Part shown: piece after piece, positions 1-64,000 of the stretch
Layout of the letters: each line of letters opens with the position of its first letter
How positions within the stretch are numbered: position 1 is the stretch's first letter
NCBI GenBank assembly: GCA_015178975.1
Contig: WHVD01000001.1
Coordinates: forward strand, 1,302,001-1,366,000
DNA: 64,000 bases
Direction of reading: 5' to 3'
DNA from: Hysterangium stoloniferum
Taxonomy: Eukaryota; Basidiomycota; Agaricomycetes; Hysterangiales; Hysterangiaceae
The notes under the pieces: generated by a model
What the model was told of the DNA's origin: nothing
What the model saw: only the letters and a program-made list of their open reading frames with translations
Database searches by the model: none
Made by a program: the position numbers and the translations under genes

Positions 1-146
1 TCTTTAGTTTGTAATGTACAAGAGAGTTTAAAACTTTCAAAAACTTTTAAAAACCAAATTATGTTTGAATCACATCCCAGATGTTTAAATGACCTTTAGA
101 GTATATTAGAATTTGGTATACTCAATAGTTTTCAGATATCCTCCTA
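1..146 (+). repeat. Dispersed repeat R1, copy 1 (cut by window edge)
   Basis: This stretch is nearly identical to 21063-21208 and 44660-44805 and ends at the same motif (GATATCCTCCTA) in all three. The left part lies outside the window. No coding potential is seen. The sharp common right end suggests a mobile element end, but no terminal inverted repeat or target duplication could be shown. Confidence 0.75.
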
Positions 147-859
147 TGCCAATTGGTTATCCATTATATGGGATATGTGTGGTGATGGGCTGGCTACTCA
201 AGATTGGTACAAACATTGTGACAAGATGCAGGCAGATCCCAAACTCACCATGTGGTTTCCAGCTTGGTTTGAGATGGATAAAGCCTTATGTGTTCAGTGG
301 AATTCAATGTCACCTATGGTGCCTGACCCTTCAGATGTATTATACATTTTGTCTTTCAAATGCCAGCATGCATGCCAAGGCCTTCTTGCCCAGCCTGGTG
401 ATTCATTGCATGTGGTATGGGTCAATAAATTTGTGTATGATTCATCATCTTAGCAAGAAAGATCCTTCAGGTTTTTCAACTAACTCATGGATTAATGCAG
501 AGGATTGGCCTACTAAATGGTACACTGTGGCAGCAGTTGCACAATATGTGAGCTCTTCTTATTTTCTCATTGTCTTTGTTTGTGCCCCTCTCTTTGCTTG
601 TAAATTTTCTGCCTGTGTTGGCATGTCACAGTTGAGCCACTATGGGTATGTTGATGTTGAGCCACTATGGGCATGTTGATGTTGAGCTGGTACAGGCACA
701 TTCTGGTTCAGCTAATTTTGGCAGGTTGATTGACAATGGGTCTTTATGGTGGCTTTACCCTTGCACATCATACATTATACTTACAGGTTTCTGCTAGATT
801 TAGTGACTCAGCACAGTAGCTACAAGTTGTGTACCATTGTGGGTCCATAGTGCACACTG
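147..859. other. No recognised gene
   Basis: Two overlapping plus-strand open frames exist (up to 188 codons) but neither resembles a family I know, and their Cys/Trp-rich composition looks like chance translation. It precedes the DIRS-like remnant and may be its degraded upstream coding part. A 30-bp segment ending GAGCCACTATGGG is duplicated at about 634-675. Confidence 0.4.
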
Positions 860-1834
860 GTGAAATTCACATTTGCTCATTTGTGTCTGTGTCTGTGTCT
901 GAGCTCTCACACTTCTTGTGTTTCACATCCACCTTCCTTCTTCATTCTAATAGTTTCTACATGCCTGCCTGGCACAGAAGGAGCCACCCTGGATATTAAG
1001 GATGCCTTTCACAATTCTCCTATTCTTCCCTCCCACAAGTGTTACATTGCTTGTATGTTCAGTGATGCAATTTTTATTCACCATTGCACACCATTCAGTC
1101 TCACTTGTGCTGCCAATGCCACTTGTGATCTGCTCCTGTGCCATTTTCTGGCCTTTGTGGCAAAGTGGGTGGATGATTTTGCCCTTTTTAGGGAGCCCTC
1201 ACACTCCTTCTCCCATCCAAATGGCACATCCTATGTCTTTCACTCACTTGCTGATATTCAGTCCTACACCCAATTACTGAGTACTCCTTTCCATGATATT
1301 CAATCCAAAGGCCAGGATTTTGCTTCAACTGTAACTTATACTGGCTTTGTGTGGGATTTGTGGTGCCACACAGTTTCTCTCCCTGAGAAGAAATGCCTTA
1401 AGCATCAAGCAAACCTTGAATGATTTTTAGTGGCTGCTACTATGACAGTAACTAGACCACAGGCAACCTCCCTCCATGGTTCCTTGCAGCATCTTACTTT
1501 TATTTTCACAGCTGGCCACTCATATCTCATTACATGGACCTCTTTCATTTCTCACTTTCCAAATAATTTTGCCTGCCATCATGTGTCTCCTTCTTTAATT
1601 GCTGATTTGCACTGGTGGCATGATGCACTCACATGTCCAGCCCTCACACGTTCCCTCCTACCTTGTGTGGTCCTGGACTTGAATATTTACATTGATGCTT
1701 CCACATCTTGGGATGGCTCAAAATGGGCAGCCTGGCATTTTCAGGAGGGCTGGGCATCACATGGGTGGGACATTTGTTGGGCTGAATGCATTGCTCTTGA
1801 ACTCGAACCCTCTGTGAGCCTGTATGACCCTTAA
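860..1834 (+). pseudogene. DIRS/Ngaro-like reverse transcriptase - RNase H remnant
   Basis: The plus-strand frame is open from 860 to 1834 except for one in-frame TGA at 1421-1423. The first half carries RT-like signatures (LDIKDAFHNSPI, then KWVDDFALFR, the VDD catalytic block, then TGFVWDL). The second half has the RNase H-like run seen in basidiomycete tyrosine-recombinase retroelements (LHGSLQHLTF, LHWWHDAL, YIDASTSWDGSKWAAW, then WAECIALELE). These blocks in this order are typical of DIRS-type pol. No tyrosine recombinase, gag or split inverted repeats are visible nearby, so this is a remnant. Assignment to DIRS rather than another RT class is inference from motif style. Confidence 0.6.
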
Positions 1835-3229
1835 CAGAGTAGTAGCAAGTTTCAACTGTTTCGGTGTTGAAGTTTTGTTTACAGTTGAGATAAGTACTTT
1901 ATTGCATGAAGCCTATCTGTAGAGACGAATTGAGTAGTAGCAAGCAAGTTTTGACCATTTTGGTGTGAAGCTTTGCTTACAGTCAAAATATAAGAGTCTT
2001 GATGTGGATGTTATTGAGATGGAACCCCAAACCAATACTTGCATAGTGCAGGTGGTGGTTGTTGGAGTTAAAAGTGTTTGAGTACATCAGTAAAATGAGC
2101 ATGTGCTCTGGAGCCTCCAGGAGGCTCCAGCAGCACTGGAGTATTCAGAGAACATTGCCTGGTTTCAAATGCTCTCAGAGCACTTTAGAGATGACAATAT
2201 CTCTTGCAAATATTTTTCTCTCACTACTCTCACTACTTTATTTACTCTAGCTGTATTTATAATATTTACAATAAATATTCATTTAGAAAAATAAATTTAA
2301 AAACTTCAAATACAATTGTGATGAAAAGTGATTATTATTATTATCAAACATTTGTATCACTAGTCACACAATTACAAAACACAATAAAAAATATAAGAAA
2401 AATAAATAAAAACAAAAACAAGCCATAAACAATGTTCATGCCACAAGCAATGAAACAACCAGTGGAGTTGGCTGTCATGAAGACATGTAGAGCTTGTTGT
2501 TATAAAAAATATAACCCAGTGAGAAGGACAACAGTAACAATACTGCATCTTCCAGCACAGCAGGGACAGTAATGTGACAAGCAAAAAAACAAGAAAGAAA
2601 AAGGAGAAACAGTAAACCAGGCAGAAGTAAGGGCAAGTGTGGGGGTAAGGGCCAAGATGAATCCTAAGTGTTGAAGCAGAGACATTGATGTGAAGGTGAA
2701 GGAAGAGATGTGTAGAGATGAAGAGGAGACAAGTGTGGATAGTGCTAGATACACAGACAGAGAAAGGATAAGGTCATAAAGAGGAAGGTGATGAGAGCAT
2801 GAAGGGAAACTAAGCAGGGCCGCACTGCTATAAGTATGTATGTCATGGAATGTTTGAACCATGACTGGTATGCTACTGTGACTGATGCATGTTTATCATG
2901 TTATGTCACATTATTTCCCAGCAATATAGTGGCTCAGGGTTCTAGCCGGCTGTATCTAAATCTATGTGAATGTATTTACTCTCTCTCAGAGACTCTGGGA
3001 GCTAGTGCCTATCCTCTATAGCCTATTGAATAAGACAAATAAGGAAGAGATCTCAGGTTCCAAGTAATGAAACTCTGTTATATTTCTGCTTTAAATACTC
3101 TAGAAGTGATATTGGTACATTATCTGTTGTAAAATAATAAATATTAGATGTTTTGCACTTTAAGCACTCTGAGAGCCTCTGAGAGTCTCTGGGAGTCAGT
3201 ACCTATCCTCTACAGCCAAAAAAAGGGAT
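1835..3229. other. AT-rich spacer without recognised gene
   Basis: No supported coding region. Inside are an imperfect two-copy repeat (1842-1905 and 1933-1998, both starting AGTAGTAGCAAG), a perfect 11-bp-arm palindrome at 2108-2130, and two related blocks ending in a CCTATCCTCTA-AGCC motif at about 2985-3022 and 3165-3222. Confidence 0.5.
2108..2130. repeat. Perfect inverted repeat, 11-bp arms
   Basis: The arm CTGGAGCCTCC is followed by a single A and its exact reverse complement. It is GC-rich within AT-rich DNA and could form a stable cruciform or stem. No element boundary or gene is attached to it. Confidence 0.7.
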
Positions 3230-3496
3230 GGGAGCAAACCAGATCATGGCTGGCAGCTCCAGTGGCTAAACCACTTTACTGATGCACTATGACTACTATG
3301 ATTACAAATGTCACTGTTGTGGGCTTGTGGGCACTCATGCACCCACAAGCATACATGGACCTTCACACTACTAAATGCAAGATATATATCATGTTTGGAG
3401 TGAAGGAAGAATAATATAAAATATAGGAAAAAATAAGGAATTAAAGTAATACTCAGTTCCCAGAGTATTGCACTGTTTGTGGCCAATCCTTCACAG
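3230..3496 (-). mobile_element. Family A LTR fragment
   Basis: The right half resembles the family A LTRs at 7048-7644, 13348-13757 and 15618-16236 (CCCACAAGCATA...CTTCACAC...), and it ends CTTCACA followed directly by GTGCCCCCC. Read on the minus strand that is a purine tract (GGGGGGCAC) followed by TGTGAAGG, the expected 3' LTR junction. The left limit is unclear; the copy is truncated. Confidence 0.5.
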
Positions 3497-3769
3497 TGCC
3501 CCCCAGTTCGAAGGGCCATGTGATGCAAAATCCTGTAGTTTACTAGGGACTCCACCCCACACTTCCTTGTTGGAGCCTCCCAGCTGTAGAATCACTTGTT
3601 CCCATTCCTCTCATTTTCTACAAAGTGGCTCTATGATATTGCAGATCTTGTGCTTTATGTATCGTGGATACCCAATGACCATAAGTGTTAAGTTCCCAAA
3701 TAAAGCTCCATGGATAGTCCTGCAGAGGTTTCTCCAGTAACTATATTCTGAACCCACACTTTCCAGGTA
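3497..3769 (-). mobile_element. Family A internal fragment with polypurine tract
   Basis: It begins with GTGCCCCCCAGTT, shared with 7645 and resembling 11275, the minus-strand polypurine tract of family A. The rest has no open frame worth naming and ends against another LTR. Confidence 0.4.
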
Positions 3770-4703
3770 ATAGTCCCGTGGACTCCCTGGGTAATAGGTC
3801 AGAGAATGGGTATGACTGAGATGGACTTGGCTTCAGCTTATAGGCTGCGCCCTCGTACACTCATTCGGGCGTCCATGTTTCGAACTGACAGAATGCATGC
3901 AAGGAGATATAGATTCCGGAGTTCCCGTGGGAGTTCCGGGAATCGAGCGTGTAGACAGACAAGAGGACTAGAGACTGGGATTGAGGGAAAGCTTGTTCAA
4001 GGGTCAAACTTGTTCAGGGGAAAACTAGTTTGAGATTGAAACTGGATTCTAAGTACATGAATATAGCAGACTTATATAGACTGTGAAATGTAATAATACC
4101 AAATCCGGCATTAATGAGAGGCAGAACTATTAAACATAAAACGAAACAAGTAAATACTAAACTGGGAATTAGGGATGGAATGGAACGGGAGTGGAGAATG
4201 AATCATGACAGGTCATTTAACCACAACTGGAGTGGGGCTCAGTTAGAGGGGTTCCAGAAGTCCGGTCGGAGTCCGGTGACTTGGTGCACAAGATAGTGTC
4301 GGGTATAGACAGGTTTGATGTGCAGGAGGTCTGGCGGAGTCCGGTGGGTTTTCTGATGACTGGTGTGTGAGACGCAGAGACAGATCATAACAGGAGCGGG
4401 GTTCTATGCTCTGTTAGAGGGGTTCCAGGAGTCCGGTCGGAGTCCGGTGACTGGTACATAAGACACAGAGTGTCAGGTGTACATAGAGTGGAGTCCGGAG
4501 TCCAGTGGAGTCCGAGGACTGGTGTATGAGATGCAGAGGGTTAGGTGCAGACAGGTGGGGTGCGTACAGAGAGTCAGGCATAAACAAGTTGACGTGCAGG
4601 CTCCGGCGGGAACTCCAGTTGTAACTATACAATATAGAGGGTCGGGAGCATGTAGGACAGGGTCCGGGGGCCCGGAGGCTGGAAGGTTTTCTGGTTCCTG
4701 ACA
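3770..4703 (-). mobile_element. LTR related to family B
   Basis: It contains the block GGACTTGGCTTCAGCTTATA (3824-3843) that marks one end of every family B and D LTR in the window, many short CCGGTCGGAGTCC-like motifs, and an end at CCTGACA (4703). In the minus orientation this is TGTCAGGAACC. The left end (about 3770) is estimated by distance from the conserved block, so the boundary is approximate. Confidence 0.55.
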
Positions 4704-4995
4704 ATAAGCCTTTTGTTGCATCCTGTGATGTATCTAGTATATATTCACGAATTTTCCCTTAATTTTCCCGAATTTATTTCAATTTATTTTATTCTATTTT
4801 ATTTTACTTATTAATTCAAGAATTAGGCTATTTCCTTTTAACTTCGAATACTCAAAGCTTCGAATGACATCATATTATGTAATCGAAGCCTAGAGCGGTT
4901 GAAATATAAGTATAATAAAGCCGGGTTATCTGATTTCGAGAGACCGGGTTTTTATTATATTATATTAGTACATTATGCACATTATTATCGCGCGA

Positions 4996-5023
4996 TCACG
5001 TGACATCACGTGACATCACGTGA
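4996..5023. promoter_or_regulatory. Three phased CACGTG E-boxes in LTR U3
   Basis: The octamer TCACGTGA occurs at 4996-5003, 5006-5013 and 5016-5023, an exact 10-bp spacing that puts all three on one face of the helix. CACGTG is the classical bHLH binding core. They lie about 260 bp upstream of the TATA box of the same LTR. Function is inferred. Confidence 0.5.
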
Positions 5024-5280
5024 CGACGACATCACGACGTGTTTACAAATTGTCGCGAGTAGTTTTCGCAGCCACCGGCCGCGTTTATTTCCGTTTCGGC
5101 GCCACGGCTTATTTTGCTTCCACCCTCGGCCATCCCGGGTTTAATTCCTGACTCGACCGGTTCGGATCTTCGAGTCAGGTGATAGCTATGACATCATAGC
5201 GGAATTATAGAAACTTTTAGAAGCTTCCAATAATTTCCTAATTAGTTATTTAGCTATTATTAAGCAAAAATCTCTACATG

Positions 5281-5289
5281 TATAAAAGG
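5281..5289 (+). promoter_or_regulatory. TATA box of family C LTR
   Basis: TATAAAAGG sits mid-LTR, downstream of the E-box triplet and about 700 bp before the LTR end, as expected for a retrotransposon promoter. Confidence 0.6.
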
Positions 5290-6021
5290 AGGCCTAAATC
5301 ACTGAATAAACTACTACTACTTTATTACTATCAACAGCACCAGCTCAAAGCTTATCTAATCATCCTAAGGACAAAAATAGCCTTAGTCTGATATCTAACT
5401 GCAAGCACCTACACTTGCAGCATCTTGAACTCTTTCTCTTGAACTTAGCTAATTCATCTAAGTTCCCCCAGCTTCCCGGAAAACCTTTAGGCTTACTAAT
5501 CACTTAAGTAAATCTAAATTCTCATTACTGAAATCCCTGCCCATTTAGGTTATTCAAGAGCCCATTTTAACAGCACAGTTAATCGATCTTTAAACAAACG
5601 CTTGGATATTCGACTCTCGGACAATCTCTCTATTTATAAATTATTTAACAGCTTGTTAAATCTTTATAAATAGTAAACTAAAAGGCTACAAGAAAGCGAA
5701 GGCTTACGACAAGTTTCCGCCAACTTATTGCGCATACATTCAGCTCCCGAACCTTTATTCTCAAAGAGAACTTAACTTTCATAGAGCACGTCACTACAAG
5801 TTCATCTGAATTTGTCAAGAGACCAAACAAATATTGACTTTAGTTGTTTAAGCTTAATAGCGCAGCTAATTAATCTATCAGTATTTAAATTACTGGACCT
5901 TTATTTGTTTATTTCTTGAATCCCTTGCCGTGTCAATGCTTGTTAATTATTTGAGAGAGTAAATAGCCGGATACCTTACACATCCTAATGATAGTGTGTA
6001 TCCTATCAGCTGGATTGAGGG

Positions 6022-6722
6022 CTAGTCGCAAGAGGATAGGGGTTGTTGGGAAGCATCACCATCCACAATTCCTTCATCAGGGTCCACTTGAATATCATTA
6101 GCCAGTAGTAACCCTTTGAGTATGTTGATGAGATTGGTGAGAGGGATAGAGGTAGAGGTTTCTGGAGGGATACAAGGGGAGGTCGCTGTCAACTGCCTGA
6201 ATGGGGATAGTTTAATTCCCAAGATGAGTCCCTTCAGCCTTTCCACTTCCACTGCATTGTCAAAAAGCAAGTAAAAGTCGCACATGGTCTCATCTGGTGA
6301 TGCTATCCCTTTGCAGTCACTTACCTTCCCTTCAAGTAAGGGCTGTTGCAAAGCTGGTAGCAACTGGCCTAGGACTGTCATGATGGTGAACTGTGCTGAA
6401 TGGTAGTTGATGGCTACTTGCAACCAAATGCCCTGATTGGGTATGTTTTGTACCATCAGCATCTCCTCAATCTCCATTTCATTCGTGTTGAAGACCTTTG
6501 TTTTCCTTTTGCTATCTCACTTAGGGGAATGGGGGTAAGGGGTGACTCTATAGCTTGAGGATTGCTCATGATAGTATCATTGATTGGTCCTGGTTGGTGT
6601 GGCTCCATGAGGTCTTCATGGAGGATAGTGGGAGTGGACAGTGGGGGTTTTGGAAGGCTTCCAAAGGGCGAGTGATTGGCTGGAGAAGGAGAGGGGTGGA
6701 TGGGGGTAGTAACTTTTGACAA
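6022..6722 (-). pseudogene. Retroelement gag-like ORF, frameshifted
   Basis: Two minus-strand frames overlap at 6456-6477. The upstream one is Pro/Ser-rich (88 codons). The downstream one (151 codons) contains a helical block (WLQVAINYHSAQFTIMTVLG). A related block (HVSINYPSVQFTVGKVLMQL) recurs in the scrap at 49258-49479, so this is a repeated family. The two frames probably formed one protein broken by a single indel. The disordered N-terminus followed by a helical domain fits a gag-like structural protein, but no zinc knuckle is present and the family is not recognised. Confidence 0.45.
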
Positions 6723-7047
6723 GGAAGTAACTGGGATGGAGCTTGCGGTGATGGGGGATTGGACAGGGTTTCCAGTACTGGGGATGAGAGGGAGTTCAGA
6801 AGAATGTTGTGGTGACAGTAGTAGGGGTGCTCATGACTCAGGTCAGTGAGTTGTTGGGGGAGGAAGAGTGACCAAAGCAGGGCATGGGATGATGGGGTTT
6901 TGAACAGAACTTCCAGCAGTGGGGGTAATCAAGGTTCTGCTTGGTCAGTACCCTCTCCATACTCTGGTTGATGGTTTAAGTGCCCTTCTTTGATTAGGGT
7001 TGCTAGAGGTAAAGTGGATCAGTTCTGGCAGTAGAAACCCCTCCTGT
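6723..7047 (-). other. Degraded upstream part of gag-like ORF
   Basis: No intact frame. Composition continues the Pro/Ser-rich minus-strand sequence of 6456-6722, so it is probably the decayed N-terminal part. Confidence 0.3.
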
Positions 7048-7644
7048 TGTGAAGAGTCATGGAAGTTCTGACCACTCTATATATGATGAATATCAACCAT
7101 TTAGGTATGACACAACAAGTATATTGTCTATCAAAGTACAATATACTGTAGATAATAAACTAGTTTTAGTCGACTTAGTAGTTGTTAGACAAATGAGACA
7201 ACTAAAAGAGAATAGAATCGACTTTTACAGTACAATTCTAAGGAGTGAGTTAATGGAGTAATGAACTGAAGGGGAAGAAGGTTAAACAAGTAATGTGAGT
7301 TGTGAGTTGAAACTGATGGTGGTTTGAGCTTTGACTACTCAGTATGAAGCTTTAAAAGTGGTTGGTAGTTCAAGTTGGAAGCCATTCAAGATAGCTGAGA
7401 TGATACCCCAGTCACAACCTACAGGGCACTAGAAAGGGTGTCTGGTTAAGTTGTGGTTGTGGGGTAAAAAGTGTCTGAGTTTCAACTACATGCACTAATG
7501 TACATGAAACTATGGTATGTGTGCCCACAATTGTCTATGTGCTTACAGGTGTACATGGAACTTCAAACTAATGTAAATATTACTGAATGCGAGATGTAGT
7601 GGTAAAATAAGGAAGTATGGGTATATTTCAGGATACCTCTCACA
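7048..7644 (-). mobile_element. Family A LTR, minus orientation
   Basis: The 597-bp unit runs from TGTGAAGAG to CCTCTCACA. It is the reverse complement of the LTRs of the 15618-24356 element. The right flank GTGCCCCCC is the polypurine tract on the minus strand, so this is a 3' LTR. It may pair with the minus-strand 5' LTR at 13348-13757, but the two differ in length and the outer flanks do not match, so membership of one element is not proven. Confidence 0.75.
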
Positions 7645-7999
7645 GTGCCCCCCAGTTTGAAGAGCTATGTCAATGGAAAGGCCAAAGGATGTCAGGAACT
7701 CCTCCCCATGTGTCTTGGGGAAATCATCCTAGCTTCAAGATAGCTTGGGCCCAACTGACCCATTTATGTAGTCCAAAATGACTCAATGATGTTGTCCCAT
7801 CTTGCATCATCATTGGTGTACGGCAATCCCCATGGTTTTTGAATGGAAGATACCCACTACCCATAAGCCTTTTGACGAGTTCAAATGATAGGTTTGATAT
7901 AATTGATTGGGGCCATTGTGAGCTGGGCAATGAGGGGGGGGGTCAAGGGTTTAGTAGTGTCAATGAGGAGGGTGAGGGGTTTTAAGGTGCATGTGCAGG
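7645..7999 (-). other. Family A internal remnant
   Basis: It starts with the polypurine tract complement. Short minus-strand frames exist but are not recognised. Confidence 0.35.
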
Positions 8000-8699
8000 G
8001 CTTAGCAGAGGGTTTCTGGAGAAACCTGCACATATTCCAGTAGGACTTGGCTTCAGTGAGATCATCATGTCCAATTTCAAACAGGTGGATGGGAAACCCA
8101 GGGAGTCTGGGTGTAGTTGATAGGTCAGGGGTTGATAGGTCAAAAGACCAGTCAGGAAGCCCACAGGCTCCGATGAGGTCAAAGGGATTATGCAGTGATG
8201 GGTCAGAGGTCAAGTGATAGATATGTAGGTCAGAGCCTGTGGGCTCTGACAAGGTAATTAGCAGTGTATTTCAAAAGATAGGAATAGGGTGGAAAATATA
8301 CTGAGATTATTGGGGAGGTCTAAGCTGATTTTCTGACTGGATTGGATGTACAACACTATATAGACTGTATGTTATACCAAATCCAGTAATAATGAGATCC
8401 AAACAAGTAATCATGAAATGAGATAAGTAAACACCAAATTAGGTGTTAGGAATGGAACAGAGCAGAGGTGGAGTCCGAAACATGACAGGTCATTAGGCCA
8501 TAATGGGAATGGGGCTCAGTTAGAGAGCTGTTGGGTTATCCAGGCAGAGCCTGGTGACTGGTGTATGGAATGGGATTGGACATAGACAGGCTTGATGTCC
8601 AGGTCCTGGCAGGTTTTCCAGTTTAGCTGGAACTTGATATAGTGAGTCGGGTGCATGTAGGATAGGGTCTGGAGCCTGGTGGGTTTTCCGGTCCTAACA
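8000..8699 (-). mobile_element. Family B LTR fragment with polypurine tract
   Basis: It shares the GAGAAACCTGC block, TCTAAGCTGATTTTCTGACTGG, the TATATAGACTG region and the terminal CCGGTCCTAACA with family B. The plus-strand right flank TACCCTCCCTTTAT reads AAAGGGAGGGTA before TGTTAGGACC on the minus strand: a polypurine tract joined to a 3' LTR, which fixes the orientation of the whole family. The left end is not sharply defined. Confidence 0.6.
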
Positions 8700-8908
8700 G
8701 TACCCTCCCTTTATGCTGAAGTCCCAAAGGGGCTCTAGAACATGGATAAAGTTTGTCAGCTACATGTGTGTCAAAGAATCATGTCAGTTACATGTATGTG
8801 TCAAAGGTCATGTGATCTGGAAGGTAAGGTTCAAACATGACAAGCCTATATTAAAATTCAAAATAATAAAATTTCTTCTTCTTTTTATACCCCCATCATC
8901 TACTCATT

Positions 8909-9803
8909 ATGGGTCCAAAACTGATGCCTCACAGACCAATCCCCAGTTCCAGGCCCTCCACAGGCTCCCTATTCCACTCACTGCTGCCTAAATATTGGTG
9001 CAGTGGGAGGAGCAGCATGAACAAAGGGAGGAAGTGGAGAAGAAGGCCAAAGAGGCTAAGGAGGACTTGGAGAGGGAGTACCAGGCAGCATTGACTGTGG
9101 AAAAAGAGGCTGAGGAGCAGAGAAAGAGAGATGAGGAGGAGGCAGTGCGGGTTGCTGCAGAATGTGCCAAGAGAGGTCCACAGTTGCCATGGGAAAGGTA
9201 AGTCCAGTGATTCACCTAATCAAACCTTACTGACTTCTGGTTTCTAGCACAAAGCGGTAGAGGCCGAGTCCAAGTCTGAGGGGGAGCCAGAGAGCCCTCA
9301 AAAGGTAAGTCTCGGGTCCATGGAGGTTCTCTGGGTACTGACCACACTAACAGAAAACAAGGAAAGCAGCTCCAGTCCACCTGGAGGCAAAGAACAACCT
9401 GCAGTGTTCTGGCTGTAATGACTGGGACACAGAATGTTACCAAAAATCTGGGTGGGGACCAGGCTGTTGGCCATGCATGCATCTCAAAGTGAGGTGCTCA
9501 CTGGTTCATGAGCCTATGGGGTCTGTGGCATGGGAAGTGGGTTACTCAGACAGGCTGGGGGGCTTGGAGGATGTTTTGGGGTGGATAGCCACAGGCATAG
9601 AGGCCCAGAACCAGTTGCTTGAAGAGAGCAACTGGATGCAGGGGACCATGGTGGAGACACTCCAGGGACTCCACAGGGAGTTCTGGGCATTCTTTGCCTT
9701 GCTTCGCAGTGCCATCTGTTTCTGTTGGCCCAGTTGCCCTTCAAACTATAGCATGTGCTCTGCATATGACGTTTTTTTTTTTACATTGACCATGACTTTG
9801 TGA
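8909..9803 (+). pseudogene. Coiled-coil protein with Zn2Cys6-spaced cysteines
   Basis: Exon-like piece 1 (about 8995-9197) encodes a charged coiled coil rich in E, K and R. After GTAAGT (9198) an intron ends at TTTCTAG (9247). Piece 2 is 9248-9304, the next intron 9305-9353, and piece 3 runs from 9354 to about 9800. Piece 3 holds six cysteines spaced C-x2-C-x6-C-x9-C-x2-C-x6-C (about 9414-9506), exactly Zn(II)2Cys6 spacing, followed by a Leu/Gln-rich helix. Similar Cys-rich coiled-coil proteins are common, uncharacterised, in Agaricomycetes. Pieces 2 and 3 join in frame, but piece 1 to piece 2 needs a one-base frame change and no convincing start is seen, so it is probably decayed. Confidence 0.5.
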
Positions 9804-10419
9804 TTGAACTTGATGCAAACATGTAGTGAGAGTGGAAGTGATAGCGATGACGACAATGACATCTATGGTATTGAGAGTGTAGGAAAGGCCATTCTAGTAG
9901 GTGATGGATGGGGATGTATCCAATTCAAAGAAACACATGGAATATCATCATCATTCATGGAGTCTTCACTTACTAAAAGCCACACATCATCCTTCACCAC
10001 CAATACCCGCTCTACACTGTTCTTTAAAAACCTGCACACATCATCCAGCTTCTCGAAGGACCACCCGATACCCATCTCGTAAGTGATGAGCGTGGCAATG
10101 GGGAACACAATGATGAAGATGAACACGGAGATAGTAATGCCCATTCGGGCTCTTCAATGAGGAACTTGTCTCCAAAACCGGGAATGGGATCAGGCTTGGG
10201 CTTCTCAAACATGGGGCCTGTCGCTGGTGAGGGATGCATTGAAAGAGACAGTAGTGGATTTTGCAGAGATGGTGAGTCTTTGGATGTATCTTGAATTTGT
10301 GTGAGTCCTGATGATGCTTATGTTGATTTTCTTAGGGGGACATTGTGGCACCTAACGAACTGGGGGATTGGACCCATCTGTGCAGCGACATTTGCTGATG
10401 CATATGTTGGTGAGATACT
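9804..10419. other. No recognised gene
   Basis: Short overlapping frames on both strands without recognisable content. A run of Asp/Ser codons (9834-9870) may be an acidic tail of the preceding ORF. Confidence 0.3.
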
Positions 10420-11040
10420 ACTGCACAGTGCACCCTCAAACTGCTGCATAGCACACCCTCGAACCACACCCATGCCACACTTGGTGCACCTCTGCACCCA
10501 TGCAGTGCATCTTCAACCTGTGCCCATGCTCCTTCAAACTGCACCCTCGTACTGCACTTGTACACTCACACGGTACACCCTCAAATTGCACCCATGCAGC
10601 ACACTCATGCACCCATGTAACGTGTTGGTGTGCTCACCCAGCATACTTGCGCACCTGCACGATGTGTTGATGTGCTCATGCAGTGTGCTTGCGCACCCAT
10701 GCAATGTGTTCACACACCCACACAGTGTGCTTGTGCACTGTGCGACATGTTCGCATGCCCACACAGTGTGCTTGCGCACTGTGCGATGTGTTTGCACACT
10801 CATGCAGTGTGCTTGTGCACCTGTGCAGCTACATGCTCATGCACTGCACCCAGCTCTTGACCATTTCATTGGTGAGACTGGTGACATAGTTGTTTGCACA
10901 CTGCCACACCCATATCCACATGCTGCACCCATACTCCCACACACTCGCACCTATGCACTCATGCACTGCACCCCACTCTTGACTGTTCCATTGGCGAGAC
11001 TGGTGACATAGTCATTTGCACACTCGTGCTGGCCATAGGT
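10420..11040. repeat. Degenerate TGCAC-rich repeat tract
   Basis: Dozens of imperfect copies of a short TGCACCC / TGTGCTTGTGCAC motif open long Cys/His/Thr-rich frames on both strands. A larger imperfect tandem copy of about 122 bp is seen (10856-10977 and 10978-11030, both with GAGACTGGTGACATAGT). The open frame at 10301-11011 is explained by this repetition and is not accepted as a gene. Confidence 0.6.
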
Positions 11041-11294
11041 GACGATCCCATATGTGCCTTCTCCTATACCCCCTATACTGCCCCCCTGTTGCGATATTGT
11101 TGTTCCAGAACAATCTCACAACATAACAATTGTCCCCCACATGACATAATTTTCGAGGGAGCATCCCGGGTCAAATGGGAATGTATCTGTCCTCAGCTTG
11201 GTCTGTTGAGAGGTGTCCAGCATGGTGTGTCCATGATTGCCTTCGATTGCAGAAACTTGATCAGTGCCCCCCATTCTGGGATTAGGGGTTTATG

Positions 11295-12313
11295 TCAATG
11301 AATTCCCAGTGGTATCTCCATGGGAAGGCTTTTGTTGAGCTCTGTGAGATGGGATGGCTTTACCATTGGTGAGTCCTGTTCTGGGCCTTTTCTATCATCA
11401 AAACCATCATCTGATTTCTGCTCCCCAGTTCCCAAGCCTTTATTGCAGTCCCAATCATTTGAGCTATTGGACGACTTGTTGGAGGGTCCACTTGGGGGAG
11501 TAAATGGGATAGGATGGATAGGCGATGGATGGTGAGATTTGTCAGGACACTGCGAATCTTGACCTGAGGATGATGGGGAACTGGAGACGACTTTGACTGT
11601 GATCTTTTCTGTAGACACATTTGAAAAAGACGACTGTCCTTTTTTGGCAGTTGATCTGGCATAGATCCCAGGACATTCTCCATGAAAGGGACCAGAGCTG
11701 GAGGATGAGGGTGTTCATGCTGGCTCTCAAACCTGTTGAGCAATCCTGCCATCATCTCATTACATCTCTCCAGGTTGTGCATCAACCTTTCCCTGAGAGT
11801 AGAGTAGGCGAAACACACATTCAAGGGTTTACCATATATGGATTCCTTCAACATTTGAATGTATATGAAATCTGTATTGACCCTTGGCACGATGTGGTCC
11901 TCTCTGAGCAATATGTGCATAATCTGTAGCAGATCGTCATGCACACAAAGTAAATCAGTGAGCAGAATGAACAGTTCCATCTTGATACCCACTATTCCCT
12001 TTTCTCGGAAGAACATTACTTCGTTTGACCACTTTGGGATCAACTTTGTTACCTTGTCGAGAGTTCCAGGCCAAGTGAATAAGTCCTGTGCTGATATGAT
12101 GCCATGGTACTTTCCCAGCCAGATGGCTATTCTTGTAGGCATGGATGGGTACCTTGTCTTGTAATCCTTTGTGGCAGTGATGACCTTATCCCTTGAAACT
12201 CAAGAAGTGTAGTAAGAGCCCCACTTCACATTGACAGGCTCCGAATAAAGTAGTTGGCCATGATGCTTGAGCATAACTTGTCTTGGCGGGAAGACCAGGG
12301 TATCCTTCATGAA
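11295..12313 (-). pseudogene. Family A ORF1/gag-like protein, main part
   Basis: The minus-strand frame 12142-11360 contains PTRIAIWLGKYHGIISAQDL and a run ELFILLTDLLCVHDDLLQIM. Both are homologous to the plus-strand remnant at 16495-17004 inside the 8.7 kb element (TIEIWLGRYHRILSAK; ELFIQLVDLLSIHNDTLQIL). Upstream homology continues through an in-frame TGA near 12200 to 12313, where a solo LTR interrupts it. The C-terminal Ser/Pro-rich region shifts to the frame 11618-11295. The order (helical domain, then disordered Ser-rich part) fits a retrotransposon structural protein. It is dead through stop, frameshift and insertion. Confidence 0.55.
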
Positions 12314-13118
12314 TGTTAGGATACGTACAGGGTGGGTCTCTGGAGAAACCTGCGGAATAGCCGGTAGGACTTGGCTTTAGCTTATAGGCTGTGCCCTCAC
12401 TAGATCGTGTTGTTTAATTTCAGACGGGCAGACAGGAATCCTGGGGAGTCCAGGCATTGAGGGGTCATGGGTCGGAGGTTGTGGGTCATGAGTCAAGATA
12501 GGTAAGAGAGATAGATGCACTGGAGCCCGTGGGCTCCGACTAGTGTGAGCAGTGTAATTCAAGTAGGAGTTTAGAGCAGAAAATGTATTAGATTACTGGG
12601 GGGAATCTAAGCTGATTTTCTGACTGGATTGTATGTACAACATCTGCCAGTTTAAATAGACCGTGGAGTGAATGTCATACCGAATCCAGTAATGATGAAA
12701 CGAAATGAGCAAAACATAAAACGGGAATAGTAAACAACAAATTTGGTGTTAGGAATGGGACGGAATGGAGCGGAGTCCGAATAGTGACAAATCATAAACC
12801 ATAACGGGAAATGGAGGGGAAGCGGAGTCCGAATCGTGACAGGTCATTTGACTAAAATGGGAATGGGGCTCTATTAGAGGGGTTACGGGTTTTCTGAGTG
12901 GGGTCCGGTGACTGACACGCAGGATGAGGTCGGATATAGACAGAGATGGAGTCTGATGGGTTTTCCGGTGACTGAAACACAATGTAACAAAGTTGAATGT
13001 AGACAAGTCTGATGTATGGAGTCTGGTGGGAATTCCAGTAAACTGATAATGGGTGCGTATAGGGTGCAGGTGCGTATAGTTAGTGCCCAGAGTCTGGGTG
13101 GGATTTCCGGTCGTAACA
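12314..13118 (-). mobile_element. Solo LTR, family B, target duplication ATGAA
   Basis: An 805-bp unit from TGTTAGGATACG to CGGTCGTAACA with ATGAA on both sides (12309-12313 and 13119-13123). It sits inside the family A ORF1; removing it rejoins the homology to 16495-16600. Orientation is taken from the polypurine tract at 8700. Confidence 0.9.
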
Positions 13119-13240
13119 ATGAAGGTGTGAGCATTTTGCCTTTCCAAGGAACTCGACTGCTCGAAGTTCGAGTTACCTTCCATTTAACCAGATTCATGAT
13201 GCTCAGTGTGTGAGGAGTTTCAGACAGTGTTTTGCAAAGT
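13119..13240 (-). pseudogene. Family A ORF1, upstream part beyond the solo LTR
   Basis: Minus-strand reading continues from 12313 across the insertion. Together the two sides give a segment matching the FPPHQVML...YDKPIDDKWD region of the plus-strand copy near 16510-16600. Confidence 0.5.
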
Positions 13241-13347
13241 CATGAACGTTGACACCCTTGCAGCTTTGTAGTTAGAATTTGGTATTAGGTAGTTGAATAA
13301 AATGTTTTTCTTCATAGGGAAAGTACAGTTCAGCTCAGATCACCACT
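13241..13347 (-). mobile_element. Family A leader and primer-binding region
   Basis: The sequence next to the LTR reads GTGGTGATCTGAGCTGAAC on the minus strand, matching GTGGTGATCTGGGCTGGACC after the 5' LTR at 16237. This marks 13348-13757 as a 5' LTR of a minus-strand element. Confidence 0.55.
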
Positions 13348-13757
13348 GTGAAGAGTGGTGGAAGTTCTGACCATTTTATATATGAAGAAATGAGTAGAAT
13401 GGGAAGAAGGATGATTCGAGTGGAGGCCTCAACTGTTATGTATAGTTTGAGGCCAGAAGTGTTCACTAGCTCAGATAATGCTACCTATGTGGTAGCTGAC
13501 ACGTTACCCTGATCACCACTCGCTATAGACCTAGTTTGTGTCTTACAAGTGGTGGTGCTTGGGGAAAAGTGTGTCTATCTTTATTTGGTGCTGAGAGTGC
13601 CCACAAGTATGTATACACAGAGCTTCAAACTAATGAAATGGTGCAATAGTCAAAGAATGTAAAGGATAGGAAAATGTGAGTAAAATATGTAAAATATAAA
13701 TGAAATAAAAGGAGTGTTTTACTACAATGAAACTGTGGTAAAAGCATACTCCTCACA
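13348..13757 (-). mobile_element. Family A LTR (5' LTR of a minus-strand element)
   Basis: A 410-bp unit from TGTGAAGAGTGG to CTCCTCACA, a diverged shorter subfamily of the LTR at 7048-7644. The outer side (13758) runs straight into the minisatellite and Tc1-derived sequence, so the element landed in, or is joined to, that repeat. Confidence 0.7.
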
Positions 13758-13760
13758 CCA

Positions 13761-14293
13761 GGCCATCTCACCACATGCCTGCCATCTCACCACATGCCTG
13801 GCCATCTCACCACATGCCTGGCCATCTCACCACATGCCTGGCCATCTCACCACATGCCTGGCCATCTCACCACATGCCTGGCCATCTCACCACATGCCTG
13901 GCCATCTCACCACATGCCTGGCCATCTCACCACATGCCTGGCCATCTCACCACATGCCTGGCCATCTCACCACATGCCTGGCCATCTCACCACATGCCTG
14001 GCCATCTCACCACATGCCTGGCCATCTCACCACATGCCTGGCCATCTCACCACATGCCTGGCCATCTCACCACATGCCTGGCCATCTCACCACATGCCTG
14101 GCCATCTCACCACATGCCTGGCCATCTCACCACATGCCTGGCCATCTCACCACATGCCTGGCCATCTCACCACATGCCTGGCCATCTCACCACATGCCTG
14201 GCCATCTCACCACATGCCTGGCCATCTCACCACATGCCTGGCCATCTCACCACATGCCTGGCCATCTCACCACATGCCTGGCCATCTTGCCAC
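13761..14293. repeat. 20-bp minisatellite, 26 units
   Basis: The unit GGCCATCTCACCACATGCCT is repeated 26 times (the second lacks one G), the 24 units of 13800-14279 being identical, plus a diverged partial unit. All three plus frames are open only because the unit lacks stops; the apparent proteins of up to 219 codons are artefacts. The right flank is the same Tc1-derived sequence as 63850-64000, where only about one and a half units occur. Confidence 0.97.
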
Positions 14294-14437
14294 ACACACA
14301 TAAAAACTTATTATGGATACTCCACCATTGTCCATTCGATCACTCTTCCTTTTGTTCCCCCAATTCCACATAATCTGATTAGGGGTTCCATTTAGTTCTT
14401 TCTTTTGTTCTCCAATCCTTTGTTGTACCAAATTCCA
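14294..14437 (-). pseudogene. Tc1-like transposase scrap flanking the minisatellite
   Basis: About 90% identical by eye to 63857-64000, which belongs to a recognisable degenerate Tc1 transposase on the minus strand. Confidence 0.55.
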
Positions 14438-14932
14438 GTGTTCAATTTCAGATATAAGCCATACCTACATATCAATTCCTAAAGGACATCTTTTTACACT
14501 CACACTGAGCTTTTACTGTAAACTTACATTCTACTGTCTACTACAGAGATAACCTTGTCCTGTCTGTACTGACTGAGTGAGGTTGACACAACAACAATTC
14601 ACTTTGTTTTTGACATTGACAAAATCTTACCATAATGCCTCATTTACCATCTACACCCACATCCTTACTCACTCAGAGACAAGAAGGAGATGCCAACTCA
14701 GACTGCCTTCTCTCCTTGTCAACCCCTTTGTGAACACCAGCCTCAACCCATCTCCCTCAACAATTGCACCAACATAACCTGAGTCTTAGGATACTGATAC
14801 TGACACCAAGACCAAATGTCTAAAGCTACAGCCATACTCTTTATACTATGAAACCATGAAATGAGAAATGCCACAGATGAACATGCAGCCTCTTTGAGGT
14901 CAAGGTCAGTAAGCTGAAGGAATGTCCAATGC
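14438..14932. other. No recognised gene
   Basis: AT-rich. May be the rest of the Tc1-like remnant, but no motif is readable. Confidence 0.3.
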
Positions 14933-15617
14933 TTACTGCCAGTCAATATACACCACTTGTCCACCAGAGCTTAGGATCTGCTCCCTGGCCTGCAGGACCT
15001 GTACCTCTAGTTGTTCTGCATCAGTCCATCTGTCCAGCAGATGATATGTGGCAGCCAAGCTGGCCCTGGCAGTCAGTGTGTCTGGGTGTTCAGTGCCTAG
15101 GATCCACTCTGTGACCTCCAGTACCTGTACCTGCAGTTGCTCTGCATCAGTCCATCTGCCCAGGTGCCCAAATGTGGCAGCCAACCAGGCCCTGGCACTC
15201 AGTGTGTCTGGGTGTACAGTGCCTAGGGTCTGCTCTCTGGCCTGCAAGACCATCACCTGCAGTTGTTCTGCTTTAGTCCATCTGCCCAGGTTCAAATATG
15301 TGGCAGCCAACCAGGCCCTGGCTCTCAGAGTGTCTGGGCATTCAGTGCCTAGGACCTGCTCACTGGCCTCCAGGACCTGAACCTGCAGTTGTTATCCATC
15401 AGTCCATCTGCCCAGCAGATGATATGTGGCAGCCAAGCAGGTCCTGGCACTCAATGTGTCTGGGTGTTCAGTGCTTAGAATCTACTCTGTGGCCTCCAGC
15501 ACCTGCACCTCTAATTGTTCTGTATCAGTCCATCTGCCAAGCAGATGATATGTGGTAGCCAAGCTGGCCCTGGCACTCAGTGTGTCTGGGTGTTCAGTTC
15601 CTAGGATATGCTCCCTG
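14933..15617 (-). pseudogene. TPR array, 3' part of a split NB-ARC/TPR gene
   Basis: The minus-strand translation is a run of 42-residue KLC-type tetratricopeptide repeats (each with ILGTEHPDTL...A.LAATY..LGRWTDAEQL), with some frame breaks. It is the downstream half of the gene continuing at 24357-26208. The 8.7 kb retrotransposon between them begins at 15618 and both sides carry CCCTG. When the insert is removed the repeat REQILGTEHPDTL reads across the junction. The 3' end of the gene fades near 14940. Confidence 0.8.
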
Positions 15618-16236
15618 TGTGAGAGGTATCCTGAAATATATCTCTGATTATATTTCCTCCTTTATTTCTACTACTACATTTCATGTTTGGTAGTATTTAC
15701 ATTAGTTCAAAGATCTATACATATATGCCTGTGGATACATAGATACTTGTGGGTGTGCACACTGTAGTTTCATGTACATTATTGTGCATAGTTAGAACTC
15801 AGACACTTTTACCCCATAACCACAACTTGCCCAGACACCCTTTCAATGTCCTGCAAGTTGTGATTGGGGGGTAATCATCTTACCCATATCGAATGGCTTT
15901 CAACTCAAATTCACAATCACTATCTAGCTTCATACTGAATAGTTGAAGCTTGAACTATCACTGGTTTTAACTTGCATATTGCACTACTTGTATCAACCTC
16001 TTTCCCTTCTAACTCATAACTTCATTAACTCACTTTTGGAATCATACTGTAAGGTTGATTCTACTTTCCCTTAGTTGTCATACATATAGTAGTTGTCTTA
16101 CAGCTACTAAAGTTGACTAAGACTATTTTACTATTCATATTGTACTTTGATAGTCAATATACATATTGTCATGTTGTACCTATACAGTTGATATTCTTCA
16201 TATATAGAATGGTCAAAACTTACATGACTCTTCACA
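15618..16236 (+). repeat. 5' LTR of the 8.7 kb element
   Basis: A 619-bp repeat from TGTGAGAGG to CTCTTCACA, matching the 3' LTR and, inverted, 7048-7644. Confidence 0.85.
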
Positions 16237-16256
16237 GTGGTGATCTGGGCTGGACC
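16237..16256 (+). other. Putative primer-binding site
   Basis: GTGGTGATCTGGGCTGGACC directly follows the 5' LTR and is conserved next to the 13348 LTR. The matching tRNA was not identified. Confidence 0.45.
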
Positions 16257-16494
16257 TTCTTTCGCTACAAAGAAAATGTCTTATTAAAAGGAAAGAAACT
16301 TCTACATTTAGCTACACACAATGACCATGGGCAAGGAACAAGCTGTGAAACCTTCAGCAGGATCAAGTAGTTCTCTCCTGCAATGAAGACCTATTAGTCT
16401 TGAACCACTGACAGTTGTCTCACTCACTCAGTCAGGACCATGCTCATGTCAGGAACAACCAAAAACACTGGAAAGAAGCCCTTTGCCTGCTCCT

Positions 16495-17004
16495 AATGAC
16501 CATGTAAACTTCCAATTTCCACCGCATCAGGTAATGCTTCAGTGCACCTACCATGGATGATTGGTCTATGACAAACCTATTGATGACAAGTGGGACATAT
16601 ACTATGCCTCTCAGATTTCAGAGGAGGAAATTATGGCTATCACACAGGACTACAAAATGAGATATCCCACCATGCCCATGACAATTGAAATTTGGTTGGG
16701 TAGGTATCACAGGATTTTATCAGCAAAAGCCCTATTCACATGATCAACAACTCTGGAAGAGGTCACTTTATTGATCCCTGAATGGTCTGAGGAGCTGATG
16801 ATTCTGATGGAAAGAGGAAGAACAGTGATAAAAAGGGAATTGTTTATTCAACTAGTAGACCTGCTTAGCATACACAACGATACATTGCAAATTTTGCACA
16901 TACTGATTAGAGGTTTCATGCCATCCCCAAGGTCAACTATCAATACCTATACATTCAGATTTCAAAGTAGGCAACAAAACTGTTTGGATGTTTCTTTGTT
17001 TTGA
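16495..17004 (+). pseudogene. Family A ORF1 remnant
   Basis: Frames 16561-16743 and 16771-17004 are in one frame separated by TGA at 16741-16743. They align with the minus-strand ORF at 11360-12313 (IWLGRYHRILSAKALFT; then LIPEWSEELM and ELFIQLVDLLSIHNDTLQIL). Upstream, about 16495-16560 also aligns but contains a stop. It is cut off after 17004 by the Tc1 fragment. Unknown function, presumably structural. Confidence 0.55.
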
Positions 17005-17695
17005 AAAGATCCTTTAGCATTAGCCCAAAATAAATTCTACAAATTCTGAATAAATTATGATAGATGCTCTAATATCACTAAATGTTGATTACATAACCAT
17101 GATGTCATATGTCTATTTATGGCGATGTAATAATAGGATTAATGAAGCTTGTACATTCAATGGTTTTGTTGCCTGTATTTTATAAACCCTATATACTAAA
17201 CTAGTGGTATACCCTCCCTTAGCCTTAATTACAGCTTCTACTCTTCTAGGCATACTCTCTATCAAGTCCTGACACACCTCCACTCCACTAGGTGGTGTTT
17301 CATAGTCAGCTAGCCTCCTTTTCAAGTGCCCCCAGAGATGCTCTATGGGGTTTAGATCTGGAGACTGTGCTGGCCACTTCATCATATTGCAGCTATGGTC
17401 ATCAAACCACTTTTGAGCCAGTTTTCTGGTATGCTTTGGATCGTTATCCTGCTGGAAGATAATATCAGATGGAGTTTTCTTGTAAAACTCAAGGGATTGC
17501 TGAAGTTCATCCTCCAAGATAGAGAAGTAAAGCTGTGAATCCATATTCCCTTTAATCCTAGTGGCATATCCAATGCCTTCCCAAAGCATGCAACCCCACA
17601 TCATCACACTACCACCACCAAATTTCAATGTTCCCTCCACTGCCTATCAGTCAACCCCTCCCCCACCCCTTTCCACACCCACTTCCTTCCATGCC
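17005..17695 (-). pseudogene. Truncated Tc1-type transposase
   Basis: The minus-strand frame 17640-17113 is the C-terminal DDE half: GGGSVMMWGCM, FQQDNDPKHT (second catalytic Asp), PAQSPDLNPIEHLWG (catalytic Glu, DD34E spacing) and the terminal ESMPRRVEAVIKAKGG. Homology extends in another frame to about 17693 (GRKWVWKGVGEGL), so there is a frameshift at 17640. The DNA-binding N-terminus and first catalytic Asp are absent. It is related to, but distinct from, the full element at 46460-48076. Confidence 0.85.
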
Positions 17696-18440
17696 TATAA
17701 GGTCAAACCTGTTCCTCTTGCCAGGAGGAGAACCAAGTGACTTCTCTGTAAGCTCAGGTGGTTTTGATGGTGATAGGGACCAGGGACATGGGGTGTGGGA
17801 TCCCAGAACCCCCAGATTCCCAACTCAAGCTAGCACCAGAGACAATGAATTATCTAAGGACAAAGTGCTTACTCTTAACACCAATGACATCAAGATCAAA
17901 TGATCCAACCTTCCTGAATATGACAGAAGCCACTCCAAAGTGCTGGAATACATCCTGGACATCATGAGCCTCTTGGAAATATCTGATTTGATGAGCTCAT
18001 TGCTAGGAGTCGCTTTCCCCAGATAGCTCACAGGAAATGCTAAAATCTGGTGGAGCACCTTCAACCATGAGTCTCATTGATCCTTCCTTTGGGATATTGT
18101 CAAGGGTTTATTGGGAACTAGATGGCACAAATCCTTAGCTCTGGAATAGGAGGAAATGAGATTTCATCAACCTCATCATGACCGTGAAAATCCTGTACAG
18201 TACATCCAATGCAGAATCACACTGTATCATTTTCTGTATGGATTCCTTCAAAATCAGAAAGAAGAAATGCACTATTTAATCTTAACTCTACCCACAAAAT
18301 GGCTGTACCTGTTACAGGGCCAACCTGTTGACAATGTAATGGGATTACAGACCTATGCCAACAACTTGCAGGAAGCCCTTGTGAATGCTTGGAATCAGAC
18401 TGTGATGTATCACTTATGCCAGGAATATTTAGATACTTAG
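17696..18440 (+). pseudogene. Retrotransposon gag domain remnant
   Basis: Several plus-strand pieces with stops: a Ser/Gly-rich stretch, then a helical region GNAKIWWSTF followed by a downstream W...VKGLLGTRW run, the hallmark spacing of the Retrotrans_gag domain. The open piece 18156-18440 (95 codons) is its C-terminal helical part (RENPVQYIQCRITLYHFLYG). It would form the capsid-like shell. Inactive because of multiple stops. Confidence 0.65.
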
Positions 18441-19214
18441 CAGTAACTTAAAACCTGACTTGTAATATATGAAAGGGGTGAGTTCATCAATAGACTATTA
18501 GTTTAGGGTTCTCATTAATATGAGCCAAAGATGGAAGGGAATATTAGGTGATGAACAAATAGCTTTTGTTCAATTTGAGTAACTAAGAAAAGTTATGTTA
18601 ATAATAAGTGGAATTCTTGTTAACCTGAGAGAGGTAAGATCCTGTAAACCTGAAACAGGTGGAATAAGATGCACAAAAGCAAATAAGACACTACTGTGTA
18701 GTTTCAGATGGTTTGGAAAAGCTATATTTCCACAATTCAGCTCTGCTGTTTAAATATGTACACACATAGGCAATGGTGCTGTGTAACTGCACATTACTGC
18801 ACATAAAACTATGGTTGCTATATAATAGCTGCACATGATCAAAATATAGCACAGCTGTGCATAACTGTGCATGCACCATTACAATTGTTTTAAACTAATT
18901 TATCTAAGAAAGGATGTGTCTTGAGTCTTTACTGTTCATTCCAAAATAGCTACCTTAACTACATGTATTAAAAATTAATAGTTCAGATACCTGGTAATGT
19001 TTGTATGTTGAATATGCATTGTCATAACAATTGTTTCTGTCCAATAAGAGACTGAAAACTAAACTAATCAAACCAAGTGATAATCTTGAGGGTGGGATTC
19101 AAGGGTGGCAGAATGGACTGTAGCATGACAATTTAGTTGGATGCTTGAGTAAATGTCATCAAATGTACCTGTTACATGCACTGAGAACATTACAGATTCC
19201 AAAAACCCAGAGTT
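18441..19214 (+). other. AT-rich element spacer
   Basis: No coding signal between the gag domain and the zinc-knuckle ORF. It contains scattered CTGTGCATAACTGTGCAT-like motifs (18770-18880). It may be decayed gag or a foreign insertion. Confidence 0.3.
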
Positions 19215-20054
19215 ATGATTGTGGAACAAGAATCAAGTCCTGAGGCTGAGGAGGAACTCTTGACCAGGAATGACTTGACCAGCTGCAGTCACATTCTCAT
19301 TAGTGAAGTGGGAGACAAAAGCATCACAAGGAAGCTGAGCTCAGGGCAAGGCAAGAAACATGGGAAGTTCTTCTTTAAAAGAAGTGACAAAAAGAGCATC
19401 GCCAGGCCTCCTAATGAGTGCTGGATTTGCAGGAGCCCAGAGCATTTTAAGATCAACTGTCCTCATGCAGGCAAAATGTCTCATTATGTTTCAATCAATA
19501 AATGTTCTGCACAGAATCCCACTGAGGAGGCTGAGGACCAGAGGTTATATGAAATGGTTTATGGATTAAGCATACAGGGACTAGTAAATAACATTGATGA
19601 TGAATTGATTTTCATTTCTGCTTATCCTCCTCAACTAGAGGATGACACAATCTCAGAGACAGAACTTAACTCAAACCTGAATGAAGTGTTAGAAGTTTAC
19701 ATCTCGATATTGGATTGTGATTTCCTAGAAAAGGGGGACTGGTTGAGTGCCCATCATCAGAACCATAAAGGTCTGATGGGAAAGAAAGTCTCATTGTTGT
19801 CTCTAATGCCTACTATAGAGGAAATGATCAATGAAGATGTATCAATCAATCAGTCTACAAGCATCAGTAAGGATTACATTATTGAGGACCCCTCTAGACT
19901 AGAAGGGTCAGAAGAGGAAAATTTCCCTTTCAATCCAGGATTGCTACCCACCCTGATACCCTACAAAGATTTGGATTTGGAAACCAATGACCCACTACAG
20001 GAATCACCTCCACTAAACCAGACAGTAGATGGATCAGGAGAGATGCCAAGCTAG
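19215..20054 (+). CDS. Gag nucleocapsid part with CCHC zinc knuckle
   Basis: Open for 279 codons. A basic stretch (residues about 35-65, rich in Lys/Arg) precedes a zinc knuckle CWICRSPEHFKINCPHAGK (C-x2-C-x4-H-x4-C, residues about 71-84), followed by a long acidic region rich in Glu, Asp and Ser. In Ty3-type elements this is the nucleocapsid/linker between capsid and protease. The frame starts after a degraded stretch, so this is probably an internal piece of gag-pol rather than a free-standing gene. The knuckle residues are intact. Confidence 0.7.
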   Translation: MIVEQESSPEAEEELLTRNDLTSCSHILISEVGDKSITRKLSSGQGKKHGKFFFKRSDKKSIARPPNECWICRSPEHFKINCPHAGKMSHYVSINKCSAQNPTEEAEDQRLYEMVYGLSIQGLVNNIDDELIFISAYPPQLEDDTISETELNSNLNEVLEVYISILDCDFLEKGDWLSAHHQNHKGLMGKKVSLLSLMPTIEEMINEDVSINQSTSISKDYIIEDPSRLEGSEEENFPFNPGLLPTLIPYKDLDLETNDPLQESPPLNQTVDGSGEMPS

Positions 20055-20154
20055 CATTACAAAAGGAAAGCAAGAGACCTAAGATTTAATACCCTCAATC
20101 CAGCCAGCTGATGAAGGACCATTGTCTATTGAAAAAGGGACCCTCCTAGTGGTT

Positions 20155-20606
20155 ACTCCAGTATAGGAGTTTCAGCATTACACATATACAGATCTGTAGG
20201 AAGCTCTGACTCCCCCAAACTCATCAAGATCAGATTAGATGTGGGAGCCGACCTTTCTTTGATATCAGAAGACTTCTATAAGGAACTAGAAGGTCACCCT
20301 AAACTTAAACAAGGACTCAAACTATGTCTTGTTCAGCTTACTGGTAATGCAAAGGTCCTGGGATATGTCAATGTTCCCATTTACCTTGAAGATGAGAATG
20401 GTGTAGTATTCTGATTTATGGTTGAAATGAATGTTGTCAGGGGTATGACTGTACCAATCCTCCTGGGAGAAGATTTCCATGTCAACTATAAGATCAGAAT
20501 GCTAAGAGACCAGCCACTAGGCTCTAGGGAGGTTGTCCGTAATCATTATAATATCAGATGTTTACTGGTAAAATTTATATTTCCAAAAAACTCCATCTTT
20601 AAATAG
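20155..20606 (+). pseudogene. Retropepsin-like aspartic protease remnant
   Basis: The reading around 20210-20415 gives IKIRLDVGADLSLISEDFY, the retropepsin active-site context with Asp kept but the usual Ser/Thr replaced by Val (DVGA for DSGA/DTGA). It continues to a TGA at 20413, then 20418-20606 with PILLGEDFHVNYKI, the ILG..F motif near the C-terminus. The active-site substitution plus stop argue for an inactive protease. Confidence 0.65.
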
Positions 20607-20859
20607 TGATATATCCTCTGAGACTATTATATTGTTAACCACCAACCATAAGAAACAATTCTCCATATTACATCATAAACAATTCAGAGTCAAATAATAG
20701 AACCTATTGTATATGGTTTTCCAAGTTATGTAAATACTTGCTAATACTTTTGTTGTTAATTTGTTTTATAAAAGCTAAACTGTAGTTATTTCCTAGTAAA
20801 ATATGTGATATATAATTGGAAATTTTTTGTCCTGTGGCTTTCTTAGTTGGGTGAAATCA

Positions 20860-21208
20860 CCTATATATTCTGGGTATGTTGAATCAAGTAGAAATCTGTT
20901 CAGATTGACAGATCCATTCCAAAGTAATACATATGTATTTAGAGGTGCCAATGATATACATACATATGCATGGAATGGACTATCTAAAGGTATCTATTCT
21001 TTAAAAGTATTAGTGTTTCAAACTACTAATTTTTTTTATTGTCTACTTGTGTCCAGAAAGATTCTTTAGTTTGTAATGTATGAGAGAGTTTAAAACTTTC
21101 AAAAAGTTTTAAAAACCAAATTATGTTTGAATCACATCCCATATGTTTAAATGACCTTTAGAGTATATTAGAATTTGGTATACTTAATAGTTTTTAGATA
21201 TCCTCCTA
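20860..21208 (+). repeat. Dispersed repeat R1, copy 2, inserted in pol
   Basis: 349 bp from CTATATATTCTGGG to GATATCCTCCTA, about 95% identical by eye to 44461-44805. It separates the protease from the RT of the 8.7 kb element. The inserted block may begin earlier (about 20560), since 20607-20859 is also non-coding AT-rich sequence. Confidence 0.8.
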
Positions 21209-22944
21209 GGTTGATCCTTTCAGGGAGAGCAGGATCTCACCAGCTTCTCCAAAGAATTCCAGTCTTTAACCTTCTTGATTAGTAAGGCCCCCTTTGAGGA
21301 GTGGCTCAATGGTCCATCCGAGTTAACCTCAAAGCCAGATAAAGGACTGCAAACTGAAAGAGTTGCATGGGCCCTGAAGGACTGCATCATCGAACCTGAA
21401 TCAGCAAGATTGTACCTGTCTTTATTGAAGATCTCACCAGAGAGGAATGGATTGTCAAGGGAATTGTCCTGCAAAATGAGGATGGAACTGTACTAGCTGC
21501 CCTGACCACTATCATCTCTAAGGAAAAGGCTGTTTTACCTCTCACCAACCCATCTCTGACACCCTGAATTATTAGGCAGGGAGAAGCCATTGGATTAATT
21601 CATGACCCCAAGGACTGGGCTCGGAAACCCAGATCTCTGGGCAAAAAGGAATTGATGGAGTCAGTGGGAATGGGAATCACTCATCTCATCAACAGCCTTT
21701 CCAAAATAGTAGAGGAATGTATCCTTAATCTCCAGTCTTTGAAACTGTCTCTGGAATGAAAAACTGTGGATGATTTTGACCCAGCAGGCCCTAAAACCTC
21801 AAAGGTTGCTACTACAGAAAGACTTCATTTGGAGGATCTATATAAACTAGTTAATCTAGGACCTGACATCCCCACTGACATCTCCCCTTGTCTCAGTTCT
21901 AAAAATGTCCAAGACTTCTGAGTGGATGGATCATTAGGACAAGTAAATGTTAAAGCTAGCATCCCATTGAAGAATGGCACACAGCCAGTCTCAATGCCTA
22001 TGTTTAAAACTTCACCAGCTAACAGGAAGGTTATTGATGAATAGATGGACACCTGGTTCCAACAAGGAGTAATTGAACCCTCCAAATGCCCTTGGGGAGC
22101 CCCAGCATTCATTGTTTATTGCAACAGGAAACCCCAAGTAGTGATTGATTGTTGAAAACTGAACAATCTCACTGTCTGTGACAAGTTCCCATTACCATGC
22201 TGATCAGAGATAATGTAAGTGCTATCTGGATCCAACATTTTATCCTCCTTCAACACATTAGCAGGTTTCACTCAGCTCGAGATGCTGGAGGAAGACAAAC
22301 CAAAGACTGCCTTCAGATCCCACAGAGGACTGTGGCAATTCAAGAGGATGCCTTTCAGATTGAGGAATGGACTTTCCATTTTCCAGAGAGTCATGCAAGC
22401 CATATTAGCACCCTATTTATGGATTTTCTGCCTGGTCTACATAGATAATATCATGATCTTTTCTAAGACATGGGATGATCATCTGGAGCATTTGAACCAA
22501 GTTTTGCAAGCCATAATTGCAGCTGGAATCACCCTTTCCCCCAAAAAATGCTACATTGGGTACAACTCTATCCTATTGTTGGGACATAAGGTATCAAAAC
22601 ACAGTTTTTTGACTCACCAAGAGAAAGTCACTGCAATACTAGAACTCACCCCACCCACCAAGAGAGGGGAGCTTCAACCTTTTCTCGGCATGGTATTATA
22701 CTTTTCAGTTTACCTGCTATATTCCTGTTGGACAGTTTCCCCACTGTTTGGTCTTTTGAAGAAGGGGACCCATTGGACCTGGGATTCCAAACATGCCAGA
22801 GCATTCAAGGACATCAAGATCACTTTGGGTTCCGCTCCAATTCTAGGACACCCCAACAGTGGGACACCTTATTGCCTGTACACTGATGCCTCTGACTTTG
22901 CCTTGGGATGCTATCTACAACAGGTTCAGAAAATGATGCTATGA
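21209..22944 (+). pseudogene. Ty3-type reverse transcriptase / RNase H, dead
   Basis: Pieces in order: an N-terminal linker (stops), the RT fingers WFQQGVIEPSKCPWGAPAF with VVIDC followed by a stop, then the open frame 22219-22944. That frame has the QFKRMPFRLRNGLSIFQRVM block, the catalytic box VYIDNIMIFS and the thumb/connection LGHKVS...LTPPTKRGELQPFLG, and reaches the start of RNase H (CLYTDASDFALGCYLQQ). The catalytic YxDD is YIDN here, so the second metal-binding Asp is lost. At least four in-frame stops lie upstream. Family (Ty3/Gypsy) is clear from the motif set. Confidence 0.85.
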
Positions 22945-23090
22945 GATCTAAAGGACACCAAAATTTATGCTCAAGAATAATCCACCTTTGAACAATCATG
23001 AGAGGTACCCATCTTCATTACTTGCTACAAAACCAAGGAACCGGAATTTGCTTGGACAGACTCATGGGCCTCAGACTTTGACACCACTAG
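22945..23090 (+). other. Pol end / deletion junction
   Basis: RNase H reading decays here and the 3' LTR begins soon after. The integrase region expected next is missing. Confidence 0.4.
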
Positions 23091-24356
23091 TGTCACTGTC
23101 AATCCTTTATTTCTACTACTACATTTCACATTTGGTAGTATTTACATTAGTTTGAAGATCTATGTATGCCTATGGATACATAGATACTTGTGGGTATGCA
23201 CACTGTAATTTTATGTATATTAGCACTCATAGTTAGAACTCAGACACTTTTACCCTGTAACCACAACTTGCCCAGACACCCTTTCAGTGTCCTGCAAGTT
23301 GTGATTGGGGTATCATCTTAGCCATCTTGAATGGCTTTCAACTCAAATTCACAATCACTATCTAGATTTGTACTGAATAGTCGAAGCTCAAACCATCACC
23401 AATTTTAACTCACATGTTGCACTACTCATATCAACCTCTTTCCCTTCTAACTCATAACTTCATTACAGCTGTTCCGAGTACCGATGGCGGTGTTCAAAAT
23501 TTTAAAAAAAAAGTTCCGCTTTTGACCTATAGACAAATTGTGCTATATGTCAGGAATGGGACCCAATTAAGACACAGTATTTTGGGGTGTATATGATATA
23601 GTAGAGATCTATATATTTATGTATATATTTGGCCTGATGACATCCTATTTAATATTTAGTGAGATATCAGTGCAATGGTTCCCCTGCATTCAATTATTCA
23701 TATATTTGCATATAGGTTGGTTGAACTAATACAATCTATTGTATGAGAGTATTACCTGAGTTGTGAGGCTTAATACCACCTTTTGAATAAGTTGTGCTAC
23801 TTACTGTATGCACCCTTGATAGTGAGTAGTGTAACTTGTTCAAAAGGTATCATTATGCCTCACAACTCAGGGGATATTTTCATACAATAGATAGTATTAG
23901 TTCCACCAACCTATATGCAAATATATGAATAATTGAATGCAGGGGAACCATTGCACTGATATCTCACTGAATATTAAATAGGATGTCATAAGGCCAAATA
24001 TATACATAGATATATAGATCTCTACTATATCATATACACCCCAAAATACTGTGTCTTAATTGGGTCTCATTCCTGACATATAGCACAATTTGTCTGTAGG
24101 TCAAAAGCGGAACTTTTTTTTTAAATTTTGAACACCACCATCGGTACTCGGAACAGCTGTAACTCCCTTTGGAATTATACTGTAAGGTTGATTCTACTTT
24201 CCCTTAGTCATCATAGTTGTCTTATGGCTACTAAAGTCAACTAAGACTATTTTACTATTCATATTGTACTTTGATAGTCAATATATTGTTGTGTCATACC
24301 TATACAGTCAATATTCTTTGTATATAGAATGGTCAGAACTTCCACAACTCTTCACA
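23091..24356 (+). repeat. 3' LTR of the 8.7 kb element, split by a MITE
   Basis: It matches the 5' LTR from TTTATTTCTACTACTAC onward and ends CTCTTCACA. The first ~43 bp of the 5' LTR are replaced by about 16 unrelated bp. The MITE at 23466-24159 accounts for the extra length. Confidence 0.8.
23466..24159. mobile_element. 694-bp palindromic (foldback) MITE, TA duplication
   Basis: Left arm CAGCTGTTCCGAGTACCGAT and right arm ATCGGTACTCGGAACAGCTG are exact reverse complements at the ends. The complementarity runs almost to the centre, so each arm is about 330 bp. The element sits between TA (23464-23465) and TA (24160-24161). The uninterrupted LTR copy at 15618 has a single TA there. TA targeting suggests mobilisation by a Tc1/mariner transposase. 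It has no coding capacity. Confidence 0.92.
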
Positions 24357-26208
24357 CCCTGGGCTTCAGCACCTGGACCTGCAGTTATTCTGCATCAGTC
24401 TATCTGCCCAGCCGATGATATGTGGTAGCCAAGCTGGCCCTGGCACTCAGTGTGTCTGGATGTTTAGTTCCTAGGATCTGCTCCCTGGCCTTCAGCACCA
24501 GCACCTATAGTTGTTCTGCATCAGTCCATCTGCCCAGCTTCACATATATGGCAGCCAACCAGGCCCTGGCTCTCAGAGTGTCTGGGTGTTCAGTGCCTAG
24601 GACCTGCTCACTGGCCTCCAGGACCTGGACCTGCAGTTGTTCTGCCTCAGTCCATCTATCCAGCTGGTAATATGTGTAAGCCAAGGAAGCCTTGGCACTC
24701 ACTGTGTCTGGGTGTTTACTGCCTAGAATCTGCTTCCTGGCCTCCAGCACCTGCATCTGTAATTGTTGTGCATCAGTCTGTCTGCCCAGCAGATGATATG
24801 TGGCAGCCAAGCTGGCCCTGGCACTCAGTGTGTCTGGGTGTTCAGTTCCTAGTATCTGTTCTGTAGCCTTTAGCACCTGCACCTGCAGTTTTTTGGCATT
24901 AGTTCGTCTGCCCAGCTTCAAATATGTGGCAGCCAACCAGGCCCTGGCTCTCAGAGTGTCTGGGTGTTCAGTTCCTAGGATATACTTCCTGGCCTCCAGC
25001 ACCAGCACCTGCATTTTTTCTGCCTCAGTCCATCTACCCAGCAGGTAATATGTGGAAGCCAAGGAATCCTTGGCACTGACTGTGTCTAGATGTTTACTGC
25101 CTAGGATCTGCTCCCTGGCCTCCAGCACCTGCACTTGTAATTGTTCTGCATCAGTCAATCTGCCCAGTTTACGATATGTGATAGCCAAGTTGGCCCTGGC
25201 TCTCAGTGTGTCTGGGTGTTCAGTCCCTAGGATCTTCTCCCTGGCCTCCAGCACCTTCACCTGCAGTTGTTCTCCATCAGTCCATCTGCCCAGGCCCAAA
25301 TATGTGGCAGCTAACCAGGCCCTGGCTCTCAGAGTGCCTGGGTGTTCAGAACCCAGGATTTCCTTCCTGCATTCTACCATCTCTACCTCTAGTAATTCTG
25401 CCTCTGAATATATACCAGCCTCTTTGTACACTAGGGCAGACCTCTGAAACAAATAATCATAGTAGTCTTTTTTCTTTCCACTAGTCACAGACTGATTTGC
25501 AATAATGTGAGGCAGAACATCTCATCGGAATAGTATGTCATTCATTTTGTCTGATTCATTGATACTGCCTACTATTAATGCTGTGGCTGCATAATAATGG
25601 GGTATACAATCTATTCCCAGTGCCTGATGTCTCATCCACATATGAATTACTGGGTGTATTGTCCATGAATATGAAGATTGTGTAACAGGATCTCTAGAGA
25701 GAAGTGAATAATTACAGAGGACTTGCATGGCTGATCTGAATGGCAGACGTTCCCATTCTTTATCACTATTGCATCTGAGCAGCTAAGCAGGTAGATCTAA
25801 TGAAGTGGTTTTCAATCTCCCATCATAACTATTTGCAGGTGGGAATTCTGCAGCTCATTTGAAAATGCTTTCCATGATGTTCTGGTGATGAAAGAATCCC
25901 AAAACTTTCAATATGAATAATGCATTTTGTGCTTGTGTTGAGAACATAGCCTGCTTTTCAATCAGATCATATGACACTTTCAAAGTACTATAAACAGTGT
26001 CATTATATCCTAGTGCCCCTTTCGTGAATGGATTGTCTGCATCAAAAAAATCTCTTTGATATTTTTCATACATAATTAGATACTCTGACATTGGGCAGAG
26101 TCCAGTTGAGATGGCTGCACCAGCAATATCTAGTGCTAGAGGAAAGAAGCCAAGTCTGGTAACAATCTTCTTTGACAATTCTTGTATTGTAGCATCTGCC
26201 TTATTGTA
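24357..26208 (-). pseudogene. NB-ARC/TPR (NLR-like) gene, 5' truncated, split
   Basis: On the minus strand, 26208 to about 25500 aligns closely with residues of the intact gene at 52455-57799: the GLPLAL-type motif region (PLALDIAGAAISTGL), the winged-helix-like segment and the linker. In-frame stops lie at 25855, near 25783 and at 25522. From 25488 to 24505 it is open for 327 codons with eight 42-residue TPRs (ILGTEHPDTLRARAWLAATY type). Upstream homology stops abruptly at 26208, where Helitron-like sequence is joined, so P-loop and hydrolase domains are lost. The 3' part lies at 14933-15617 beyond the retrotransposon. TPR units here are more diverged from one another than in the intact paralogue. 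Confidence 0.85.
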
Positions 26209-26241
26209 AGAAGCTGCTCAAGGTTAGTATTGATAACTTTC
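26209..26241 (+). mobile_element. 33-bp scrap of Helitron leader
   Basis: AAGAAGCTGCTCAAGGTTAG and the following 13 bp are identical to 29749-29781 in the leader of Helitron 2. It joins the truncated NLR gene to an LTR fragment and then to Helitron 1 coding sequence. Confidence 0.75.
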
Positions 26242-26466
26242 CTGAGTGGGGTCCAGCGACTGACACACGGGACAAGGTCGGACATAGACAGAGACGGAGT
26301 CCGGTGAGTATTCTGGTGACTGAAACACAATGTAAAGAAGATGAACGTAGATGAGTCTGATGTATGGAGTCCAGTGGGAATTCCGGTGAACTGATAATGG
26401 GTGCGTATAGGGTGCGGGTGCATATAAGTTGGTGCCCGGAGTCCAGCAGGATTTCCAGTCATAACA
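26242..26466 (-). mobile_element. Family B LTR fragment
   Basis: It matches the last 225 bp of the plus-strand-read family B LTRs, ending CCAGTCATAACA. The rest is absent. Confidence 0.75.
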
Positions 26467-28217
26467 AAACTCCCAAGTTTACATATGACAACAGACATGT
26501 TGTCCCTTACTCCCCCATTTTGATTCTCACCTTTGAATGCCACATCAATGTAGAGTTGACCTTTACCAATAGGTCAATGAAGTACATGCATAAATACTGC
26601 TACAAGGGCCATCATCGTACAACTATGGAATTTGGAAAGACACCAGATGAAATTCAACAGTACCTTGATGCACATTATATCAGTGTACATGAATCTGTTT
26701 GGCGATTAATGCGTAATGAACTCCACACCCAGGTTCCTGCAGTAATGGCACTTGGTGTCCATCTTCCTGGGGAAAATACTGTACTTTTTGATGGTGATCA
26801 AGGTCCTGCTGAGGCTTTACAAAGGGTCAGGGATAACTCTCATGGCTTATTTTGAAGCTAATGCCAAGGATCTCATTGGTTATAATGGACAGCATGTCCA
26901 GGACACATTTTATATGGAATTTCCTGAGTATTTCACATATGTCCCCAAGAAGAAATCATGGAAGCCATGTCAAAGTGGTTTTTCCATAGGGCACATTCAT
27001 TTTGTCAATATTGCCAGTGGGGAAAGATTCCACCTCTGTACTTTGCTCACTGTTGTCAAAGGTGCCACCTCATTTGAACAGCTCAGGACTTTTCAGGGTG
27101 AGACTTATCCCACATTTCAGCAAGCCTGTGTTGCACGTGGTTTGCTTGAAGATGACTGCCAGTGGCACATGTGCCTCACAGAAGCCAATCACATAGAGCC
27201 TGGGTTTCAACTTCATAGATTGTTTGCCATCATTTTGACCATGTCCTCCCCTGCACAACCCCATGAACTCTGGAATGACTTTTAAAGTATTTCTTTGTGA
27301 TGATTTGAAGTTCATACTTCAGCAACAACATGGCATTGTCAATCCATCACCAAACAGCATTTATGACTTTGGTCTCTATGAGATTGATAAGACCCTCCAC
27401 TATTCTGGAAAGTCCCTCTCACACTATTCTGGAAAGTCCCTCTCACACTATTCTGGAAAGTCCCTCTCACACTATTCTGGAAAGTCCCTCTCACACTATC
27501 CAACCATGCCAAACTGCACTGATGTTTGGGATGGGATTCTTGGCAACCATCTTATTAAGGAGCAGTCAGATTATGATGTTGATGTTGAGCATGCCAGTGC
27601 CCAAGCTAATCTTGAAAAGTGCAATCCTGAACAATGAGCTGCCTTTGAGACTATCATGAAGGGAGTAGATGAGGAGCAGCAGGGCAAGTTGTTTTTTGTG
27701 AATGGTCCAGGTGGCACTGGCAAGTCCTTTGTATGGAATACTCTGGCACATGCATGTCGTGCCAAGGGCTATATTGTGCTTTGTGTGGCATCTTCTGGAA
27801 TTGCATCAATGATTCTCAAGGGTGGTCAGACTTCTCACAGCACATTTTCAATCCCTGTTCCCTGTGAGAAAGATGCTCTATGTCATATCAAAAAGGGTTC
27901 AGAAAAAGCAGAGCTTATGAAGAAGGTCCGACTGATTATCTGGGATGAAGTTCCAATGCAGTCACATTTTACATGTGAGGCAGTTGACACTGCATTGTAT
28001 TCAGTTTCCAGTGTGGTTGGCATTTGCAATGACGATTAACAAGTGACAGGGACAGTCTTTGAAAGTGGTGGGAATAGATTTGAGAATGGCAGTGTTTGGA
28101 CATGGGCAATTGTATGTGGGACTTTCAAGGGGAAGAAGTTGGAATAGGATAAAAATATTATTAAAAGAGACAAAGAGAACAGCAAATATAGTGTACAAAG
28201 ATGTATTATTAGATTGA
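26467..28217 (+). pseudogene. Helitron 1: Rep/helicase remnant with internal deletion
   Basis: Roughly 90% identical to 33776-36246. It starts inside the Rep domain (MKYMHKYCYKGHHRTT, catalytic-Tyr region) and continues through the linker to the Pif1-type helicase Walker A (NGPGGTGKSFVW) and Walker B (LIIWDEVP). It is broken by frameshifts (near 26830 and 27280) and a TGA at 27635-27637. At 27989/27990 sequence corresponding to 35234-36018 of Helitron 2 (785 bp) is missing, with only one base of possible microhomology. The last helicase motif ([10 protein letters not shown] equivalent) and the stop remain. Confidence 0.9.
27401..27496 (+). repeat. 24-bp in-frame tandem repeat in Helitron 1
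   Basis: Four identical units TATTCTGGAAAGTCCCTCTC + ACAC encode YSGKSLSH repeats; Helitron 2 has one unit at 34718-34741. Confidence 0.95.
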
Positions 28218-28309
28218 AGTTTTAATGTATTTATTGTTTTGATTGAAATTTTTTAACAGTGATTGTGATATGTAAATACTTAGAAGTGCTCAGAAATACT
28301 TAAGAGTGA

Positions 28310-28425
28310 TGGACACGGGGGGTTTGGGGGGCTTCGCTCCCCAACAAGCCAGAGCCCACAGCAAAGTTGTGGGGCAGGTCACGAAGTGACCGCCCCGCAG
28401 CATAACAAGGGTTCCCAGGCTTGTC
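28310..28425 (+). mobile_element. Helitron-associated double hairpin, copy 1
   Basis: A G-run hairpin (TTGGGGGGCTTCGCTCCCCAA) of nine pairs is followed by a second stem GGTCAC-GAA-GTGACC inside GTGGGGC...GCCCCGC, then GGGTTCCCAGGCTTGT. It lies about 100 bp after the Helitron 1 stop. Helitrons characteristically end in a hairpin near the 3' terminus, so it is probably the 3' end region. The exact terminus was not fixed. Confidence 0.7.
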
Positions 28426-28640
28426 AATCAATATATAGTAAAGTTGTACGGTGGGTGGTGGGCATTTTTAGGCACCGCAGGCGCCCCAATGCATGAGGGT
28501 GTGGAGCGCCCAAATTTTTCCTCAATTTGTGAGGGTGCGGAGCGCCTGAAGGCTTCCCCAATTAGGCCGCCCAGAAATGAGGGCGCGTTAGCGCCCGAAT
28601 GTTGCAATTAGTCAGCACGGGAGTATTTCTGCATTCGCGG
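28426..28640. repeat. GC-rich short repeats after Helitron 1
   Basis: Three imperfect copies of GAGGGTGCGGAGCGCC about 45-50 bp apart (28494, 28540, 28587). It is partly shared with 36480-36560 (TTAGTCAGCACGGG), so it belongs to a repeated Helitron-flank module. Confidence 0.6.
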
Positions 28641-29989
28641 AAGCATTTTGGGTGCCGCGGGACTATTTTGTGACACATTGAAGTACTTTCGTGACGTGTT
28701 TCGTGACACTGTAATGGTGAAGAAGCCCATGGTCAAGCCTCAAGGCTGCCACTCTTATCTCCCTTCCCCCTCTCACCCGGCCGTCTCCTCCTCAGAGTTG
28801 CCATCTGGAATTATTTCTCAAGATATTAAACCTTTATCAAGGTGTGTTAAGACTGTATTTAATCCCATTTAATGTTGCTTTTCTAATTAATAATCATTTA
28901 TTATCATGTTATCATGCAGACAGAATCTGCCTCCCTTCTGGCCCTCTGCTCCCTATATTAGAGGTGGCCCTTCTCTGAAGTATTTCTGGACTCTTGGGGC
29001 TATATCAAAGGTGTGGTAAGTCTGTAGTAATTATTAATCAATTATTGCTTTTTTGAGTGATTAAATAATTTAATTGTAGTCAAATTGCCTTTTCCTGGCA
29101 CTTCCTCTTATTGATAATTTTCCCATACACTGTTTGAAGGCTTTCGTATAATTTTCAGGTGGGCTTTGGGCTTCCTTATGCTGTTTTAAATTATTTATGC
29201 TTTATTTTCTGTATTTGTGGATTATTTTAGAGCCAATTGTGCAACTTATTTTTTTCTCACACTCTCCCCTACTTTTGGGAGTGCTCCCTATCAGTATAGG
29301 TGGAGTATTGAAGGTGAATAGTGTCTCTGGAATTGATTTTACCTTTTTATCCTTATGGATAATTTATACAGTTGCCATTGACCCCCATTGTGTTGTGTTT
29401 TGGGTTTATTGCTATTTCTACTCTCCCTGGAAGATATAAAGCACCTCCAGGTTAGTATTGATTCTCTCTCTCTCATGTTATTAAAGGTTATTAATGCTTT
29501 ATTTTTCATGTTTTTGGGTCATTTTAGACCTATTTGTCTGATTTCTTTTTGTCTCACACTTTCCACTCCTTTTGTGAGTACTCTCTGTGAGTAGAGTGGA
29601 GCATTAAAGGTAAGTCCTATCCCTGTGTTTAATTTCACCTTTCTTTGCTTAATGATTATTCATACAGTGGAATTAACTCCTATTGTGTGGCTTTTTTGCT
29701 TTTTTGCTTTTTTGCTGTTTTGCTGTTTCTATTCCTCCTGGAAGATAAGAAGCTGCTCAAGGTTAGTATTGATAACTTTCCTTATTCTGTGAAAACTGAT
29801 TTATACTTTATTTTTCACATTTTTGATTGATTTTAGCCTAATTCAATTCAACTTACTCTGTCACTCCTCTCCCTCTTTCTTTAATAGGTTTTCTACATCT
29901 GCTGCTGTTACTTTGTTTTAGATAAGCCATACAGCTCCCTTTGTGATATTGCACTGGTATTTTGCTCTTGAGTGGATCCCTCCATTATT
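28641..29989 (+). mobile_element. Helitron 2 leader with repeated exon/intron-like modules
   Basis: AT-rich, no long frame. A module of about 305 bp is repeated imperfectly about three times (about 29160-29440, 29440-29745, 29745-29890). Each has CTGGAAGATA, a CTCCAG or CTCAAG followed by GTTAGTATTGAT (donor-like) and, about 75 bp later, TTTTAG (acceptor-like). Further intron-like pairs are GTGTGTTAAG...ATGCAG (28840-28919) and GTAAGTCTG...TTGTAG (29018-29089). It directly precedes the ATG of the Helitron ORF at 29990. Confidence 0.5.
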
Positions 29990-30946
29990 ATGGATCGAAC
30001 ACCTGAGCGTAATCGGGAGGAGGAGCGAAGGCAGCATAGGGCACAATTGCAAATGACATCTCCATCTGATCATCATCGGCATTTAGTTGTGAATTCTAAT
30101 ATACCACCCCCTGCTCAACCATTCTGAGATCTCCATCTTCCTGTTGGTAGAGGTCAATCTGATAATCCATTTTTGGTTGCTCAGCCAAGTGGCTCTGCTG
30201 CAGGTGGCTCTGCTGCAGGTGGCTCTGCTGCAGGTGGCTCTGCTGCAGGTGGTTCTGCTGCAGGTGGCTCTGCTGCAGGTGGCTCTGCTGCAGGTGGCTC
30301 TGCTGCAGGTGGCTCTGCTGCAGGTGGCTCTGCTGCAAGTGGCTCTGCTGCAAGTGGCTCTACTGTAGGTGGCTCTGCTATAGTTGGCTCTGATGCAATG
30401 GCTCTCTTGCGTAGGCAGTATGAAGATTTGCCACCATTACAACCTCTTAGGCAGGGTCGTGGATGAGGAAATCCAGCTGCTCAAATTGTCCAATCTGCAC
30501 CAGTCCAGCATAGTCATCCACCTGTTAATGCCATGCCACACCTCCAGGCACAGGTACCCATTTTGCAGTTAGCCCCACCACAGTATCACCATCTGCCTGG
30601 AAATCCAGCTGTACGACTACCACCACAACCTATTTTGCAATGGGCACCACCACAGCTTCACCAACCACCTGGAAATCAAGTTCCACCACCACCACCACCA
30701 CCACCACCACAACAACAACAACCTATTTTGCAGTGGGTACCACCACAGCTGCACCATGGTCATCCACCTGTCAATGCCATGCCACAACTCCAGGCACAGG
30801 TACCCATTTTGCAGTTAGCCCCACCACAGCATCACCATCTACCTGGAAATCCAGTTCCACAACAACAACTACCTATTTTGCAGTGGGCACCACCACAGCT
30901 TCACCATCCACTAGAAATCCAGTCCCACAACATCAGGCACAGGTAC
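29990..30946 (+). pseudogene. Helitron 2 ORF, N-terminal low-complexity part
   Basis: It starts with ATG at 29990 (MDRTPERNREEERRQHRAQL) in the frame of the Rep segment after the solo LTR is removed. In-frame TGA stops lie at 30125-30127 and 30464-30466. Content: a Gly/Ser/Ala repeat (see 30191-30400), then Pro/Gln/His-rich repeats (ILQWAPPQLHHPPGN type). It is cut at 30946 by a solo LTR. Such disordered N-termini are common in fungal Helitron proteins. Confidence 0.75.
30191..30400 (+). repeat. 15-bp minisatellite, 14 units
   Basis: GGCTCTGCTGCAGGT repeated in frame encodes GGSAA repeats; the last four units are diverged. Confidence 0.95.
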
Positions 30947-31669
30947 TGTTAAGAACTGAAAACTGACTAATGTCGGTGGCCGACAGGGACCGATCGGAAG
31001 GACTTGGCTTCAGCTTATGTGCTGTGCCCTCACAAATATCCGTAGGGTGTCCTTAGATTTCGGGTGGGCGAAGACTAATCCTAAGGAGCTCCTTTCGGCG
31101 AGATACTGATCGGAACTGAAGGACAAGTCGAGCGTCGAACCTAGGGGTTGGGGCCGGGAGTGGGCGAGCGCACGTGAAGGCGGATGGGGGGGTTCTTAGT
31201 ATGGGACTGTTACAGATGTATGAGGGTATTCTGAGTTGGTATTCTGATTGCCTAGTAACTACAACTACAGCAGGTTCATATACAAGTAACAGGCATCTAG
31301 AAAATACTAATGGGGAGAAGGGTGGAAAATGGCATTAACAATAAGCTTGACTAGGAACAGGAAGTTTATGATTAGTTCGGAGGCCGATGATAACCGAGAG
31401 TGGGACTATGATAAAAGGAAATAGTTCAAGGACTACAAATATAGATAGACATATGTGAAACATAAGATTGAACAGATCAACATAATAAAAGGGACATATC
31501 AAAAGTTTGACCAGACAATATGAGTTATTTTGACGTGGGTGTAAATGGAGTTTGATCTTCGTGAAAACATACGTCAGCTTCGGGGCCGATGGTTTCCGAG
31601 ATGGTGACTTGAAATGTTGATAAGTGGTGATAACCTCGGGACCGATAGGGTTGCGACACGGTCGTAACA
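30947..31669 (-). mobile_element. Solo LTR, family D, target duplication GGTAC
   Basis: 723 bp from TGTTAAGAACTG to CGGTCGTAACA with GGTAC on both sides (30942-30946 and 31670-31674). It shares GGACTTGGCTTCAGCTTAT with family B near one end and is a different family elsewhere. A second, truncated inverted copy is at 43958-44450. It interrupts the Helitron ORF. Confidence 0.9.
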
Positions 31670-33512
31670 GGTACCCATTTTGCAGTTTGCTCCACCACAG
31701 CCCCACCATCCACCTGGAAATCCAGTCCCACAACTTCAGGCACAGGTACCCATTTTGCAGTTAGCCCCACCATAGCCCCACCATCCACCTGGAAATCCAG
31801 TTCCACAACAACAACAACAACCTATTGTGCAGTGGGCACCACCACAGATTCACTATCCACCTGGAAATCCAGTTCCACAACAACAACAGCTACAGTTAGC
31901 CCTACCTCCAGCTATTCCCCTACTCCTAGCTATTTTACAGCCTGCAGCTATGCCTCCACCTCCACCTCCACCTCCCATTCCACAATTACCCATTGGACGG
32001 CAACCAGTTGTGGAGGACAGATTCCAAAGACATGACTTGGGACATGTGGACATACAGTGTTCAGACTGTGGAGCTTTACACTGGATGGATGAGCGTATCT
32101 CAAATAGCTCTAAGACACATCCAAAATTTGGCAAATGTTGCAAGCGAGGAAAGGTGGCCCTTCCAATACTTGAGCCAGTCCCTCACACTTTAAGATCTCT
32201 CCTGGAGGGTAATACAGACAACAGCAGGGAATTTCTCAAGAATATTCATGCCTATAATAATGCTTTTGCATTTACATCTCTAGGTGTCAATTTGGATGAG
32301 TCTGTCTTACAAGGTGGTGGTGGTCCATATGTCTTCGAAATTCATGGTGAATTGTATCACCAGCATGGTGCCTTGATTCCTTACACAGAAGGTGTATCAC
32401 GTAGTTATGCTCAGCTTTACATCCATGATCCTGCATTGGCAGAGGAGGAGGGACTGAGGCAGGCATTGCAGCAGAGGCAGAATCACAGGGCAAATAGAAG
32501 CCTAAACAGCCAAACCTTTTCTGACCTCCAGGATATGATGGAGCAATATAATCCCTTTATAGAACTATATCACCAGGCACATGAGCGATTGAGGACACAG
32601 GCAGAGACTCCAAGGTTACATGTTAGATTGAGCTACAAGGCTTTTAATGATCCACGATGGTACAACCTTCCAACCGGTGATGAACTTGCAGTCATTCTCC
32701 CTGGAGATGGTGATACAGATCATGGTGACCCAAGGGATATTATAGTTCAAAGGAGAGGGGGCCAGTTTCATCATGTCCATGAAGCATAAGCCATTTATAC
32801 ACCCCTTCATTATGTCATCCTCTTCCCCAGAGGTGAGCGTGGTTGGTCATGGGATATTCCCTATGCAAATCAAAATTGGCAGCCCCAGCCTGGACAGCAG
32901 GATGAAGAAGGTGAAGATGAAGATAAAAGTTGGAAAGTGACCCAATGTGAATATTATGCCTATCGCCTATTTCCCAGAGCATATGAAGCCATGACCCTTT
33001 TTTATGCACAAAAGCTATTCCAACAGTATATTGTCAATGCCTGGGCAGTAACAGAGCAGCACAGATTGAGATTTCTCAGGGATAATCAACCAAGGTTATA
33101 TGCAGAACTCTACAACCAGGTGGTTGATGCATTTACAAATCAGGATGTCAGTACAGATGCCAATAGTATTGGCCAGAGGGTCATACTCCCTTCTACATTT
33201 ACTGGCAGTTCAAGGGATATGAGACAAAGTCTACAAAATTTATTTGCAATTGCACACAAGTATGGCAATGCCAGCTGCTTCATCACCATGACTGCTAATC
33301 CCAAGTGGAAGGAGGTTACTGATGAATTGCTTCCTGGACAGACTGCTGTTGATCGTCCTGATTTGGTCTCCTGTGTCTTTGCTGCCAAGAAGGCTACATT
33401 GCTCAAGATGATTACAGAGGACCAGATCTTTGGGAGAACAGTAGCCCATATCCATGTCATTGAGTTCCAAAAGTGGGGTCTTCCACACATGCACTGCCTT
33501 ATATGGTTTTGA
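31670..33512 (+). pseudogene. Helitron 2 ORF, zinc-finger and Rep (HUH) part
   Basis: Same frame as the N-terminal part once the LTR is removed. In-frame stops are TAG at 31773-31775 and TAA at 32787-32789. Content in order: Pro/Gln repeats, a Cys motif (CSDCGALHW...KCCKRG), the Helitron-like N domain (LFPRGERGW; YYAYRLFPR; LFQQYIVNAW; FITMTANPKWKE), and the HUH motif of rolling-circle Rep as GLPHMHCLIWF at the end. After that a one-base shift (extra T in GGTTTTGAT near 33506) moves coding to the next frame. Confidence 0.85.
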
Positions 33513-36246
33513 TGACCAGAATAAGCCAAGGACACCAGAAGATGTTGACTCATTTGTTTCTGCCTGTTTTCCATATCCTGAAACACATCCCGGATTATTT
33601 AATTTAGTAGGACAACTCATGACCCATGGTCCCTGTGGAGCTGAACATCCAAATGCTGCCTGTATGGTTGACAAGAAGTGCAGTAAATACTATCCAAAGG
33701 ATTGGTGTGAAGCCACTGTTGTCAATGAGGAAGGCTATCCAACATATGCTCGCCCCAACAATGGAAGAGTTTATGAAACTCCCAAGTTTACATATGATAA
33801 TAGATATGTTGTCCCTTACTCCCCCATATTGCTTCTCACCTTTGAATGCCATATCAATGTAGAGTTGACCTTTACCAATAGGTCAATGAAGTACATGCAT
33901 AAATACTGTTACAAGGGCCATCATCGTACAACTATGGAATTTGGAAGGACACCAGATGAGATTCAACAGTACCTTGATGCACGTTATGTCAGTGCACATG
34001 AGTCTGTCTGGCGGTTAATGTGTAATGAACTCCACACCCAGGTTCCTGCAGTAATGGCACTTGGAGTCCATCTCCCTGGGGAAAACACTGTACTTTTTGA
34101 TGGTGATCAAGGTCCTGCTGAGGCTTTACAAAGGGCAGAGCATTCAGGGACAACTCTCATGGCCTATTTTGAAGCTAATGCCAAAGGTCTCATTGGTTAT
34201 AATGGACAGTGTGCCCAGGATACATTTTATATGGACTTTCCTGAGTATTTCACATTTGTACCCAAGAAAAAATCATGGAAGCCACGTCAAAGTGGGTTTT
34301 CAATAGGGCATATTCATTTTGTCAATATTGCCAGTGGGGAAAGATTCCACCTACATACTTTGCTCACTGTTGTCAAAGGTGCCACCTCATTTGAACAGCT
34401 CAGGAGCTTTCAGGGTGAGACTTATCCTACATTTCAACAAGCCTGTGTGGCACATGGTTTGCTTGAAGATGACTGCCAGTGGCATATGTGCCTCAGAGAA
34501 GCCAGTGGTATACAATCTGGGTTTCAACTGCAGAGGTTATTTGCCATAATTTTGACAATGTCCTCCCCTGCACAACCCCATGAACTCTGGAATGACTTCA
34601 AAGTATTTCTTTGTGATGATTTAGATTTCATACTTCAGCAAACACATGGCATTGACAATCCATCACCAATCCAAGTTTATGATTTTGGTCTCTATGAAAT
34701 TGATAAGATCCTACCATATTCTGGAAAGTCCCTCTCACACTATCCAACCATGCCAAACTGCACTGATAATTGGGATGCCATTGTTGGCAACCATCTCATT
34801 AAGGAGCAAAAGAGTTATAATATTCAACATGAGCTTGCCAGTGCCCAAGCTAATCTTGAAAAGTGCAATCCTGAACAACATACTGCCTTTGAGACTATCA
34901 TGAAGGCAGTGGATGAGCAACAAGAAGGCAAATTGTTCTTTGTCAATGGTCCAGGAGGCACTGGCAAGTCCTTTGTATGGAATACTCTGGCACATGCATG
35001 TAGGGCCAAGGGCTACATTGTGCTTTGTGTGGCATCCTCTGGAATTGCATCAATGATTCTCAAGGGTGGTCGCACTTCTCACAGCACATTTTCAATCCCT
35101 GTTCCCTGTGAGAAGGATGCTCTATGTCATATCAAAAAGGGATCACAAAAGGCAGAACTCATGAAGGAAGTGCAACTGATTATCTGGGATGAAGTTCCTA
35201 TGCAGTCATGTTTCACATGTGAGGCAGTTGACAGAACCCTAAGGGATTTATTAGATGAGGAGGATCTTCCCTTTGGGGGGATTCCTGTTGCCTGGGGAGG
35301 TGACTTCCAGCAGACTTTGCCTGTTGTACCCAAGGGTTCAAAAGAACAAATCATTGGACAATGTATCCAGAAATCAGAACTCTGGAAGCATATTAAGATA
35401 CTATTCTTGAAAAAGAATATGCGGGTGGATCAGGATGATCCAGAAAGTGAACAGTTTGCTCAGTGGCTCTTGGATGTAGGCCATGGAAAGGATTTGCCTT
35501 TGGATCATACAATGGATATCCCTCCTCATATGATCTGTGGTCCAGAAATGTCAGATCTAATTGCTGAGATATATCCAGACATCCATGTGGATAGAGACCA
35601 AAGAGATTGGCAAGATGGAGACTTCTTAGACTGGGCAATTCTGTGTCCAAGAAATTCAGAGGTGGATGAGATTAATTCAGAACTTCTGAATAAATTTCCA
35701 GGGGAGAGTCGGATGTACCACAGTGCTGATACTGCAGAGGGAGACAGCGAGACAGAGATGTATCCTGTAGAGTATTTGAACAGCCTGAACTTTGGTGGAA
35801 TCTCTCCGAGTCGACTTGAGATGAAGCCAGGAGTACCTTTGATGCTGTTATGGAATATAGATCCACAGAGGGGACTTTTCAATGGGACACGATTGCGACT
35901 GTTGAAAATGGAAAATAATTTGCTTCAAGTGCTGATCCTAACTGGACCATGTACTGGGCAACCAGCATTTATTTCACGGGTGAAAATCATTGCAAATGAT
36001 GATCAACTGCCATTTAAACTGCATCGTATTCAGTTTCCAGTGTGGTTAGCATTTGCAATAACTATTAACAAGTCACAGGGACAGTCTTTGAAGGTGGTGG
36101 GAATAGATTTGAGAATGGCAGTATTTGGACATGGACAATTGTATGTGGGACTTTCAAGAGGAGGAAGTTGGAATAGGATAAAAATATTATTAAAGGAGAA
36201 AAAGAGAACAGCAAATATAGTATACAAAGATGTATTATTAGATTGA
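33500..36246 (+). CDS. Helitron 2 Rep C-terminus and Pif1-type helicase
   Basis: Open from the frameshift to a TGA at 36244-36246. An upstream ATG at 33454 is out of frame with the real Rep reading, so the open piece is a 3' exon-like remnant, not an independent gene. It carries the Rep tyrosine region (MKYMHKYCYKGHHRTT), then the SF1 helicase: Walker A VNGPGGTGKSFVWNTL, Walker B LIIWDEVPM, motif III VAWGGDFQQTLPVV, late motifs [18 protein letters not shown] and [11 protein letters not shown]. Helicase motifs are complete. With the stops upstream, the element needs another copy for transposition. Confidence 0.9.
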
Positions 36247-36329
36247 AGATTTAATGTATTTTGTTTGATTGAAATTTTGTAAGAGTAGAGTGATTGTGAT
36301 AAATACTTAGAAGTACACAGAAATACTTC

Positions 36330-36452
36330 TGAGTGATGGACGCGGGGGGGTTTGGGGGGCTTTGCCCCCCAACAAGCTGGAGCCCGCAGTGGAGTTGTGG
36401 GGCCAGTCGTGAAGCGACTGCCCCACAGCGTAGCAAGGGTTCCCAGGCTTGT
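36330..36452 (+). mobile_element. Helitron-associated double hairpin, copy 2
   Basis: TTGGGGGGC-TTT-GCCCCCCAA then GTGGGGCCAGTCG-TGAAG-CGACTGCCCCAC, followed by GGGTTCCCAGGCTTGTCA. It lies about 85 bp after the helicase stop, at the same place as copy 1. Confidence 0.8.
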
Positions 36453-36800
36453 CATATATAGTAAAGTTGCTTGGTGGGTGGTGGGTGTTTTTAGGTGCTG
36501 CAGGCCGTATTTGCAAGAGTGCGGAGCACCCGAATTCTCTTATTAGTCAGCACGGGTGCATTTCTGTGCTTGTGGGAGTATTTCATAGCACCCGGGGCAT
36601 TTTTCTGCACTCACGGGAGTATTTTTGGCACCACGGGAGTATTTTGTAACAGGCGTGGAAGTATTTTGTCACACATGGAAGTATTTCGTGATGCGTGGAG
36701 GTATTTTTGCATGCGTGGGAGTAGTTTGTCACGTGCGTGGAGGTATTTTATGATGCATGGAGGTATTTTTACACTTGTGGGAGTATTTTGACATATGCGG
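36453..36800. repeat. Degenerate ~27-bp minisatellite (GGGAGTATTTTGTCAC-like)
   Basis: About ten imperfect units each containing GGGAGTATTT or GGAGGTATTT plus a TCACGCGTG-like part (36545-36800). The Helitron 1 flank (28620-28700) has two or three related units, so expansion happened here. Confidence 0.75.
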
Positions 36801-36939
36801 GGGGCTTTTCTTCATTCGTACAGGCTCAGCACATCTACGGCACACCCACTCCCATCCACAGCACAGCCATCCACCACACACCCGCACCCATCCACCCACT
36901 CCCATCCACTGCGCACCCACTACCTTCATGGTGCACCCT
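36801..36939. repeat. CA-rich CACCCACTCCCATCCAC tract
   Basis: Short imperfect repeats of ACCCACTCCCATCCACAGC, similar in style to 41755-42040 inside the second satellite block. Confidence 0.5.
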
Positions 36940-38255
36940 CTCTCTTTCCTCCAGGTGATGCATGTACTCTTTCCTTCTCCCTCTGTCCTGCGCTAATCCG
37001 CCTCCTCTCTCTTTCCTCCAGTGTGTGTACCATTTCCTTCCCTCTCCGTCCTCCTCTGATTGACCTGTTCTCTCTTTCATCCAGCCGGTGCATGTACCAT
37101 TTCCTCTTTCTTTGTCCTCTGATCATCCTCCTCTCTTTCCTCCAGGTGCGTGTACCATTTCCTTCTCTCTCTGTCCTCCTCTCATCGGGACCCTCTCTCT
37201 TTCCTCCAGCTGGTGCGTCTACCATTTCCTTCTTCCTCTGTCCTGTACTTATTTGCCTCCTCTCTCTTTCCTGCAGCTAATGCGCGTTCCATTTCCCTCT
37301 CTCTCTGTCCTCTTCTGATTGGCCCCTCTCTTTCCTCCAGCCGGTGCACATTCCCTTTCCCCTCTCTTTGTCCTCCTCTGATTGTCCCCCTCTCTTTCCT
37401 CCAGCCAGTGCATTCCCTTTTCCTCTCTCTGTCCTCTTCTGATCGGCCCCCTCTCTTTCCTCCAGCCGGTGCGTGTACTGCTCCTTCTCCCTTTGTCCTC
37501 CTCTCTCTTTCCTACAGCCAGTGCGTGTACTGCTCCTTCTCCCTCTGTCCTCCTCTCTCTTTCCTCCAGCCGGTGCATGTACCGTTTCCTCCTCCCTTTG
37601 TCCTCTCTTTCCTCCAGGAGGTGTGTGTACCATTTCCTTCTCTCTTTGTCCTTCTCTCTTTGTCCTCCTCTAATTGGCCTCCTCTCTCTTTCCTCCAGCC
37701 GGTGCATGTACCGTTTCCTTCTCCCTTTGTCCTCTCTCTTTCCTCCAGGAGGTGTGTGTACCATTTCCTTTTCTCTTTGTCCTCTGATCGGCCTCCTCTC
37801 TCTTTCCTCCAGCCACTGCATGTACCATTTCCTTCTCCCTTCATCCTCCTCTCTCTTTTCTCCAGGAGGTGTGTGTCCCATTTCCTGCTCCCTCCGTCCT
37901 GCTCTGATTGGCCCCCTCTCTCTTTCCTCCAGCAAGTGCATGTACTATTTCCTTCTCTGTCCATCCTGCTCTGATTGGCCCTCTCTCTTCCCTCCAGGTG
38001 GTTTGTGTATCCTTTCCTTCTCTCTTCATCCTGCCCTGATTGGCCTCCATTCTCTTTCCTCCAGCCAGTGCATGTTCCTCTGATTGGCCTACTCTCTCTT
38101 TCCTACAGTATGTCTACCATTTCCTTCTTCCACCATCCTCCTCTGACCAGCCCTCTCTTTCCTCCAGGTGGTGTGTGTACTGTTTCCTTCTCTCTTTGTC
38201 CAGCTGCTGTGTGTACTGTTTCCTTCTTCCTCCATCCCCCTCCGATCGGCCTCAA
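36940..38255. repeat. Pyrimidine-rich satellite, block 1 (unit about 54-67 bp)
   Basis: About 20 units built on CTCTCTTTCCTCCAGCCGGT + GCATGTACCATTTCCTTCTC + TCT.CGTCCTCCTCTGATTGGCC. Shorter units lack the GATTGGCC part. The plus strand is almost free of purine runs. Long frames on both strands (up to 274 codons) are by-products of the repeat. Confidence 0.92.
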
Positions 38256-38640
38256 TAAACTCAGAATAATTCAAATAAAATAAATCGAAATGAAGAACAA
38301 TAAAATAAAATAAAATTCAATAAATCAAAATAAAATACATTAAATTAAAATAAATATGTTGAATGACCACAGTAATTACTTGCAGTTGAGAGTCAATTTA
38401 ACCACTCTTCCATTTGTAACCATTGTTTCCTTTTGAAATCCAATCATGCAAATGAAGTCATGGCAATGATCCATCCATGCTTAATGAATGCTCATCAATT
38501 TTCTCTCAATCAATGTCTTTCTCTACTGTCATTGCTTTTCTGACCTGGGATTACTTTTCAGGCCTGTGATTACTTTTGTGAGCTATCATTGCTTTTCTGG
38601 CCTATCATTACTTTTCTGACCTGTGATTACCTTTGTGACC
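38256..38640. repeat. Segment duplicated at 42606-43050
   Basis: Starts with AAATAAAATAAAAT-type A-rich sequence, then unique-looking DNA (ATGCAAATGAAGTCATGGCA...) that recurs next to satellite block 2 with about 93% identity by eye. So satellite plus flank were duplicated together. Confidence 0.85.
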
Positions 38641-39175
38641 TGTATTCCTTTTGTACCCCTTTATTCCTTTTGTAACTGTTGTTCTTTTGTTTCTTTTGTA
38701 ACCTTGGTTTCCATTCTCCAAAGGTTTCTGTTGTTTACTTTTTAACCATTGTTTCCTTTGTAAGTGTTGTTTACTTTGTAACCATTGTGTACTTTGTAAC
38801 TGTTGTTCCTTTTGTCTGTTTTTACCATCATTCCTTTTCTGAGCTGTCTTTCCTTTGTGGCTGTTGTTGCTTTTGTAACTGTAATCATTGATTCTTTTGT
38901 AACCATTGATTCTTTTGTAACTGTTGAAACCTTTGATTCCTTTGAAACCTTTGTATCATTGATTCTTTTGTAACCATTGATTCCTTTGTAGCCATTGGTG
39001 TTTCCTTTGTAACTGTAGTTTCCTTTGTGACTGTAGTTTCCTTCTGTAACTGTAGGTTTCTTTGTCACTGTTGTTTTCTTCTGTAACTGTTGTTTTCTTC
39101 TGTAACTGTTGTTTCCTTCTGTAACTGTTATTTCCTTCTGTAACCTTTCTTTCCATTCTCTGAACAGTCTCCCCT
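38641..39175. repeat. Degenerate ~18-bp minisatellite (CCTTTTGTAACTGTTGTT)
   Basis: About 28 imperfect units of TTTCCTTTGTAACTGTTG. No gene. Confidence 0.8.
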
Positions 39176-39293
39176 GTAAAGACTTTCCTTCCTTTAAAGG
39201 CTTTCTGTTCCTTAAATGGCTTTCCTTCTAACACAGGGTCTATATTCTCTGACAATGTGTCTGAGAAATACATAAGAGTTGTTGTCACCATCT

Positions 39294-39540
39294 GTGACAC
39301 TTTCTGTTCCATGACACTTTCTGTTCCATGACACTTTCCATTTGGCGACACCTTCCATTTGGCAACACTTTCCATTTGGCAACACCTTCCATTTGGCAAC
39401 ACTTTCCATTTGGCAACACCTTCCATTTGGCAACACTTTCCATTTGGCAACACCTTCCATTTGGCAACACTTTCCATTTGGCAACACTTTCCATTTGGCA
39501 ACACTTTCCATTTGGTGACATGTTCCATTTGGCAACACTT
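39294..39540. repeat. 17-bp minisatellite, about 14 units
   Basis: GGCAACACTTTCCATTT alternating with GGCAACACCTTCCATTT; the first units read GACACTTTCTGTTCCAT. Its open frames on both strands are artefacts. Confidence 0.93.
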
Positions 39541-39549
39541 AAAAGTTGT

Positions 39550-39666
39550 TGACATGGGGGGGTTTGGGGGGCTTCACCCCCCAACAAGCTGGAGCCTGCA
39601 GTGAAGTTGTGGGGCCAGTCACTTCGTGACTGCCCCACAGTGTAGCAATGGTTCCTAAGCTTGTAT
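39550..39666 (+). mobile_element. Double hairpin, copy 3, without Helitron ORF
   Basis: TTGGGGGG-CTTCA-CCCCCCAA then GTGGGGCCAGTCAC-TTC-GTGACTGCCCCAC and GGTTCCTAAGCTTGTATAA. Same architecture as copies 1 and 2 but directly preceded by the 17-bp minisatellite. It may be the end of a non-autonomous Helitron that carries the satellite block. Confidence 0.75.
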
Positions 39667-39889
39667 AAGTTAATTCTCTTTGGTGGGTCCGTGGGTGTTG
39701 TTGCTGAGTCATAAAATAGAAGCACCTGTGAGCGAAGTGAGCAGTATGTTCCCACGGTCTGATCTGATCTGTGAGCGAAGCGAGCAGCATAGGTTCCCAC
39801 GGTCACCTGCAAGCGAAGCGAGCCTTAGCTTTCCCACGGTGTTATGGTCACAGATGTTGTGCCTGTCACCGATTGTTTCTCAATTGTGC
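39667..39889. repeat. Three copies of GAGCGAAGCGAGC...TTCCCACGGT
   Basis: Imperfect units of about 40 bp at 39731, 39772 and 39810, each with AAGCGAAGCGAGC (or variant) and TTCCCACGGT. No gene. Confidence 0.65.
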
Positions 39890-42605
39890 TTCTCTCTTTG
39901 TGCATGTACCATTTCCTGCTCTCTCCATCTGGGTGTGTGTACCATTTCCTTCTCTCTTCATCCTCTTCTGATCGTCCTCCTCTCTCTTTCCTCTGTTAAA
40001 ATTGCAACTAATATTTATCTCAGTCTCATATTAGGGTATAACGGACTAAGTGTATGTACCTAATATTTATCTAACACATATTGTCAATACAGCAATAAGG
40101 GACGTTATTTAGAGCAAACTCACCTCAGTCTCGTATTAGGGTATAACGGACTGAGGTGTAGATAGTTTGACTACATAGTTTAAATACTGTGCAGTGAATG
40201 ATGACCATATGTGGAACAAGGGGATGACGTGTCATTTCGTGTATCCACGATCGTGTGTTCTAAAAATACATATCGTTCGTCGAATCCATTGTTCATGTAT
40301 ACATTCCAACATCCTCCAGTCGGTCTGTGTACCGTTTCCTTCTCTGATTGTCCTCCTCTCTCTTTCCTCCAGTCGGTCCATGTACCATTTCCTCCTCTGA
40401 TCATCCTCCTCTCTCTTTCCTCCAGCGAGTGTATGTACCCTTTCCTTCTCTCTTTGTCCTCCTCTGATCAGCCTCCTCTCTCTTTCCTCCAATCGGTGCA
40501 TGTACCGTTTCCTTCTCTCTTCGTCCTCCTCTCTCTTTCCTCCAGTGAGTGCATGTGCCATTTCATTCTCTCTTCATCCTCTGATTGGCCTCCTCTCTTT
40601 CCTCCAATCAGTGCATGTACCATTTCCTTCTCTCTTCGTCCTCCTCTCTCTATCCTCAAGCGAGTGTGTGTACCCTTTCATTCTCTCTTCATCCTCTGAT
40701 CGGCCTCCTCTCTTTCCTCCAGTCAGTCCGTGTACTGTTTCCTTCTCTCTTCATCCTCCTCTCTCTTTCCTCCAGCGAGTGTGTGTACCCTTTCATTCTC
40801 TTTTCATCCTCCTCTGATCAGCCTCCTCTCTCTTTCCTCCAATTGGTGCATGTACTGTTTCCTTCTCTCTTCATCCTCCTCTGATTGGCCTCCTAGCTTT
40901 CCTCCAGTCAGTGCGTGTATCGTTTCCTTCTCTCTTCACCCTCCTCTGATCATCCTCTCTTTTCTCCAGGAGGTGCATGTACCCTGTCTTTCTCTCTTCG
41001 TCCTCCTCTCTCTTTTCTGCAGCCGGTGCGTGTACTGTCTCCTACTCTGTTCATCCTTCTCTGATTGGCCTCCATTCTCTTTCCTCCAGTTGGTGTGTGT
41101 ACTGTTTCCTTCTCTTTTCGTCCTCTGATCATCCTCCTCTCTCTTTCCTTCAGGCGGTGCGTGTACCCTTTCTTCTGTCTCCATCCTCTGATTGGCCTCC
41201 TCTCTCTTTCCTGCCGACAGCAGCATGTGTACCCATTCCTTCTCTCTCCATCCTGCTCTGATCGGCCAGGCACAATGCGGCGACAATGCACTACGCCATT
41301 CAGGCATGCATTCGCAAACGCAACATGCACATGGGTGCTGGCAGGTGCTATGATCCTGCACTGATCATCCTCTCTCTCTTTCCTCCAGCCAGTGCATGTA
41401 CTGTTTCCTTCTCTCTTCGCCCTCCTCTTCTCTTTCCTGTAGCTGGTGCATGTACCATTTCCTTCTCTCTCCATCCTCCTCTGATTGACCTCTTCTCTTT
41501 CGTCCAGCTGGTGCATGTATCATTTCCTCTTTTTTCGTCCTCCTCTAATCATGCTCCTCTCTTTCCTCCAGGTCATGCATTGTCCCCTTTCTTTCTCTCT
41601 TCATCCTCCTCCGAGCATCCTCCTCTCTTTCCTCCAGCCAGTCTGTGTACCATTTCCTTCTCTCTCTGTCCTCCTCTAATCAGCCTCCTCAGTCTTTCCT
41701 CCAGGAGGTGCATGTACCCTGTCCTTCTCTCTTCTTCCTCCTCTGATCGGCCTCCTCAACAGTGTGCACACCCACTCAGGCCAAATGGGCACAGCACTTT
41801 GCATGCGAGTGTGAACAGGCATGGCCCACCCACTCTCATCCACGGCACACCCACACCCATCCACAGGCACATGCCTGCCCACCAACTCGGGCACAAACGG
41901 GCATGCCACATCATTTACCAATGCGTGCACACCCACTCGAGCACAAACAGGCACAGTGTGTTGCATCTGCTGATGCGCGCACATACCGCACCTGTTCCCA
42001 GCGTGCTGTGCCCGATTGGGCGCGCACCCTGCTCTGATTGGCCCCTCCAGTTGGTGTGTGTCCCCTTTCCTTCTCTCTTCATCCTCCTCTGATCGTCCTC
42101 CTCTTTCCTCTAGGATTTGTGTCCCCATTCCTTCTCTTCACCCCTCTGTCTTTCCTCCAGATGGTGCATATACCCTTTCCTTCTCTCTTCATCCTGCCCT
42201 GATTGGGCCCCTCTCTCTTTCATCCAGCCACTGCATCTACCGTTTCCTCCAGCCGGTGCGTCTACCATTGTGGGGGTGCGCGAGTGTTGTCTCTTTGTCC
42301 TCTGATCAGCCTCCCCTCTTTCCTCCAGCCGGTGCGTGTACTGCTCCTTCACCCCTCTCTCTTTCCTCCAGCCGGTGCGTGTACTGTTTCCTCCTCCCTT
42401 CATCCTCCTCTAAATGGCCTTCTCTTTCCTCCAGCTGGTGCGTGTACCCTTTCCTCCTCCCTCTGTCCTGCTCTGATCAGCCCTCTCTCTCTTCCCTCCA
42501 GGTGGTTTGTGTACCCTTTCCTTCTCTCTTCTTCCTGCCCTGATCGGCCTCCACTGTCCTCCAGCCAGTGCATGTACCATTTCCTTCTTCCTCCGTCCCC
42601 CTCTG
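39890..42605. repeat. Pyrimidine-rich satellite, block 2
   Basis: About 35 units of the same 54-67 bp family as 36940-38255, interrupted by a solo LTR (39994-40311), by about 100 bp of other DNA at 41265-41365, and by a CA-rich tract at 41755-42035. The TTTCCTCCAG + TGCATGTACC core is retained in almost every unit. No gene. Confidence 0.92.
39994..40311. mobile_element. Solo LTR, family E, target duplication TCCTC
   Basis: 318 bp from TGTTAAAATTGC to CATTCCAACA, flanked by TCCTC at 39989-39993 and 40312-40316, inside a satellite unit (TTTCCTC|CAG). It contains two copies of TATTAGGGTATAACGGACT (about 40030 and 40134). Only copy in the window; orientation not known. Confidence 0.8.
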
Positions 42606-43050
42606 ATGGGCCTCAATTAAATCAGAATAATTCAAATAAAATATAATAAATGAACATAAAATGTTAAAAATAAAATAAAATAAATTGAAATGAAAAACAA
42701 TAAAATAAAATAAAATAAAATTCAATAAATCAAAATAAAATACAGTAAATCAAAATAAAATACATTAAATCAAAATAAATAAGTTGAGTGACCACAGTAA
42801 TTACTGCAGTTGAGAGTCAATTTAACCACTCTTTCCATTTGGAACCATTGTTTCCTTTTGAAATCCAATCATGCAAATAAAATCATGGCAATAATCCATC
42901 CATGCTTAAAGAATGCTTATCAATTTTCTGTCAAACAATGTCTTTCTCTACTGTCATTGCTCTTCTGACCTGGGATTACTTTTTGGGCCTGTGATTACTT
43001 GTGTGAGCTATCATTGCTTTTCTGGCCTATCATTACTCTTCTGAGATAGA
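42606..43050. repeat. Second copy of the satellite-flanking segment
   Basis: Corresponds to 38256-38630; homology ends abruptly near 43046 (ATTACTCTTCTGA). Confidence 0.85.
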
Positions 43051-43638
43051 GTGGCTGGAAAAGGAAATCATTAAGTGGGTGTGTTATTGGGTACCACAAT
43101 GCCAGAGGACAGTATACATATGTAGGTTGAAAATACACATAGGGGCATAAACAATGTGGTTCTTAACCCAAAGGTTCTAAATCAATGTTTGAACTGGAGA
43201 TTAGTAGAATACAAGACAATAATTTATACTAAAAGATTCAATGGCAGACATGAGTGGAATGGAAGGAAAGTGGGGTATGAAGAGAAACAAATTGAGGAAG
43301 AATGAAAACACTATTCCAAGCCAAATATGTAGTATTTAAGAATGTTATTATTGATCCATGAGTAAGTATTCAGCAAGGTTCCAAAAGGAGACTGACTTGC
43401 ATTTTTTAGGTTCAGTGAATTTACAAAAGTATATAATATATATAATTCTGAATAATGTAAACATTAATCACTTTAAAATACATAAGTCTCTGAATGAGAA
43501 TAAATGGAAAGCTGGAATGTACAGAAGTGGCCACAGAAGGTAATACAAAGGTTATGTGATCAAGTATTTGAAAATGCTATTCCAAGGCAGATATAACTGC
43601 TGATGTAGTGTTTAAAGACATTATTATTGATTCACCAG
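43051..43638. other. AT-rich, no recognised gene
   Basis: No supported coding or repeat signal. It contains the near-duplicate phrases CTATTCCAAGCCAAATATGTAG (43310) and CTATTCCAAGGCAGATATA (43578). Confidence 0.4.
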
Positions 43639-43725
43639 GTCGCAAAGAGAGCGAGTAAAGTTGTGAGGTGGTAGCATGGTGGGGGCTTGCCCCCCACAGG
43701 TCACAGCCTTGTAATCAATAAGGTT
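43639..43725 (+). repeat. Degenerate Helitron-type hairpin, copy 4
   Basis: Contains AGTAAAGTTGTG, then GTGGGGG-CTT-GCCCCCCAC (stem of seven), in an order that differs from copies 1-3. Related but rearranged. Confidence 0.4.
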
Positions 43726-43738
43726 TTGTGCCAATCAT

Positions 43739-43951
43739 GTGACTGAGACAAAACCCTTCCAATGTGATTTTGTGATTATTTTATTTATAGTGTGGGAAAT
43801 ACTAATGCTTATGTCATAATATTTTAAGGGCATATAGATAACATATAGACCTAACCAACCACCAAATTTCAGGTCTGTATTTACAGTGGTTCCTGAGTTA
43901 TTCAAGAATCTTTGCACAACTAAAAATCATTGGAAGGGTTTTGTCCCTCAC
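43739..43951. mobile_element. 213-bp MITE resembling one end of the Tc1 element
   Basis: Ends GTGACTGAGACAAAACCC and GGGTTTTGTCCCTCAC are inverted relatives, each continuing into CTTCCAATG. They resemble the outer ends of the Tc1 element at 46460 (CAGTGACCTCAAAAACCC). Length matches a single ~220-bp terminal repeat of that element, which itself has inverted ends. No coding capacity. Confidence 0.55.
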
Positions 43952-43957
43952 TTTATA

Positions 43958-44450
43958 CCTGTAACCCTCGGATTATTTCCTTTTCTTGTAATCCCACTCT
44001 CGGTTAATCATGGCCTCCGAACTTATCATAACCTTCCCATTCCTAGTCAAGTTTATTTGTCAAATAATGTTTCTGCTCTTCCCTTAGTTAGTATTTTCTA
44101 GATGCCATTAACTTGTATAGAACCCGCTGTAGTTGTAGTTACTAGGGAATATCAACTCAGAACACCCACATACACCTCTAGAAGTCTTACACTAAGTATC
44201 CCGCTCTCTGCCTTCGCATGCACCCGCCCACTCTCGGTCCCTGACCCCTTGGCCTGACACTCAACTTACATATCCTTCAGTCCCAATCGGTAACTCACTG
44301 TGAGGTACTCGTTAGGACTAGTCTTCACCTGTCTGAAATTTAAGGACATCTGACAGTTATTTGCAAGGGCGCAGCATATAAGCTGAAGCCAAGTCTTTCT
44401 GATCGGTCCCCGTCGGTGTACCAACATTAGTCAGTTTTCATTTCTTAACA
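43958..44450 (+). mobile_element. Family D LTR, truncated
   Basis: Reverse complement of most of 30947-31669 (CACTCTCGGTTAATCATGGCC; AGCTGAAGCCAAGTC; CCTTAACA-like end TTCTTAACA at 44450). The left end is lost at the MITE boundary. Confidence 0.75.
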
Positions 44451-44460
44451 AAAAAAACCC

Positions 44461-44805
44461 CCTATATATTCTGGGTATGTTGAATCAAGTAGAAATCTGT
44501 TCAGATTGACAGATCCATTCCAAAGTAATACATATGTATTTAGAGGTGCCAATGATATACATATGCATGGAATGGACTATCTAAAGGTATCTATTTTTTA
44601 AAAGTATTAGTATTTCAAACTACTAATTTTTTTTATTGTCTACTTGTGTCCAGAAAGATTCTTTAGTTTGTAATGTATAAGAGGGTTTAAAACTTTTTGA
44701 AAGTTTTAAAAACCAACTTATGTTTGAATCACATCCCAGATCTTTAAATGACCTTTAGAGTATATTAGAATTTGGCATACTTAATAGTTTTCAGATATCC
44801 TCCTA
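44461..44805 (+). repeat. Dispersed repeat R1, copy 3
   Basis: Near-identical to 20860-21208 with the same ends, here abutting the family D LTR after an A/C-run. Confidence 0.85.
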
Positions 44806-45344
44806 AAATTGTCATGAACACAATTATATAGTTGGAAGTGTCAGAATACTACAGTAGGTGAGTTCCTACTTTCTCAATGAAATCTTCCCACATTGGAGTG
44901 AGTATGTAGACTCACCTGGAAAATAGAGTATGAAGAATTTATGCAAACAATGAGAGAACAAGAATAAACATAACAATGCAAATATGGGCATGTGGGGACA
45001 CTAAAGGAGACAAATGCAAAACAAGTCATTATGACCTAAATGAAGACAAACAGAAATGACTTGGAAAATAAAATAAAATGTAATTGACTTACCAGGCAAA
45101 GAAGAAAATGAGAGTGGATTAGTAAAATGGTGGTAATGATTTCATTGGAGGATAGTCACAATTTATTGATTATACAAAATCTTATGAAAAAGTCCTCATA
45201 TTTTAAAGTGAGACTATTTCCTCTGGCTATGACTACATGTTTTAGGAGTTTATATTTCATTACCCCAACATTTCATCTTTGAGACTTGTATGCTCTTTTA
45301 AAATGTGCAAAAATGTCATGGTTAAACAAGATTATCTGCATTGT
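44806..45344. repeat. AT-rich DNA; from about 45130 dispersed repeat R2
   Basis: 45130-45344 matches 62000-62190 (GGCTATGACTACATGTTTTA / GGCCATGACTACATATTTTA and onward). R2 has no coding content. It is split here by a solo LTR and, further on, by the Tc1 element. 44806-45129 has no recognised feature. Confidence 0.6.
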
Positions 45345-46163
45345 TGTTAGGATACGTACAGGGCGGGTTTCTGGAGAAACCCGCGGAATATCCTGTAGGA
45401 CTTGGCTTCAGCTTATAGGCTGCACCCTTGCTAGATCGTGTCGTCCAATTTCAGACAGGTGGGCGGGAATCCCGGGGAGTCTGGGCAGGGGTCGTGGGTC
45501 GAGGGGTCATACATAGGTCAGAGGTCATGGGTTGTAGGTCGAGATAGGTAAGAGTGATAGATGCGCCGGAGCCCATGGGCTCTGACTAGTGTGAGCAGTG
45601 TAATTCAAGTAGGAGTTTAGAGTGGAAAATGTATTAGATTACTGGGGGGAATCTAAGCCAATTTTCTGACTGGATTGTATGTACAACATCTGCCAGTTTA
45701 AATAGACCGTGGAGTGAATGTCATACCAAATCCAGTAATAATGAAACAAAATGAGCAAAACATAAAACAGGAATAGTAAACACCAAATTGGTGTTAGGAA
45801 CGGGACAGAACGGAGCGGAGTCCGAATAGTGACAAATCATAAACCATAATGGAAAATGGAGCAGAAGCGGAATCTGAATCGTGACAGGTCATTTGACTAA
45901 AACGGGAATGGGGCTCTGTTAGAGGGAAGACGGGTATTCTGAGTGGGGTCCAGTGACTGACATGCGGGACGAGGTCGGACATAGACAGAGATGGAGTCCG
46001 GTGGGTTTTCTGGTGACTGAAACACAACATAACAAAGTCGAACGTAGATGAGTCTGATGTACGGAGTCCAGTGGTAATTCCGGTGAACTGATAATGGGTG
46101 CGTATAGGGCACGGGTGTGTATAAGTTAGTGCCCGTAGTCCAGTGGGATTTCCAGTCGTAACA
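45345..46163 (-). mobile_element. Solo LTR, family B
   Basis: 819 bp from TGTTAGGATACG to CAGTCGTAACA. Flanks ATTGT and GTTGT match at four of five positions, consistent with an aged target duplication. Inserted in R2. Confidence 0.85.
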
Positions 46164-46459
46164 GTTGTTACCTAATCTTTGGGATAAAATGCATTCTCTA
46201 GTATCTCTGTGACTTTTAAAATATCCACAAACTTCATGGTCAAACAAGATTATTTGGGTTATGACTTAATCTTGGGAATGAGATGCATTCTCTTGTATGT
46301 ATACATGCAAACTTTCAAATATAGTTCATAGAATTAAAATTATTTAATTTAGGAAGTTAACCAGAACTATCTAGCCAACCAATCCATGTTGTAGAATTTA
46401 TCCCCAAAAGGATAATGTATATATGTTTATTTGACTAAACATTTGTCAGATACAAGATA
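46164..46459. repeat. Dispersed repeat R2, continued
   Basis: Continues the homology to 62160-62360 (CTATGACCTAATCTTTAGAATG / TTATGACTTAATCTTGGGAATG), with a local duplication of the GATGCATTCTCT phrase. Confidence 0.6.
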
Positions 46460-48076
46460 CAGTGACCTCAAAAACCCTTTCCATGTTGACCCCAAATGTA
46501 GTGTTTGAAGAACACCGCCTTACAGCGTGGGAATTACACTTAGCTTTGGTGGAGTCATACATAGTACATCCTCTTGGCTAATTGCTCCCTGGGTCATGTG
46601 ATTCTGATCACAGGGTGTAGAGATATGATTAATTTAAAACAGCAATACCATGGAAAGGGTTTTTGCACTTTTGAACTGAACAGGGTATTTACATATTATC
46701 AGTACTTGGTATAACCACCTTTTGCTTTAAGCACTGCCTGAACCCTTCTAGGCATGCTTTCAATCAATTTCTGACACTCCTCAACTGGTATTCTATCCCA
46801 CTCCACTTGAATCCTTTCCCACAATTCATGAATTCCATTGGGGGGGTTTTCATGCTCTGCAAGCCTTCTCTTGAGACAACCCCAGAGATGTTCAATAGGA
46901 TTCAGGTCTGGGGACTGTGCAGGCCAAACCATAGCCCTGAATTCTTGCTCTTCTAGCCAGTTCTTGACTAGCCTGCAGGTATGCTTAGGGTCATTATCTT
47001 GCTGAAAGATGATGTCAGAAGGATTGAGACCATAATACTCCAGGGTTTGCTGGAGCTCATCCTTCAAAATTTGAAGATAGAGGTCTCCATCCATCCTACC
47101 ATCAATCTTGCTAGCAAAGCCAACTCCCTCCCAAGTCATACAACCCCACATCATAAGAGAACCTCCTCCAAACTTCAGAGTTCCCTCTACCAGCCTATCA
47201 TTAAGGCCTTCACCTGCCCTTTTCCATGCCCATTTACGTCCATCTGACCATAGGCGATTGATTTTGGTTTCATCAGACCATATAACCTTCTTCCAGTCCT
47301 CCATAGTCCAATCTTTGTGAGCATAGGCAAAGTCCAAGTGAGCTTTGTGATGCCTAATGGAAAGAAGGGGGCATTTTGACTTGACCACAGCCTTCATACC
47401 AGCTTTCTTCAAGTGGAGGTGAACTGTACTGGCAGAAAGGGGCTGGTTGATAATGTTGGTAAGGGCTTTGGTCACTTAAACAGCATTTTCAGCTTTGCCA
47501 GAGGTGATGAGATGCTGAGCATGTCAAATATTTGTAGGAGAAAGCTTTGAGGGACAACTCCCAACAGCTTTGGGAAGGAGAGAACAATGTTTGGAGCGAA
47601 GTTTGGATATGGCAGATAAGCTAACACCAGTTCTCTTGGCAATAGCTTCACCAGAGTGGCCAGAATCAAGCAAGGAGAGGATGGTATTTTGTTGAGTAAG
47701 AGAGAGGGATCTGACCATGATGGTGGTTAGGAATCAAGAAGTGTGGAAGTGTGAGAACTTTTTTAAACTCAGACATACTATTTACATGTATATATCTATT
47801 TGTACCAACAAATAATAGCCATTATTCTATGATTTGACTGAGATCCTAGTCATCAGTTCAAAAGTGCAAAAACCCTTTCCATGGTATTGCTGTTTTAAAT
47901 TAATCATATCTCTACACCCTGCAATCGGAATCATGTGACCCAGGGAGCAATATTGTAGCCAAGAGGATGTACTATGTATGACTCCACCAAAGCTAAGTGT
48001 AATTCCCATGCTGTAAGGCGGTGTTCTTCAAACACTGCATTTGGGGTCAACATGGAAAGAGTTTTTGAGGTCACTG
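46460..48076 (-). mobile_element. Tc1/mariner element, 1,617 bp, long inverted ends
   Basis: Bounded by TA (46458-46459 and 48077-48078). Ends CAGTGACCTCAAAAACCC and its complement. The inverted repeats are about 220 bp each (46460-46679 and 47855-48076) and very similar. Each one also carries, at its inner end, an inverted copy of its own outer CAAAAACCCTTTCCATG motif. Inside is one transposase gene on the minus strand with two stops. R2 homology resumes directly after the element. Confidence 0.93.
46699..47718 (-). pseudogene. Tc1 transposase with two nonsense codons
   Basis: One continuous minus-strand frame of 340 codons starts with ATG at 47718 (MVRSLSLTQQNTILSLLDSG), interrupted by TGA at 47524-47526 and TAA at 47476-47478. 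The N-terminus is the helix-turn-helix pair (GHSGEAIAKRTGVSLSAISK). The DDE domain follows: VIWSDETKINRLWSDG (first Asp), FQQDNDPKHT (second Asp) and PAQSPDLNPIEHLWG (Glu; 34 residues between). The C-terminal ESMPRRVQAVLKAKGGYTKY is complete. All catalytic residues are kept, so inactivation is recent or read through in part. Confidence 0.93.
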
Positions 48077-48929
48077 TAAATATTAATATTTCCTTATTCT
48101 CCAGAATGTCACTTGATGGACTGAATGTGATGAAATATTAATTCTACAGCAAACAATATAAATACATATACTTGAGTAGATACATAAATAACTTTTAAAG
48201 TTGTGGGTTATCCTCCACTGTGATGCAAAGAATGACATCATTGTTGTTGGGTGTTATGAACCACTAAAATAGGAAACAGAAATGAAACAATGTTGAAAAA
48301 CCATTGGATGGCTACAAATGAATAAGAAGTTACATTCAAAAAGTGCATAGTCATTTTTGATGTCAACTCACATATCTGTAAGAGAGACAAAAGTGGTGGT
48401 TACAAGTTAAAAGAAGGCATGGTGTTGGCAATCTTAGACAGAAACCAAAAAATATATGAAAGGTGACTGATGAGATAAATTAAAAAGGGAAGTGAAAGAT
48501 CACAAACATTATGAAATACACAAAAACAAATACATGACTATAAAATGCATCAGAAAACAGGGGAAGCAATGAAAAACAAAAAGCAATGGTGGTTATGTTA
48601 GACAAAAAACTAAGCAGTGTGCAAAAGATGACACATGAATACATTGAAAAGGACAGGGAAATGTGGTGAGCATTATGCAAGACACCAAATGTTTTGCAGA
48701 AGATGCAAAAAATGATATATTTGTTGCTGATATTAATCCACATGGACCATTCATGAAGTGATAGATTTCAGAGAGGGCTTATTATGTAACTTCCTCATCT
48801 TTCCTATCTGAGGTCATGGCCTCTACACAGTGTGTTAGAAGTGATCACTGGCCATATTTCACAAATAGCAATGACCCCAACGTGTTTACAAAGAGATGTC
48901 AGTGTTTGACTGCTACAGCTATATCTGTG
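48077..48929. other. End of R2, then AT-rich DNA without recognised gene
   Basis: 48079-48200 continues R2 (matches 62370-62490). The rest is AT-rich with no convincing frame. Confidence 0.5.
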
Positions 48930-49257
48930 TTCAGTGCAGTGCCTAAGATGCGCTTGCTGGCTTCCAGGACTGCACCTGTAGTTGTTCTGCAGCAGTCCAT
49001 CTACCCAGTTGACAATATGTGGCAGCCAAGTTGGGCCTGTGTCTGGGTGTTCAGTGCTGAGGATCTGCTCCCTGGCATCAGTTGTTCTATATCAGTCCAT
49101 GTACCCAGCTGATAATATGTGGCAGCCAAGCTGGCCCTGGCACTCAGTGTCTCTGGGTGTTGAGTGGCTAGGAGCAGCTCCCTGGCCTCCAGCACCTGCA
49201 TGCATAGTTGTCCTGTATCAGTCCATCTACCCAGCTAATAATATGTGGCAGCCAAGT
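48930..49257 (-). pseudogene. TPR fragment of the NB-ARC/TPR family
   Basis: The minus-strand reading gives two to three 42-residue repeats (LLLATQHPETLSARASLAAT; YQLGTWTDIEQL) with frame breaks. About 330 bp only, with no NB-ARC part. Confidence 0.75.
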
Positions 49258-49479
49258 TCAGCTAATCTTTCCCTTTCCATCATGTTGTTGATGTGCAAGT
49301 AGAAGTCCTCCATGTGAATTGCCAGCATGAGTGGCCCGATAACTCTGTATGCTTTCCTTGAGCAATGGCATTATTTGCCCTAATTGCATTAATACTTTCC
49401 CTACTGTGAATTGCACAGAAGGGTAATTTATTGATACATGCATCCAACTGGTTGGAGTGGGACGGTCCACAGTAGCCAC
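49258..49479 (-). pseudogene. Gag-like fragment (family of 6022-6477)
   Basis: 73 codons with HVSINYPSVQFTVGKVLMQL, matching VAINYHSAQFTIMTVLGQLL of the ORF at 6022-6477. It is joined directly to the TPR fragment. Confidence 0.45.
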
Positions 49480-49646
49480 TGTGTTGGAAATAGTGTGTCA
49501 GTGGAGGAGGTAATTTAAGACCATACTGTATGTAATACCAACCACTGTTCCATCTATATTGCTCTGATTTCAGTATGTATATAATCTAATATGAAAGGCA
49601 CTTGAGGTTACACCCTTAAGTACAGTGTAAGAATGGAACTACACAA

Positions 49647-49714
49647 GGTCAGGTCTAGTGGCAACACCCTTGCTAGACATGCAAAGACCCTGGGTTCAAT
49701 TCCCAGTCTGGCCA
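49647..49714 (+). other. tRNA-like sequence (SINE head or tRNA pseudogene)
   Basis: 68 nt fold as a tRNA: acceptor GGTCAGG/TCTGGCC (seven pairs with two wobbles) plus discriminator A; a perfect T arm CTGGG-TTCAATT-CCCAG carrying the B box GGTTCAATTCC; and an anticodon arm CTTGC-TAGACAT-GCAAA with anticodon GAC (Val) and one mismatch. The D arm is too short for a normal tRNA. It is most likely a tRNA-derived SINE head or a decayed tRNA-Val gene. Confidence 0.45.
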
Positions 49715-50306
49715 TTCATTTTCTACATTTTTCAGTGTGTTGGTGAGCACACTCTTGAACCAGCTGTGTTTGGTGTATCTCAAGGGAATCCAGATGAGGA
49801 TGTAGAAGAAGGACTCCAAATCATCAGTGGGGACCACTGGTAGCTGACCAGGGGTGGGAACCACCAGTAAATGAGTAGCCATAAATTACCAGGTACCCTG
49901 TCCATGATGGAAACAAAGAGAAAAGAGTTACACAAAGCTGAAGTCAAGTCCTGACCCTACCCAGATGTATCTGAGTTCCTGGTTATTTCTCAATAGTTCT
50001 GGAATAAGTCCCAACATGGAACTTAACATCACTTCCAAATCATCTCAAAGGAATCCATCCCATATTTAACATTTGGAGCTAAGGCTTTTCCCGGTCAAGT
50101 TCTCGTCATATCTACAAGAAATTTGATTGAGGGCACATACTTGTGCAGATCAGAAGCTTGAAATATTTAAGGTTGCAGAGATTGAATAAAAGACTGATTG
50201 GCAGGCACAGCAGGCACTTCGGTACGGATGTATTCAAGTACCTGAAATTGTAGACCATTGAGCTTTCCGCGCCCAAAAAATGCACTGGGATGCATAGTAT
50301 AACCTG
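49715..50306. other. No recognised gene
   Basis: Possibly the body of a SINE after the tRNA-like head. Repeat density drops from about 50180 on, and CG dinucleotides become common. Confidence 0.35.
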
Positions 50307-50465
50307 TCATTTTTTGCGGTCGTCCGCTTGGTTCAATTCTGAATATTCATTCCATTCCTCCCAACCAAGTTCTCGGAGACTCGATGGAATACTATGCGAA
50401 TAAAGATTGACCGTGTACTTGACGCGGATGGTGGCCTTGGGTCCGGGGCCACGCTTGGGCAGGAA
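50307..50465 (-). CDS. Possible 3' exon of an unidentified gene
   Basis: A minus-strand frame ends TGA at 50307-50309 and reads RWFLPKRGPGPKATIRVKYT, then a hydrophilic tail ending ADDRKK. Codons favour C at third positions, unlike the surrounding repeats. Upstream the frame closes (TAA near 50474) and I could not place an acceptor site. It would be divergent from the cyclophilin. I do not recognise the protein. Confidence 0.25.
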   Translation of the reverse strand, partial: FLPKRGPGPKATIRVKYTVNLYSHSIPSSLRELGWEEWNEYSELNQADDRKK

Positions 50466-50687
50466 CCATCGCGGTTGGATTTATATGGTGAAAAGACGTG
50501 TCATTGGGATGGCGCTGAGTCCATAAAGGGCGTTTCTTACTTTTTCAAACTGCTTCTAACTGGCGGTTCAAAAAATCCACACTCCGTCTAGCTTATAACT
50601 TCAATCAACCCTGTAGCTTTGAACTCTCCATCTCAGAGAACTTCCGGACATTTAGCTGAGAGCTGAGCCAATCACTCCTCATTCAAT

Positions 50688-51536
50688 ATGGCGACTCCCA
50701 ATGTGTCCTTTGAAATTATTGTTGCCGGCAAGCCAGCGCAAGTCGACGCTTACCGTATAAAACTCGCTTGGTAATATGGCTTCAGGGGTCGTATTACCTT
50801 CAGACTCTTAGATGATGTCGTACCCAAGACTGCCCGAAATTTCCGTGAGTTAAGCACTGGTCAAAACGGCTATGGCTATAAAGGCAGCCGTTTCCATCGT
50901 ATTATCCCCCAGGTGATTGATTTTTTATCTTATGATTTATATTAGAGCTCATGCACTCTCCTAGTTCATGATTCAAGATAGTTTGTTACCCATTTCTAAG
51001 TATAATCACAACTGACAATTATTGTAGGCGGTGACTTTGCCAAACACGGCGGAACCGGTGGCAGATCAATCTATGGGCAGAGCTTTTTAGGTTAATATCG
51101 CTCATGTTGTGGAAATATCGATCTATATACCAATCATTCCATTTTTAGACGAGAAATTTATGCTCAAACACGAAAGGCCTTTCCTCCTCTCCATGGCTAA
51201 GCCCTAACACCAACGGTGCTCAGGTGCGTCATCCGGCCATCGCATGCCTCGCAATGTCACACACCAACCAGTTTTTCATTACCACCATTTCTACCAGTGT
51301 AAGTCACCTACACTGCTGTATCTTCAGTAGTAGAACCAACCTCTAATATTTTTAGTGGTTCGACGGGAAGCGCTGTGTGTTTGGAGAAGTCGTTGAAGGC
51401 CGAGAGGCATATTCATTCTCAATATCACCCGACATATTAAGTCGCTTTACAGCTCCTGAAGCAAATAGAGGCACTTGGATCTGGATATGGCGCCCCCAAG
51501 GAAATAGTAGTCATCACCAACTGTGGAACCTTGTAA
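50688..51536 (+). pseudogene. Cyclophilin (peptidyl-prolyl isomerase), damaged
   Basis: Eight exons: 50688-50737, 50786-50912, 50965-50977, 51028-51090, 51149-51223, 51272-51298, 51356-51406, 51453-51536. They read as a single-domain cyclophilin of about 165 aa: [70 protein letters not shown] and the end VVITNCGTL. Phases agree at every junction except exon 5, where five bases are missing at SMA|PNTNGAQ (about 51200-51203), removing the conserved NAG and shifting the frame. Introns 1 and 7 use GC donors (GCAAGT; GCATAT), and intron 3 has AT where GT is expected. The usual active-site His of DGKHVVFG is Arg here. The Arg, Phe, Met and Gln of the RIIPQFMIQ block and the Trp are kept. Cyclophilins isomerise Xaa-Pro bonds. 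This copy is a recent pseudogene, or the deletion is an assembly error. Confidence 0.85.
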
Positions 51537-52454
51537 ACGGTGTGACTCTGAAGGGCTCGCTTGATAAACAATCGATTATTCAATTATGACTAAAATGCCT
51601 TCTCAAAGAATAAAACAAAGAATAATACCATCTTGTACCTTTCTTTTCTGCCTTGTTAATTGTCCTGCTGGGACGTCTCTGTCAAAAATTTATACTTATG
51701 AATATAATAATGCTTCTGGAGATTGCTCACAATAGATATATATATATATCAAAAGCGCATTAATAATATGAGTGTTAATTAAACAAACTTGAAGTACTGC
51801 TTATACACCCTCACGTCACCACATAGAGCTTGGAGCATAGGTCGACGGGGGGAGCATTCTGCATCATTCCTACTCATCTGTGTGGCATTCTTCACCCACT
51901 GCGTTTTTGCGTTCTCCTCTGCTCGTCCAACAGATATACGTACTAACTGGGACCTTGACCAATAGATGAGGCTTGATGGACAAGGCTGTTCCGAATGATT
52001 CTTAGTAACATTGCACAATACGTGTCAAACTCTGATCTGAAATCAAAATTTTGGTGGCTCCAGTAGACCGAGCACAGACAACTGAAACTGCACCAGCTAC
52101 TGAATGAAACTGAATTCTGACATTCTTTTGGGGGTTTGCACTGGGGGAATGAAGTGGATTCCTACTATCCCCAATGGTCAAGTAAATAATAAGGTCACTA
52201 CCACTCAATACTGGCCTGGGACCAAAGTAACAACACCCAGCAGATCACACAGTAAGGGACCATCACTCTCCCCGTTACCGCCTCAAGACGGCGACAACGA
52301 CCCGACATCTCTTCCTGGGAATTTACAAAGAGGTTTAGGTATATAAAGGGAGTGGTATTTAGTAAGGACAAGTATGTATGTTACACATAACAGTACTATT
52401 AGTAGGCGCCACAGTACCACAGGCGCGCATAGTACTATTTTAGATAGAGCGTTT
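51537..52454 (-). other. Intergenic; minus ORF 51779-52018 unassigned
   Basis: One minus-strand frame (79 codons, ending VYKQYFKFV) has balanced codon use and no repeat character. It could be the last exon of a gene convergent with the cyclophilin. Another frame at 52002-52208 could be an upstream exon. No family is recognised. AT microsatellite at 51737-51748. Confidence 0.3.
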
Positions 52455-55400
52455 TTACTTACAGTCATCATTGTATATTGCACTTGTTGTTCTCGAGGAA
52501 TACAATTTGGTCCTACCAACGTCTGGACCGATGCCAATGTAAGGCTGCACCAAGCTGGCCCTGGCACTCAGTGTGTCTGGGTGTTCAGTGCCTAGGAGCT
52601 GCTCCCTGGCCTTCAGCACCTGCACCTCCAGTTGTTCTGCATCAGTCCATCTACCCAGTTGACAATATGTGGCAGCCAAGCTGGCCCTGGCACTCAGTGT
52701 GTCTGGGTGTTCAGTGCCTAGGAGCTGCTCCCTGGCCATCAGCACCTGGACCTCCAGTTGTTCTGCATCAGTCCATCTACCCAGTGGACAATATGTGGCA
52801 GCCAAGCTGGCCCTGGCATCCAGTGTGTCTGGGTGTTCAGTACCTAGGAGCTGCTCCCTGGCCTTCAGCACCTGCACCTCCAGTTTTTCTGCATCAGTCC
52901 ATCTACCCAGTTGACGATATGTGGCAGCCAAGTTGGCCCTGGAACTCAGTGTGTCTGGGTGTTCAGGGCCTAGGAGCTGCTTACTGGCCTTCAGCACCTG
53001 GACCTCCAGTTGTTCTGCATCAGTCCATCTACCCAGTTGACAATATGTGGCAGCCAAGCTGGCCCTGGCACTCAGTGTGTCTGGGTGTTCAGTGCCTAGG
53101 AGCTGCTCCCTGGCCTTCAGCACCTGGACATCCAGTTGTTCTGCATCAGTCCATCTACCCAGCTCATAATATGTGGTGGACAGGTTGGCCCTGGCACTCA
53201 GTGTGTCTGGGTGTTCAGTGCCTAGGAGCTGCTCCCTGGCCTTCAGCACCTGCACCTCCAGTTTTTCTGCATCAATCCATCTACCCAGTCGACGATATGT
53301 GGCAGCCAAGCTGGCCCTGGCACTCAGTGTGTCTGGGTGTTCAGTGCCTAGGAGCTGCTCCCTGGCCTTCAGCACCTGCACCTCCAGTTGTTCTGCATCA
53401 GTCCATCTACCCAGTCGATGATATGTGGCAGCCAAGTTGGCCCTGGCACTCAGTGTGTCTGGGTGTTCAGTGCCTAGGAGCTGCTCCCTGGCCTTCAGCA
53501 CCTGGACATCCAGTTGTTCTGCATCAGTCCATCTACCCAGCTCATAATATGTGGTGGACAGGTTGGCCCTGGCACTCAGTGTGTCTGGGTGTTCAGTGCC
53601 TAGGAGCTGCTCCCTGGCCTTCAACACCTGCACCTCCAGTTTTTCTGCATCAATCCATCTACCCAGTCGACAATATGTGGCAGCCAAGTTGGCCCTGGCA
53701 CTTAGTGTGTCTGGGTGTTCAGTGCCTAGGAGCTGCTCCCTGGCCTTCAGCACCTGCACCTCCAGTTGTTCTGCATCAGTCCATCTACCCAGTCGATGAT
53801 ATGTGGCAGCCAAGTTGGCCCTGGCACTCAGTGTGTCTGGGTGTTCAGTGTCTAGGAGCTGCTCCCTGGCCTTCAGCACCTGGACATCCAGTTGTTCTGC
53901 ATCAGTCCATCTACCCAGCTCATAATATGTGGTGGACAGGTTGGCCCTGGCACTCAGTGTGTCTGGGTGTTCAGTGCCTAGGAGCTGCTCCCTGGCCTTC
54001 AACACCTGCACCTCCAGTTTTTCTGCATCAATCCATCTACCCAGTCGACAATATGTGGCAGCCAAGTTGGCCCTGGCACTTAGTGTGTCTGGGTGTTCAG
54101 TGCCTAGGAGCTGCTCCCTGGCCTTCAGCACCTGCACCTCCAGTTGTTCTGCATCAGTCCATCTACCCAGTCGATGATATGTGGCAGCCAAGTTGGCCCT
54201 GGCACTCAGTGTGTCTGGGTGTTCAGTGCCTAGGAGGTGCTCCCTGGCCTTCAGCACCTGCAGCTCCAGTTGTTCTGCATCAGTCCATCTACCCAGTTGA
54301 TGATATGTGGCAGCCAAGCTGGCCCTGGCACTCAGTGTGTCTGGGTGTTCAGTACCTAGGAGCTGCTCCCTGGCCTTCAGCACCTGCAGCTCCAGTTGTT
54401 CTGCATCAGTCCATCTACCCAGTTGATGATATGTGGCAGCCAAGCTGGCCCTGGCACTCAGTGTGTCTGGGTGTTCAGTACCTAGGAGCTGCTCCCTGGC
54501 CTTCAGCACCTGCACCTCCAGTTGTTCTGCATCAGTCCATCTACCCAGTTGATTATATGTGGCAGCCAAGTTGGCCCTGGAACTCAGTGTGTCTGGGTGT
54601 TCAGTGCCTAGGAGCTGCTCACTGGCCTTCAGTACCTGCACCTCCAGTTGTTCTGCATCAGTCCATCTACCCAGTTGACGATATGTGGCAGCCAAGTTGG
54701 CCCTGGAACTCAGTGTGTCTGGGTGTTCAGTGCCTAGGAGCTGCTCCCTGGCCTTCAGCACCTGCACCTCCAGCTGTTCTGCATCAGTCCATCTACCCAG
54801 TTGACGATATGTGGTAGCCAAGTTGGCCCTGGAACTCAGTGTGTCTGGGTGTTCAGTGCCTAGGAGCTGCTCACTGGCCTTCAGCACCTGCACCTCCAAT
54901 TGTTCTGCATCAGTCCATCTACCCAGTCGATGATATGTGGCAGCCAAGTTGGCCCTGGAACTCAGTGTGTCTGGGTGTTCAGTGCCTAGGAGCTGCTCCC
55001 TGGCCTTCAGTACCTGCACATCCAGTTGTTCTGCATTAGTCCATCTACCCAGCTCATAATATGTGGTGGCCAAGTTGGCCCTGGCACTCAGTGTGTCTGG
55101 GTGTTCAGTGCCTAGGAGTTGCTCCCTGGCCTTCAGCACCTGCACCTCCAGCAATTCTGCATCCAAGCATTTACCAGCCACTTTGTACACTAGAGCAAAT
55201 CTCTCAGAAAGATCATCATAGTAGTCTTTTTTCTTTCCATTAGTCACAGACTGATTTGCAATAATGTGAGACAGAACATCTTGCCGGAACAATATGTCAT
55301 TCATTGTATTTGATTTATTAATGCTGCCTACTATTAATGCTCTGGCTGCATAATAATGGGGTATACACTTTATACCCAGTGCCTGATCTCTTATCCACAT

Positions 55401-57799
55401 ATGAATTACTGGGTGCATTGTCCATGAACATGAATATTGTGTAACTGGATCTCTGGAGAGAAATGAATAATCACAGAGGACTTGCATGGCCAATCTGAAT
55501 GGCAGACGTTCCCACTCCTCATCACTATCACATCTGAGCAGCTGAGCTGGTAGATCTGATGAAGTGGTTTTCAATCTCCCATCATAAGTATTTGCAGGTG
55601 GAAATTCTGCAGCTTGTTTGAAGATGCTTTCCATGATGTTCTGGTGATGAAAGAACCCCAACACATTCAATATGAATAATGCATCTTGTGCTCTTGTTGA
55701 GGACATAGCCTGCTTTTCAATCAGATCATATGACACTTTTAAAGTACTATAAACAGTGTGATTATATCCTAGTGCCCCTTTCATAGATGGATTGTCTGCA
55801 TCAAAAAAGTCTCTTTGATATTTTTGAAGCATAATTAGATACTCTGACATCCTACAGAGTCCAGTTGAGATGGCTGCACCAGCAATGTCTAGTGCCAGAG
55901 GCAAGCAGCCAAGTTTGGTAACAATCTCCTCTGACAATTTCTGTATTGTAACATCAGCTTCATTATCAGATTTGGCTGCAGCTTGAAAGAGGGCAACTGC
56001 TTCATCACTCTCCATTGGCATAACATTCATTGACTCTGTGACATGGCTGGCTAGCCCAGGATTACGGCTAGTAATCAGCACATGATTCTGCCGCATCTGT
56101 TGCAAATACTCTTTAACCACTCCATCCATTCCATCAGCATTGTCAAAGATGATGAGACACCTCTTTTGAATGGCTGTAAGCCACCTCAAAACTTCCTCCG
56201 GAGCCTTTTCAATGCCCTTGGATTTAATTTGAAGATCATCAGCAATCCTTAAAAAACCATTTCCTATTGTTTCTGTATTTGTACCATCTATCCAGAAAAT
56301 CTTCCAAAAGTTACTTAATACCTTGCTGTCAGTGCTGATAAGAATAAATAAATGATTAGCAGCTCACTAGTCATTGCTAAGTAGCTCTTCAATGAATTTC
56401 AAACAAATCTGTGTTTTCCCAACTCCTCCCATACCATACAAAAGGAATCGTTTCCATGCTGGGAGGGAATTGAGGCAGTTCTCCGGAGCAAAAAACTTTC
56501 GGAGTCTGATGAGATATTTCTCCTGTCCCACAAAGCTTGGACTAGGACAGAGCTTGGGCATGTATATAGGCCCAGTGGGGGTATCCCCTGCTGAATAATG
56601 TTAACCCATGTATGTCTATTTTGTTAACACACACCACTTTGATCATTAAATTTAATCCACCGGACATGAACTGCAGCTGGAGCTTTCTTGACCATATCTT
56701 GTATAACACACAACACAGCCTTGAAGTCGTCATCATTAACAGACTCAAATTTGGACATCCCAGTGTGATCCTTATTCATGCCTATCGGTTCTATGTTGAC
56801 AGCCCCAGGCACCACAGCAGACAATCTGGGAACAATCTAGATACATACTATAATTTAACATTTCCTTCAGGTATATTAGAATTTCTAAACTCACAGTTGA
56901 AATATGACCAGGGAGAGTAGTAGCTAAAGTTTCATAGAAAAAATTCATGTGTAAATGGGCAGTGATCGCATTAAAATCAGATATTTGTTGTTGTAATAGT
57001 TCGGAGTGAACGGTCAAATGCCTCAACAAGATATTGTTTGGCTGCCTGCATAGCGAAACAAGTTTGGGCACTATGTCCGTTCCTTGGTGAGGGGTACCAA
57101 GGAAGACGATGCCATATGTTGACAAATGAATCCATTTATGTGGGAAAAGATGCCCTTTATGGGCAGCATTTGCTTGTAATAGGGCCTGTTCCCAACTATG
57201 AATGAAATGAAGCGCGATTTTGTATTATTATGAGGTGACGTACACTCTTAAGAATAATGCCGCCTAGGCTATGTGCGATGAAGATTATGGGGCGTTTCTA
57301 TCGAAAATAGAAAAAAAAAGTCATCAGGAAGCAAGCCAAATACCAGCGATTTCAGTCAGTGAACCTTAGTGTCGTCTGTTTCCCTAGACATGCGAAGTCG
57401 TACAAGGAAATTCTGTGCATGACCATATAAAGTCTGTTCACACAATGAATTCTCTGTGTAAGCATCGTAACCATATGACAAAATGCGCGCTCCAGGTATA
57501 GCCTGTGGGAGAAAGTCCTGGAGCCAGAGCTTGTCGTTATCGGCCGTCCAGGACTTTTCGCGATGGCCATCGAGCCCATGAATAGCGACAATACTATACA
57601 AGGTTAGGAAGCGGAAAAACTGATATGCTTAAAGCTCAATCACTCACTCTATCGTGGGGGTAGTCCCCGGTGAAAGTTCCTTAATTCCGAAACCGGGATC
57701 ATTGTATGTGTCTCCCGGTTGCTCCACGACATCAGGGGAATGACCACTTCTTAGTTCGATTTTAGCAAAACGATGACGCAGCTTCGCCAAAAACGGCAT
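52455..57799 (-). CDS. Alpha/beta-hydrolase - NB-ARC - TPR protein (fungal NLR/STAND type)
   Basis: Minus-strand gene of seven exons that join in frame: 57799-57648, 57593-57365, 57297-57244, 57185-56895, 56836-56635, 56590-56368 and 56325-52455 (56334 also keeps frame). It encodes about 1,675 aa. Start: MPFLAKLRHRFAKIEL at 57799. Residues about 50-240: alpha/beta hydrolase of the SERAC1/lipase-like type (VAIHGLDGHREKSW; nucleophile elbow AHSLGG, Ser about 137; YGIVFLGTPHQGTD). Residues about 325-600: NB-ARC with P-loop GMGGVGKT (about 362-369), Walker B CLIIFDNAD, HVLITSRNPG and LPLALDIAG. Residues about 770-1660: 21 KLC-type TPRs of 42 residues. Such STAND proteins are ATP/ADP-switch sensors in fungal non-self recognition and cell death; TPRs sense ligand or partner and the hydrolase would be the effector. 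No stop or frameshift is seen. The last TPR is cut short (LVQPYIGIG then stop). Confidence 0.88.
52545..55150 (-). repeat. 126-bp tandem array encoding 42-residue TPRs, 21 units
   Basis: Units differ at few positions, mostly at the residue pair before LGRW (HR, RQ, HQ, CR, YE, CQ, NQ) and at KAREQ/KASEQ. Within it a three-unit block of 378 bp is repeated three times (see 53116-54249). The near identity explains the 779-codon open frame on the opposite strand (52478-54817). Confidence 0.95.
53116..54249 (-). repeat. 378-bp higher-order repeat, three copies
   Basis: The marker CTCATAATATGTGGTGGACA recurs at 53162, 53540 and 53918, exactly 378 bp apart. Each copy contains the three TPR types ending YELGRW, CRLGRW (or RRLGRW) with IDAEKL, and HRLGRW. 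Copies 2 and 3 are nearly identical. Confidence 0.93.
56326..56367 (-). other. Very short intron of the NLR-like gene
   Basis: GTGAGC donor, CTAAT branch-like motif and TCAG or GACAG acceptor give an intron of 33 or 42 nt. Removing either length deletes two consecutive in-frame stop codons and keeps the frame (LSND-Y-...). The other five introns are 54, 67, 58, 58 and 44 nt. Confidence 0.65.
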
Positions 57800-58885
57800 G
57801 ATGAGATGGTATGGTTCTAGTAAGGGAGTCCTAAGTACGCAGATCAACGTGGCGAGAGTGGTGATACGTTGGTGACTTGTGACTTGCTTCTCTGTACCCA
57901 CGGTGCACCGCCTCGTAGCTCTTACCGAGTAACCCTTGCACGTCTGTCGGAAACAGGAAAGCAAATTCTTCAGATTTAATCTGAATGTTGGCCTTAGACA
58001 ATGACAGCATTATTCGACAATTTCTGATCGGACAATACAGATGTGAAGCACATGGAATAATGTCCAGGGTGTGTGTGTGTGCGTGCATACTAAGTGCAAC
58101 AAGGAATTGGCGTTATGTCCTTGGAAGATCCGTTATGTCCTAGGAAGATCTGAGGGTCCAGGAGATATGTGAGATCGATGGTAAATTGATTGAACGCACG
58201 AAGAGTGTCAAAGATGTGCCGGTCAGGTCTGAATACTCCTGCATAGCATAAACGAAAATAGCAGGGCATAAAGTGAAAGAAACGGTATTTCATCGCGTCT
58301 TAGTGGCAGCCACCGGCGTCGAAAAGCAAACTTATGTGTCATTTCAACTCATTCTTAGGCCGCGACATGGTCCATGTCGAAGAAATATGAATTTTATTGT
58401 CTGCTTTTTGGTAAAGGGCTGATTGCGACATAGATAGATAAGCCCCAAGCCCGTGTGCGCGACAGAGAGCATTGACGATGTAATGATAGTCTCTAGCTCG
58501 AAATGACAAAGATACACACTCAAATATTATTGACTTGCAGAGGGATATGGGCAGAGGAAGTCCATCTCAAAGATGCTTCCCACGTATGAGTGGTGTCTCC
58601 AATTTTGCTAATTTCACAATTGCTCACTGTTAGCTGCTGTTAGTCGGCTGAGTCGACAGATTTCAGCTACGCGCAAAACTTAAAAATTATGTAAAGAAAG
58701 CTAAAATATCTCATTCATCCCTGAAATGCCGTTTCGGCCGCCTGTTGTTGTCACACCCATAACAATATTCGGTCCCGTTTACATAGTTTCTTCAACAATA
58801 TTGAATATCTTTGACATGTCTCATTTCGACATCATGAATGATTTCATTATTAAATCATAACATAGTCATAGGTAAATGATGAAAA
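57800..58885. other. Upstream region of the NLR-like gene, no recognised gene
   Basis: No supported frame. It contains an exact 20-bp spacing duplication (CGTTATGTCCTTGGAAGATC at 58111-58130 and a one-mismatch copy at 58131-58150) and a GT microsatellite at 58069-58083. CG dinucleotides are common, so it is probably host promoter and intergenic DNA. Confidence 0.4.
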
Positions 58886-59671
58886 TGTTATGACTGGAAT
58901 TCCCACCAGACTCCAGGCACTAACTTATATGCACCCACACCCTATACACACCAATTGTCAGTTTACCAGAATTTCCACTGGACTCCATACATCAGACTTG
59001 TCCACGTTCAACTTCGTTACATCGTGTATCAGTCACCGGAATACCCACCAGACTCTGTCTCCGTCTATGTCCAACCTCATCCCATGCATCAGTCACCAGA
59101 CCCCGCTCGGAAACCCATCATCCCTCTAACAGAGCCCTGTTCCCATTTTAGTCAAATGACCTGTCATGATTCAGACTTCACTCTGTTCTGTCCCGTTCCA
59201 TCCCGTTCCATCCCATTTTGAACACCAAATTTGGTGCTTACTATTCTCGTTTTATGTTTTGCTAGTTTTGTTTCATCATTACTGGATTTGGTATGTTATT
59301 CATTCCACGGTCTATATAGTCTGGCAGATATTGTACATACAATCCAGTCAGAAAATCGGCTTAGATTCCCCCCAGTAATCTAATACATTTTCCACTCTAA
59401 ACTCCTCCTTGAATTACACTGCTCTCACTAGTCAGAGCCCACAGGCTCTGATGCATCTATCTCTCTTATTTATCTCAACTCCCTGACCTCTCGACCCATG
59501 ACCTCCGACCTACGACCCCTCAACCCCCAAACCCTGCCCCCCAGTATTCCCATCCACCTGTCTGAAATTGGACAACACGATCTCACGAGGGTGCAGCCTA
59601 TAAGCTGAAGCCAAGTCCTACCAGATATCCCACAGGTTTCTCCGGAAACCTGCCATGTACATACCATAACA
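58886..59671 (+). mobile_element. Solo LTR, family B, target duplication GAAAA
   Basis: 786 bp from TGTTATGACTGG to ACATACCATAACA between GAAAA (58881-58885) and GAAAA (59672-59676). In this orientation a TATATAG box lies at 59311-59317, supporting the family direction deduced at 8700. Confidence 0.92.
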
Positions 59672-59941
59672 GAAAAGCATAAAGGGGCAATGAGAAGAGT
59701 GAAGGACCTCAGTCGGAAAATCTGGCCAATGTACATTGGTTGATTGTATTATTAATCTACTCTCTACCCTACCTTCCATGATCATTGAAACTCTTTGACA
59801 TTAACTTCTGTGAGCCTTCATGACTGGTATTAGCCTCTTATTTCATTGACAGGGCAAATCTATACTTTATTGAATGAGGCTTTTGTATTCAGTTTTGTTG
59901 AATATATTACAATTATTACTCAACTTAATTGAATGAAATTC
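59672..59941. other. No recognised gene
   Basis: AT-rich; nothing seen. Confidence 0.4.
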
Positions 59942-60059
59942 AATTCCTGTCAACTGGGCAGATGGACTGATGCAGAACAACTGGATGTGCAGGTCCTGGG
60001 AGCAGATCCTAGGCACTGAGCATCCAGACACTCTGAGTTCCAGGGCCAACTTGGTTGCC

Positions 60060-61681
60060 TGTTAAGCTTGTGTACATGGAGGGTTTCCAGAGAAACCTGT
60101 GGGAAAGCCAGTAGGACTTGGCTTCAGCTTATAGGCTGCACCCTCGCTAGATCATTTTGTCCAATTTCAAATGGGCAGACAGGAATCCCAGGGAGTCTGG
60201 GTGGGGTTCATGGGTTGAGAGGTCGGGGAGTCAAGATAGATAAGTCAGAGGTTGAGTGATAGGCAGGTCAGAGCCTGTGGGCTCTAACGAGTAAGAGTGG
60301 TGTGTTTCAAAGAGGAGTTTAGAGCAGAAAATATACTAAGATTACTGGGGAGAATCTAAGCTGATTTTCTGACTGGATTGTATGTACAACATCTGCCAGA
60401 CTATATAAACTGTGGAATGAATAACTGTTAGGATACGTACAGGGTGGGTCCCCAGAGAAACCTGCGGAATATCCAGTAGGACTTGGCTTCAGCTTATAGG
60501 CTGCGCCCTCGCTAGATTGTGTTGTCCAATTTCAGACAGGTGGACGGGAATCCTGGGGAGTCCAGGCGGGGGTCATGGGTCGAGGGGTCGTAGGTCGGAG
60601 GTCGTGGGTCGTGAGTCGAGATTAGTGAGAGAGATAGATGTGCCAGAGCCCATGGACTCCGACTAGTGTGAGCAGTGTGATTCAAGTAGGGTTTTAGAGT
60701 GGAAAATGTATTAGATTACTGGGGGGAATCTAAGCCGATTTTCTGACTGGATTGTATGTACAACATCTGCCAGTTTAAATAGACCGTGGAGTAAATGTCA
60801 TACTGAATCCAGTAATAATGAAACAAAATGAGCAAAACATAAAACAGGAATAGTAAACACCAAATTGGTGTTAGGAACGGGATGGAACGGAGCGGAGTCC
60901 GAATAGTGACAAATCATAAACCATAATGGGAAATGGAGCGGGAGCAGAGTCCGAATTGTGACAGGTCATTTGACTAAAATGGGAACGGGGCTCTGTTAGA
61001 GAGGTGATGGGTTTTCTGAGCAGGGTCCGGTGACTGATGCGCAGGACGAGGTCGGATATAGATAGAGACGGAGTCCGGTGGGTTTTCCAGTGACTGAAAC
61101 ACAACGTAATGAAGATGAATGTAGACGAGTCTGATGTACAGAGTCTGGCGGGAATTCTGGTAAACTGATAATGGGTGCGTATAGGGCATGGGTGCATATA
61201 AGTTAGTGCCCAGAGTCTGGCAGGATTTCCAGTCATAACAATAACATACCAAATCCAGTAATAATGAAAACTAAACTAGCAAACATAAAATGAGATAAAT
61301 AAACACCAAACTTGGTGTTAGGAACGGGACAGAACAGAGTGGAGTCCGAATCATTACAGGTCATGAAACCATAATGGGAATGGGGTGGGAGTGGAGTCCA
61401 AATCATGACAGGTCATTTAACCATAACAGGAATGGGGCTCAGTTAGAGGGCTGACGGGTTTTCTGAGTGGGGTCCAGTGACTGGTGCATGTGACAGGGTC
61501 AGATATAGACAGGAATGGAGTCCAGTGGGTATTCCGGTGACTGATACATGAAGTAACGAAGGTCGAGTGTGGACAGGTCTGATGTATGGAGTCCAGCAGG
61601 TATTCCAGTAAACTGATAATTGTAGGGTGCGGTTGCATATATGTTAGTGCCCAGAGTCTGGTGGGAATTCCAGTCGTAACA
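60060..61681 (-). mobile_element. Solo LTR, family B-like, target duplication TTGCC
   Basis: Outer LTR from TGTTAAGCTTGTG to CAGTCGTAACA, flanked by TTGCC (60055-60059, 61682-61686). Its own sequence is 60060-60425 plus 61246-61681; the rest is another LTR inserted into it. Confidence 0.9.
60426..61240 (-). mobile_element. Solo LTR, family B, nested, target duplication ATAAC
   Basis: 815 bp from TGTTAGGATACG to CAGTCATAACA, flanked by ATAAC (60421-60425, 61241-61245), inside the LTR 60060-61681. Confidence 0.92.
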
Positions 61682-61760
61682 TTGCCGCATATAATCAGCT
61701 GGGTAGATTGATTGATTCAGAACCACTGGAGGTGGGTCTTGGAGGGCAAGGAGTAGATCC

Positions 61761-61999
61761 TAAGCACTGAACACCTACATACATATATGACAGTGGCAGT
61801 CAGGAACCAACACTTACATATATGTGTTGGCACTATGGTACAGTAGACCAAAGTGTCCAGAAAAACATTTAAAATCTTCCTTTGGAACCCATGACCTCAG
61901 ATTGTTAAAATAATCTGCTAGCCACATAGTAGGATTTTCAGAAGGTTTTTTAACTCCAAAACATTGGGGTGCCTCCAGTGTCTAGGGAGGATAGTGACA
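61761..61999. other. No recognised gene
   Basis: AT-rich; includes a short duplicated phrase around ACATATATG (61788-61822). Confidence 0.35.
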
Positions 62000-62490
62000 G
62001 TGTCTTCAATATACCAAATTTTACTGAAAAATTCTCATATTTTTGAGTGGGACCATTCATTTTGGCCATGACTACATATTTTATGAAGTTATATTACATT
62101 ACCCCCAAAGTTTTATCTCCAAGACTTGTTTGCCCTTCTAAATATACAATAATGTCATAGTTGAACAATATCATTTGGGCTATGACCTAATCTTTAGAAT
62201 GACATGTATTCTCTGATATCTGTGTGATCTTGAAAATAGTTAGCATAATTTAATGTGATCTGATTCACAAACATAACAAGAACTATCTGACCTACCAACC
62301 CATACTGTGGAATTTCTTCTGAAAACAGAATACATAAAATGATTGTGGGACTAACTTTTATCTGGTGCATAATATATATTAATATTTCCCTATTTCCAGA
62401 GTATCACCTGGCAGACTGGATTTGATGGAATAGTAATTCTCTGCCAAACAATATAAATATATATACCTGATTGAGTGACTAAGTAATAAA
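62000..62490. repeat. Dispersed repeat R2, uninterrupted copy
   Basis: Matches 45130-45344, 46169-46459 and 48079-48200 in order. It therefore shows what the other locus looked like before the solo LTR and the Tc1 element inserted. Non-coding. Confidence 0.7.
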
Positions 62491-62593
62491 CTTTTTGGTT
62501 AATTTGTTAGGCATTCTCCCTTAAGGCATGGTGTAATAAGTCATTTCAGAATCACATCTGTAGTATTCACCCTTCTGGAAATCTGCCATTTGG

Positions 62594-62695
62594 TGTCTCC
62601 AACACCAGTGTCTCTCCAACACCAGTGTCTCTCCAACACCAGTGTCTCTCCAACACCAGTGTCTCTCCAACACCAGTGTCTCTCCAACACCAGTG
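62594..62695. repeat. 17-bp minisatellite, 6 units
   Basis: TCTCTCCAACACCAGTG in five exact copies (62611-62695) plus one diverged copy before them. Unit length is not a multiple of three and no gene is implied. Confidence 0.95.
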
Positions 62696-63376
62696 TCTTG
62701 ACAACTCATTGTCAAGTAATTTCCTTTTTGGAGCATGCTCCTCTGCTTCCCTTCCAATGGCATTCTGCTATTCCTTGCATCATTTACCTGTGGGATTCAC
62801 TTCTCTTTGAATTACTTTTGTTTTGACCATATGATTGTGTGGTAGTTTAATAGGGGTCCAAGAGAGGATGGTGATGGTGTAAGAAGAGATAGAAAATCTT
62901 TGGTGAATTTACATTTATTTATTTATTAAATTAACACTACACTCAGTTGTTACTATGAGGAGATTGGGTTAAGGTCCAAAGATTGGTGAAGTTTGGAAAA
63001 GATAGAAATAAATAATGGGATGTGAGCTGTTATAAATGAATAAGGGAAGAAAGAGAATGAGGTAGGACCACTAGATACCATTGCAATGCAGAAGAAATGA
63101 ATGTTTAATTGTCAGAGGAACCACATGTTAAGGTCTAAGGTCTAGAGCTACAGTGGCTCAAAAGATCATTCCAATGTTTTGTAGTTTTGGAAAGATTAAT
63201 TCACAATACAAATACCAGACATCAGACAATTCTTAAAAGATTCCCTAATATAGTACAGCATCTTAGCTCGAATTTGACATTCTGCTCATGTAATTTGAAT
63301 CCAAATTGGTGGAATAATAAATAAAACAAAATAATCACTCATCGGAACAATTTTTTGAGACTGTTTTCCAACTAAT
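62696..63376. other. AT-rich, no recognised gene
   Basis: No frame or repeat of note. Confidence 0.4.
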
Positions 63377-64000
63377 TAATACCTGGCATGACCACCTTTT
63401 GCTTTAATAACTGCTTGTATCATCCTAGGCATGCTTTCTATTATATTCCAACACACTTCTGATCAAATTACATCCCACTCTTCCACAACTTGGTCCCATA
63501 ATTCATGTAATCCTTGAGGTGGTGTTGGATATTGTCACAGTGATGCTTGAGGTATCCCCAAAGGCATTTAATGGGATTTAGGTCAGGGAACTAGGCAGGT
63601 CAGGTTAGTACTTGAATATCATTGTCTTCAAACCACTGTTTGGCCTTCCTGTATGTGTGTTTTGGATCCTTGTCCTGTTGAAAGTAACATTTGTCCTCTT
63701 CCATTTTCCATTGTTTCAAAAGTTTCTACCCTCCATCCTTCAAGATCTCCTCATACTGATCAGCATCCATTTTCCTCTGAACCTCCACTAACCTTCCCAC
63801 ACCATTCCACCCTGTACAGCCCCATGGAAGATAACATCTCACCACATGCCTGTCCATCTCACCATACACACATAAAAACTTATTATGGATCACTCCACCA
63901 TTGTCCACTCAATCACTCTTCCTTTTGTTCCCCCAATTCCATATGATCTGATTGGGGGTTCCATTTAGTTCTTTCTTTTGTTCTCCAATCCTTTGTTGTA
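63377..64000 (-). pseudogene. Degenerate Tc1 transposase, runs off the window
   Basis: Minus-strand pieces in three frames read the Tc1 C-terminal half: WGCTGWNGVGRLVEV and KMDADQYEEILKD (about 63750-63830), QDKDPKHTY (about 63650), FPDLNPIK.LWGYLK (about 63560), and the end ESMPRMIQAVIKAKGGHA (about 63390). Many stops. It differs from the element at 46460 and represents another Tc1 family. The segment 63836-64000 is the source sequence of the minisatellite at 13761. Confidence 0.8.

Follow-up and report, generated by a model that had tools for sequence, protein, structure and literature searches.

A probable NOD-like receptor of the SesB-like/NB-ARC/TPR build in Hysterangium stoloniferum, with repeat variation concentrated on the TPR contact face

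In a 64,000-nucleotide stretch of the genome of the basidiomycete Hysterangium stoloniferum (GCA_015178975.1, contig WHVD01000001.1; hereafter the window), we describe a gene that probably, at a rough probability of 0.7, encodes a fungal NOD-like receptor (NLR) of the sesB-like/NB-ARC/TPR build, a non-self sensor that would release a lipase-like effector. The build itself is already known from Podospora; what is new here is that variation among the repeat units peaks at TPR contact positions 12, 2, 9 and 13, and that the CpGs of the window's units are confined to the codons for positions 12 and 13. The coordinates of the gene, its domains and the sequences around it are collected in Table 1.

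Table 1. Features of the NLR gene and related sequences in the window (positions are those of the window).
Feature	Position	Strand	Remarks
NLR gene, ATG to stop	52455..57799	minus	7 exons, 1676 aa
NLR gene exons 1-4	57799-57648, 57593-57365, 57297-57244, 57185-56895	minus	
NLR gene exons 5-7	56836-56635, 56590-56368, 56334-52455	minus	
SesB-like (DUF676) alpha/beta hydrolase domain	56635..57799	minus	residues 1-309, exons 1-5
Hydrolase motifs			AHSLGG, exon 3; HGLDGH, exon 2; NKDHTGMSKF with the candidate catalytic His, exon 5
NB-ARC domain with P-loop GMGGVGKT	55809..56440, approximate	minus	residues 360-559; PF00931 search
TPR array, 126-bp units	52550..55163	minus	20 whole 42-aa units, a leading part and a cut trailing part
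3-unit (378-bp) block in three copies, units 8-16	53100..54233	minus	several units identical
Truncated dispersed-repeat copy	52411..52549	minus	source of the C-terminal 31 residues and of the stop codon
Composite insert, 3.29 kb, in the last TPR unit	49259..52549	.	CTTGG at both edges
Insert content			repeat piece; low-copy segment; short high-copy repeats
Cyclophilin-like exons in the low-copy segment of the insert	about 50675-51300	plus	
Remaining TPR array and native 3′ flank	48079..49258	minus	resumes at 49258; small deletions
Broken paralog, end of NB-ARC part and TPRs	24358..26217	minus	several stops
TPR-array remnant of another paralog	14966..15625	minus	

An earlier note on this DNA had proposed seven exons joining in frame, and this model is borne out: the spliced frame (5031 coding bases) holds no internal stop, and the six introns of 54, 67, 58, 58, 44 and 33 nt are GT-AG throughout. 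These splice sites are kept in all five paralogs compared with the window copy, and the 2370 coding bases ahead of the TPRs align with the same five free of gaps while the introns do carry gaps, so that the model stands beyond chance and the gene is a real one. The translation runs from a DUF676/SesB-like serine hydrolase through an NB-ARC domain, whose P-loop is split by the 33-nt intron at 56367-56335, to 42-aa TPRs, with HSLGG, GTPHQG and the P-loop in the order that the note had read. The profile check it suggested, carried out with Pfam on the first 904 residues, placed all three domains above their cut-offs, namely TPR_10 (105.5 bits against 27.5), NB-ARC (56 bits against 23.5, E 4.6e-15) and, barely, DUF676 (22.5 bits against 20.3, residues 53-184). 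With this domain order the predicted protein has the effector domain, the NB-ARC domain with P-loop and the C-terminal repeats of a fungal NLR, which supports its assignment to the fungal STAND/NLR proteins.

The Ser of HSLGG is present in all 31 loci with an exon-3 match (32 loci searched, window copy included), and the candidate catalytic His of exon 5 in all 29 loci covering it (31 matched, 32 searched). Together with the DUF676 match, these putative nucleophile and catalytic residues support, at the level of sequence, the lipase-like effector domain that had been suggested. A PDB sequence search with the hydrolase gave a best match of only E 0.33, and in the structure model the part preceding the TPRs is of low confidence, with residues 82-334 scoring below 50. 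The 553-residue NB-ARC and first TPR part reached 197.2 bits against NF040586, a bacterial FxSxx-COOH system TPR protein, which is below the curated cut-off of 300, and this identity fails. SesB-like NLRs are reported, in the available text of PMC9815663, to be almost missing from basidiomycetes; against this near-absence, we have here a basidiomycete genome with a SesB-like NLR family in which the HSLGG exon was found in 31 of the 32 loci examined. The placement of the host agrees with its 5.8S/ITS, of basidiomycete type as read in one of five 5.8S matches, and with its class I hydrophobins.

The window gene had been portrayed as a lone survivor in a transposon graveyard, a picture that does not hold, since it is one copy of a large clustered NLR family. 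The NB-ARC part gave 58 matches, corresponding to at least 57 loci in the genome with the window copy included, 11 loci lie within 450 kb, and the first 734-740 codons of the last exon read open in 18 of the 29 paralogs checked. The array of p1172 contains a stop and p1188 is frameshifted, which leaves p1227 as the one that looks whole among the three closest C1 paralogs; p813 is another, stop-bearing paralog. Over 15 pairs among six sequences, the hydrolase has a dN/dS of 0.18-0.54 and the NB-ARC part one of 0.27-0.69, values that support constraint acting at the level of the family; a ratio above 1 in the NB-ARC part was rejected on these in-frame values. The proposal that the gene is under selection thus stands for the family and not for the window copy taken by itself, where private nonsynonymous and synonymous changes (10/6, compared with 11/6 in p1227 and 23/6 in p813; all small counts) are too few.

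The number of TPRs, put at 21 by the earlier note, is about right: TRF reports 20.7 copies of 126 bp with 93% matches, and motif-based extraction gives 20 whole 42-aa units and 2 partial ones. Differences between units reach their minimum at lag 3, with three identical pairs at lag 3 and two at lag 6, and the 3-unit blocks represent a recent expansion inside the array; the idea of a fast-changing repeat array is supported. Units of the window array differ by a mean of 8.05 per 126 bases (measured on DNA), which places the array, as judged on these DNA differences, in the highly conserved repeat (HiC) class of >85% identity over >=100 aa. Arrays of such high similarity are prone to error when assembled from short reads, according to the available part of PMC12222747. 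A structure model covering part of the array consists of TPR blocks at high confidence, and Foldseek with this model returned kinesin light chain TPRs as well as the P. anserina TPR repeats 4y6w and 4y6c (TMt 0.79 and 0.80), which are nearly identical repeats titled TPR-like repeats of a putative kinesin light chain.

Repeat variation concentrates on the TPR contact face. Across 271 TPR units from 29 loci, entropy is highest at unit positions 20, 10, 17 and 21, in that order, which are TPR positions 12, 2, 9 and 13. The seven contact positions 2, 5, 9, 12, 13, 33 and 34, taken from the available part of PMC1261162, have a mean entropy of 1.89 bits against 0.60 elsewhere in the same units, the unit-picking motif fixing unit positions 6 and 8 and restricting 19, 22 and 23. 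Of 100000 random sets a single one reached the contact mean, and none of the other rotations among 42 did so; the contact positions, counted on the structure model, map to helix A and the end of helix B. The piN/piS ratio at unit codons 10, 17, 20 and 21 comes to 2.02 for the window array and 2.44 for a four-gene set, the remaining 38 codons giving 0.51 and 0.67; over all 271 units it is 1.05 at the four codons and 0.73 at codons 20 and 21 alone, and at contact codons the ratio is confounded by CpG mutability. Entropy and piN/piS are not independent counts, because the units are related by copying. In the window array alone, TPR positions 2 and 9 vary little.

For a receptor of this build, we propose that the TPR superhelix would bind a non-self or altered-self ligand via helix-A positions 2, 9, 12 and 13, and that binding would open the NB-ARC switch through ADP to ATP exchange and oligomerisation. 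Oligomerisation would in turn gather the N-terminal hydrolase domains and activate them on membrane lipids, and the activated predicted hydrolases would lead to restricted growth or cell death. New specificities would arise by duplication of 3-unit blocks, by exchange between loci and by point changes at contact codons.

Several known systems resemble this arrangement, as described in the available parts of the reports cited here. Podospora Pa_2_10340 has the same build and shares with the window gene the three-domain order, TPRs alike within the gene and variable concave-face sites, and its repeat number varies between isolates (PMC4986451). Podospora is an ascomycete, whereas the host here is a basidiomycete with its at least 57 loci and a 450-kb cluster of 11; unlike in the Podospora system, contact codons hold all CpGs of the window array and the window copy ends in an insert. 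The P. anserina HNWD genes het-d/het-e (HET/NACHT/WD40) are likewise a concertedly evolving repeat receptor family with diversified contact residues and pseudogene members, but differ in effector, NOD type and repeat; RIP in the repeats was proposed there as a supply of mutations, and RIP prefers CpA, in contrast to the CpG mark seen here (PMC1805685). Neurospora crassa PLP-1 (patatin/NB-ARC/TPR), which triggers cell death with an incompatible SEC-9, also joins a lipase-type effector to NB-ARC and TPRs, although its effector is a patatin instead of a DUF676/SesB-like hydrolase and its partner, SEC-9, is known (PMC12881547).

The gene had also been taken to be intact, which is contradicted by its 3′ end: the insert cuts the last TPR, and the frame leaves this repeat at 52549 to enter a dispersed repeat that gives the end and the stop. 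A GTAAGT resembling a splice donor lies at 52462 and overlaps this stop codon; its use would yield a different end. At least 38 copies besides the window's own match the tail part (40 of 210 candidates scored). The C-terminus of p1227 is ...LQVQVLEGSKHILGTALNR, and as both p1227 and p813 end otherwise, the insert-derived tail is ruled out as the native C-terminus, so that the window copy lacks the native end of an intact copy. Rfam gave 0 matches at gathering scores within the window, by which a known structured RNA was rejected for the tail repeat, and a clean LTR insertion was ruled out in spite of the CTTGG flanks, since the ends are not TG...CA and the insert is composite. Past the insert, 48079..49258 is 88-91% identical to the 3′ ends of p1172, p1188, p1227 and p813 (sequence more than about 1.5 kb past the match came from five paralogs), and the native flank is broken again downstream, with matching pieces at 46458-46164 and 45345-44804. 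The right flank holds an in-frame TAG common to p1172 and p1188, where it stands a few codons past the insertion point; the insert may therefore have changed only the last residues. The insert swaps the end of the last repeat for a 31-residue tail, so that the capacity to encode all three domains is retained in the window copy.

Such an ending makes it possible, though we hold this tentatively, that the window copy has recently become a pseudogene, the 3′ insert having disabled it, and is still open for want of time, while only other copies, p1227 for example, function. The cut repeat, the lost native end and the borrowed stop all fit this, as do the stops or frameshifts of close paralogs, and the private changes of the window copy are compatible with relaxed constraint. 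Against it, the whole coding sequence is stop-free and its pre-TPR part gap-free relative to five paralogs, the shared TAG suggests that perhaps just the last residues were altered, and the private ratio is like that of p1227 and below that of the stop-bearing p813. It is, on the other hand, highly improbable that the product, as a relative of kinesin light chain, serves in ordinary intracellular scaffolding or transport and is not a receptor, even if the TPR part finds its best solved structures in kinesin light chains (3zfw, 7ai4 and 6fuz, with the TPR fold also common to 4y6w/4y6c). In kinesin light chains, coiled-coil heptads precede the TPRs, and these proteins are not known to carry an NB-ARC, a hydrolase or an NTPase; here NB-ARC and hydrolase domains stand before the TPRs, by which a kinesin light chain identity fails. 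The family is moreover large, clustered and recently expanded, and its repeats change at the contact face.

How far the contact positions vary by selection is bound up with the placement of CpG. The 20 window units contain 11 CpGs, every one of them in unit codons 20 and 21 (TPR positions 12 and 13), and these two positions might vary mainly by mutation, through CpG decay and not selection, which we consider rather unlikely. Consistent with decay, codon 20 is found as CGT 61, CAT 59, TGT 53 and TAT 45 times in the 271 units, transitions make up 0.82 of its weighted single-base differences (codon 17, 0.48; codon 10, 0.13), no other dinucleotide diverges as much as CpG (mean ratio 5.5, others 1.4-3.3; five sequences, 10 pairs), and codon 21 holds 3 of the 8 stops in units. 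Decay alone should however deplete CG, while CGT is the commonest state of codon 20 and the two CpG bases vary almost independently (odds ratio 0.81); nor does CpG decay lead directly to TAT, and TPR positions 2 and 9 show much variation over the 271 units with no CpG in them. Transitions prevail at codons 37 (0.94), 14 (0.85) and 41 (0.78) as well, with CpG rare at 37 and 14, and codons 20 and 21 account for just 33 of the 76 CpGs outside the four closest genes.

A bolder idea, which we regard as improbable, is that a methylating basidiomycete puts CpG decay to use as a built-in mutator directed at particular positions of its immune-type receptors. Units of the closest genes would be kept nearly CpG-free save at the contact codons for positions 12 and 13, held as CGT/CGA, where decay of methyl-cytosine would flip Arg to Cys, His or Gln at ligand-touching sites; unit duplication and exchange among loci would restore the starting codons, and the cost would be stop codons at position 13 and many dead copies. 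Our literature searches on CpG and NLR repeats turned up no description of contact codons in NLR repeats that are coded by CpG; among the titles listed, the one that bore on the subject, PMC4014442, does not deal with NLRs. If the pattern holds across isolates it would offer a direct test of methylation steering receptor diversification in fungi without classical RIP. Arg codons divide along the same lines, with AGR in 715/715 at unit positions 10, 12, 24 and 39, CGT in 61/61 at position 20 and CGA/CGG in 37/37 at position 21; raw counts were dropped as independent evidence, since the units are copies and the independent comparison is of four columns with two. At unit position 41 Arg is mixed (CGN 18, AGR 14).

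The seven-exon, in-frame gene that the earlier note had proposed on the minus strand is borne out by our analysis. The joined exons begin with an ATG at 57799 and close with a TAA whose last base is 52455; they comprise 5031 bases encoding 1676 amino acids without an internal stop, and the six introns (33–67 nt) are all GT-AG. This dinucleotide pair is kept at all six introns in five paralogs (p1172, p1188, p1227, p813 and p954); 2370 aligned coding bases preceding the TPR array are gap-free across the six sequences, p813 alone among the paralogs carrying one stop there, and their introns show 2–9 gap columns. Such conservation is far beyond what chance would give. The domain search suggested in the same note, run against Pfam over the first 904 residues, returned DUF676 (residues 53–184, 22.5 bits against a cut-off of 20.3), NB-ARC (residues 360–559, 56 bits, with the P-loop GMGGVGKT) and TPR_10. 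The array itself consists of 20 whole 42-aa units and two partial ones; a small TPR-like remnant lies upstream of the gene.

The gene had also been called intact, which does not hold at its 3′ end. The last TPR unit reads LGTEHPDTLSARASL, followed by VQPYIGIGPDVGRTKLYSSRTTSAIYNDDCK and a stop; a dispersed repeat, here truncated, supplies this tail, and at least 38 further copies of 84–90% identity exist (40 of 210 candidates were scored, one being the window itself and one matching only the stretch beyond the tail). The repeat, L010–L018 being among its copies, measures about 190 bp when whole and has hairpin-like ends by eye; ten copies including that of the window were aligned, an Rfam search of the window gave no match, and its class was not recognised. 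The native 3′ part, 88–91% identical to four paralogs, is displaced by 3.29 kb composed of a repeat piece, a low-copy segment and short high-copy repeats, and a Tc1/mariner-type transposase piece adjoins its flank. The low-copy segment occurs at four other loci with 87–96% identity (1.66 and 1.70 Mb of C1, the contig of the window, and twice on contig C323) and bears cyclophilin-like exons, one matching Pro_isomerase at 37 bits; these segments make up a small family of gene pieces, either mobilised or duplicated. CTTGG is found at both insert edges and could be a 5-bp target-site duplication, but TPR units contain CTTGG anyway. The family-type C-terminus in p1227 and p813 ends in QLQVQVLEGSKHILGTALNR or similar. 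An in-frame TAG lies a few codons beyond the insertion site in p1172 and p1188 and recurs in the right flank of the window copy. The C-terminus of this lineage may therefore have been short before the insert arrived, with only its final few residues replaced.

Nor is the gene a lone survivor among ruins, as had been thought. The whole genome was searched (111 Mb, 554 contigs, the window being C1:1302001–1366000), and all family counts are lower bounds: at least 51 matches to PF00931, at least 236 to a query of two TPR units (150 of 1570 candidates scored), and at least 58 overlapping the NB-ARC part at 43% identity or more (58 of 547 candidates scored). Two of the latter represent one locus, thus giving at least 57 loci with that of the window counted; four of them reach 92–96% identity. 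Of 29 other paralog loci, 18 have an open frame through the first 734–740 codons of the last exon, and the remaining 11 meet a stop before that, in three cases after three codons, where another exon border is possible; open there does not mean whole, as p1172 carries a stop further on. At least 11 family loci fall within the 1.056–1.504 Mb stretch of C1, namely the window gene, one broken paralog in the window and nine others. Sordariales NLR clusters are reported with two to five members under a 40-kb distance rule (PMC12258605), and several gaps between the C1 loci exceed that distance, up to about 100 kb.

The claim of selection is supported at the level of the family: when the six sequences are compared in all 15 pairs, dN/dS is 0.18–0.54 for the hydrolase and 0.27–0.69 for the NB-ARC part, which supports constraint on these putative receptors. 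For the window copy by itself the signal is weak, its private nonsynonymous/synonymous changes being 10/6 (p1227 11/6, p1172 3/5, p1188 6/6, p813 23/6, p954 66/50).

Variation in the TPR units is concentrated where a ligand would be met. We drew 271 units from 29 loci (32 sources, three yielding none) with a motif that fixes unit positions 6 and 8, limits 19, 22 and 23, and requires agreement with a typed consensus at 22 of 42 positions. The most variable unit positions are 20, 10, 17 and 21 (entropy 2.73, 2.63, 2.51 and 1.99 bits), corresponding by our own alignment to TPR positions 12, 2, 9 and 13. Positions 2, 5, 9, 12, 13, 33 and 34 are described as concave and ligand-facing (PMC1261162, in part); their mean entropy is 1.89 bits against 0.60 for the rest, a value attained by 1 of 100000 random seven-position sets and by no other among the 42 rotations. 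Within the window array, high variation is confined to TPR positions 12 and 13; units 8–16 are three copies of a 3-unit block and several units are identical, and among four genes compared, 9 of 20 units are nearest to a unit of another gene, two being tied with their own. An AlphaFold2 model covering 740 last-exon residues (25 sequences) was used in its TPR part (pLDDT about 83–96; residues 82–334 under 50), where by our count helix A spans unit positions 6–22 and helix B runs from 25 to the unit end. Foldseek matched kinesin light chain, other TPR domains and P. anserina repeats 4y6w/4y6c.

Could the variation at contact codons be pure CpG decay? CpG observed/expected is 0.26 in the whole window and 0.068 in the TPR array, and all 11 CpGs of the 20 window units fall in codons 20 and 21 (p1227 13/13, p1172 15/18, p1188 27/30; 99/148 over the 271 units with 18 more at codon 41, and 33/76 outside these four genes). 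CpG is also the most divergent dinucleotide (mean ratio 5.5 against 1.4–3.3 for the others, by the same counting in 10 pairs of five sequences). Several observations speak against pure decay: CGT is the commonest codon-20 state (CGT 61, CAT 59, TGT 53, TAT 45, others 53), the odds ratio there is 0.81, TPR positions 2 and 9 are variable although they lack CpG, and codons 37, 14 and 41 likewise show mostly transitions. CGN is not intrinsically rare, because arginine in the pre-TPR part of the window gene uses CGN 14 times and AGR 20. RIP was proposed as mutation supply for Podospora WD repeats (Paoletti et al., 2007, PMC1805685, in part), and CpG-biased hypermutation including genes is described for Rhizoctonia solani (PMC4014442, in part), so a putative role of CpG mutation as supplier of receptor-repeat variation would extend earlier ideas.

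Most likely, if the observed anatomy works as in PLP-1 and further NLRs of fungi (PMC12881547), TPR binding would come first and the NB-ARC switch would follow; the lipase-like domains would then cluster, damage the membrane and cause cell death.

As for the host, the class I hydrophobin profile PF01185 gave 18 matches and the class II search none, but its control was silent as well; the 5.8S/ITS2 border in the best 5.8S match reads TTGCGCTCCTTGGTATTCCGAGGAGCATGCCTGTTTGAGTGTC, which we take to be of the basidiomycete, agaricomycete type. The HSLGG exon is found in 31 of 32 loci including that of the window, whereas PMC9815663 describes SesB-like domains as nearly absent in the NLRs of basidiomycetes. 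Since only about 13–15% of basidiomycete N-termini were annotatable in 2014 (PMC4986451, in part), that absence may partly be an annotation gap.

Other elements of the window include Helitron remains on the plus strand, in two parts of different frames, and CT-rich arrays with strong GC and AT skew.

Features of the window and their coordinates
Feature	Position	Strand	Remark
20-bp tandem unit	13761–14287		GGCCATCTCACCACATGCCT, 26 copies, 99% matches
Reverse transcriptase + RNase H piece	22219–22941	+	
Broken NLR paralog	~25.4–26.2 kb		match to NB-ARC part
Helitron remains	32790–36243	+	
Helitron_like_N	32790–33509	+	part of Helitron remains
PIF1-like helicase	33445–36243	+	933-codon open frame, part of Helitron remains
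Long CT-rich tandem arrays	36937–38075, 40312–42614		units ~50–130 bp with CTCTTTCCTCCAG
Transposase piece	46702–47475	-	DDE_3, HTH_Tnp_Tc3_2
Native 3′ part of NLR gene	49258–48079		
Cyclophilin-like exons	50675–51300	+	inside insert
Tail repeat, window copy	52411–52549		
TPR-like remnant	59948–60166	+
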